Shown here: positions 1-34,973 of the stretch, piece after piece | Numbering within the stretch: position 1 is the first letter of the stretch | Layout of the letters: each line of letters opens with the position of its first letter | DNA from: Paracoccaceae bacterium | GTDB lineage: Bacteria > Pseudomonadota > Alphaproteobacteria > Rhodobacterales > Rhodobacteraceae | Assembly: GCA_019634215.1 (NCBI GenBank) | Contig: JAHQVS010000045.1 | Location: 1 to 34,973 of the forward strand | Direction: 5' to 3' | Length of the DNA: 34,973 nt | Translations under genes and position numbers: made by a program | Notes under the pieces: model-generated | Database searches by the model: none | The model's input: only the letters and a program-made list of their open reading frames with translations | Told to the model about the DNA's origin: nothing

Positions 1-454
1 CATAGGGCAAGTTGAACGCGGTATAGAGCAAGATCAGGCCAATGTAGGTGTCGACCAGACCGAACTTGACGAATAGCAAGAACACCGGAAATACGATGAC
101 GATTGGCGGGATCATCCGGTTTGAGAGCAGCCACTCGGAAAATAACTGGCCGCCGGTGCGAAACCGGGCGATTGAGTAGGCGCACATCGTGCCCAACACC
201 ATCGCGGCGACGGTCGAGATTGAGGCGATTACCAAGCTGTTCCAAACAGTAACGGCGTCACCGTCCTTGAACAGCACCGCATAGTTCGCAAACTGGATGG
301 ATTGAGGCCACCAGACCGGCGGTGAGGCGAAAATCTCATCAGGCGTTTTGAAGGAGATTATCGTCAGCCAGTAGATAGGGAATAGAAATAGAGCCGTGAC
401 AACAACAGCCGTCGTCACCCGAAGCCATAATCCGGCGCCACGATCCGCTCTCAT
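1..454 (-). CDS. Carbohydrate ABC transporter permease, MalG/CUT1 type (3' end outside window)
   Basis: This is the inner-membrane permease of a CUT1-type sugar importer; about 151 N-terminal residues are in the window and the rest, including the EAA loop that docks the ATPase, lies left of position 1. The reading starts MRADRGAG and has a first membrane segment at about residues 13-32 (VTTAVVVTALFLFPIYWL), followed by the SFKTPDEIF stretch typical of MalG-like permeases and a second segment near VWNSLVIASIS. The ATG at 454 overlaps the TGA of the upstream permease by four bases (ATGA), indicating translational coupling. It is the third gene of the minus-strand transporter operon; the ATP-binding subunit is not seen and may follow beyond the left edge. 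Substrate is inferred only from the neighbouring apiose-type enzymes. Confidence 0.9.
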   Translation of the reverse strand, partial: MRADRGAGLWLRVTTAVVVTALFLFPIYWLTIISFKTPDEIFASPPVWWPQSIQFANYAVLFKDGDAVTVWNSLVIASISTVAAMVLGTMCAYSIARFRTGGQLFSEWLLSNRMIPPIVIVFPVFLLFVKFGLVDTYIGLILLYTAFNLPY

Positions 455-1332
455 CGGTCAATCTCCATGCGCCGCAAGACGATGGTGATTGAGACGGCGA
501 GCAGCAGGATCACGACAAAGGCCATCGCCGCCGTATAGCTCGTCTCAAACTGCTGAAAGCCTTGAACATAGGCGTAGATCGACACCGTTTCCGTCATTGT
601 TCCCGGTCCGCCGCGCGTCAACGCCCACACCACGTCGAACAATCGGAACAGGTCGAGCGCGCGGATCAGCACGGCGATCGCCATGACGGGCCAGATCGCT
701 GGCAGTACGATCTGCCGGAAGGTGCGCCAGAACCCGGCGCCGTCGATTTCAGCCGCCTCCAGTTGGCTCTGATCCACATTCGAGAGCGCCGCAAGCAGCA
801 GCAGAAACATGAAAGGCGTCCACTGCCAAATCTCGGCGACCAGGATTGCCGGATAAACCAGCGTCGGATCAATCAGCCACAGAAGTGGCGTTTCTTCACC
901 CGCGAACCAGCCGATGATTTGGTTGATTGGGCCGAAGCGGTTGTCGAACATCAATCGCCAAGTGGCGCCTGCCACGATCGGTGACGTGACCACCGGCAGC
1001 ACCAGCAAGGCGACGAAGATTTGCTTCCCTGGGATGCGATCGAGGAACAGATAAGCCAGCGCTAGGCCAAGGAAAAGTTCGGCCGGTAGTGCGATCCCGA
1101 CGAAAATCAGGGTGTGCCCCATCGATTCCCAGAACCGGCCATCCTCCAACAACCGCCCGTAGTGCAGCAACCCGTGGAACGAGCTGTCCTCGTCCAGCAT
1201 CGTCAGGTTTTGAACACTGATGATCAACGAATAGATGATCGGGAATAGCCCGATCAGCAAGATCACCGTCACCGCTGGGACGATCATCCAGAGTCGAAAG
1301 CTATTATCTGACGCGGCGCGGTGGCGGTTCAT
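451..1332 (-). CDS. Sugar ABC transporter permease, MalF/CUT1 type
   Basis: Inner-membrane permease pairing with the gene overlapping its 3' end. Membrane segments are visible at LWMIVPAVTVILLIGLFPIIYSL near the N-terminus and at several later points (for example IFVALLVLPVVTSPIVAG). The permease loop EAAEIDGAGFWRTFRQIVLP matches the EAA motif that contacts the ATPase. The reading frame is open to an ATG at 1371, but that start lies inside a strong inverted repeat (1360-1385); ATGs at 1353 and 1332 are alternatives. I chose 1332 (MNRHRAASDN) because it places the first membrane segment at the usual distance; its ribosome binding site is weak, so 1353 is nearly as likely. The gene lies 77 bases downstream of the binding protein gene. 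Confidence 0.9.
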   Translation of the reverse strand: MNRHRAASDNSFRLWMIVPAVTVILLIGLFPIIYSLIISVQNLTMLDEDSSFHGLLHYGRLLEDGRFWESMGHTLIFVGIALPAELFLGLALAYLFLDRIPGKQIFVALLVLPVVTSPIVAGATWRLMFDNRFGPINQIIGWFAGEETPLLWLIDPTLVYPAILVAEIWQWTPFMFLLLLAALSNVDQSQLEAAEIDGAGFWRTFRQIVLPAIWPVMAIAVLIRALDLFRLFDVVWALTRGGPGTMTETVSIYAYVQGFQQFETSYTAAMAFVVILLLAVSITIVLRRMEIDR

Positions 1333-1359
1333 TCGGATATCTTTACGACACATAGGGTC

Positions 1360-1385
1360 GGCCCGCCGCATCCTTGCGACGGGCC
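1360..1385 (-). promoter_or_regulatory. Intergenic stem-loop between binding protein and permease genes
   Basis: Two ten-base arms, GGCCCGCCGC (1360-1369) and GCGACGGGCC (1376-1385), pair around a six-base loop; the single mismatch becomes a G-U wobble in the minus-strand transcript. No U tract follows. Hairpins at this place in sugar importer operons often stabilise the upstream binding-protein message and lower permease expression; that role is inferred here. Confidence 0.6.
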
Positions 1386-1409
1386 GTTTCTTGAAGGCTC
1401 AAAGGCGGT

Positions 1410-2855
1410 TCAGCTTGGATATGCAGCAGCGTTCCCGGCCCAAGACGCGTAGGCGGCCTTTTGTTTGTCGACGCCAATACGCTCCGTGATCTCGTCCCAC
1501 TGTCCGGCGATATCGTCCAGGATCGCTTTCGGATCTTCTCCGGCCCAAAGGCGCGAACACCCCTGACGCAATGCTTCCTCGTAGCGGTCGGTCTGAATGA
1601 TCGAGAGATCCAGCAGCCCTTTCACGGCCCCCTCGCCGAGCGCGGCGAGATACTCCGGCGCCTCCGGCCACCGGCTCTTGTACTCGGCGGAGGCGAAATG
1701 GCTATCGCGGAACGGGTCTCGCAGCGCATAGGGCAGTTGCACGCGTTCGAGGCTTACTTCCTCTGAGTTCAGCCATTGGATGAACAGATACGCCGCTTCC
1801 TTTTGGCGCGATGAGGCGGAAACAGACAGAGCGAAGCCCGCCGCAAGCTGCGGATGCCCGCCCGGCGGCACCGCATAGCCGACCTTGCCGGCGATTTGCG
1901 ACTTTGGCACCCAGGAGAGCGCCTCTTCGTCAGTCCCGTACCCAGCGGCCCAACGCCCATAAGGCGGCCAGGAGACCGTCATCGCGCTGTCGCCTTGCAG
2001 GAAAGCGGCGAGGTTTTCGACAAATCCCCAGGTTTGAACCCCGGCCGGCATCCACTTGTTTTCCTCAACCCAGTCCGAGAACACTTTCACGCCAGCCGGT
2101 GAGTTGATCGTGGCCTTCATTGTCTCGGCGTCGAAGAACTTGCCGCCCTCATTCCGGAACCGCTCCTGGAACATGAACTGGGCGTAGGGCGCGTCGCGGA
2201 AGAAGGTCGCACCATAGGGTTTGCCGCCGGTATGCTCAGTAATGAACGCGCCGACATGGTCGAACTGTTCCCATGTCGTTGGCGGGATCGGCAGATCATA
2301 GCCATGCTTGGCCTTAAAGCCTGCCTGGATGTCCGCATCGCCGAGGATGTCCTTGCGATAATACATCAAGAAAACATCGCCATCGTCAGGGAAGCCGTAG
2401 ATCGTCCCGTCGACCATCATCTGATTGTCGCGATAGACGGGGGCGATGCTTTGCAATTCTTCCCGGAAGCCGTGTTTGTCGACCATGGCGTCGAGCGGCT
2501 CCAGCGCTCCGGCGCGCACCAGATCTGGCATCCAGGCGGGAATGACGTTCAGCGCGTCGTACGCCGCTGCTCCGGCGCGGTGGTTTTGCAAGATCTTTGT
2601 AAACATCTCGGCCGTCGAGACTTCGATCACCTTGACCTTGATTCCGGTCAGCTCTTCCCATTTCGGCCCTGAAAAGTTCAACGGATCGAGGGATTGGAGC
2701 CCGGCTTCCCAGACGATGCTGATTTCCGAGCCGGAGAATTGCTTGGCCGCGTCGACGGCGGTTTGCGCCGCCTGAGCGCTAGCGCGTCGAGGCAAGCCGA
2801 ACATCGAGGCGCCTGCCACTGTGGTGGCGCCTACGAGAAACTGACGTCTACGCAT
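1410..2855 (-). CDS. Family 1 extracellular solute-binding protein, Tat-exported
   Basis: Periplasmic substrate-binding subunit of the CUT1 importer, 481 residues, a usual length for family 1 sugar-binding proteins. The N-terminus MRRRQFLVGATTVAG has a twin-arginine signal, a hydrophobic stretch and a probable cleavage site after RASAQA (about residue 29). A GGGAGGA ribosome binding site lies just upstream of the ATG. The mature part has the classical family pattern, with the motif WEELTGIKVKVIEVS near residues 66-80 and a C-terminal helical part. It heads the operon with the two permeases. Its promoter region carries the regulon motif (3140-3160), so it is probably induced with the apiose-type enzymes. 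Ligand unknown: an apiose-containing oligosaccharide or an oxidised apiose derivative would fit, but this is inference. Confidence 0.92.
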   Translation of the reverse strand: MRRRQFLVGATTVAGASMFGLPRRASAQAAQTAVDAAKQFSGSEISIVWEAGLQSLDPLNFSGPKWEELTGIKVKVIEVSTAEMFTKILQNHRAGAAAYDALNVIPAWMPDLVRAGALEPLDAMVDKHGFREELQSIAPVYRDNQMMVDGTIYGFPDDGDVFLMYYRKDILGDADIQAGFKAKHGYDLPIPPTTWEQFDHVGAFITEHTGGKPYGATFFRDAPYAQFMFQERFRNEGGKFFDAETMKATINSPAGVKVFSDWVEENKWMPAGVQTWGFVENLAAFLQGDSAMTVSWPPYGRWAAGYGTDEEALSWVPKSQIAGKVGYAVPPGGHPQLAAGFALSVSASSRQKEAAYLFIQWLNSEEVSLERVQLPYALRDPFRDSHFASAEYKSRWPEAPEYLAALGEGAVKGLLDLSIIQTDRYEEALRQGCSRLWAGEDPKAILDDIAGQWDEITERIGVDKQKAAYASWAGNAAAYPS

Positions 2856-3261
2856 GTCTTATCCTCCCTATTGGCGGCTCGTCGTTGATCGCGAGGCCGC
2901 TCTTTATTCGCTCGCCGAGAAACTTGAGTGGAAGCATTGATGGTTTGTGCGAGCGTGGATCGTCGGCTTGGAGCGGTTGACGGCTCCGAGGCGGAGGGCG
3001 GCAATCACGCCGCCGTCCTGGCTGACCTGTATGTCCCCTTCGACGCAAACTGCTTTCTGCGCGTTCGCTTTGGTGAAGTCGCGATCCTAGCTAGACCGCG
3101 AGCGCGCTCGCTCGTTCTTTGCCGATGTTGAGCACGATATATACTCATCACACCAGTATAGGCGCCAACGCTTGTCAAGCTGACTCAGCGGCGGTCGTTC
3201 AGAATATCGCCGAAAACTCCGAGTTACGAGGGGAGGTCCAGTTAGAATTTAAACAAATTAT
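2856..3261. other. 406-base intergenic region with long leader of the importer operon
   Basis: No gene is convincing here. If transcription of the binding-protein gene starts just after the -10-like TATATA at 3138-3143 (minus strand), the untranslated leader is about 270 bases long. It contains a perfect 14-base palindrome GCGAGCGCGCTCGC at 3098-3111. The plus-strand open frame of 67 residues at 2928-3131 has no ribosome binding site or recognisable family. Confidence 0.5.
3140..3160 (-). promoter_or_regulatory. Probable operator of the FCD regulator, importer promoter
   Basis: A perfect inverted repeat TATACT-N9-AGTATA. Read on the minus strand it is TGGTGTGATGAGTATATA, which matches the sites at 5885-5902 and 12378-12395 base for base at most positions. 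The TATATA part is positioned as a -10 element for the minus-strand binding-protein gene, so binding would block transcription. Operator function is inferred from the repetition of the motif at three promoters of one locus. Confidence 0.65.
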
Positions 3262-4578
3262 CTATTTGTCGCCATCGCGTAGCCAGATGAAATAGTCATC
3301 GCCGCCGACTTGCCCGCCCTTCAGTGCGATCTCGAAGACGCCTCCGTCGGTGCGATGGGCGTTGCAAGCTGGCGAGCCAGGGGTCGCCGGTATCGAGCGG
3401 CGCAGCGTCAGCGCGTAGACGCCCAGTTCTGATAATGCATGGCTCGACGTGTCGCCGCCCGCCACGGCGACGCGATGCAGCGAATGCTCTTCCAGTAAGC
3501 GGCGCAGGGCCTTGCCCAGCCATCGCCCGACGGAGTCATCTGCTGTGCCAGAGGATTGCACGCTCTCTGGTCCGAGCGCTGTATAGAGGATTGGACTACG
3601 CCCGGCGGTGATGGCGGCGCTGGCGCGGCCTAACGCTTGCTCGAACGCCGCTTCGGCGCCGTAACCCCCGGCGAGCGCCGCATAATCCACCGGCACACCT
3701 TCAAAACCCGCATCACATGCTGTTTTGATCTGGCGCTCGGTCGTCGGGGAACAGCTTCCCGACACCACAGCAATGACATCCTGACGCATGAGAGGCGGCG
3801 TTGCATCTGGCGGCACGACGAGGCCCGCCGCGCGCCAAGCCGATAGCAGCGCATACTCAATCCCGGAAGACCCGACGATAAACGGCCCGGTCTCTTCCCG
3901 ATCGGCTTCGAGCGCCAAGCCTGCGCGCTCTTGCGAGCCTGTATCGTAGACATCGATCAAGGCGACTTCGCCGCCTTCCGCCCGTAACCGGCGTATGATC
4001 TCGACGGGAGCTGTGGATCGAGCCGCATCGGGGTCGACGCACCCAACCTGTAAATCGCATTGCGCTGAGAGATGCCGCGCCAGATCGGCCTCATGCATCG
4101 GCGTCGATGGATGGCGGCTCATCACCGGATGCCGGTCAATGCGATAGGCCGCGTCTCGATATCCGGCGAAGAGATGCCCGAACATCGTGTACCGGCGAAG
4201 TTGCGGCGCGCCAACGATCATATTGATGGCGGATTGTCCGAAGGTCGCCATCCCGATCTCCGTCGCGCGGCCGATCGACCCGGTTTCGGGGGAACTGTCG
4301 AACGTTGAACAGACCTTATAATGACAATAGCGCGCGCCGAGGTTGCGCAGCCAAGCGAAAGCGCCCGGCAGATGATCGTTCATCCATTCTGGCGAGCGGC
4401 TCCGACTCTCGCCTGCGAGGCCGATTGCGCGCACATCAGGGAACCGCCTCAGCTCCGCCTCCGACGGTTCCCGAGTGAATAGAACCGTCGGCGCGCCATT
4501 CGCTGAAAGCGCCTCCATCACATCTGTGGAGCCGGTGAAGTCGTCCCCATAATAGGAAAGCAACAATCCGCCGCTCAT
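3262..4578 (-). CDS. oiaK: Four-carbon acid sugar kinase family protein (DUF1537), probable 3-oxo-isoapionate kinase
   Basis: A 438-residue, two-domain kinase of the DUF1537 (four-carbon acid sugar kinase) family. The N-terminal domain (about 1-250) opens with YYGDDFTGSTD, the family's substrate-binding signature; the C-terminal nucleotide-binding domain (about 265-435) has VVSGSCSPTTERQI, AVAGGDTSSHAL and a final LKGGQVGGDDYF. Family members phosphorylate four- or five-carbon acid sugars with ATP. Next to a RuBisCO-like protein and an ApnO-like enzyme, the best fit is OiaK, giving 3-oxo-isoapionate 4-phosphate. The start overlaps the stop of the RuBisCO-like gene by four bases (ATGA), so the two are coupled. 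Alternatives are threonate/erythronate-type kinases (OtnK, DtnK), but their usual partners (dehydrogenase, aldolase) are absent. Confidence 0.85.
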   Translation of the reverse strand: MSGGLLLSYYGDDFTGSTDVMEALSANGAPTVLFTREPSEAELRRFPDVRAIGLAGESRSRSPEWMNDHLPGAFAWLRNLGARYCHYKVCSTFDSSPETGSIGRATEIGMATFGQSAINMIVGAPQLRRYTMFGHLFAGYRDAAYRIDRHPVMSRHPSTPMHEADLARHLSAQCDLQVGCVDPDAARSTAPVEIIRRLRAEGGEVALIDVYDTGSQERAGLALEADREETGPFIVGSSGIEYALLSAWRAAGLVVPPDATPPLMRQDVIAVVSGSCSPTTERQIKTACDAGFEGVPVDYAALAGGYGAEAAFEQALGRASAAITAGRSPILYTALGPESVQSSGTADDSVGRWLGKALRRLLEEHSLHRVAVAGGDTSSHALSELGVYALTLRRSIPATPGSPACNAHRTDGGVFEIALKGGQVGGDDYFIWLRDGDK

Positions 4579-5831
4579 TGCACCTGCCGCCCAAACGCCT
4601 TCAGGGCCGCCGCAAGTTCTGGGCGATGCAAGGCATGATCCTCAAGCGATACGCCGTCTTGCACCGCCTCCACCGCTTGGCGCAGGCTCGCGACCCCGCC
4701 GGCGACGCCGTCCGGATGGCCCATAATTCCGCCCCCCGCGCAGAAGATAAAATCGTTTGAGCCGGTTGCGGCCATGCTGGCTCCCATCTGTAGCGCTGTC
4801 TGCCCTGAAGAGAAAACCGGCATCGCGAGATAGTCAGGCCCTTCCCCAAACAGCGGTGTGGCGACGGCGCGAGCGGAAGCGATGACGGAATCATCACTTT
4901 CAGAAAACTTATTGGCGACGCCGTTTACATGCAGATGGTCTGCCCCCGCCAGTCGCCAGAATTTTTGCCACGCAACATAGCTGATGCCGATGTCCGGCGA
5001 GCGTGAGAACAAGCCCCAGCCATTGCGGTGGGCGTGAAGCGGCAGTTCGGCGTGTCGCCGGATCGCGGTCATTCCGGCGAGGCCGATCGAGTGCAGGCTG
5101 ACCATCACACAGGTCCCGCCCGTATCGCGCACCAGATCATGGCTGCGCTTCATCTCATCGATCTCACCGGTGATGTTAAAAGCGATCATGACCTTCTTGC
5201 CGGTTTTGTCGGCATGATTATTTACGACCCGCATCACATGATTGACCCGGTCAGCCAGCGGGCAAGCGGGGCCGTTGGCTTGCAGTTCGTCGTCTTTGAT
5301 GAAGTCGATCCCGCTTTCCGCTAGGCGCTGGACCAAGCTGGCGGTGTCTTCTGGTGAGAGGCCGACACTCGGCTTGATAATGGTGCCGATGAGGGGGCCC
5401 TCGGCCAACCCCGTCAATCGCCTGGTGCCCTCGACGCCGAAAGCAGGCCCTGGATACGCATCGGCGAAGGCGGACGGGAGCGTGACGTCAAGCAGTCTCA
5501 GCGCGGAAACTTCAGCTAATTCAAACAGATTACCTGCGACGGTCGCGAGCAAGTTTGGCAGTGAAGGCCCCATTGTTTCGATTGGCCATGAGATGCGAAT
5601 GCGCCCGCGTTGGCATTGATCACCTTGGCGTTTACAGGGCAGCGACGGCGAAGCCCGAGTCTCCTGAACGGTCACTTGCTCGACCCGCGCCCCGCTGCGT
5701 GCACGAAGATCGTCCGTTTCTCCAGGAAGTCGGACAAAGGTGCCTGAAGACTGCTCCCCTGCGATGACTTCGGCCGCATGCTCAAGGGGCAGTGGGCTCT
5801 CCAGCTCATATTCCGCGACAATCCTCGCCAA
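4575..5831 (-). CDS. RuBisCO-like protein (form IV), probable 3-oxo-isoapionate-4-phosphate decarboxylase or transcarboxylase/hydrolase
   Basis: A 418-residue RuBisCO large-chain-like protein. K153 in GTIIKPSVGLSP corresponds to the catalytic Lys175 of true RuBisCO, while the following Lys177 position is Ser. The metal-site motif FIKDDE is intact (K179, D181, E182), so the carbamylated lysine and Mg2+ ligands are probably kept. HAHRNGWG and the glycine-rich phosphate site GGGIMGHPDG follow. True RuBisCO activity is not expected. With the kinase and ApnO homologue beside it, the protein fits OiaX (decarboxylase giving an erythrulose phosphate) or OiaT (transcarboxylase/hydrolase giving 3-phosphoglycerate and glycolate); the absence of erythrulose-phosphate isomerases in the window slightly favours OiaT. 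The start is TTG at 5831, five bases after GGAGG; the nearby ATG is out of frame. Confidence 0.85.
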   Translation of the reverse strand: MARIVAEYELESPLPLEHAAEVIAGEQSSGTFVRLPGETDDLRARSGARVEQVTVQETRASPSLPCKRQGDQCQRGRIRISWPIETMGPSLPNLLATVAGNLFELAEVSALRLLDVTLPSAFADAYPGPAFGVEGTRRLTGLAEGPLIGTIIKPSVGLSPEDTASLVQRLAESGIDFIKDDELQANGPACPLADRVNHVMRVVNNHADKTGKKVMIAFNITGEIDEMKRSHDLVRDTGGTCVMVSLHSIGLAGMTAIRRHAELPLHAHRNGWGLFSRSPDIGISYVAWQKFWRLAGADHLHVNGVANKFSESDDSVIASARAVATPLFGEGPDYLAMPVFSSGQTALQMGASMAATGSNDFIFCAGGGIMGHPDGVAGGVASLRQAVEAVQDGVSLEDHALHRPELAAALKAFGRQVQ

Positions 5832-5884
5832 CCCATCCTCCCTTAACCAGCGGTGCGCCGAAGGGGGCGCTGGGTGATAATTGT

Positions 5885-5902
5885 TATACTCATCATATCA
5901 GT
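5885..5902. promoter_or_regulatory. Divergent promoter region with probable FCD-regulator operator
   Basis: The dyad ACTCATCATATCAGT (5888-5902) fits ACTnATnnnATnAGT. On the minus strand the sequence continues into TATAAC (5883-5888), placed as a -10 box about 45 bases before the RuBisCO-like gene. On the plus strand a perfect -35 TTGACA (5902-5907) begins at the last base of the dyad and points to apnO, though its -10 is poor. One bound dimer could therefore control both directions. Confidence 0.65.
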
Positions 5903-5955
5903 TGACATCATGATAGGGCTATCTCAATTTGGCCGCCAGTTAGGGAGGACATGCA

Positions 5956-6780
5956 ATGAAGATCGCGCTCATAGGCGCTGGTGGAAAAATGGGCGTGCGC
6001 CTGTCGCTCAACCTCAAGGGGTCGGAATATGATGTCGCGCATGTCGAGGTCAGCGAGGCCGGGCGCGCGAGGCTGAAAGACGCTGCCGGCGCCGAGTGCC
6101 AGCCCCTGGAGCAAGCGTTGGCGGGGGCGGGCGCAGTGATTCTGGCCGTGCCGGATACCGCAATACAGGCCGTCGCCGCCGGTTTGATTGATCAATTGGA
6201 CCCTGGAACTGTTGTCGTAATCCTTGATGCGGCCGCCCCTGCGGCTGGGCACCTGCCTGAGCGATCCGACGTCACCTATTTCGTGACCCACCCATGCCAT
6301 CCGCCGATATGGAACGATGAAACCGATCTCAATGCGAAGCGAGATTACTTCGGCGGTGTCGCGGCGCGGCAAGCGATCGTCAGTGCTCTGATGCAAGGGC
6401 CGGAGGAGCATTACGCCGTCGGCGAGGCGATAGCGAAGATTATCTACCAACCAATCTTGCGGTCGCACCGCGTGACGGTTGAACAGATGGCGCTGCTGGA
6501 GCCCGGCCTGTCGGAAACAGTCTGCGCCACGCTGCTTGTCGCGATGAAGACCGCTCTCGACGATGTCGTACGCCGTGGGGTCGATCGCACAGCCGCGCGT
6601 GATTTCCTGGTTGGGCACATGAACATAATCGGCGCCGTGGTGATGGAGGAGATCGATGGGGTCTTCTCTGACGCTTGTAACAAGGCCATCGCGAATGGCA
6701 CGCCGAGGATTTTGCGTGATGACTGGCTCGGGGTGCTGGAGCCAGAGGAGATCGCGGAAAGCATCCGCCGAATTACTTGA
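5956..6780 (+). CDS. apnO: NAD-dependent oxidoreductase of the phosphogluconate-dehydrogenase-like group, probable D-apionate oxidoisomerase
   Basis: A 274-residue dehydrogenase. Residues 1-130 form a Rossmann fold with the dinucleotide loop ALIGAGGKMG at 4-13; the C-terminal half is helical and matches the PGDH_C type (segments HYAVGEAIAKIIYQP and VTVEQMALLEPGLSETVCATL). ApnO enzymes of this architecture convert D-apionate to 3-oxo-isoapionate with NAD+. The assignment rests on this fold plus the kinase, RuBisCO-like and ApsD-like genes around it. The ATG at 5956 has AGGGAGG seven to ten bases upstream. It is the first gene of the plus-strand operon, divergent from the RuBisCO-like gene across the shared operator at 5885-5902. 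Another 3-hydroxyacid dehydrogenase activity cannot be excluded. Confidence 0.8.
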   Translation: MKIALIGAGGKMGVRLSLNLKGSEYDVAHVEVSEAGRARLKDAAGAECQPLEQALAGAGAVILAVPDTAIQAVAAGLIDQLDPGTVVVILDAAAPAAGHLPERSDVTYFVTHPCHPPIWNDETDLNAKRDYFGGVAARQAIVSALMQGPEEHYAVGEAIAKIIYQPILRSHRVTVEQMALLEPGLSETVCATLLVAMKTALDDVVRRGVDRTAARDFLVGHMNIIGAVVMEEIDGVFSDACNKAIANGTPRILRDDWLGVLEPEEIAESIRRIT

Positions 6781-6837
6781 CGATCCGGCGGTGGTGAAGC
6801 TGGGCGCGGGCCCGGCCAAGAGCAAAGCAGTGTCTAA

Positions 6838-7812
<975 letters not shown>

Positions 7813-7815
7813 TCC

Positions 7816-7852
7816 GATCAGCCGCTCGGTCTTCGGGCGGCTAGATCCTTTT
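7816..7852 (+). promoter_or_regulatory. Stem-loop with short U run after the binding-protein gene
   Basis: GATC-AGCCGC (7816-7825) pairs with GCGGCT-a-GATC (7837-7847), ending in TTTT (7849-7852). It stands four bases after the stop codon of the binding protein, ahead of the less-needed membrane and ATPase genes. It probably acts as a partial terminator or a 3' stabiliser, giving excess binding protein; this role is inferred. Confidence 0.55.
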
Positions 7853-7910
7853 GCCAAAGCGCTCGATCGCGTATTGCGGTCGGGCGCATTTTCTGAGTTC
7901 GGGTGGCTCG

Positions 7911-8564
7911 ATGTGTTCTTCTGTCTTAAAAGCGTCTTTGGCGTTGCTGCTTGCGTTTGCCATTCCCAGCTGCAAAATCGTCAGTAATGCGGAGCGGCAG
8001 GCGAAACTAGCCGCCGATGAGAGCGAAGCCGATATCGTCGGCGCCACGGTTGAGCGTGCCTGGGAAGCCGAGGCGTTGCCGCATATTAAGGCGAAGGCCG
8101 TTCCGTTCAACGATCTCAAAGTCGCGATTGCCGCTGACCTTATGACGGCTGGAGCGGCGCATGGCTACCGCCAGGAAAGTGAAGGCAGCCCTTGGAATTT
8201 TGCGACGCAGATTTCGGGTCTCATCATCGCGGCGAACACCAAGAGCCGCGCGGCGACGGCTGATGTGGATGTGGATGGCGATGGCGCAATGGACGCAGTG
8301 CTTCAGCTCGGCCCGGTGATCCGGGGAACCACGCTTCGAGATGTACTGCCTTTTATCAACTTCACGCAGTTTCGCGACCAGATTGAATTCGCAAAGCTCG
8401 CACGCGCCTTCAACACACGCGCTTATGAGGCTGTGCTTGAGCCATTGCCGAGATCCGCGCTTATAGGGTCGCGCGTGACGGCGACCGGCGTATTCACCAT
8501 GCGATCCGCCGGGGATAAAGTTCTGGTCACGCCCATCGCCATTGCTTTGGGGCCGGACACATGA
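7911..8564 (+). CDS. DUF2291 family lipoprotein
   Basis: A 217-residue lipoprotein, with a signal peptide at 1-20 and a lipobox ending PSC at residue 21 (MCSSVLKASLALLLAFAIPSC). It then continues KIVSNAERQAKLAADESEADIVG, which is the pattern of the DUF2291 family, predicted periplasmic lipoproteins found inside ribose-type sugar importer operons. Biochemical role unknown; position suggests an accessory to the importer, perhaps anchoring the binding protein. The frame is open further upstream (to 7851), but the start at 7911 places the signal peptide correctly. The stop overlaps the start of the ATPase gene by four bases, supporting one translation-coupled operon. Confidence 0.85.
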   Translation: MCSSVLKASLALLLAFAIPSCKIVSNAERQAKLAADESEADIVGATVERAWEAEALPHIKAKAVPFNDLKVAIAADLMTAGAAHGYRQESEGSPWNFATQISGLIIAANTKSRAATADVDVDGDGAMDAVLQLGPVIRGTTLRDVLPFINFTQFRDQIEFAKLARAFNTRAYEAVLEPLPRSALIGSRVTATGVFTMRSAGDKVLVTPIAIALGPDT

Positions 8565-10123
8565 TTGGCGGCGCCGAGCGCCCAGCGCACCCGATATTGC
8601 TGTCAGTTCGCAATGCGTCCAAAGTCTACCCTGGCACGCGCGCCTTGGATCAAGTCGATTTCGATGTGCGCGGCGGGGCCGTGAATGTGCTGGTCGGCGA
8701 GAATGGGGCCGGCAAGTCGACCCTGATGAAAATTGCCGCAGGGGTGGAACAGCCGACCGAAGGCGAGATCATTATCGATGAGGCCCCTGTAAGATTCTCA
8801 GATACACGCCATGCCGCACGCCATGGTGTGGGCATCATCTTTCAAGAGCTGAACCTGTTTCCAAACATGACCGTGGCGGAGAATATTTTCATTTCCCGCG
8901 AGAAACTGCGTGGCGGAATTGACATTAACGCCCCTGCGCAGCGTGAAGCGGCGCGTGGCCTGATGCGGCGGCTGGAGCATGATATCTCGCCGGATGCGTT
9001 GGTTGGAGAACTGACGATCGGCGAGCAGCAACTTGTCGAGATCGCCAAGGCGTTATCGCAAGACGCGAAGATCCTGATCATGGATGAACCGACCTCGGCG
9101 CTCAGTGCGGCTGAGGTTGAGATCTTATTCCGGGTGATCGCCGACCTGAAACGGCGGGGCGTCGGCATTGTTTACATCTCCCACCGCCTAGAAGAGCTGA
9201 TCCGCATCGGCGACTATGTGACCGTGCTGCGCGATGGGCGGGTGACCGGTGCGCGGGGTATGGAGGGGGTCGACGTTCCCTGGATCGTGCGCAACATGAT
9301 CGGCGCCGCCTCAAAGGACTACGCCAAAACAGATCACCATGCCTTTGGGGCGGAGATGTTTCGGGCGGAAGAAATCCGCTTGCCCAGCCCTGCTGGCGGC
9401 TTCGCGGTCGACAGCGTGTCAATGTCAGTCCGCTCCGGCGAGATCCTGGGCGTCTATGGGCTGATGGGCGCAGGTCGTTCCGAGTTTTGCGAATGCGTCA
9501 TCGGCAAACATCGGCACGCCAGCGGCGCGCTTCATCTCGATGGCGCGCCGCTCGATGAGCCAGATATTGCGGGCCGTATTCGTCGCGGCGTTGCGCTGAT
9601 CCCTGAGGATCGTAAGCTCGACGGCTTGGTTCAGATCATGTCGATCCGCGAAAACATGACATTGTCGAACTTGCGTGAGTTCGCGCGCCGCCTCGGCCTG
9701 GATTTAAAGAGCGAAGCCCAGGCCGTGCTGAGCTTTGTGCGAGATTTGACCATCAAGGCGGCCAGCGTTGAGAACCCGGTCAGCGCGCTGTCCGGCGGAA
9801 ACCAACAAAAGGTGGTGATCGGCAAGGCCCTGATGACGAAGCCAAAGCTGTTGTTGATGGACGAGCCCAGCAGGGGCATCGACATTGGCGCCAAAGCGGA
9901 GGTGTTTCGCACCATGCGGCGGCTAGCCGCCGAAGGCATGGCGATCATTTTCGTCACCTCTGATCTTGAAGAGGTGATGTCTCTATCAGACCGCATCATC
10001 GTTATGTCCAACGGGCGCATTACTGGCGAATTCACGCCAGAAGGCACGGCGGAAGCCGACATTGTCGCCGCGTCCGCCGTCGGCCATGCGCCTGACACAC
10101 GCCTTTCGGAGTCGATAGCATGA
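8561..10123 (+). CDS. Sugar ABC transporter ATP-binding protein, RbsA/MglA type
   Basis: A 520-residue protein with two fused nucleotide-binding domains, as is standard for CUT2 importers. Domain 1 has Walker A GENGAGKST (about residue 45), the helical signature LTIGEQQLVEIAKAL and Walker B ILIMDEPTSAL. Domain 2 has the degenerate Walker A region GLMGAGRSE typical of RbsA C-terminal halves, a signature LSGGNQQKVVIGKAL and LLLMDEPSRGID. It powers import through the permease encoded immediately downstream (four-base overlap). The substrate is assumed to be the same pentose as that of the 6865-7812 protein. Confidence 0.95.
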   Translation: MIGGAERPAHPILLSVRNASKVYPGTRALDQVDFDVRGGAVNVLVGENGAGKSTLMKIAAGVEQPTEGEIIIDEAPVRFSDTRHAARHGVGIIFQELNLFPNMTVAENIFISREKLRGGIDINAPAQREAARGLMRRLEHDISPDALVGELTIGEQQLVEIAKALSQDAKILIMDEPTSALSAAEVEILFRVIADLKRRGVGIVYISHRLEELIRIGDYVTVLRDGRVTGARGMEGVDVPWIVRNMIGAASKDYAKTDHHAFGAEMFRAEEIRLPSPAGGFAVDSVSMSVRSGEILGVYGLMGAGRSEFCECVIGKHRHASGALHLDGAPLDEPDIAGRIRRGVALIPEDRKLDGLVQIMSIRENMTLSNLREFARRLGLDLKSEAQAVLSFVRDLTIKAASVENPVSALSGGNQQKVVIGKALMTKPKLLLMDEPSRGIDIGAKAEVFRTMRRLAAEGMAIIFVTSDLEEVMSLSDRIIVMSNGRITGEFTPEGTAEADIVAASAVGHAPDTRLSESIA

Positions 10124-11193
10124 CCACCACCATCGCGGACCGGCCCGCCGCTGTCGGCGGCGATCAATCGCTGTTGCTTCTGCTGTTGAAGCTTCGCACT
10201 TTCATCGCGCTGATCGCGGTGTTCGTGTTCTTTTCGATCGCGGCGCCGAACTTCCTGAGCGCCGAGAACTTCGTCATCATGTCGAAACATGTGGCGCTCA
10301 ACGCCTTCTTGGCGATTGGCATGACGTTTGTGATCATTACGGGGGGAATTGACCTTTCGGTCGGCTCAATCGTCGGACTGTGCGGCATGGTGGCTGGCTG
10401 GCTGATCCTCTATGGTATCGACCTCAACCTGATTGGGGTTCCGTATACGATCTACTTCAATACCGTGGAGATCGTTGCTCTCACATTGCTGGTTGGGATT
10501 GCAGTGGGAGCGGTCAACGGCGTGTTGATTACCCGGCTCAGCGTCGCCCCGTTTATTGCGACGCTCGGAACGCTCTATGTCGCACGTGGCTTGGCGTTGC
10601 TGTCTTCCGATGGTGCAACCTTCCCGAATTTGGTTGGTAGCGAGGAGTTCGGCTCTACAGGTTTCGCTGCGCTCGGGGCGGGCACGTTCCTTGGCATCCC
10701 GTTTATGATCTGGACCTTGATCGCGGTGTCGGGAGGCGCGGCTTACCTGGCGGCGCGAACGCCGCTCGGCCGCCATATCTACGCGGTCGGGGGCAATGAA
10801 CGGGGTGCGGCGCTTTCGGGGGTGAAAGTCGATCGCGTGAAGATGTTTGTGTACATGTTCTCCGGCTGTTGCGCGGCAATCGTGGGGCTGATCATCTCGT
10901 CCCAACTCGTCGCCTCACACCCCGCGACAGGGGAGACCTTTGAGCTAAATGCGATCGCCGCCGCCGTGTTGGGAGGCACATCGATGTCTGGCGGGCGGGG
11001 GCGGATTTTGGGAACCATCGTCGGCGCTTTCGTGATCGGCATACTCTCCGACGGGCTGGTGATGATGGGCGTCAGCGCCTTTTGGCAGACGGTTATCAAA
11101 GGCCTCGTCATTATCGCCGCCGTCGTTGTCGATCAAGCTCAGCAACGGCTACAGGCGCGGATCGCGCTACAGCAACAAGCGGCATTAGCGTAA
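10120..11193 (+). CDS. Sugar ABC transporter permease, RbsC type
   Basis: A 357-residue inner-membrane protein of the BPD_transp_2 family, with about eight to ten hydrophobic segments beginning at LLLLKLRTFIALIAVFVFF. The family's conserved regions are visible: ITGGIDLSVGSIVGL (residues about 72-86), NGVLITRLSVAPFIATLGTL, and GRHIYAVGGNERGAALSGV, the last being the cytoplasmic loop facing the ATPase. It probably forms a homodimer channel. It is last of the importer genes and is followed 14 bases later by the Gfo/Idh/MocA dehydrogenase, so the two are likely cotranscribed. Confidence 0.95.
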   Translation: MTTTIADRPAAVGGDQSLLLLLLKLRTFIALIAVFVFFSIAAPNFLSAENFVIMSKHVALNAFLAIGMTFVIITGGIDLSVGSIVGLCGMVAGWLILYGIDLNLIGVPYTIYFNTVEIVALTLLVGIAVGAVNGVLITRLSVAPFIATLGTLYVARGLALLSSDGATFPNLVGSEEFGSTGFAALGAGTFLGIPFMIWTLIAVSGGAAYLAARTPLGRHIYAVGGNERGAALSGVKVDRVKMFVYMFSGCCAAIVGLIISSQLVASHPATGETFELNAIAAAVLGGTSMSGGRGRILGTIVGAFVIGILSDGLVMMGVSAFWQTVIKGLVIIAAVVVDQAQQRLQARIALQQQAALA

Positions 11194-11207
11194 ACAGGAG
11201 CAGGACA

Positions 11208-12227
11208 ATGAAAACAGGCGCGCTGATTGGCTGCGGTTTTTTCGCCGAGAACCATCTTCATGCTTGGCGGGATGTGGCCGGTGCGGAGATCAGCGCGATT
11301 TGCGATCGTGATCCCGAGCGCCTGCGCATTGTCGGAGAGATGTTCGGGATCGACCGGCGCTACGCCGACGCCGAACAGATGCTGACGGATGGGTCCTTCG
11401 ACTTCGTCGATATCGCCACCACGGTGGCGTCGCATCGGCCCTTGGTTGAGCTGGTCGCCCAAAGTGGCGCGCATATCATTTGCCAGAAACCTTTCGCCGA
11501 CAGCATGACCGACGCGCGCGCTATGGTGGCGGCCGCAAACGCTGCTGGGCTCTCACTGATGGTCCATGAGAATTTCCGATGGCAGTCGGCGATCCGGGCG
11601 GCGAAGGCGTTGATTGACGACGGTTCAATTGGAGAGCCGTTCTGGGGGCGGGTGAGCTTTCGCTCCGCCTATGATGTTTATGCCGCCCAGCCCTATCTCG
11701 CGACGGATGACAAATTCATAATTCAGGACCTGGGCATCCATCTGCTCGATATTGCTCGGTTCTTATTCGGCGATGTGGCGGCGCTGAGCGCGAGCACCCG
11801 GCGGGTAAACCCAAAAATCCGCGCCGAGGACGTCGCCACTATGCTCCTCCACCACAAGAGCGGCCTCGCCTCCATGGTGGACTGTAGCTACGCCACCCAG
11901 CTTCCCGAGGAGAGTTTTCCGCAAACCCTGCTGGAAATCGACGGGGAGAAGGGGACGTTGCGCCTCTCGGTCGGGTATCGGTTGACGCTGACGGATCAGC
12001 AGGGAACGCGGGAGATCGATGTTTCGCCGCCGCTGCTCCCTTGGGCGGAGCGGCCATGGCACAACATTCAAGAAAGCGTCTTTGCGATCCAGCAACACTT
12101 TGTAGAGCAACTTGAGAAGGGCGGCGTCACGGAAACTTCGGGCGCGGACAATTTGAAAACGCTCGAATTGGTGTATGGCGCGTATGAGTCCGCCGCGGAT
12201 CATGGGAAGAGCGTCACCCTAGAGTAA
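11208..12227 (+). CDS. apsD: Gfo/Idh/MocA family oxidoreductase, probable D-apiose dehydrogenase
   Basis: A 339-residue NAD(P)-dependent sugar dehydrogenase. The Rossmann nucleotide loop is ALIGCGFFAENH at residues 5-16, the catalytic-lysine motif is CQKPFADS with K94 (the family's EKP motif with Q in place of E), and the active-site helix is QDLGIHLLDIARFLFG. In known apiose loci a member of this family, ApsD, oxidises D-apiofuranose to D-apionolactone, which needs a lactonase (ApnL) before ApnO; no lactonase is seen in the window. The start at 11208 has AGGAG seven bases upstream; the longer open frame from 11082 would overlap the permease by more than 100 bases. Another aldose or inositol dehydrogenase is the main alternative. 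Confidence 0.8.
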   Translation: MKTGALIGCGFFAENHLHAWRDVAGAEISAICDRDPERLRIVGEMFGIDRRYADAEQMLTDGSFDFVDIATTVASHRPLVELVAQSGAHIICQKPFADSMTDARAMVAAANAAGLSLMVHENFRWQSAIRAAKALIDDGSIGEPFWGRVSFRSAYDVYAAQPYLATDDKFIIQDLGIHLLDIARFLFGDVAALSASTRRVNPKIRAEDVATMLLHHKSGLASMVDCSYATQLPEESFPQTLLEIDGEKGTLRLSVGYRLTLTDQQGTREIDVSPPLLPWAERPWHNIQESVFAIQQHFVEQLEKGGVTETSGADNLKTLELVYGAYESAADHGKSVTLE

Positions 12228-12271
12228 ATGCTGATCTGATGCTCTCAGATAATTGTTTTTATATTCACTTT

Positions 12272-12300
12272 GGCGATTGGCTTGCGCCAAGCCGATCGCC
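12272..12300 (+). terminator. Stem-loop after the apsD-like gene
   Basis: Arms of 13 bases, GGCGATTGGCTTG and CAAGCCGATCGCC, pair with one G-U wobble around the loop CGC. It stands 44 bases past the stop codon. No U tract follows, so it may be a 3' stabilising hairpin or a weak terminator rather than a classical intrinsic terminator. Confidence 0.5.
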
Positions 12301-12366
12301 GTCGGCGCGAGGTTAGAGGCCGAACTGCCCTATTGTGATGTCTTTAAGCGCATGATGCCGGTCCTA

Positions 12367-12395
12367 TTGAAGCGTTTTGATATGATCAGTATTTG
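12367..12395 (+). promoter_or_regulatory. Regulator gene promoter with embedded operator
   Basis: TTGAAG (12367-12372), a 17-base spacer and TATTTG (12390-12395) form a plausible sigma-70 promoter. The spacer plus -10 contains TGATATGATCAGTATTTG (12378-12395), nearly identical to the minus-strand readings at 3140-3160 and 5885-5902. The FCD regulator therefore probably represses its own gene. Here only the left half of the dyad is well kept. Confidence 0.6.
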
Positions 12396-12462
12396 ATGGT
12401 GTCTCTCGCCTTGCAGGGGAGCGGAGTCGCAATAGGCATAGGTCGAGGAGACCACTGAACAC

Positions 12463-13197
12463 ATGGCGAAACCGACGCAGATGGGTTCGAGCCCCTCCCC
12501 AGAGAGAATCGTTCGAAAAAAGCTGTCAGATCAAGTCTTTGAGCGTCTGAGGCAGATGATCGAGAGCCGAGAAGTCTGCCCTGGAGAGCTTATGCCCTCA
12601 GAGCGCGACTTGATGGAACAGTTTGGCGTCGGCAGGCCTGCGGTGCGCGAAGCGATGCAGTCGATGCATGTGAGGGGTTTGATTACAATCTCCCATGGCG
12701 GGCGGGCGCGGGTCAATCACCTCTCGACGGACATGGCGTTCCAAAACATGGACTCGATCGCGCGGCTCCTGCTCTCGACGTCACCGGAGAATCTGGAGCA
12801 CTTGAAAGAAGCAAGGAGGATGTTCGAGCTGGGGATGGCGCGTCTTGCTGCGGAGAACGCGACCGAGGCTGATATTGCAGATCTGCGCGCCCTGATTGAA
12901 CAGCAGCGTTCGCTTTTGAAGGAGGCAGAGCCCTTTATTCAGGTCGATATGCAGTTTCATCGGCGTATCGCTGAGATCTCAGCGAACCCGATTTTTATCG
13001 GATTGAGTGAGGCGATGCTCGATTGGTTGTTCCATTACCACGCCTATCTGTTGCGCTGGAGCGGCAAGGAGAAGATGACGCTGCGAGAACACGAGGCGAT
13101 TACCGACGCGATCGCGGCGCGGGCGCCGGATAAGGCGATTGAGACGATGCGCATTCATCTCGATCGCTCCAACAGCTTGTATGCTCATCCTGGCTAA
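12463..13197 (+). CDS. GntR family transcriptional regulator, FadR/FCD subfamily (NanR-like)
   Basis: A 244-residue regulator with an N-terminal winged helix-turn-helix at about 18-88 (KLSDQVFERLRQMIESREVC, then PSERDLMEQFGVGRPAVREAM and LITISHGGRARV) and a C-terminal FCD ligand-binding domain at about 95-235. FCD metal-site residues are visible: D and H in DMQFHRRI, the histidines of FHYHAY, EHEAI and the late IHLDRS. It is the only regulator in the sugar locus. The dyad motif in its promoter recurs at two catabolic promoters, so it probably represses all three and is released by a pathway intermediate. The start at 12463 has GAGGAG about 12 bases upstream, rather far; ATG 12481 is an alternative. 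Confidence 0.9.
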   Translation: MAKPTQMGSSPSPERIVRKKLSDQVFERLRQMIESREVCPGELMPSERDLMEQFGVGRPAVREAMQSMHVRGLITISHGGRARVNHLSTDMAFQNMDSIARLLLSTSPENLEHLKEARRMFELGMARLAAENATEADIADLRALIEQQRSLLKEAEPFIQVDMQFHRRIAEISANPIFIGLSEAMLDWLFHYHAYLLRWSGKEKMTLREHEAITDAIAARAPDKAIETMRIHLDRSNSLYAHPG

Positions 13198-13350
13198 CCG
13201 CCGTGAACTGATCTTTGCCTCAAGGCGCTGCAGCGTTGGTGGTCAGCACGCTTCTCCCGTTGGATATCATCGTCTCAGCTAATATCTGAGTGCTCTTCGA
13301 CAGAAGCCCGCCTCGCAATGGCGGCGTTCGGGGAAGTTAACCGAGTGTTG

Positions 13351-13378
13351 GCCGACGGCTTGGCGTCGGCGGTTTTTT
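13351..13378 (+). terminator. Intrinsic terminator after the GntR gene
   Basis: GCCGACG (13351-13357), loop GCTTGG, CGTCGGC (13364-13370), then GG and six T. This is a clear rho-independent terminator reading left to right, separating the sugar locus from glyS. The rest of the 277-base gap (13198-13474) shows no gene. Confidence 0.8.
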
Positions 13379-13474
13379 CAGCGATAAGCGCCTCGATCTC
13401 GTGAAGGCCGCAGCACCGCCGTCAGGTTGGGCGCGCGCCTCGCTTCCCTTGTCTACGATCGACTGAGGCGCCGC

Positions 13475-15745
13475 ATGGCCGAGCTGCTGTTGGAATTGTT
13501 CTCCGAGGAAATCCCCGCCCGTATGCAAGCCAAGGCGGCAGAGGATTTGTCGCGCTTGGTGGTGAAGGGGCTGGAGGGGGCTGGCGTCTCGTTGGGGCGC
13601 GCCGCCGCCTACGCAACGCCGCGCCGGTTGTGCCTGCATATCGAAGATTTGGGGCTGGAGACGCCCGCCGTTAGTGAGGAGTTTAAGGGCCCTCGCGTTG
13701 GCGCGCCGCCGCAGGCGTTGGAAGGTTTCCTACGGAAGGTCGGCCTGAGTGAGGATCAATTGGAGAAGCGCGCTGACAAGAAGGGCGAGGTGTGGATCGC
13801 CAACGTCCAGCGCCCTGCGCGTCAGACCTCTGACATCCTCGCTGAGCTGATGCCGGAGACGATCCGGAGTTTCCCTTGGCCGAAATCCATGCGCTGGGGG
13901 GCTGGCGAGCTACGCTGGGTGCGTCCGTTGCGCTCGATCCTATGCCTGATCTCCGTGGGCGAGAATGCGCGCGTGGCGTCCTTCGAGGTGGAGGGCCTTG
14001 CCAGCGGTGACACCACCCAGGGTCACCGTTTCCTGAGCATTGACAAGAAATCCGGCGCGCCAAAGCTGTTGCAGGTCAGGAATTTCAAGGATTACGCCGC
14101 CCAGTTGAAGCGCGCCAAGGTGTTGCTTGATCCGGCTGAGCGCGCCGCAGCCATTGAGAAGGAAGCTGCAGAGCTAGCAGCCACTGAAGGGCTGGAGGTT
14201 GTGTCCGACCCTGGACTGCTGCGTGAGGTGGCGGGGCTGGTCGAGCATCCGGTCTGTTTGCTCGGCGTCGTCGATTCTGAGTTTCAGGAGCTGCCGCCGG
14301 AGGTGCTGCAAACTTCTATGAAGGAGCATCAGAAATTCTTCTCGGTTCGTGACCCTACGACCGGGAAGATCGTGAAGTTCCTGACCGTGTCCAACATGAC
14401 CGCAGATGATGGCGGCGCGCGGATTGTTGCTGGCAACGAGCGGGTGCTGCGCGCGCGCCTGGCGGACGCGCGGTTCTTCTACCGCAACGATCTCGCCAAG
14501 CCACTGGCGGAGAATGTCGCCAAGCTGGAGGCGGTGACCTTCCACAATCAGCTCGGCTCCCAGGCGGACCGGGTTGCGCGGATGCGGGCCTTGGCCTCGG
14601 ATTTGGCGCCGCTGGTTGGGGCGGAGCCGGAGCAGGCCGATCGCGCCGCGCTGCTGGCCAAGGCTGATCTCGCCTCCGAGATGGTCTACGAGTTCCCCGA
14701 GCTGCAGGGCCTGATGGGGCGCTATTACGCGGAGGCAGCCGGCGAACCCGCCGCCGTCACCGGCGCCATTGAAGGTCATTACGCTCCGCTCGGCCCGACC
14801 GACGACGCACCGGATCAGCCGATCGCCATCGCCGTAGCGCTGGCGGACAAGCTCGATTCTCTGGCCGCGTTCTGGACCATCGGCGCCAAGCCGACCGGTT
14901 CCGGCGACCCGTTCGCTTTGCGCCGCGCTGCATTGGGTGTCATTCGGATAATATTGGATAATAAACTCAAGCTCCGATTGTCCCGCGCCTTCGCCGGCCA
15001 CGCTGAACGGATTGAACAGGACGTGGTCGCCACCGTCCGCCGGGGCGACGAGGTGTTAGCCGAGGGCTCAACCAAGCGGCTCGGCGAGTGGCGGGAGGCG
15101 ATGCGCGCCGAGGGCATGCGCGTCGGCCCGAACCGTGACGCGCTCGCTATGGCTGGAACGCCCGACGCCGCCGACCGGCTGGTGATTTCCCGCAAGCTGT
15201 TCGACGCCGATATTCAAGCTGATCTGCTTGCTTTCTTCGAGGACCGCCTGAAGGTCTATTTCCGCGATCACGGTGCGCGGTATGATGTGGTCGACGCGGT
15301 GCTGACCCTGCGCGGCGGCGGTGATGACTTGCTGAAGGTCAAGCGCCGGGTCGACGCCCTCGGGGCGTTGCTGGGGAGCGAGGATGGCGAAAATCTGCTC
15401 GCCGCCTATAAACGCGCCAACAACATCCTAGAGGCCGAAGAGAAGAAGGATGGCGTCGAATATTCCGGCGCGCCGGATGTCAAATACGCCGAGCAGGATG
15501 AAGAACGCGCCCTGTTCGCCGCCCTCGACGCTGCTGACGCCGCCGTTAAGCCTGCCCTGAAGGAGGAGGATTACGCCGCAGCCATGACCGCCATGGCCGC
15601 GTTGCGACAGCCCCTGGACGCATTTTTCGACCATGTCACCGTGAATGCTGAAAGCGGTATCACGCGCCGGAACCGTCTTTGCCTGCTGCACCGGTTGCGG
15701 CAAACCATGGCGCAGGTGGCTAACTTCGCCGCCTTGGAGGGGTAG
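13475..15745 (+). CDS. glyS: Glycine--tRNA ligase beta subunit
   Basis: The beta subunit of the bacterial alpha2-beta2 glycyl-tRNA synthetase, 756 residues. The N-terminus MAELLLELFSEEIPARMQ is the family's standard opening, so I start at 13475 rather than at the upstream in-frame ATG 13427. Further hallmarks are FPWPKSMRWG, HPVCLLGVVDSEFQELPPEVLQTSMKEHQKFF in shortened view, ARLADARFFYRND, LASEMVYEFPELQGLMGRYYA and GDPFALRRAALG. It binds tRNA-Gly and complements the catalytic alpha subunit. The alpha gene, glyQ, is normally directly upstream but is not in this window; the sugar locus and its terminator stand there instead. Confidence 0.96.
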   Translation: MAELLLELFSEEIPARMQAKAAEDLSRLVVKGLEGAGVSLGRAAAYATPRRLCLHIEDLGLETPAVSEEFKGPRVGAPPQALEGFLRKVGLSEDQLEKRADKKGEVWIANVQRPARQTSDILAELMPETIRSFPWPKSMRWGAGELRWVRPLRSILCLISVGENARVASFEVEGLASGDTTQGHRFLSIDKKSGAPKLLQVRNFKDYAAQLKRAKVLLDPAERAAAIEKEAAELAATEGLEVVSDPGLLREVAGLVEHPVCLLGVVDSEFQELPPEVLQTSMKEHQKFFSVRDPTTGKIVKFLTVSNMTADDGGARIVAGNERVLRARLADARFFYRNDLAKPLAENVAKLEAVTFHNQLGSQADRVARMRALASDLAPLVGAEPEQADRAALLAKADLASEMVYEFPELQGLMGRYYAEAAGEPAAVTGAIEGHYAPLGPTDDAPDQPIAIAVALADKLDSLAAFWTIGAKPTGSGDPFALRRAALGVIRIILDNKLKLRLSRAFAGHAERIEQDVVATVRRGDEVLAEGSTKRLGEWREAMRAEGMRVGPNRDALAMAGTPDAADRLVISRKLFDADIQADLLAFFEDRLKVYFRDHGARYDVVDAVLTLRGGGDDLLKVKRRVDALGALLGSEDGENLLAAYKRANNILEAEEKKDGVEYSGAPDVKYAEQDEERALFAALDAADAAVKPALKEEDYAAAMTAMAALRQPLDAFFDHVTVNAESGITRRNRLCLLHRLRQTMAQVANFAALEG

Positions 15746-15845
15746 GGGGACGGCAAAGCTGTAGGTGGGGTCACTCTCAGACCCGCTTGTGGAGCGCCGC
15801 ACGGCTGAATTACACTCCGGGTGGGTTGATAGCAGTGGGGCGGCT

Positions 15846-16913
15846 ATGATGATCAGACTTCAGGGAATACGGCTCGTTGCGATCGCGGCAGGGGTGTTGG
15901 CGGCGACCGAGGCGTCGGCGCAAACACTCTGCGCCAATCCCAACGCTGTTTGCCGAACGCGAATCGACACCGCCTGCCTGCAAGGCAACCGTGTCGGCGC
16001 ATCTTCCATTGAGGTCGACGATGTCGCCGCTAATGGCAACTGCGCGACGCAGTTTGACGCGTATCGCCAATGCTTAACAGACGTCGCCCAGCAATGTGCG
16101 AATAATGGAGAGGCGCGCAGCAGTGGCGGCCGCTGTTCGGGGGAGGACGCCCGGCAACTCTATGATGTGATCGCCGAGAGTAACGATGTCGATGAGTTAG
16201 CGGCTTTTGTCGAGGCTTGCCCCAACACCCCTCAGGCGCGTTTGGCCCAGGTGAAGTTGCGACGGTTGCGTGGGAGCCAAGCGGCGCCCATCGATCCGTC
16301 AAAAACACTCCCGACCGCATTCAAGTCCCCGGCTTTTCCACGCTCAGAGGATCTTCGCGCGGCGCAGCGTGAATTGCGGCGGTTAAAGCTCTATTCGGGC
16401 GATGTTGATGGCGACTGGGGCGGCGGATCGCGCAACGCCCTCATGGCGTTTCAGCGTCAGGCGGGCTTGTCGCCAACTGAAGGTCAGTTGACCGAGGAGA
16501 GTTTGCTTGCGCTCTATGACGCCCAGGCGCGCCCGAACTCTCAACCCACGGCCAATCTGCCGAGCGCTGCTGAAGTCATCGTCTCAAAAGGGAGTTGGCT
16601 GAAAAAGTTTAATATCAATATTGAGAGCGATCCTGCGCCGACCTACTTCACTCATTATTTCATGGCCTCGGAGAGCAGTGAGTGGATTGCCGGTGGGTCT
16701 ATTCTGATTGGCGATAAGTGGGACCAATCAATGAGCCCGTTTTTCAGGATCATTCATGGATCGGCGTCCGATGAATACAACAGATACGCCCGGCATTTGG
16801 ATACGATGAGTTATCTTGGCCCGGAATGGCGGCCAGAGTTTTTACAGTTAAGCGAAGAGGTGCGGAAACAGTTGGGCCAAGAACATCTGGAGATGCGGGT
16901 TCAGGGGCCGTAG
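15846..16913 (+). CDS. Exported protein with peptidoglycan-binding domain
   Basis: A 355-residue protein starting MMIRLQGIRLVAIAAGVLAATEASAQ, a Sec signal peptide cleaved after about residue 27. A cysteine-rich stretch follows (five or more Cys in residues 30-120, probably disulphide bonded in the periplasm). A PG_binding_1 domain lies at about 170-225: DLRAAQRELRRLKLYSGDVDGDWGGGSRNAL in shortened view, with the classical G-D-x-D-G-x-x-G core. The C-terminal 120 residues match no family I recognise. GGGG precedes the ATG. The gene follows glyS by 100 bases and ends 21 bases from the convergent sbcC. Role unknown; cell-wall association is inferred. Confidence 0.8.
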   Translation: MMIRLQGIRLVAIAAGVLAATEASAQTLCANPNAVCRTRIDTACLQGNRVGASSIEVDDVAANGNCATQFDAYRQCLTDVAQQCANNGEARSSGGRCSGEDARQLYDVIAESNDVDELAAFVEACPNTPQARLAQVKLRRLRGSQAAPIDPSKTLPTAFKSPAFPRSEDLRAAQRELRRLKLYSGDVDGDWGGGSRNALMAFQRQAGLSPTEGQLTEESLLALYDAQARPNSQPTANLPSAAEVIVSKGSWLKKFNINIESDPAPTYFTHYFMASESSEWIAGGSILIGDKWDQSMSPFFRIIHGSASDEYNRYARHLDTMSYLGPEWRPEFLQLSEEVRKQLGQEHLEMRVQGP

Positions 16914-16934
16914 AGCCCCCAAACCATGGGTGCG

Positions 16935-19900
16935 TTAAGCCGCGTCCGCCGCATCTTCGATCCTGAGTCGGCTGCGCCCGCCACCCTGGGGCTCGACGGC
17001 GATCTTGACAGCGATCCGCTCTTTTAACTCAGACACGTGACTGATCACGCCGATGCGTCTGCCGCTGGCTTGCAGCGCCTCAAGGGCCGATACCGCCATC
17101 GACAGACTGTCCGGGTCGAGCGCGCCGAAGCCTTCGTCGATGAATAGCGTCTCCACCCGCACCCCGCGTTCAGAGGACAGCGATGCCAGCCCAAGCGCCA
17201 GTGCGAGGCTGACCAGAAAGCGTTCGCCGCCGGAGAGATTCTGCACCCCCCGAGCCTCGTCCCCCATGTCCCGGTCGATCGCCTGCAAGGCGAGATCCTC
17301 GCCGTCGCCGGGCGGGATCTCCAGCGCATATCGCGGGTGCAGATCTGCGAGCTGTTGGTTCGCGAGCTGTACCAATTGCCTCAGGGTGAGGCTTTGGGCG
17401 TAGCGACGGAACTTGTCGCCCTTCTCTGAGCCGATCAGTTCATTGAGTTGTAGCCAAACCTCAGCGCTCTCGCGCTTTGAGGCCAGTTTGGCGTCCAGCT
17501 CAGCGCGGGTGGTTCGGGCTTCGTCGTCTAGGCGCAGTTTGACCATAACTTCGTCGCGCGCTTGATCCAGCGCGGCGCGGTCGCGCTCCAGTGCTTGGCG
17601 GGCCGAGGTTAGGTGGCGGGGAAGCTCACCGTCATCCGCCGCCCAGGCAGTGGTTAAAGCGCCGAGCGCGGTGTGAATGGGGCTGTCGGTTGGTTCGTCC
17701 ACGTGCGGCGTGGTCGCCAATGTGTCGAGATTAGGCCGTGTCTTCAGCTTCTCCGCCAAGGCCTCCGCCGCGCCGCTCGCCGCCCGTCGCGCCGCCGCCG
17801 CGTCTTGCTCTGCGGTGGAGACCGCAGCCCGCCCCCGCCGCGCCGCCTCTCGCCACGCGGCCATGTCAGTCTGGAGCGCGCCAGATTTGGACGTGTCGGC
17901 AGGCGCCGGCGCCCGAGCGACCAGTTCAGGAGCCTTTTCGGTGATCTCCTCCAGGAATGCGATTAGGCTAGGCGTCAGTTGTTCCAGCTCGTTGAGCCGT
18001 TGCTTGCGCTGTTTCAGCTCATCGATTTTCTTTGCAATCGAGCGCGCCAGCTTCTCCGGATCGTCACCGCGCCATTCCGGGCGCAACTGGCCGAGCCAAT
18101 CATCGAGCCGGGCTTCGAACATCTGCGTGCGTTCCGCCGAGGCGGCGCGCGCGGCGTCATGTTTGGCGACCTCCGACTGCAAAGCCTCGCGGCGGGTGGC
18201 GGTCTCGCGGGCGCGGTTGCCGACCTCCAACGCCGCCGCCGCCGCTGTGTTTGCGGTGGAGAGCGCCGTTTGCAGGCGGGTGCGCGCGGCGTTTGCGGCC
18301 TCGAGCGCTTGTTCGGCCCGCTCCATGGATTGGGCGAGATCGACGCCAAACGTCTCCAGCGCCGCTTCGGGCGCTTCTTCTCCCTTGGTGAGAGCGCTGG
18401 CGGCTGCTGAAGTGGCGGCTTGGTCCTCCGGGGTCAGTTCAGTCAGACGCTCTGTTAGGGTTGCGAGACCGTCGCGCCAAGCGGCGCGGGCGGCGGCGAG
18501 CCGGTCTTCGGCGGCTTTCGCCCGTTTGATTTTGGCTTCGGCCTCTTTGCGGTCGCGGGCGCGCTGCTCCGCCAAGCTCTTGCCCTCAGCTTGCGACTCC
18601 GCCATCGCCGCCCGGGCGGCTTGTGCATCCTGCTCCGCGCCTTGAAGTTGCGTCCGCAGTGCGGCGTCGACTTCCGCCGCCGCTTGATGGTCGGTGCCGC
18701 CGCATACCGGGCAGGGCTGTTCCGGCTCGAGGGTGGCGCGCAGGCTCTTGGCGGCGTCGCTGCCGGCGGCGCGCAGGCGCGCTAGCACCCCGTCGGCGAC
18801 CTTGACCGCCGAGTTCAATGTCGACGCGCCAGCCTCCAGCTCGGTTAATCGCTTGGTGGCCGCCTCCGCCCGTCCCTGGGCGGCGGTGGCCTCGGCGGCG
18901 GCCTCCTCGCTTTCACCACGCGCCTGACGCCCGGCCCGTGCCGCTTCGCGTAATCGGTCGGCGTTGGTTTGCATGGCGGCGAGCTGTTTGCGCCGAGTGG
19001 TGGCTGCGTCGAGATCGTGCGTCTCCAGCGCGGTCTTGGCGTCGGCGGCGGCAGTTTCAGCCGCGCGTGCAGCTTCGCCCCGTTGCGCGGCCTCTTGCGT
19101 CAACGCCGCTGCGCGTTGATCCAATTCAGCTGCCTGTGTTGCCGCCTGGGTCCGCGCCGCCTCGGTCTGAGTCAACGCCGCGCGCGCCGAAGCGTGGTCA
19201 CGCAGAGTGGCGAGCGCTTCGTCGACCCGGTCCGCTAATTTCGCCAAGGCCGGACGGGCGGAGATCCACTCAACATCTGCGGCGCGAGCAGCCTTCGCGC
19301 CGTCGATGGCGGTTTGCGCTGATTGGGCGGTGGAGATAATCACGGCCTCCAACCCTTTGGTCGCCGCCGTCGCCTCTTGTTCGGTCCGTGCCGCGGATCG
19401 CGCCATCACCGCGCGTTCATCGCTCCAGCGCGCCGCCGCCGCCACGCTTTCCAGCGCAGCCCCGCGCGCGGCGCGCTGTGCGTCAATTGCTTTCGCCCGC
19501 GACTCTTCCACCGTACGCGCCTCGGGCGGCAACAAAGCCAATTTGGAGAGGTCGCTCTCCAGACCCTTAATCTCCTCGCGCTCCACTTTGGCGCGTTGGA
19601 ACGCCGCCATCGAGATCTTTGCGTAGATCTCTGAGCCGGTGATCCGCTCCAGCAGCTCGGCGCGATCTTTGGCGTCGGCCCGCAGAAAGGCGTCGAAGTC
19701 GCCCTGCGCCAACAGGGCGGCGCGGCGGAATTGCTCGAAATTGAGGCCGATACGGCGGGCGATCTCGTGTTTCACCTCTGTGCGGTGATGACCAACCTGG
19801 GTTTCGGCGTCGAGGTCGATCAGGCTATGGGTTTGATATTGCAGTCTTCCTGAGGCGTGCTTGCGAGAGCGGTGCACCGACCATCTGGCGCGATAAGCCT

Positions 19901-20219
19901 TGCCGTCTTGGCCGACGAAATCCACCTCGGCGAAGCCTTCGCCAGCGCCATGGCGCAAGATGCTGCGCACGTCCGAGAGGCTGATGCGTTCTGCTTCCGC
20001 GTCTCCCGCCCGTCCGACGGCTCCCCTGCCGACGCCTTCCAAGCGCGGTAGCGCGTCATAGAGCGCGAGGCAGATGGCGTCGAGCAGGGTGGATTTGCCG
20101 GCGCCGGTGGGGCCGGTGATGGCGAACAGCCCGGCTCCAGCGAGAGGCTGGGCGTCGAAGTCGACCTCGAACTTTGGCAGGCTGGCGAGGTTTTGGCCGC
20201 GGACAGCGCGTATTCTCAT
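16935..20219 (-). CDS. sbcC: Exonuclease SbcCD, ATPase subunit SbcC
   Basis: A 1094-residue SMC/Rad50-like ATPase that works with SbcD to cut hairpins and process DNA ends. Walker A is GPTGAGKST at 36-44; long Ala/Glu/Arg-rich coiled coils fill about 200-480 and 520-900, flanking the zinc hook CPVC with C503 and C506, which joins two molecules through a shared metal ion. The C-terminal head has the Q-loop-side stretch, the signature NLSGGERFLVSLALALGLA and Walker B TLFIDEGFGALD. The length is slightly above the E. coli protein. The start overlaps the sbcD stop by four bases, so both subunits are translationally coupled. Confidence 0.96.
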   Translation of the reverse strand: MRIRAVRGQNLASLPKFEVDFDAQPLAGAGLFAITGPTGAGKSTLLDAICLALYDALPRLEGVGRGAVGRAGDAEAERISLSDVRSILRHGAGEGFAEVDFVGQDGKAYRARWSVHRSRKHASGRLQYQTHSLIDLDAETQVGHHRTEVKHEIARRIGLNFEQFRRAALLAQGDFDAFLRADAKDRAELLERITGSEIYAKISMAAFQRAKVEREEIKGLESDLSKLALLPPEARTVEESRAKAIDAQRAARGAALESVAAAARWSDERAVMARSAARTEQEATAATKGLEAVIISTAQSAQTAIDGAKAARAADVEWISARPALAKLADRVDEALATLRDHASARAALTQTEAARTQAATQAAELDQRAAALTQEAAQRGEAARAAETAAADAKTALETHDLDAATTRRKQLAAMQTNADRLREAARAGRQARGESEEAAAEATAAQGRAEAATKRLTELEAGASTLNSAVKVADGVLARLRAAGSDAAKSLRATLEPEQPCPVCGGTDHQAAAEVDAALRTQLQGAEQDAQAARAAMAESQAEGKSLAEQRARDRKEAEAKIKRAKAAEDRLAAARAAWRDGLATLTERLTELTPEDQAATSAAASALTKGEEAPEAALETFGVDLAQSMERAEQALEAANAARTRLQTALSTANTAAAAALEVGNRARETATRREALQSEVAKHDAARAASAERTQMFEARLDDWLGQLRPEWRGDDPEKLARSIAKKIDELKQRKQRLNELEQLTPSLIAFLEEITEKAPELVARAPAPADTSKSGALQTDMAAWREAARRGRAAVSTAEQDAAAARRAASGAAEALAEKLKTRPNLDTLATTPHVDEPTDSPIHTALGALTTAWAADDGELPRHLTSARQALERDRAALDQARDEVMVKLRLDDEARTTRAELDAKLASKRESAEVWLQLNELIGSEKGDKFRRYAQSLTLRQLVQLANQQLADLHPRYALEIPPGDGEDLALQAIDRDMGDEARGVQNLSGGERFLVSLALALGLASLSSERGVRVETLFIDEGFGALDPDSLSMAVSALEALQASGRRIGVISHVSELKERIAVKIAVEPQGGGRSRLRIEDAADAA

Positions 20220-21508
20220 GAGGCGCGCTCGCGCAGGGCGGGAGCGTTGGCGGGTTTAGCTGTTTCTCGCTTGTCCTCTCCGGCGTGCCCGATTTCAGCC
20301 TCGGCGCGCGCCTGCTTGAAGGCTGCGAGCAGCGCCCGACTTGGCGGCGCGCCATGCTTTTGCCGATGCAGCAGCTCGAACACCGCTTCAGGCCGTTGGG
20401 TGGCTAGGTCGATCGGGGTGGCTTCCTCTCCGGGGGCTGTTGGCGGGGCTTCGCGCTGAATTCGGCCCAAGCGCACCGGTGCGCCGTCGAGCGCGGCGTC
20501 GATCCGGGCGCGTAGATCTGGAACCGGGCCGTCAAGCCGCAGAGAGACGTCCAGAAACGGTCTGAGGCCGAGAGGCCGGTCCGGGATATCAAGCTCGGCC
20601 AGAGCCGCCTCCGCCTCCGCCAGCGTCGCAGCGCCACGTTCGGGCACGCGTAGGAACTCAGCTGGGCGAGGGATCGGCAGCAGTTCGGTCTCGATGCGCC
20701 CTCGGCTTAACTCCAACAGGGCCACGCTGTGACGATAGCCGCGTTCTGTTGCGGAGAGTGGGAATGGCGAGCCGGAGTAGCGAATTTCGATCGCTCCAGA
20801 GACGCGCTGCGGACGGTGCAAATGGCCGAGCGCCACATAGGCGGCCTCGCGTGGAAACACGTCGCTGGAAACGGCTTCGGCCCCGCCGATGGAGATCCGC
20901 CGCTCGCTGAGGGTTGAAAGCTCCGCGCCGGAGACGGTGAGGTGACCGGTCATAATCAAAGGTTTGCCGGGGGCGCGGTTTTGGGCGGCGGCGGCGGCTT
21001 GGGCGTAGAACGCTCGAAGAGCCGCGCTCTCACCGTCGGACGCGCCCGTGAGGTCCGCTGACCCGAGATCGCCCGCACGTAGGAACGGCACGGCGGTGCA
21101 GACGGCCGACACGTCGCCTTGGGGTCCATGCAGGGGGATCGACATGGCGTCGAAATCGATCTCACCGTCTCGCCGTGGGGCTGCGCCGATCACACATAGC
21201 TTTGGGTCCGCCAGGAGTGCTGTGGGCAGCTCCAGCCGTGAGGGGGAGTCGTGATTGCCGCCGGTGAGAAGGATTTGAAGCTGCGGGTGTTGGCCCCTCA
21301 GCCTAGCGATCAGCTCATACAATTGGCGCTGGGCTGTTGCGGGCGGGTTGACCGTGTGGAAGACGTCGCCAGCCATGAGCAGGACGTCGACACTGCGTTG
21401 ATCGATCGTCTCGACCAACCATTCAAAAAAGAGCCGATGCTCCTCGGAGCGATCGAACCCGTGGAGTTCTTGCCCGATGTGCCAGTCGGCGGTGTGAAGT
21501 ATTCGCAT
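20216..21508 (-). CDS. sbcD: Exonuclease SbcCD, nuclease subunit SbcD
   Basis: The Mre11-like metallophosphoesterase of the SbcCD complex, 430 residues. The five phosphoesterase motifs are present in order: HTADWHIG (residues 4-11), MAGDVFH, TGGNHDSPSR, MTGHLTVSG and ALGHLHRPQ, providing two Mn2+ sites. The frame is open upstream to 21562, but MRILHTADWHIGQELHG from 21508 is the standard SbcD N-terminus. It is the first gene of the sbcD-sbcC operon; its promoter must lie in the 21509-21728 gap, where I see no strong -35/-10 pair. The C-terminal 120 residues, rich in Pro, Glu and Ala, would carry the capping and SbcC-binding parts. Confidence 0.96.
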   Translation of the reverse strand: MRILHTADWHIGQELHGFDRSEEHRLFFEWLVETIDQRSVDVLLMAGDVFHTVNPPATAQRQLYELIARLRGQHPQLQILLTGGNHDSPSRLELPTALLADPKLCVIGAAPRRDGEIDFDAMSIPLHGPQGDVSAVCTAVPFLRAGDLGSADLTGASDGESAALRAFYAQAAAAAQNRAPGKPLIMTGHLTVSGAELSTLSERRISIGGAEAVSSDVFPREAAYVALGHLHRPQRVSGAIEIRYSGSPFPLSATERGYRHSVALLELSRGRIETELLPIPRPAEFLRVPERGAATLAEAEAALAELDIPDRPLGLRPFLDVSLRLDGPVPDLRARIDAALDGAPVRLGRIQREAPPTAPGEEATPIDLATQRPEAVFELLHRQKHGAPPSRALLAAFKQARAEAEIGHAGEDKRETAKPANAPALRERAS

Positions 21509-21600
21509 CGCTGACGGTTGTACGGCGAGCTGGTCCAAACGCAATCCCAGCCAAGGCTGCAATGGTTAAAAAAATATCTTTACAGCATAAAAGTTTAGTG

Positions 21601-21637
21601 CTTGGGATTGTTCCCATGGGAATGGGTGCTATCCAAG
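21601..21637. repeat. Nested inverted repeat in the sbcD upstream gap
   Basis: A perfect 12-base palindrome TTCCCATGGGAA (21611-21622) sits between CTTGGGAT (21601-21608) and ATCCAAG (21631-21637), which pair with one bulged G. AGTGCTTGGGAT (21597-21608) is also loosely repeated as AAGTGCTAAGAT (21635-21646). The 220-base gap 21509-21728 otherwise holds no gene. It could be an operator for the neighbouring repressor or a transcript end; the sequence does not decide. Confidence 0.35.
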
Positions 21638-21728
21638 TGCTAAGATGAGACACAATCAGGCGGGATACAGCCACTTTTTGTTCTTTGGCTAAACATTTCA
21701 CCAAATCATTTGTGGCTGAGTGTAACTT

Positions 21729-22445
21729 TCACTTTCCTGCGTTTTGGTGCTTGAATGCATCAGAATCTTCCTGGACGGTGTTCGTGGATGCATGAGTTGG
21801 CTGTACAAAGGGACCGGAGAAGTCCTGTGGGAGCACCATAATAATCGGAGTCGCCCATTTGATCTTCTGATTCATCTCCATGGCGGAGTAGGGATTGACC
21901 GGCAAAAGATTAACTTCACCCTCGTTGGCGCCTGGGCGGATCAGACGGATGAGACGTTTACTGTCTGATGTCTCACACAAGCAGGGACGCTGATGGTCTA
22001 AAGCCGACGGGGCCGCCAAGTCTTGCCGATATAACAGACAGTCGCCATTGAAGGCGAAGGGCGCCAAGCTGTCGTCAGCAACATATAATGCAGCTAATGT
22101 TTCATGACTTTTCAAGAAAAATGGATTTTCAATATACCTATCTTGGCCGCCTTTCGCATCTTCAAAGATAACACCGCCATTGTCGGCAATATCACCATTT
22201 ATTGGCCACATATCACCAGCTTCAAACAGCGCGCTTGGCCGCAAGTGCAGCACCTTTGCTATCCGTTCAAGTGTTACAATACCAGGATTACGAGATCTCC
22301 CTCGAAGTATATCACGAACAGCGCTTTCGTTCAGTTGCGCCGCACGAGCTAGAGGAGCAGCCTTGATGTTGTGCTCCACCATCAGGTGCCGCAGCCTATC
22401 AGTCAGCTTGTCTACGATTTCGAGGGTCTTTTCTTTAGATTTCAT
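21729..22445 (-). CDS. Phage-type repressor: XRE helix-turn-helix with S24 (LexA/CI-like) domain
   Basis: A 238-residue regulator. The N-terminal helix-turn-helix spans about 10-75, with APLARAAQLNESAVRDILRGRSRNP and ITLERIAKVL-type features. The C-terminal part resembles peptidase S24: ADDSLAPFAFNGDCLLYRQ gives the usual S-x-x-P-x-x-x-x-GD pattern with a candidate catalytic Ser, and KRLIRLI a candidate Lys; the Ala-Gly cleavage site is not obvious, so self-cleavage is uncertain. The composition is more AT-rich than neighbouring genes. Hardly any ribosome binding site exists and the promoter -10 (TATACA) is only about ten bases from the ATG, so the message may be almost leaderless. No phage structural or integrase gene is near, so its targets are unknown. 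Confidence 0.8.
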   Translation of the reverse strand: MKSKEKTLEIVDKLTDRLRHLMVEHNIKAAPLARAAQLNESAVRDILRGRSRNPGIVTLERIAKVLHLRPSALFEAGDMWPINGDIADNGGVIFEDAKGGQDRYIENPFFLKSHETLAALYVADDSLAPFAFNGDCLLYRQDLAAPSALDHQRPCLCETSDSKRLIRLIRPGANEGEVNLLPVNPYSAMEMNQKIKWATPIIMVLPQDFSGPFVQPTHASTNTVQEDSDAFKHQNAGK

Positions 22446-22455
22446 GGCTGCCGCT

Positions 22456-22489
22456 TGTATAGAATTGCACGCGCAAGTTCAAACGTTCA
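22456..22489 (-). promoter_or_regulatory. Promoter and possible operator of the S24-type repressor
   Basis: On the minus strand TATACA (22461-22456) stands as a -10 box, with TTTGAA or TTGAAC as -35 at 16 or 15 bases. Two direct copies of GTTCA (22477-22481 and 22485-22489, plus strand) overlap the -35 and are placed for autorepression. The spacing between the GTTC units is four bases, not the seven of the alphaproteobacterial LexA box. Confidence 0.4.
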
Positions 22490-23040
22490 GTGAATGTGGA
22501 TAAGTGCGTGTGCGACGACCAACGCATTCTCTGATGGTCGGGGGTTAATCTTTCGGAGCGATTTCACCACGCCATTCTATTGCTCCGTATCTCAGTCCTG
22601 TTGGGATGCATACAGCGATGCGGGATCTGTGTACGCAAAAATGGTCAGGCGTGACCGCATTGCACATGTATACACTGGACATTTGTCGCAAAACTTTCGC
22701 GGTTGAAGTGCGAGCGGATATGCCACGCCCAAGGGGCCTGACGCTAGAAGGTTGCATGCATTTGTATATGATGTTTCTACATATGTTCAAGGTAAATTGA
22801 GCTTCTGCTTGGGGAACCGTCTCGATATGTGTAGTGGCGCACGGTCTGGGGGCTGTTCGAGGGTCCGGTGGCTTATCCATGAAAATGTGGCGGTCCTAAG
22901 AGAGACTCAGGCTGTCTGCGCCAGAGAATTCCGCTGAAAGCCGTATGGGGTTGGCTCGGATGGGGCGCGGTTTTTGAGCCCAGAAACCACCATGAGCGCG
23001 CCATAATTCTCGTTGTTAACACAATTATAGTGGATCAAGA

Positions 23041-23056
23041 GCGGTTCGTGAACCGC
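23041..23056. repeat. Inverted repeat upstream of the secreted protein gene
   Basis: GCGGTTC-GT-GAACCGC is a perfect inverted repeat with a two-base centre, about 117 bases before the chosen start codon and ten bases past a -10-like TATAGT (23026-23031). The short centre suits a protein-binding site better than an RNA hairpin. Confidence 0.4.
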
Positions 23057-23116
23057 CATGCGTCCAGTAAAACGGTTTGCGTATCTTTGATTGTTCTTGT
23101 ATGCGCGAATGATTGC

Positions 23117-23133
23117 ATGACTCTTTGAGTCAT
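23117..23133. repeat. Inverted repeat in the leader of the secreted protein gene
   Basis: ATGACTC-TTT-GAGTCAT is a perfect seven-base inverted repeat with a three-base loop, about 40 bases before the start codon and 26 bases before the ribosome binding site. It could be an operator or a small leader hairpin. Confidence 0.4.
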
Positions 23134-23172
23134 TCTCACGCTGTGTTTCCGATATCGCCGGGAGACTTTCGA

Positions 23173-26100
23173 ATGGCTACATCAGCTTCAAGCATCGACG
23201 GCGAGCTGAAGGTTTGGCATAAAGTTACTCTTGATTTTGAAGGACCGTTACTGAGCGAAGATCCGTCAACCTTTCGTGATTATCGCCTTGATGTAACTTT
23301 CACAAATAAAGATACGGGCGAAGTTGTCCGGGTTCCAGGGTTCTTTGCCGCAGATGGCGACGCCGCCAATACTGGAGCTACCTCTGGAAATATTTTCCGA
23401 GTAAATTTCAATCCGCCTTCCGAAGGCGATTGGGAGTATACCGCATCTTTTCGAACTGGCGATGATATTGCAGCCTCGACAGATCCCTCTGCGGGCGTTG
23501 CAGTCAATTCAATTGACGGCGCGACCGGCTCCTTATCGATATCGCCAACGGACAAAACTGGCGACGACTTCCGCGCCAAAGGCATGATTGTTCAGGGTGA
23601 GGGCACCAATTACCTGCAGCATCAGGGTGACGGAGATTATTTTATTCGCGGTGGGCCGGGGATTCCGGAGAATTTCCTCGCCAACCCGGACATCGACAAT
23701 ACCTCGAATGGTCGGCATGCCTTTGAGACTCACGCGCAGGACGCCAACGCTGGCGACCCGACATGGGACGGCGGCAAGGGCTCGAATATTCTCGGTGCGG
23801 TCAATTATCTCGCCGAGCAGGGTCAGAATACTATCTATGTGATGACCATGACGGCCGGCGGCGATGGCAAAGACGTCTGGCCTTGGGCTGCGGATGATCT
23901 TCAAAACGTCAGCCAAAATCAAAACGGTATCGATAGCGACACGGTCTCCACCTACGACATCAGCAAACTGTCGCAGTGGGAGATCATTTTCGATCACATG
24001 GACAATCAGGGCATTTATAAGAATGTCCTGTTCCAAGAGACCGAGAATGATCAGCTGCTGAATGGCGGCACCGACGCCCCTGGCACCAGCCTCAGTGTCG
24101 AGCGCCTAGTATATATGCGCGAGATGATCGCCCGTTTCGGTCACAGCAACGGCATCCAGTGGAATCTGGGCGAAGAGAACACCAATACCAATCAGGAGCG
24201 TGCCGACATGGCGCGGTTCGTGAAGGAGGTGGACGGCTACGACCACTTGGTCACGATCCACACCTTCACTGGCGATTACAATGTTTACGATCAGCTGTTG
24301 AATGTGGATTCGTTCGACGGTCCGTCTTTCCAGGCCAACGCCAACAACATCCGTTCGGAGACGGCGGAGTATGTTGAGAAATCGAATGCGGCAGGTGATC
24401 CGTGGGTGATCACCTGGGACGAGGACTCCAGCGGCAACGGCATTGTCGATCCGGGCTCCAATAATCCGGACAGCTCCAATGAAAAGCTGCTGCGGGAATC
24501 TTTCTGGGGCTCGCTGACAGTTGGCGGGTCGGGCGGCAACTGGTACTTCAAGGGCAACAGCGGCCATTCGCTTGACCAGAATTACGACGCGTTCCGGGGC
24601 CATGAATCGGTCTGGGAATGGACTGCCGCCGCCACCGATTTCTTCAACACTTACATTCCCTTCTGGGAGATGAGCGAAGATGATGGCGCCACCCAGAACG
24701 GCGACGACTTTGTCATGTCGAAGCCGGGTGAGTATTACGTCGTCTATCTGAAGTACGGCAACGCGGGGGATGTGCGCCTCAACTTGTCTGGTGAGGCCGG
24801 GGAGACATTCGACGTCTATTGGTACGACCCGCGTAACGGCGGGCCGCTGGTTGAGGCCGGGCAGGTTTCAGGCGGCGGTGTTGAGCAGCTTGGCGGGCCG
24901 CCGAACAGTGCAGGCAAGGACTGGGTGCTGTATGTCAAAAACAGCGAGCTGCCTCTCACCCCCTCCGGATCTGCGCCGAACCCGATCTCGGAACCCGACC
25001 CGACCACGCCGGACGGCCCTGATGCGCCGCAACCGGTCGATGGCGCGGTTTATGGCGACACTGACGGCGTCTTCGTGCTTGAGAGCGAGATGGCGCCGGC
25101 GACGGGCGGTTGGGTCGCAGAAAACAAGATCGCCGGCTTCACGGGCGAAAACTATTACCGCTGGACCGGTGACAACCGATACGGCGAGCCGCCGACCGGC
25201 GATCTGCCGGGCACCTTGAGCTTCAACATCAATGTTGAGGAAGCTGGCGACTATTTCCTCGCCGTTCGATCTGGCCGCACCAAAGAGGGCACGCCGGGCA
25301 TTCGCGACGATGAAGCCAACGACGTCTTGGTGCGGATCGATGGCGGCCCCTGGGTCAAGGTGTTCGCTGGCGGCATGGAATGGGAGGCGATCAACGGTTG
25401 GGCGACCACCTTCGATATCCATGATCAGAAATCCCCGGCGCAGTACAACCTGACGGCGGGCGTACACACCCTTGAGATCTCTGGCCGTTCCACCAACACT
25501 CTGATTGATAAAATCATTTTGGCGGAAGGTGCGGCGGTTACGAACAACAGCCTGCCGCTGTCGCCTCTGGTCGACGGCACTCCAACAACGCCCACGGCGC
25601 CGGATACTCCGGATCCAGACCCTGTGGTGGACCCAGTCCCGGACACACCTACGCCTGGAGATCCGGGCGAGCCGCCGATTGGCGATGGCCCTGGCGATCT
25701 GACCGCCACGGTGTTCCTGATGGACAGCACGACAGACCAACCGATCGCCGAGGCGCTGGGCGACGGCGCCGTGGTTGATTGGTCGCAATACGCCGACAAG
25801 CCGGTGAATGTGGTGGTAGAGTTCAGCGGCGCTGACGCTGGGCAAGTGTCCAGCGCGGTTCTAACGCTGGATGGCGGCGCTCACACCCAGACGGAGAGCG
25901 CTGTGCCGTTCGCACTGTTCGGGGATGTGGGCTCCGATCTTAGCGACGGCCAAATCGGTTTGGGGGCCCACACCCTTTCGGTGCAAGCCTACACCGGCAC
26001 TGGCGGACAGGGCGCGCTGCTGAAAAGCTTCGAGTTTGATCTTGTGATGGCCGATGGCGTGACCACCGCGCCTGACCCGGCGCCGCCGGTTGTTGTCCCT

Positions 26101-27324
26101 GAAGGGGATATTGACCCGCCGGCCGAATATGACCTGGAGATGGTGCTGGCTTTGGTCAACGCGACCAATGACGAGGTTGTCACCCGGATCGCTGACGGCG
26201 CCGAGCTCAACAGCTCTATGTTGCAGGGGGGGTCTCTTAACCTGAAGGCCAACGTGTTCGGCACGGGGATGGAGGATGTTGAAAGCGTTCGCATCATTCT
26301 CGACGGCGAAGATCGGCTTGAGGTGGTGCGGCCCTACGCCCTGTTTGGCGATGACGCTGGCGATTACATCGACGGCGCGTTGTCGGCGGGAGCGCATACG
26401 GTCACGATCCAGGCGTTCACCAATGAATCCGGCACCGGCGAGCCGTTGATGCAGCGCAGCTTCGACTTCTCGGCGGACGATGCGATGGGTTCCGGCGCGG
26501 CGACGCCGACCCAGGATGTTGAAACGCCGGCGGCTTTCGCACCGACGGCTGTGCTCGCTCTGGTCGACGCCGACACCGACAAGGTGCTGGTTCGGATCGG
26601 CGACGGCGATGTGATCGACCCGGCCCTGCTCGACGGCGCCAACTTGGCGCTCAAGGCGAATGTGTTTGGCGCGGGCATGGATGCGGTCAACAGCGTGCGC
26701 ATCACCCTCGACGACGGCATCGAGCGGATCGAGGCGGCCCGGCCCTTCGCGGTGTTTGGCGACGACCTTGGCGATTACCTCGCCGGGGCGCTCGGTTCTG
26801 GCGAGCATAATGTGAAGATCGAGGCGTTCGCCAGCGACGACGGCAGCGGTCCAAGCTTGATCGCCACCGAGATCGACTTCACCGCCTCTGGCGCGCTTGG
26901 TGATCCGGATCAAAGGGTTGAGACCGAGACGCCGCCCTTCGACGATCCTGCCGATTTGCTGGAGCTGTTCGTTGTCGATATGGAGACCGGCGCATCCCTT
27001 GGGGCGTTACAGCCAGGTGAGACCTGGCCGATCGACGGCATCGCGGATCGGGCCCTTCGCATTGAGGCTCGGGTCAACCCCGACGCCGCCAACGCGGATC
27101 AGGTTGAGAGCGTGGCGCTGTCGATCAACGGCGATCAATATGTGCAGAACGAGGTCGGTTATGATTTCTTCGTCGAGCATATGCAGGGGCTGGGGGGCGG
27201 CAAGCTGACCCCGGGGGCCTATGAGATCGCCGCTGACGCTTATGCCGCAGACAATGGCGGCGGCGCGAAGCTGGACGAGGAAAAGATCAGCATCACCGTC
27301 ACCGAGGACGGGTTGGTCGGCTGA
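23173..27324 (+). CDS. Type I-secreted glycoside-hydrolase-like protein with DUF5060 domain and four C-terminal repeats
   Basis: A 1383-residue protein with no N-terminal signal peptide. A DUF5060 beta-sandwich covers about 1-115 (WHKVTLDFEGP, VPGFFAADGD, NPPSEGDWEYTASF). A TIM-barrel domain like clan GH-A follows at about 130-530; the strand motif WNLGEEN (E334/E335) fits the acid/base and TWDEDSS (E417) the nucleophile. A collagen-binding-type cap lies at 530-630, then an Asp/Pro linker, a carbohydrate-binding-like module at about 655-790, a second linker, and four repeats at about 840-1383. No RTX nonapeptides are present. The ATG at 23173 has GGGAG eight bases upstream; the frame is open to a TTG at 23113 without one. 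The secretion ATPase and adaptor genes follow, so this is probably their substrate. Sugar specificity is unknown. Confidence 0.85.
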   Translation: MATSASSIDGELKVWHKVTLDFEGPLLSEDPSTFRDYRLDVTFTNKDTGEVVRVPGFFAADGDAANTGATSGNIFRVNFNPPSEGDWEYTASFRTGDDIAASTDPSAGVAVNSIDGATGSLSISPTDKTGDDFRAKGMIVQGEGTNYLQHQGDGDYFIRGGPGIPENFLANPDIDNTSNGRHAFETHAQDANAGDPTWDGGKGSNILGAVNYLAEQGQNTIYVMTMTAGGDGKDVWPWAADDLQNVSQNQNGIDSDTVSTYDISKLSQWEIIFDHMDNQGIYKNVLFQETENDQLLNGGTDAPGTSLSVERLVYMREMIARFGHSNGIQWNLGEENTNTNQERADMARFVKEVDGYDHLVTIHTFTGDYNVYDQLLNVDSFDGPSFQANANNIRSETAEYVEKSNAAGDPWVITWDEDSSGNGIVDPGSNNPDSSNEKLLRESFWGSLTVGGSGGNWYFKGNSGHSLDQNYDAFRGHESVWEWTAAATDFFNTYIPFWEMSEDDGATQNGDDFVMSKPGEYYVVYLKYGNAGDVRLNLSGEAGETFDVYWYDPRNGGPLVEAGQVSGGGVEQLGGPPNSAGKDWVLYVKNSELPLTPSGSAPNPISEPDPTTPDGPDAPQPVDGAVYGDTDGVFVLESEMAPATGGWVAENKIAGFTGENYYRWTGDNRYGEPPTGDLPGTLSFNINVEEAGDYFLAVRSGRTKEGTPGIRDDEANDVLVRIDGGPWVKVFAGGMEWEAINGWATTFDIHDQKSPAQYNLTAGVHTLEISGRSTNTLIDKIILAEGAAVTNNSLPLSPLVDGTPTTPTAPDTPDPDPVVDPVPDTPTPGDPGEPPIGDGPGDLTATVFLMDSTTDQPIAEALGDGAVVDWSQYADKPVNVVVEFSGADAGQVSSAVLTLDGGAHTQTESAVPFALFGDVGSDLSDGQIGLGAHTLSVQAYTGTGGQGALLKSFEFDLVMADGVTTAPDPAPPVVVPEGDIDPPAEYDLEMVLALVNATNDEVVTRIADGAELNSSMLQGGSLNLKANVFGTGMEDVESVRIILDGEDRLEVVRPYALFGDDAGDYIDGALSAGAHTVTIQAFTNESGTGEPLMQRSFDFSADDAMGSGAATPTQDVETPAAFAPTAVLALVDADTDKVLVRIGDGDVIDPALLDGANLALKANVFGAGMDAVNSVRITLDDGIERIEAARPFAVFGDDLGDYLAGALGSGEHNVKIEAFASDDGSGPSLIATEIDFTASGALGDPDQRVETETPPFDDPADLLELFVVDMETGASLGALQPGETWPIDGIADRALRIEARVNPDAANADQVESVALSINGDQYVQNEVGYDFFVEHMQGLGGGKLTPGAYEIAADAYAADNGGGAKLDEEKISITVTEDGLVG
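25695..27320 (+). repeat. Four divergent ~120-residue repeats within the secreted protein
   Basis: Units lie at about 25695-26055, 26128-26490, 26539-26892 and 26953-27320. Shared features are an opening LxLVxxxTD, the core V-x-S-V-R-I-x-L-D-G, then PYALFGDDxGDY, a turn G-x-H-T-V and a late AF/AY motif with a Gly/Ser-rich loop. Units 2 and 3 are closest; unit 1 is more diverged, and unit 4 has lost the PYALFGD form. They look like Ig-type beta sandwiches serving as a stalk, binding or secretion-folding region. Confidence 0.75.
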
Positions 27325-27349
27325 TCAACCCGCCATACCACGAAACACA

Positions 27350-27380
27350 AGAGGCGCCCTTCCGATGGGGCGCCTCTTTA
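27350..27380 (+). terminator. Intrinsic terminator after the secreted protein gene
   Basis: AGAGGCGCCC (27350-27359) and GGGCGCCTCT (27368-27377) form a perfect ten-base stem around an eight-base loop, followed by TTTACGTT. It stands 26 bases past the stop codon, so the substrate gene and the secretion genes are likely separate transcripts. Confidence 0.85.
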
Positions 27381-27442
27381 CGTTCTTCAGGCTGGGAAGA
27401 GCGCGCGGCGAGGGGGCTGTCTTGTGCCTGGATGCCGCGATT

Positions 27443-27457
27443 CGCCGCTGTGCGGCG
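27443..27457. promoter_or_regulatory. Small perfect hairpin ahead of the secretion ATPase gene
   Basis: CGCCGC-TGT-GCGGCG is a perfect six-base inverted repeat about 90 bases before the chosen start of the ATPase gene. It may be an operator or leader hairpin; no clear -35/-10 pair is seen in the 27381-27547 gap. Confidence 0.3.
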
Positions 27458-27547
27458 TGTAAAGCGTTTTAGGACTGATGTCTCGACGGCCCGTGAGGTA
27501 AAGTCGATCCTAATCTGTTGTTAGATGGGCGAATGGAGATAGACGCG

Positions 27548-29323
27548 ATGGCGTCCTTATTTGGCGATCCCGATGCGCGCACCCCGCTAGAGAACGCCTT
27601 TCGAGCCGCCTCGGGGCCGATTGCCTTAGCGGCATTGTTCAGTTGTTTCATCAGCATGCTCATGTTGGTTTCCCCGCTCTACATGATGCAGGTTTACGAT
27701 CGGGTGCTCGCCAGCGGCAGCAAGGAGACGCTGCTCTGGCTGACAGTGCTGATCGCCTTCGCCTTCATCATCATGGCGTTGCTGGAAGTGGCTCGTACGC
27801 GGATTTTGGGTCGTGTCGGCCTCTGGATTGAGCGCATCGTGTCTGAGCCGGTGATCGGGGCCATTGTTGAGCGGCGGCTATCAGGCGGCTCCCCGGGGGC
27901 GCAGCCGCTGCGCGATCTGGGGATGATCCGGGGCTTTTTCGGCGGCGGCGCTATGACCGCCCTGTTCGATCTTCCGTTTACGCCTTTGTTTTTATTAGCT
28001 CTTTATGCGCTGCATCCCGTCCTCGGCTATGTCGGCTTTGGTTCAGCGGTGTTGCTGTTCACTGTCGCTGTCATCAATGAGCGGGTGACGCGTGAGCCGC
28101 AGAAACGGTCTGAACGTTTCGCCGTCGCTGCCCAGTCCTATGTCGAGGCGACCACCCGCAACGCTGAGGCGGTGCGGGCCATGGGTTTGTTGCCCGGGGT
28201 GATCTCACGTTGGCGCGAAGCCAGCGACCGGGCGCTCAGCGCGGCGCGGCGGGTGAATGATCTAGGCGGCTCTATCGCCAGCGGGGTGAAGTCGTTCCGC
28301 ATGTTTATCCAGTCCCTGGTGCTGGGCATTGGCGCGTATCTGTCGATTGATGGTCAGGTCTCCGCCGGCGCTATTATCGCCGGCTCGATCCTGCTCGGCC
28401 GGGCGCTGGCGCCGATCGATCAGTCGATCAACGTCTGGAAGGGCGTGATCTCCGTACGTGAGGGCACTCGGCGCTTGAATGCGCTAATGCGCCTGATGCC
28501 GCCGCCGAAGGACACCCAGCCATTGCCGCCGCCCACAGGGGCTTTGACGGTGGAGGGGGTGACCATCTACGCCGGAGAGCGGCCCGAACCTGACGAAACG
28601 CCGATCTTGAATCGGGTCAGCTTCGCCTCGTCGCCGGGGACGGTGGTTGGGGTTGTCGGCCCGTCGGGAGCGGGAAAATCTACGCTTTGTCAGGCGCTTG
28701 TCGGGGCGTTGAGGCCGTTCAGCGGTGTGATTCGCTTAGATAACGCGGCGCTGCATTTCTGGAACGAAGCGGATCTGGGTCCCTATATCGGATACCTGCC
28801 GCAGAACGTTGAGCTGATCCATGGCAGCGTGCGTGACAACATCGCCCGGCTCACCGACGGCGACGCCGAGCAGGTTTTGGCGGCGGCGCGGTTGGCTGAT
28901 GTGCACGACATGATTCTGCGCTTACCTGATGGGTATGACACCTCGGTTGGGGAAAACGGGGCGCGGCTTTCCGCTGGGCAGCGCCAACGTATCGGTTTGG
29001 CGCGGGCGCTCTATGGTTCGCCGAAGCTGATCGTGCTGGACGAGCCGAACGCCAACCTCGACCAGAGCGGCGAGGCGGCGCTGATCGAGGCGCTTGAGGA
29101 GATGCGGGCGCGGGGCTCGACCATTATCGTGGTGGCGCACCGCGCCAACGTGCTGTCTTGCGCCGACCGGTTGTTGGTGATGCGGGACGGCGCGGTCTAT
29201 TTCGAGGGGCCGCGCGACGAGATTCTGGAGCGGCTATACGGCCCACGCGCCGCCACCGCACTCGGAGGACAGACCCAGCAGCGGGTCGAAAATCGGCGGC
29301 AACCGCTGGAGTTGGCTAAATAA
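27548..29323 (+). CDS. Type I secretion system permease/ATPase, PrtD/AprD type
   Basis: The inner-membrane ABC exporter of a type I secretion system, 591 residues. A transmembrane domain of about six helices fills residues 15-310 (first helices IALAALFSCFISMLMLVSP and TVLIAFAFIIMALLEV). The nucleotide-binding domain has Walker A GPSGAGKST, Q-loop YLPQNVELIHGSVRDNI, signature LSAGQRQRIGLARAL, Walker B LIVLDEPNANLD and the switch His in VVAHRAN. It lacks the N-terminal C39-like domain of HlyB, matching the PrtD group. The start at 27548 has GGAG nine bases upstream; ATG 27533 and TTG 27518 are in-frame alternatives. With the following HlyD gene it should export the 23173-27324 protein; the outer-membrane TolC partner is not in the window. 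Confidence 0.93.
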   Translation: MASLFGDPDARTPLENAFRAASGPIALAALFSCFISMLMLVSPLYMMQVYDRVLASGSKETLLWLTVLIAFAFIIMALLEVARTRILGRVGLWIERIVSEPVIGAIVERRLSGGSPGAQPLRDLGMIRGFFGGGAMTALFDLPFTPLFLLALYALHPVLGYVGFGSAVLLFTVAVINERVTREPQKRSERFAVAAQSYVEATTRNAEAVRAMGLLPGVISRWREASDRALSAARRVNDLGGSIASGVKSFRMFIQSLVLGIGAYLSIDGQVSAGAIIAGSILLGRALAPIDQSINVWKGVISVREGTRRLNALMRLMPPPKDTQPLPPPTGALTVEGVTIYAGERPEPDETPILNRVSFASSPGTVVGVVGPSGAGKSTLCQALVGALRPFSGVIRLDNAALHFWNEADLGPYIGYLPQNVELIHGSVRDNIARLTDGDAEQVLAAARLADVHDMILRLPDGYDTSVGENGARLSAGQRQRIGLARALYGSPKLIVLDEPNANLDQSGEAALIEALEEMRARGSTIIVVAHRANVLSCADRLLVMRDGAVYFEGPRDEILERLYGPRAATALGGQTQQRVENRRQPLELAK

Positions 29324-29390
29324 GTTACGAGTCGGCTCTGCGCCTATGGTCGGAGCGGCGCTGAGCATTTTTTGAGGTATCGGAGGGGAC

Positions 29391-30722
29391 ATGAGCGACG
29401 CTTTGAAAGATGGCCGTGCGCAAGCTGAGTTGAGTTCCCTCATCCATGGGCCAATGCGCTTGGGCGGTATTTCCGTGTTGGTCCTGGTCGTTGGCCTTGG
29501 TGGTTGGGCCAGCAACGCCATGCTCGCCAGCGCCGCGCAAGCGCCTGGGGTGGTTCGGCCTGAGGGTGAGCGGCGGGTGATCCAGCACCTTGAGGGGGGG
29601 ATTGTGAAGAACATCCTCGCCCGTGACGGCCAACAGGTGAAGGCGGGCGACCCGTTAATCGAACTCGACGATGTCGCCAGCGTGGCGGATTACAAGACCA
29701 AGTCCGGCGCGCGCACCACCTTGGAGGCGCTGGAAACGGCGCTTAAGGCTGAGTTGGACGGGAAGGAGCGGCTCGCCTTCGATGCGGAGCTGCTGCAAGC
29801 CGCCTCTGAAGATCCGGAACTGAGGCGCATTATCGCCGACCAGCAGTCTCAATTCGAGGCTCGGCGGCAGGCGTTTGATGATCGTTTGGCTGTTTTAGAG
29901 CAGCAGAAGCGGCAATCATCGGCTGAAATCGATGGCTTGCGCGCCGTGGTCCAGAGCGCTGAGCTGCAACGCGATCTCAACCATGAGGAAGCAGACAGCA
30001 TCGAGGCGCTGTATAAGAAGGGCTTGGCTCGACGGTCCCGTTTGCTGGAGCTTCAGGGCGTGGGAGCGGAGTTGGAGGGGCGGATCCAACGCACTATCGC
30101 TGAAATCGCACGTGCGGAGCAGCAGATCGGTGAGATCGACTTACGGATCGTCGAGCTGCGCAGCGCCCGGCGCGATGAGGCCGCCAAGGAGTTGGCCGAC
30201 GTGCGCTCCCGCCTGTTGGGCGCGCGCAATCAGGAGGACGCCAGCGCCGACGTGCTGAAACGCACCGTGCTGCGGGCGCCTGTGGCCGGGGTGATTCTCG
30301 GGTCACGGCATCACACGATCGGGGCGGTGGTTAATCCGGGCGAGATTTTGATGGAGCTGATCCCGGCAGAGGACTCTCTGATCATCGAAGCGAAAGTCTC
30401 GCCGCTTGATATTGAAAACGTCTCAGTGGGTCAGACAGCCACAATCACCTTCGCTGCCTTCAAGCAGGCGGATTTGCCGCCTGTGGACGGCGAGGTGATC
30501 ATGGTCTCCGGCGACCGCACCGAGGATGACCGCACCGGCGACGCCTATTTCATCACCCGAATCGTGGCTGACTCCAGGCAGTTGGAGGCGGCTGGGCCGA
30601 AGGTGAAGCTGACGCCGGGCATGCCGGCGGATGTAATGATACGCCGTTCCGAGCGGACGGTGCTGGCGTATCTCATCGAGCCGTTCCTTGACGCGTTCGA
30701 CAAATCATTCCGGGAGGAATGA
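29391..30722 (+). CDS. Type I secretion membrane fusion protein, HlyD family
   Basis: The periplasmic adaptor linking the ABC exporter to TolC, 443 residues. A single membrane helix lies at about residues 24-42 (GGISVLVLVVGLGGWASNA). The first half of a biotinyl-lipoyl-type domain follows (GERRVIQHLEGGIVKNILARDG in shortened view), then a long coiled coil at about 110-285, then the second lipoyl half (LRAPVAGVILG) and a beta-barrel region ending GMPADVMIRRSERTVLAYLIEPF, the usual HlyD C-terminus. GGAGGGG precedes the ATG. It lies 67 bases after the ATPase gene with no terminator between, so they form one operon. Confidence 0.94.
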   Translation: MSDALKDGRAQAELSSLIHGPMRLGGISVLVLVVGLGGWASNAMLASAAQAPGVVRPEGERRVIQHLEGGIVKNILARDGQQVKAGDPLIELDDVASVADYKTKSGARTTLEALETALKAELDGKERLAFDAELLQAASEDPELRRIIADQQSQFEARRQAFDDRLAVLEQQKRQSSAEIDGLRAVVQSAELQRDLNHEEADSIEALYKKGLARRSRLLELQGVGAELEGRIQRTIAEIARAEQQIGEIDLRIVELRSARRDEAAKELADVRSRLLGARNQEDASADVLKRTVLRAPVAGVILGSRHHTIGAVVNPGEILMELIPAEDSLIIEAKVSPLDIENVSVGQTATITFAAFKQADLPPVDGEVIMVSGDRTEDDRTGDAYFITRIVADSRQLEAAGPKVKLTPGMPADVMIRRSERTVLAYLIEPFLDAFDKSFREE

Positions 30723-30857
30723 TCAGCGCCTGATAACGCTTCATTAACGACCTTTCACTAGCCTCATGCGTGTGTCTTGGGTTGCATCCTCGCGTATTCA
30801 TCGATGTGGAGCATGGATGAGTAGGCGCGCAGCCCTCCCACGAGATGGAGGCGGGGA

Positions 30858-31334
30858 ATGTCAATCTGGCTATGGCTTCAGGCGCGATTGTTGATCGCCG
30901 CCGTTGGGCGCTCGGCGCAGCGCGGAGCGCTGGCGGGTTTGGCCCTCTTTTACGCTTTGAGAGACGCCATAGGAGCGCGCAAGGCGAAGCAACCTGCACG
31001 CCAGCCGCGCGTTCTGACCAAGCGAGAGCGTTTCGCCCGCCGGTGGGCCGTTGCGGCCTTGTCGGCTTCGGTGGTGATTGCGTCGACCGGTTTGGCTTTG
31101 AAGCCAGCGAAGGCGGGGCCAATCACGGTGGCGTTCTCCCCTTGGGTGAGCTTTGAAGAGATTGTCGATCGGGTGTACCGCGCCGGTGGCTTCGTCATCG
31201 CCCGAGCCGAGCTGGACGGCGTGGTGGTGGCGATCGGCCCCGAGGATGACGCTTTCCATAAAATGCTGCGTTCCGAGGGCGCCTATCTGATCATGAGCGG
31301 CGAGGCCGGTATCTTGTTGTCCGCTTCTGAGTGA
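30858..31334 (+). CDS. Small membrane protein of unknown function
   Basis: A 158-residue protein I do not recognise as a named family. It has a first hydrophobic segment at about 3-35 (WLWLQARLLIAAVG), a basic stretch (RKAKQPARQPRVLTKRERFARRW), a second hydrophobic segment at about 63-80 (AVAALSASVVIASTGLAL), and a C-terminal soluble domain that begins PITVAFSPWVSFEEIVDRVYRAGG in shortened view and looks like a small alpha/beta fold. GGAGG lies seven bases before the ATG, supporting translation. It follows the hlyD-type gene by 135 bases and converges on the OhrR-type gene with a 25-base gap. A link to secretion is possible only from position. Confidence 0.6.
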   Translation: MSIWLWLQARLLIAAVGRSAQRGALAGLALFYALRDAIGARKAKQPARQPRVLTKRERFARRWAVAALSASVVIASTGLALKPAKAGPITVAFSPWVSFEEIVDRVYRAGGFVIARAELDGVVVAIGPEDDAFHKMLRSEGAYLIMSGEAGILLSASE

Positions 31335-31359
31335 ACGGCCATCACAGGCGATCAGCAAG

Positions 31360-31812
31360 TCAGAGTGTCGCGCGCGAGACGTTGTGGCGGAGCCGGTCGA
31401 TGAGCTTGATGGCGCTGCGAAGCTCCTCAGGGGACATGCCTGTGGCGTGGCCGATGCAGTTGGGAATGTCCGCGGCTCCTGTCTTTAGCGCTTTTCCCTT
31501 ATCCGTGAGCCGAATGCGCACGACGCGCTCGTCATTTAGGTCGCGGCTTCGACTGACATGACCGAGCGCCTCCAACCGCTTAAGCAGGGGCGTTAGCGTA
31601 TTCGACTGCAAATGCAGCGCGCCGCCTAGGTCACGCACCGTGCGGTCGTCTCGGTCCCAGAGCAGCGTCATCACCAAATATTGCGGGTAAGTCAGCCCCA
31701 ACTCCGCGAGCTGTGGTCGATAGAGCTGCGTGAAGGCGTGCTCCGCAGAATAGATCGAAAAACACAGCAGGTCGCCTAGGGCCGGGTCCTTCTTCTCCCT
31801 CAATTCATTCAT
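31360..31812 (-). CDS. ohrR: MarR family regulator, OhrR type (organic peroxide sensor)
   Basis: A 150-residue MarR-family repressor. Winged helix-turn-helix at about 35-105 ([24 protein letters not shown] in shortened view, then [22 protein letters not shown] and the wing [10 protein letters not shown]). The reactive cysteine is C17 in [13 protein letters not shown], exactly the OhrR N-terminal motif; a second cysteine, C119, makes this the two-cysteine class, in which oxidation forms a disulphide that releases DNA. The start at 31812 has AAGGAG nine or more bases upstream; the longer frame to 31860 adds a non-conserved tail. It is divergent from the haloperoxidase-like gene across two matching palindromes. 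Confidence 0.9.
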
Positions 31813-31883
31813 CGCCTCGGTCTCCTTCGTGCCCGTGGGCCAGCTTACTTTTGTGGTCAACGCCGCATATGCGTATCAAATTA

Positions 31884-31897
31884 AATCGCACGCGATT
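31884..31897. promoter_or_regulatory. OhrR-type operator, copy 1
   Basis: AATCGC-AC-GCGATT is a perfect inverted repeat in the space between the divergent regulator and hydrolase genes, 72 bases before the regulator's start codon. The same sequence with one change recurs 55 bases to the right, close to five helical turns, so two repressor dimers could bind the same face. Confidence 0.65.
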
Positions 31898-31938
31898 AGA
31901 TCGCAAGGGTTGACGTTAATAAGGGAAAAGATCACTTT

Positions 31939-31952
31939 AATCGCGCGCGATC
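31939..31952. promoter_or_regulatory. OhrR-type operator, copy 2
   Basis: AATCGC-GC-GCGATC, one base from perfect symmetry, lies 30 bases before the hydrolase start codon and just after a -35-like TTGACG (31910-31915), so it would cover the -10/start region of that gene. A further half site GCGATTTAA follows at 31962-31970. Confidence 0.65.
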
Positions 31953-31981
31953 AAGTCGATGGCGATTTAAGTGGATGCAAC

Positions 31982-32938
31982 ATGCTGAACTCACTCACCG
32001 CTCTGACCTTCACGCGACGCAGGTTTTTGGCCGGGGCCGGCGTCGCCGCGCTCGGCCTGACCCTGCCTGTCGGCGTGACAGGGCAAGCGCTTGGAAATGA
32101 AGCAGGAGATTTGAAAATGACGACGTTCACCACCTCGGACGGCGCGGAACTGTTCTACAAAGATTGGGGCTCGGGTCAGCCGATCCTCTTTTCCCATGGT
32201 TGGCCGCTCTCGGCTGACGCTTGGGACGCACAGATGCTCTACTTCGCGTTGAACGGCTACCGTGTGATCGCCCATGACCGGCGCGGGCACGGGCGGTCGT
32301 CTCAGCCCTTCGGTGGCAACAACATGGACCGTTACGCCGACGATCTGCACGAGCTGATCACGCATCTCGACTTGAGCGGCGCGGTGTTGATCGGCCATTC
32401 AACCGGCGGTGGCGAGGTCTCGCACTACATTGGGCGTCATGGTGACGCGCGGGTCGCGAAAGTGGTCCTCGTGGGAGCTGTGCCGCCGGTCATGTTGAAG
32501 TCAGAGGCCAATCCGCACGGCACCCCGATGGAGGTGTTTGACAGCATTCGAAGCGGCGTGGCGACCAACCGCTCGCAATTCTATCAGGACCTGACGATCC
32601 CGTTCTATGGCTTCAATCGTGACGGCGTTGAGGTCAGTCAGGGGTTGCGAGACAGCTTCTGGTTCCAAGGCATGGCTGGCGGGATCAAAGGCCAATATGA
32701 CTGCATCCGGGAATTTTCGGAGGTCGACTATACCGAGGATTTGCAGGCGATCACGGTTCCAACGCTGGTGATCCATGGCGGTGATGATCAGATCGTTCCA
32801 ATCGACGCCTCGGGGAAGCTCAGCGCCGAGATCGTTAAGGACGCTGTTCTGAAAATCTATGAGGGCGGCTCGCACGGCCTGGCGCAGATCGAGCCTGATC
32901 GATTCAACGCCGACGTGCACGCTTTTATCAAAAGCTGA
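31982..32938 (+). CDS. Alpha/beta hydrolase, non-heme haloperoxidase type, Tat-exported
   Basis: A 318-residue alpha/beta-hydrolase-fold protein like cofactor-free chloroperoxidases. Residues 11-30 hold a twin-arginine signal ([16 protein letters not shown]), probable cleavage near residue 40. The catalytic triad is visible as S140 in IGHSTGGG, D269 in HGGDDQIVP and H298 in [16 protein letters not shown] gives the oxyanion hole. Most relatives start at the internal [18 protein letters not shown] (residue 46), so the export signal is an addition worth noting. I start at 31982 because it begins the signal peptide; the frame is open to 31829. Divergence from the OhrR-type gene suggests induction by organic peroxides. 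In vivo substrate (ester, peracid) is unknown. Confidence 0.88.
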
Positions 32939-32960
32939 TCCTGCGACTATCGCGACCGGC

Positions 32961-32991
32961 TGCCGGGAGGGTCTTGGAGACCCTCCCGGCA
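32961..32991 (+). terminator. Perfect 13-base-pair stem-loop after the hydrolase gene
   Basis: TGCCGGGAGGGTC (32961-32973) and GACCCTCCCGGCA (32979-32991) pair perfectly around TTGGA, 22 bases past the stop codon. No T run follows on either strand, so it may stabilise the 3' end rather than terminate by itself. The remaining gap to 33188 shows no gene. Confidence 0.55.
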
Positions 32992-33188
32992 GGAGATAGG
33001 GGATAGCGTGTGGAGAGAGAAACGCCGCGCCACACCCATTGGCGGGCGCGGGCTCAAGCGCTCATAGCAGCCGGTCTGACCACGCCTTGACGTTACGGCG
33101 GCGCTTGCGTTCGCAAAAGCGGGGTCTAAACCTTCAGAGAAAGCCCATATGGCGAAGATGAGCGACGTCCGGACAAGGAGAGACCGAC

Positions 33189-34379
33189 ATGGCGATGGAT
33201 GTGATGATCTTGGATGGACGTCGGACGGCGATCGGCTCCTTTGGCGGCGGCTTGAAGGCGGTTCCGCCGACCGAGCTGGGCGCAACTGCGGCGACGGCGG
33301 CGCTCTCCGCCGCGAAGGTTGAGGGCGCGGAGATCGAGGCGGCGGTGTTCGGCAACGTCATCCACACCGAGCCGAAGGATATGTATCTCTCACGCGTGGT
33401 GTCGATAAAGGCCGGCGCGCCGAAGGAGAGCCATGCGCTGACTGTCAACCGTCTCTGTGGCTCTGGCCTGCAAGCGGTGGTGTCAGCGGCGCAAATGGTG
33501 TCGCTCGGCGACGCCGCGATCGCTCTAGCGGGCGGCGCGGAGAGCATGTCGCGCGGCGCCTTTATCGTTCCTTCGGCGCGCTGGGGCCAGAAGATGGGCG
33601 ACACCCAGGTGGTCGATATGATGCTGGAGGCGCTGCAAGATCCGTTCGGCGCTGGGCATATGGGAATCACGGCGGAGAATCTGGCGCGGCGCTATCAGAT
33701 TACCCGAGAAGAGCAGGACGCCTTCGCGCTGGAGAGTCATCGCCGCGCCGCCGCCGCCATTGAGGCGGGTCATTTCGACGCGCAAATCACGCCGGTTGAG
33801 ATCCCCACCCGCCGCGATACGGTGTCGTTCGACAAGGACGAGCATGTCCGCCAAAACGCATCGATTGAGGACATGACTAAGCTACGCCCCGCCTTTGAGA
33901 AGGAGGGCACCGTCACCGCCGGCAATGCGTCCGGCATCAATGACGGCGCTGGCGCGTTGGTGTTGGCCAGCTCGGCGGAGACCGCCCGGCGCGGCGCGGC
34001 GCCGCTGGCGCGGATCGTCTCCTATGGTTTGGCCGGGGTCGAGCCGTCGGAGATGGGCATCGGCCCGGCCCCGGCGACGCGAACGGCGTTGGAGCGGGCG
34101 GGGCTGAGCATTGGCGATTTGGACGTCATCGAGTCGAATGAAGCCTTTGCGGCGCAGGCCTGCGCGGTGTCGAAGGAGCTTGAGTTGGATGCGGCCAAGG
34201 TGAACCCGAATGGCGGCGCGGTGGCGCTCGGCCATCCCGTCGGCGCCTCGGGCGCGATCATTCTGATCAAGGCGCTGTATGAGTTGAAGCGGACTGGCGG
34301 ACGCTACGGTCTCGCCACGATGTGCATCGGCGGCGGGCAAGGCATCGCCGTGATCGTGGAGAATTTGTCAAACAAGTGA
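33189..34379 (+). CDS. Acetyl-CoA C-acetyltransferase (thiolase)
   Basis: A 396-residue biosynthetic-type thiolase, the usual length. The acyl-accepting cysteine is C90 in NRLCGSGLQ; H349 in GHPVGAS and C379 in CIGGGQG complete the catalytic set. GGAESMSRG and NEAFAAQ are the further family signatures. It condenses two acetyl-CoA to acetoacetyl-CoA, or cleaves 3-ketoacyl-CoA; polyhydroxybutyrate or fatty-acid use cannot be told apart here because no phaB, phaC or fad gene is adjacent. AAGGAG lies nine bases before the ATG. It converges on trpD with a five-base gap and no visible terminator. Confidence 0.95.
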   Translation: MAMDVMILDGRRTAIGSFGGGLKAVPPTELGATAATAALSAAKVEGAEIEAAVFGNVIHTEPKDMYLSRVVSIKAGAPKESHALTVNRLCGSGLQAVVSAAQMVSLGDAAIALAGGAESMSRGAFIVPSARWGQKMGDTQVVDMMLEALQDPFGAGHMGITAENLARRYQITREEQDAFALESHRRAAAAIEAGHFDAQITPVEIPTRRDTVSFDKDEHVRQNASIEDMTKLRPAFEKEGTVTAGNASGINDGAGALVLASSAETARRGAAPLARIVSYGLAGVEPSEMGIGPAPATRTALERAGLSIGDLDVIESNEAFAAQACAVSKELELDAAKVNPNGGAVALGHPVGASGAIILIKALYELKRTGGRYGLATMCIGGGQGIAVIVENLSNK

Positions 34380-34384
34380 GGCGG

Positions 34385-34973
34385 TTAACCGCCGGCGCTG
34401 TTGGTGATCCGCCCCAGCGCCGCCACCGCCTCCTTGGCATGGCCTTCGTCGACGCTGCGGCGGGCCAGAGCGACGCCTTCGCGCAGGTTGTCTGCCTTGT
34501 CCGCCACCATCAGAGCCGCCGCCGCGTTCAGGAGCGCGGCGTCGCGATAGGCCGAGGGCTGACCATCGAGCAGCGCCCGCATCGCCGCTGCATTATGGGC
34601 CGGGTCGCCGCCCATGATCGCCTCGAACGGATGCTCCGGCAGACCGGCGTCGGCGGGCCGGACCTCGAATTCGCTCACGGACCCATTCTCCAACGCCGCC
34701 ACCTTGGTGGCCCCCGCAATGGAGATCTCGTCCGTCCCGTCGTCGCCATGGACCAACCAAGCGCGGATGGACCCGAGGGCGCCGAGGGTCTCCGCCATCG
34801 GCCTGATCCATTGCGCCGAAAAGCAGCCGGTCAGCTGGCGTTTTACCCCGGCAGGATTGATGAGTGGGCCGAGGATGTTGAACACGGTCCGCACCCCCAT
34901 TTCGGTGCGGGCGGGCATCACATGGCGCATAGCGGCGTGATGGCGGGGGGCGATCATAAAGCCGATGCCTGCC
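34385..34973 (-). CDS. trpD: Anthranilate phosphoribosyltransferase (5' part outside window)
   Basis: The C-terminal 195 or so residues of TrpD, which transfers phosphoribose from PRPP to anthranilate in tryptophan synthesis. The frame is open to the right edge and reads [26 protein letters not shown], interrupted here only for length, followed by [15 protein letters not shown], a highly conserved TrpD block. GDDGTDEIS and the final [18 protein letters not shown] are further family hallmarks. The internal ATG at 34957 is not the true start; the gene continues past position 34973. Codon use matches the neighbouring housekeeping genes. Confidence 0.96.

Follow-up and report, generated by a model that had tools for sequence, protein, structure and literature searches.

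Carter et al. reportedly described, in 2018, a 3-oxo-isoapionate-4-phosphate transcarboxylase/hydrolase, OiaT, alongside the decarboxylase OiaX; the OiaT that was assayed is presumably a Xanthobacter enzyme. A review passage names RuBisCO-like proteins (RLPs) of Agrobacterium K84 and Xanthobacter for decarboxylation and transcarboxylation/"hydrolation," leaving implicit which protein does which (accessible text of PMC6302742). OiaT is not described at the sequence level in the accessible parts of that review or of PMC6404388, PMC8920986, PMC4958253, PMC11747546, PMC8139981, PMC12175532, and PMC9426519.

We analyzed a window of 34,973 nucleotides from a Paracoccaceae bacterium, which carries an RLP gene within a putative D-apiose/D-apionate cluster. 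The genes of this region are as follows.

451..1371, minus strand: permease of a second sugar ABC transporter (profile matches)
1410..2855, minus strand: substrate-binding protein of the second sugar ABC transporter (PF01547)
3262..4578, minus strand: four-carbon acid sugar kinase, OiaK-like (3-oxo-isoapionate kinase; NF042436, 440 bits, best NCBIfam match; SBD_N and NBD_C)
4575..5831, minus strand: RLP gene (418 amino acids, TTG start), most likely OiaT-type
5956..6780, plus strand, divergent from the RLP gene: ApnO-like D-apionate oxidoisomerase (NAD-binding and PGDH_C; PF16896, 225 bits)
6865..7812, plus strand: substrate-binding protein of a ribose-type ABC transporter (profile matches)
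7851..8564, plus strand: DUF2291 lipoprotein (PF10054)
8561..10123, plus strand: sugar ABC transporter ATPase (profile matches)
10120..11193, plus strand: sugar ABC transporter permease (profile matches)
11208..12227, plus strand: Gfo/Idh/MocA dehydrogenase, likely D-apiose dehydrogenase ApsD (PF01408, PF22725; equivalent position in sister clusters)
12463..13197, plus strand: GntR/FCD regulator, NanR-type (NF003011, 302 bits, above the cut-off of 260)

The earlier note had placed an RLP at 4575 to 5831 without stating its strand. An intact RLP gene does lie there, on the minus strand: the plus-strand frame contains several stops, and the open minus-strand frame has a TTG start preceded by gggagga. 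Because the product is homologous to many proteins across nearly its full length (567 relatives found; 56 to 74% identity at the 80 loci kept), this frame is not a chance ORF. The protein has the RuBisCO large-chain fold (PF00016, 235 bits), and the top PDB match to its predicted model (pLDDT 92.5) is 3nwr, with a Z score of 53.5, 49% identity, and an rmsd of 1.4 over 399 residues. In a 143-row alignment, K153, S155, K179, D181, and E182 correspond to RuBisCO K175, K177, K201, D203, and E204, positions that read K, K, K, D, and E in all eight RuBisCO rows. The residues that the note had read from the letters, K153, K179, D181, E182, and a Ser at the Lys177 position, are thus the right ones; all residues of the predicted metal site (carbamate Lys, Asp, and Glu) are present, together with Lys175. 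H294, R295, H327, K334, S379, and glycines 403-404 (RuBisCO numbering) are also conserved, and E26, N101, H301, and S341 of the window RLP occupy the positions of RuBisCO E60, N123, H327, and S379.

The gene order of the window (OiaK and RLP on one side; ApnO, substrate-binding protein, DUF2291, ABC, permease, Gfo/Idh, and NanR on the other) matches that of sister clusters, and the kinase gene shares 4 bases with the end of the RLP gene. We take the family matched by PF16896 to be ApnO and the Gfo/Idh/MocA dehydrogenase to be ApsD; the ORF of the latter was listed from 11082, and its start at 11208 was inferred from the NAD-binding motif. A minus-strand ORF opposite ApnO (5908-6843) had no NCBIfam or Pfam match and was taken as spurious. 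The kinase scores 440 bits on the OiaK equivalog NF042436, below its cut-off of 700, and we therefore call it OiaK-like. That cut-off was missed by 19 of the 23 kinases scanned, including the three from OiaX loci, which scored 470 to 478 bits; the four that passed (823 to 844 bits), all from Paraburkholderia/Burkholderia, adjoin RLPs of the window kind. The sister clusters also carry the D-apionate lactonase ApnL: the Roseibium protein scores 924 bits against a curated cut-off of 750, and five of six further candidates scanned pass it, an OiaX-locus protein among them. We surveyed 92 loci with an RLP of the window kind, the window included, within the available flank. An OiaK homolog was found in 89 and an ApnO homolog in 78, counts that are not independent events because some loci are near duplicates (L180 repeats the gene region of L079, and several Ancylobacter rows are identical).

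A candidate operator, TGATGAGTATA, occurs twice in the window, compared with 0.08 copies expected.

5885..5895, minus strand: TGATGAGTATA copy in the promoter region between the divergent RLP and ApnO genes
3140..3159, minus strand: second TGATGAGTATA copy, within the palindrome ATACT-N9-AGTAT and located upstream of the genes for the second ABC transporter

From this common element, the second transporter possibly shares a regulon with the apiose cluster.

Compared with OiaX (NF042437), the window RLP has the same fold family, metal triad, Lys175, and loop-6 Lys, shares the loss of Lys177, and has the same kinds of neighbors (kinase, ApnO-like protein, transporter, Gfo/Idh, NanR). One reading is that it too is a decarboxylase, its product L-erythrulose 1-phosphate being handled elsewhere in the genome or by genes missing from the assembly. 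The same substrate-making genes are present, OiaX is the top-scoring NCBIfam model for the protein, and the accessible text of PMC11747546 labels as a decarboxylase the RLP of a Rhodobacteraceae strain able to use D-apiose for growth, a protein that could be OiaX or of the window kind. However, the window RLP reaches 434 bits on the OiaX equivalog, below the cut-off of 700, while two annotated OiaX proteins score 759 and 788 bits, and it is 40 to 43% identical to the listed plasmid proteins named OiaX. In a sample of 385 genomes of the class, none had an OiaX above the cut-off.

The phylogeny also separates the two. A first tree held 133 of 166 extracted RLP rows plus 3nwr (12 rows that were partial, duplicated, or poor were omitted, as were another 21 of RuBisCO type), and a more careful one was built on 73 rows selected from the 143-row alignment. 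In the careful tree the OiaX clade has 100/100 support and excludes the window RLP, and forcing the two together was rejected (p-AU 0.0013); one OiaX-type row (L008/G002) was assigned by tree rather than NCBIfam score. The window group stands apart from OiaX and from a second group, clade B, and its monophyly is neither shown nor excluded (two changes on the best tree, one in 8% of bootstrap trees). In the RuBisCO-outgrouped tree, the OiaX lineage has a long stem and branches from within the rows that retain E60, N123, H327, and S379, and so its changes at these positions appear to be derived; the root is placed less securely than the support values imply, owing to the long RuBisCO outgroup branch and the long rows L165 and L166.

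These four residues set OiaX apart. They are kept in 109, 108, 109, and 108, respectively, of 109 window-kind rows and in 12 of 12 clade B rows (counting L165, labeled "oth" in the careful tree but placed there among clade B), as well as in L164 and L166, which belong to no group. All four are missing from 12 of 12 OiaX rows, which carry D, G, Q, and G or C where the window RLP has E, N, H, and S. An OiaT would be expected to act after OiaK with the full RuBisCO residue set, which the window RLP retains. The Lys177 position offers no such contrast, and we rejected it as a discriminator between OiaX and OiaT: it is Ser in 107 of 109 window-kind rows, Asn or Ser in 12 of 12 clade B rows, and Ala or Ser in 12 of 12 OiaX rows, and the Ser is accordingly not peculiar to the window gene.

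The earlier note had leaned slightly toward OiaT on the grounds that no erythrulose-phosphate isomerase was seen. At the thresholds used, the window indeed holds no homolog of the triosephosphate isomerase-like protein (TIM) or RpiB of OiaX loci, and none of the 92 window-kind loci has a TIM in its available flank; RpiB occurs in 1 of 92 (38% identity, distant). As a test, adjacency is weak on its own, since only 3 of 12 OiaX loci have TIM and RpiB in the available flank (one such RpiB passes the D-erythrulose-4-phosphate isomerase cut-off, 256 versus 240), a figure that the decarboxylase reading can claim for itself. Some loci are short, and there absence means absence within the available flank. 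The argument fares better at the genome scale. In the window's own genome, a metagenome-assembled genome 82% complete, neither RpiB nor a LerI-like TIM was found; its one TIM is 36% identical to the OiaX-locus isomerase. Among genomes with a window-kind RLP (18 loci searched of 20 chosen; L032 and L056 were left out), RpiB was found in 7 and not in 11; 2 have a TIM with 56% or more identity to the OiaX-locus TIM, leaving 16 in which no LerI-like TIM was found. The note's lean is supported on firmer grounds than its own: exclusion from the OiaX clade, the OiaX score below the cut-off, and the four retained residues. We consider the decarboxylase reading unlikely.

We also searched for genes that use glycolate or 3-phosphoglycerate. 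With E. coli queries, 91 window-kind loci gave six hyi-like, fifteen glxR-like, five glcD-like, four glcE-like, and one gcl-like match; four of the six hyi-like matches, in halomonads and Aromatoleum, are 49% identical, and most other marker matches are 27 to 41% identical. No glycolate-use gene set is regularly found next to window-kind RLPs. The glycolate markers were found at none of 12 OiaX and 11 clade B loci, and we do not take these counts as evidence, given the small size of those sets and the lack of a computed chance level. Pyruvate kinase was matched at 3 of 11 clade B loci (one the query's own locus, one a locus-edge fragment) and at 1 of 91 window-kind loci, and enolase at the query's own locus only.

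No OiaT model is among the NCBIfam matches of the window RLP. Its likeness to OiaT lies in the RuBisCO fold, the predicted metal site with Lys175, the ApnO-like and OiaK-like neighbors, and retention of the four residues, a criterion derived in this analysis and not from a paper. The assayed OiaT may itself lie outside the window RLP's own group. Two genomes encode an acetone carboxylase 92 to 93% identical to a PDB protein that we take to be that of Xanthobacter Py2, and each has a single RLP match, a clade B protein 52% identical to the window RLP. A form-I-type RuBisCO is expected in Xanthobacter; it had no match in these two genomes, versus 30 of 30 in another genome set, which counts against their identity as Xanthobacter. 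The closest solved structure, 3nwr (a Burkholderia fungorum RLP), shares the four RuBisCO residues but is a clade B member with Asn at position 177, and clade B loci mostly have TRAP transporters and lack an ApnO homolog.

A third reaction on the same phosphate, such as direct hydrolytic cleavage to 2-phosphoglycolate and glycerate without carboxyl transfer, would also fit the retained hydration and cleavage residues and the separation of the window group from OiaX and clade B. We regard it as quite improbable, since an OiaT reaction suffices to account for the residues kept and we found no report of such an activity in the literature searched. That the protein serves methionine salvage (MtnW) or some other RLP function, or is a true RuBisCO, is hardly credible. 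It does share the fold, its structural matches include MtnW and RuBisCO chains, and it has nearly all catalytic residues of form III RuBisCO, but it misses the cut-offs of MtnW-type models (TIGR03332, 151 versus 513.6 bits; a second, 189 versus 409) and of type III RuBisCO (253 versus 497), has Ser155 for Lys177, and is encoded among apiose, sugar-acid catabolic genes.

Together, these results suggest that the window RLP is probably an OiaT-type enzyme that acts after OiaK in D-apiose/D-apionate breakdown and yields 3-phosphoglycerate and glycolate; it is a further member of a known pathway, ordinary in kind. Apiose would be imported and then oxidized by the Gfo/Idh dehydrogenase, ApnO would form the branched beta-keto acid 3-oxo-isoapionate, and the OiaK-like kinase would phosphorylate it and pass the product to the RLP. 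This substrate, HOOC-C(OH)(CH2OH)-CO-CH2OP, resembles the six-carbon 2-carboxy-3-keto intermediate of RuBisCO. With Mg2+ presumably held by carbamylated Lys179, Asp181, and Glu182, loss of CO2 would leave L-erythrulose 1-phosphate in its enediolate form. The CO2 would be retained and re-added to the neighboring carbon, next to the phosphate arm, and ketone hydration and a RuBisCO-like C-C cleavage would then release 3-phosphoglycerate and glycolate. In RuBisCO, Lys177 functions around enolization; it may be dispensable in the RLP because decarboxylation itself yields the enediolate. E26, N101, H301, and S341 would be kept for recarboxylation, hydration, and cleavage, and OiaX, needing decarboxylation alone, would have lost their counterparts. 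It is conceivable, and we propose it tentatively, that the window group represents the ancestral apionate RLP state, an internally fed RuBisCO half-cycle (decarboxylate, hold CO2, carboxylate the neighboring carbon, hydrate, cleave), and that OiaX arose once inside the family by losing E60, N123, H327, and S379.

The names OiaX and OiaT appear nowhere among the best 60 plasmid relatives listed, in which the named proteins bear a generic RuBisCO-type name. The rule of E60, N123, H327, and S379 may separate OiaX from OiaT-like enzymes; if true, it would make the reaction predictable from sequence and flag RLPs called decarboxylases that may not be. It also offers a natural comparison for finding the RuBisCO residues used in carboxylation and in cleavage. 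If OiaX did arise by the loss proposed above, the OiaX/OiaT pair would set the residues with which RuBisCO carboxylates, hydrates, and cleaves apart from those needed to hold the enediolate. In this genome, apiose carbon would enter metabolism in the form of 3-phosphoglycerate and glycolate, with zero carbon loss at the RLP step.

The RuBisCO-like protein (RLP) encoded in the window is a genuine feature. Its gene is an unbroken frame of 418 residues with a TTG start and a good ribosome-binding site ahead, and it overlaps a gene for a kinase resembling OiaK (3-oxo-isoapionate kinase):

3262-4578, OiaK-like kinase, overlapped by the RLP gene
4575-5831, minus strand, RLP gene

Pfam and NCBIfam both assign the protein to the RuBisCO large-chain family, and its AlphaFold2 model is confident (pLDDT 92.5), with a Burkholderia fungorum RLP (PDB 3nwr; Z 53.5, 49% identity) as the nearest solved structure. 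The residues that the earlier note had listed (K153, K179, D181, E182 and a Ser at the Lys177 position) are all present in the translation.

Divergent from the RLP gene lie genes for an oxidoisomerase resembling ApnO (D-apionate oxidoisomerase), a ribose-type ABC transporter with a DUF2291 lipoprotein, a Gfo/Idh dehydrogenase, and a NanR-type regulator. Roseibium and Phyllobacterium plasmids share this gene order with one extra gene between dehydrogenase and regulator, which in Roseibium encodes the D-apionate lactonase ApnL (above the curated cut-off). No ApnL homologue was found in the window, which starts at contig base 1, including the gap at 12228-12462 where ApnL lies in the sister clusters. 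Because gene content and order match these sister clusters, the Roseibium one with ApnL, the set is best read as a D-apiose/D-apionate cluster, and 3-oxo-isoapionate 4-phosphate is therefore the likely RLP substrate; enzyme names and pathway steps lacking a model match of their own follow the D-apiose catabolism literature. PMC11747546 reports that a Rhodobacteraceae strain whose enzymes form a comparable set grows on D-apiose as its only carbon source.

Elsewhere in the window, a 1,403-aa protein (23113-27324) combines a DUF5060 domain, a collagen-binding-like domain, and an apiosidase-like domain just below threshold (25.2 of 26.5 bits), and is neighbored by an ABC exporter-like protein and an HlyD protein (27518-29323 and 29391-30722). 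This protein may be a secreted enzyme that releases apiose. The window contains exactly two copies of the 11-mer TGATGAGTATA (expected number, 0.08): one at 3140-3159, inside the palindrome ATACT-N9-AGTAT upstream of the second ABC transporter, and one at 5885-5895, in the divergent RLP/ApnO promoter region. Among the other loci examined, it lies upstream of the RLP gene in L101 (1428) and L133 (8834) and occurs once in L041 (1691); it is a candidate operator to which the NanR-type regulator would bind.

Two reactions have to be weighed for the RLP, decarboxylation by OiaX and the transcarboxylase/hydrolase reaction of OiaT, which yields 3-phosphoglycerate and glycolate from the same phosphate. 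Plasmid proteins named OiaX among the matches listed are 40 to 43% identical to the window protein, compared with 56 to 74% for the 80 genome loci kept, and the window protein scores 434 bits against the OiaX model (cut-off, 700), where two of the plasmid proteins score 759 and 788. A careful tree drawn from 73 rows, with RuBisCO as outgroup, shows OiaX as a single clade (100/100) borne on a long stem. That clade is nested in a supported group (98/98) whose other members are clade B (3nwr and its relatives) and three rows of no group. The window protein falls outside this supported group, nearest to Palleronia, Marimonas, and Mameliella proteins (99/97), and its union with OiaX is rejected (p-AU 0.0013); its whole kind may be a grade or a clade, both being compatible with the tree. 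Only 4 of the 23 kinases scanned pass the OiaK equivalog cut-off, namely the Paraburkholderia/Burkholderia ones, all adjoining RLPs of the window's kind; none of the three scanned from OiaX loci does.

RuBisCO uses E60, N123, H327, and S379 around carboxylation, hydration, and cleavage. A transcarboxylase/hydrolase, which would return CO2 to the next carbon and then hydrate and cleave, should retain this set, while a plain decarboxylase could dispense with it. In the window's kind, E, N, H, and S are present in 109, 108, 109, and 108 of the 109 rows, respectively, and all four are kept in 12 of 12 clade-B rows; every one of the 12 OiaX rows has D at the first position, G at the second, Q at the third, and either G or C at the fourth. 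The OiaX changes appear to be derived, since the rows surrounding OiaX and the RuBisCO outgroup (gapped at E60 in four of eight rows) keep the four residues. Lys177 is lost in all three groups, which would fit enzymes making the enediolate through decarboxylation.

The route from the OiaX product to erythrose 4-phosphate takes two isomerases (TIM and RpiB). At the Rhizobium bangladeshense OiaX locus both genes follow the kinase gene, and its RpiB exceeds the cut-off of the D-erythrulose-4-phosphate isomerase model. Isomerase genes accompany OiaX at 3 of 12 loci. Of 92 loci with an RLP of the window's kind, none showed a TIM nearby and one showed an RpiB, a weak, distant match. The window's own genome assembly yielded no RpiB and one TIM, 36% identical to the OiaX-locus isomerase, a result limited by the assembly being 82% complete. 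RpiB is present in 7 of 18 genomes with the window's RLP kind, and 2 of these 7 also carry a TIM that shares 56% identity or more with the OiaX-locus isomerase; the sole OiaX genome searched has both RpiB and an OiaX-locus-type TIM (69% identity). Together, kinship, the four-residue set, and isomerase distribution support the earlier lean toward OiaT, and we consider the window RLP probably OiaT-type rather than OiaX. PMC11747546 labels a Rhodobacteraceae RLP a decarboxylase; that protein may be OiaX or of the window's kind.

Five loci with clade-B RLPs (L161, L162, L163, L204, and L205) have kinase and TRAP transporter genes alongside, four without a nearby ApnO homologue; L161 and L163 also encode pyruvate kinase, and L163 enolase and PEP carboxylase. 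These loci perhaps represent a related pathway from another sugar acid to 3-phosphoglycerate. In two genomes that are Xanthobacter-like by one protein, the RLP is of clade B and has genes for a TRAP binding protein and a kinase nearby and no adjacent ApnO homologue; their Xanthobacter identity is doubtful because they lack the form-I-type RuBisCO match found in 30 of 30 genomes of a neighboring genus. Two Rhizobium proteins named OiaX (L131 and L167; 69% identical to another OiaX) neighbor aldo/keto reductases, a 3-keto-5-aminohexanoate cleavage protein, and a distant kinase, and homologues of ApnO, ApnL, and the isomerases are absent from the flanks examined; on this evidence the name OiaX may be applied too broadly. 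A haloarchaeal RLP on a Natronococcus plasmid (L166, 7001-8239; 55% identity) has a class II aldolase and an FGGY sugar kinase nearby and no nearby OiaK homologue, perhaps reflecting a different pathway built around the same kind of enzyme.

If the assayed OiaT belongs to clade B, the window protein would be OiaT-like by residues and not its closest relative. Two results go a step beyond the earlier note, namely the residue rule and the nesting of OiaX; together they would allow the OiaX/OiaT split to be tested with point mutations.
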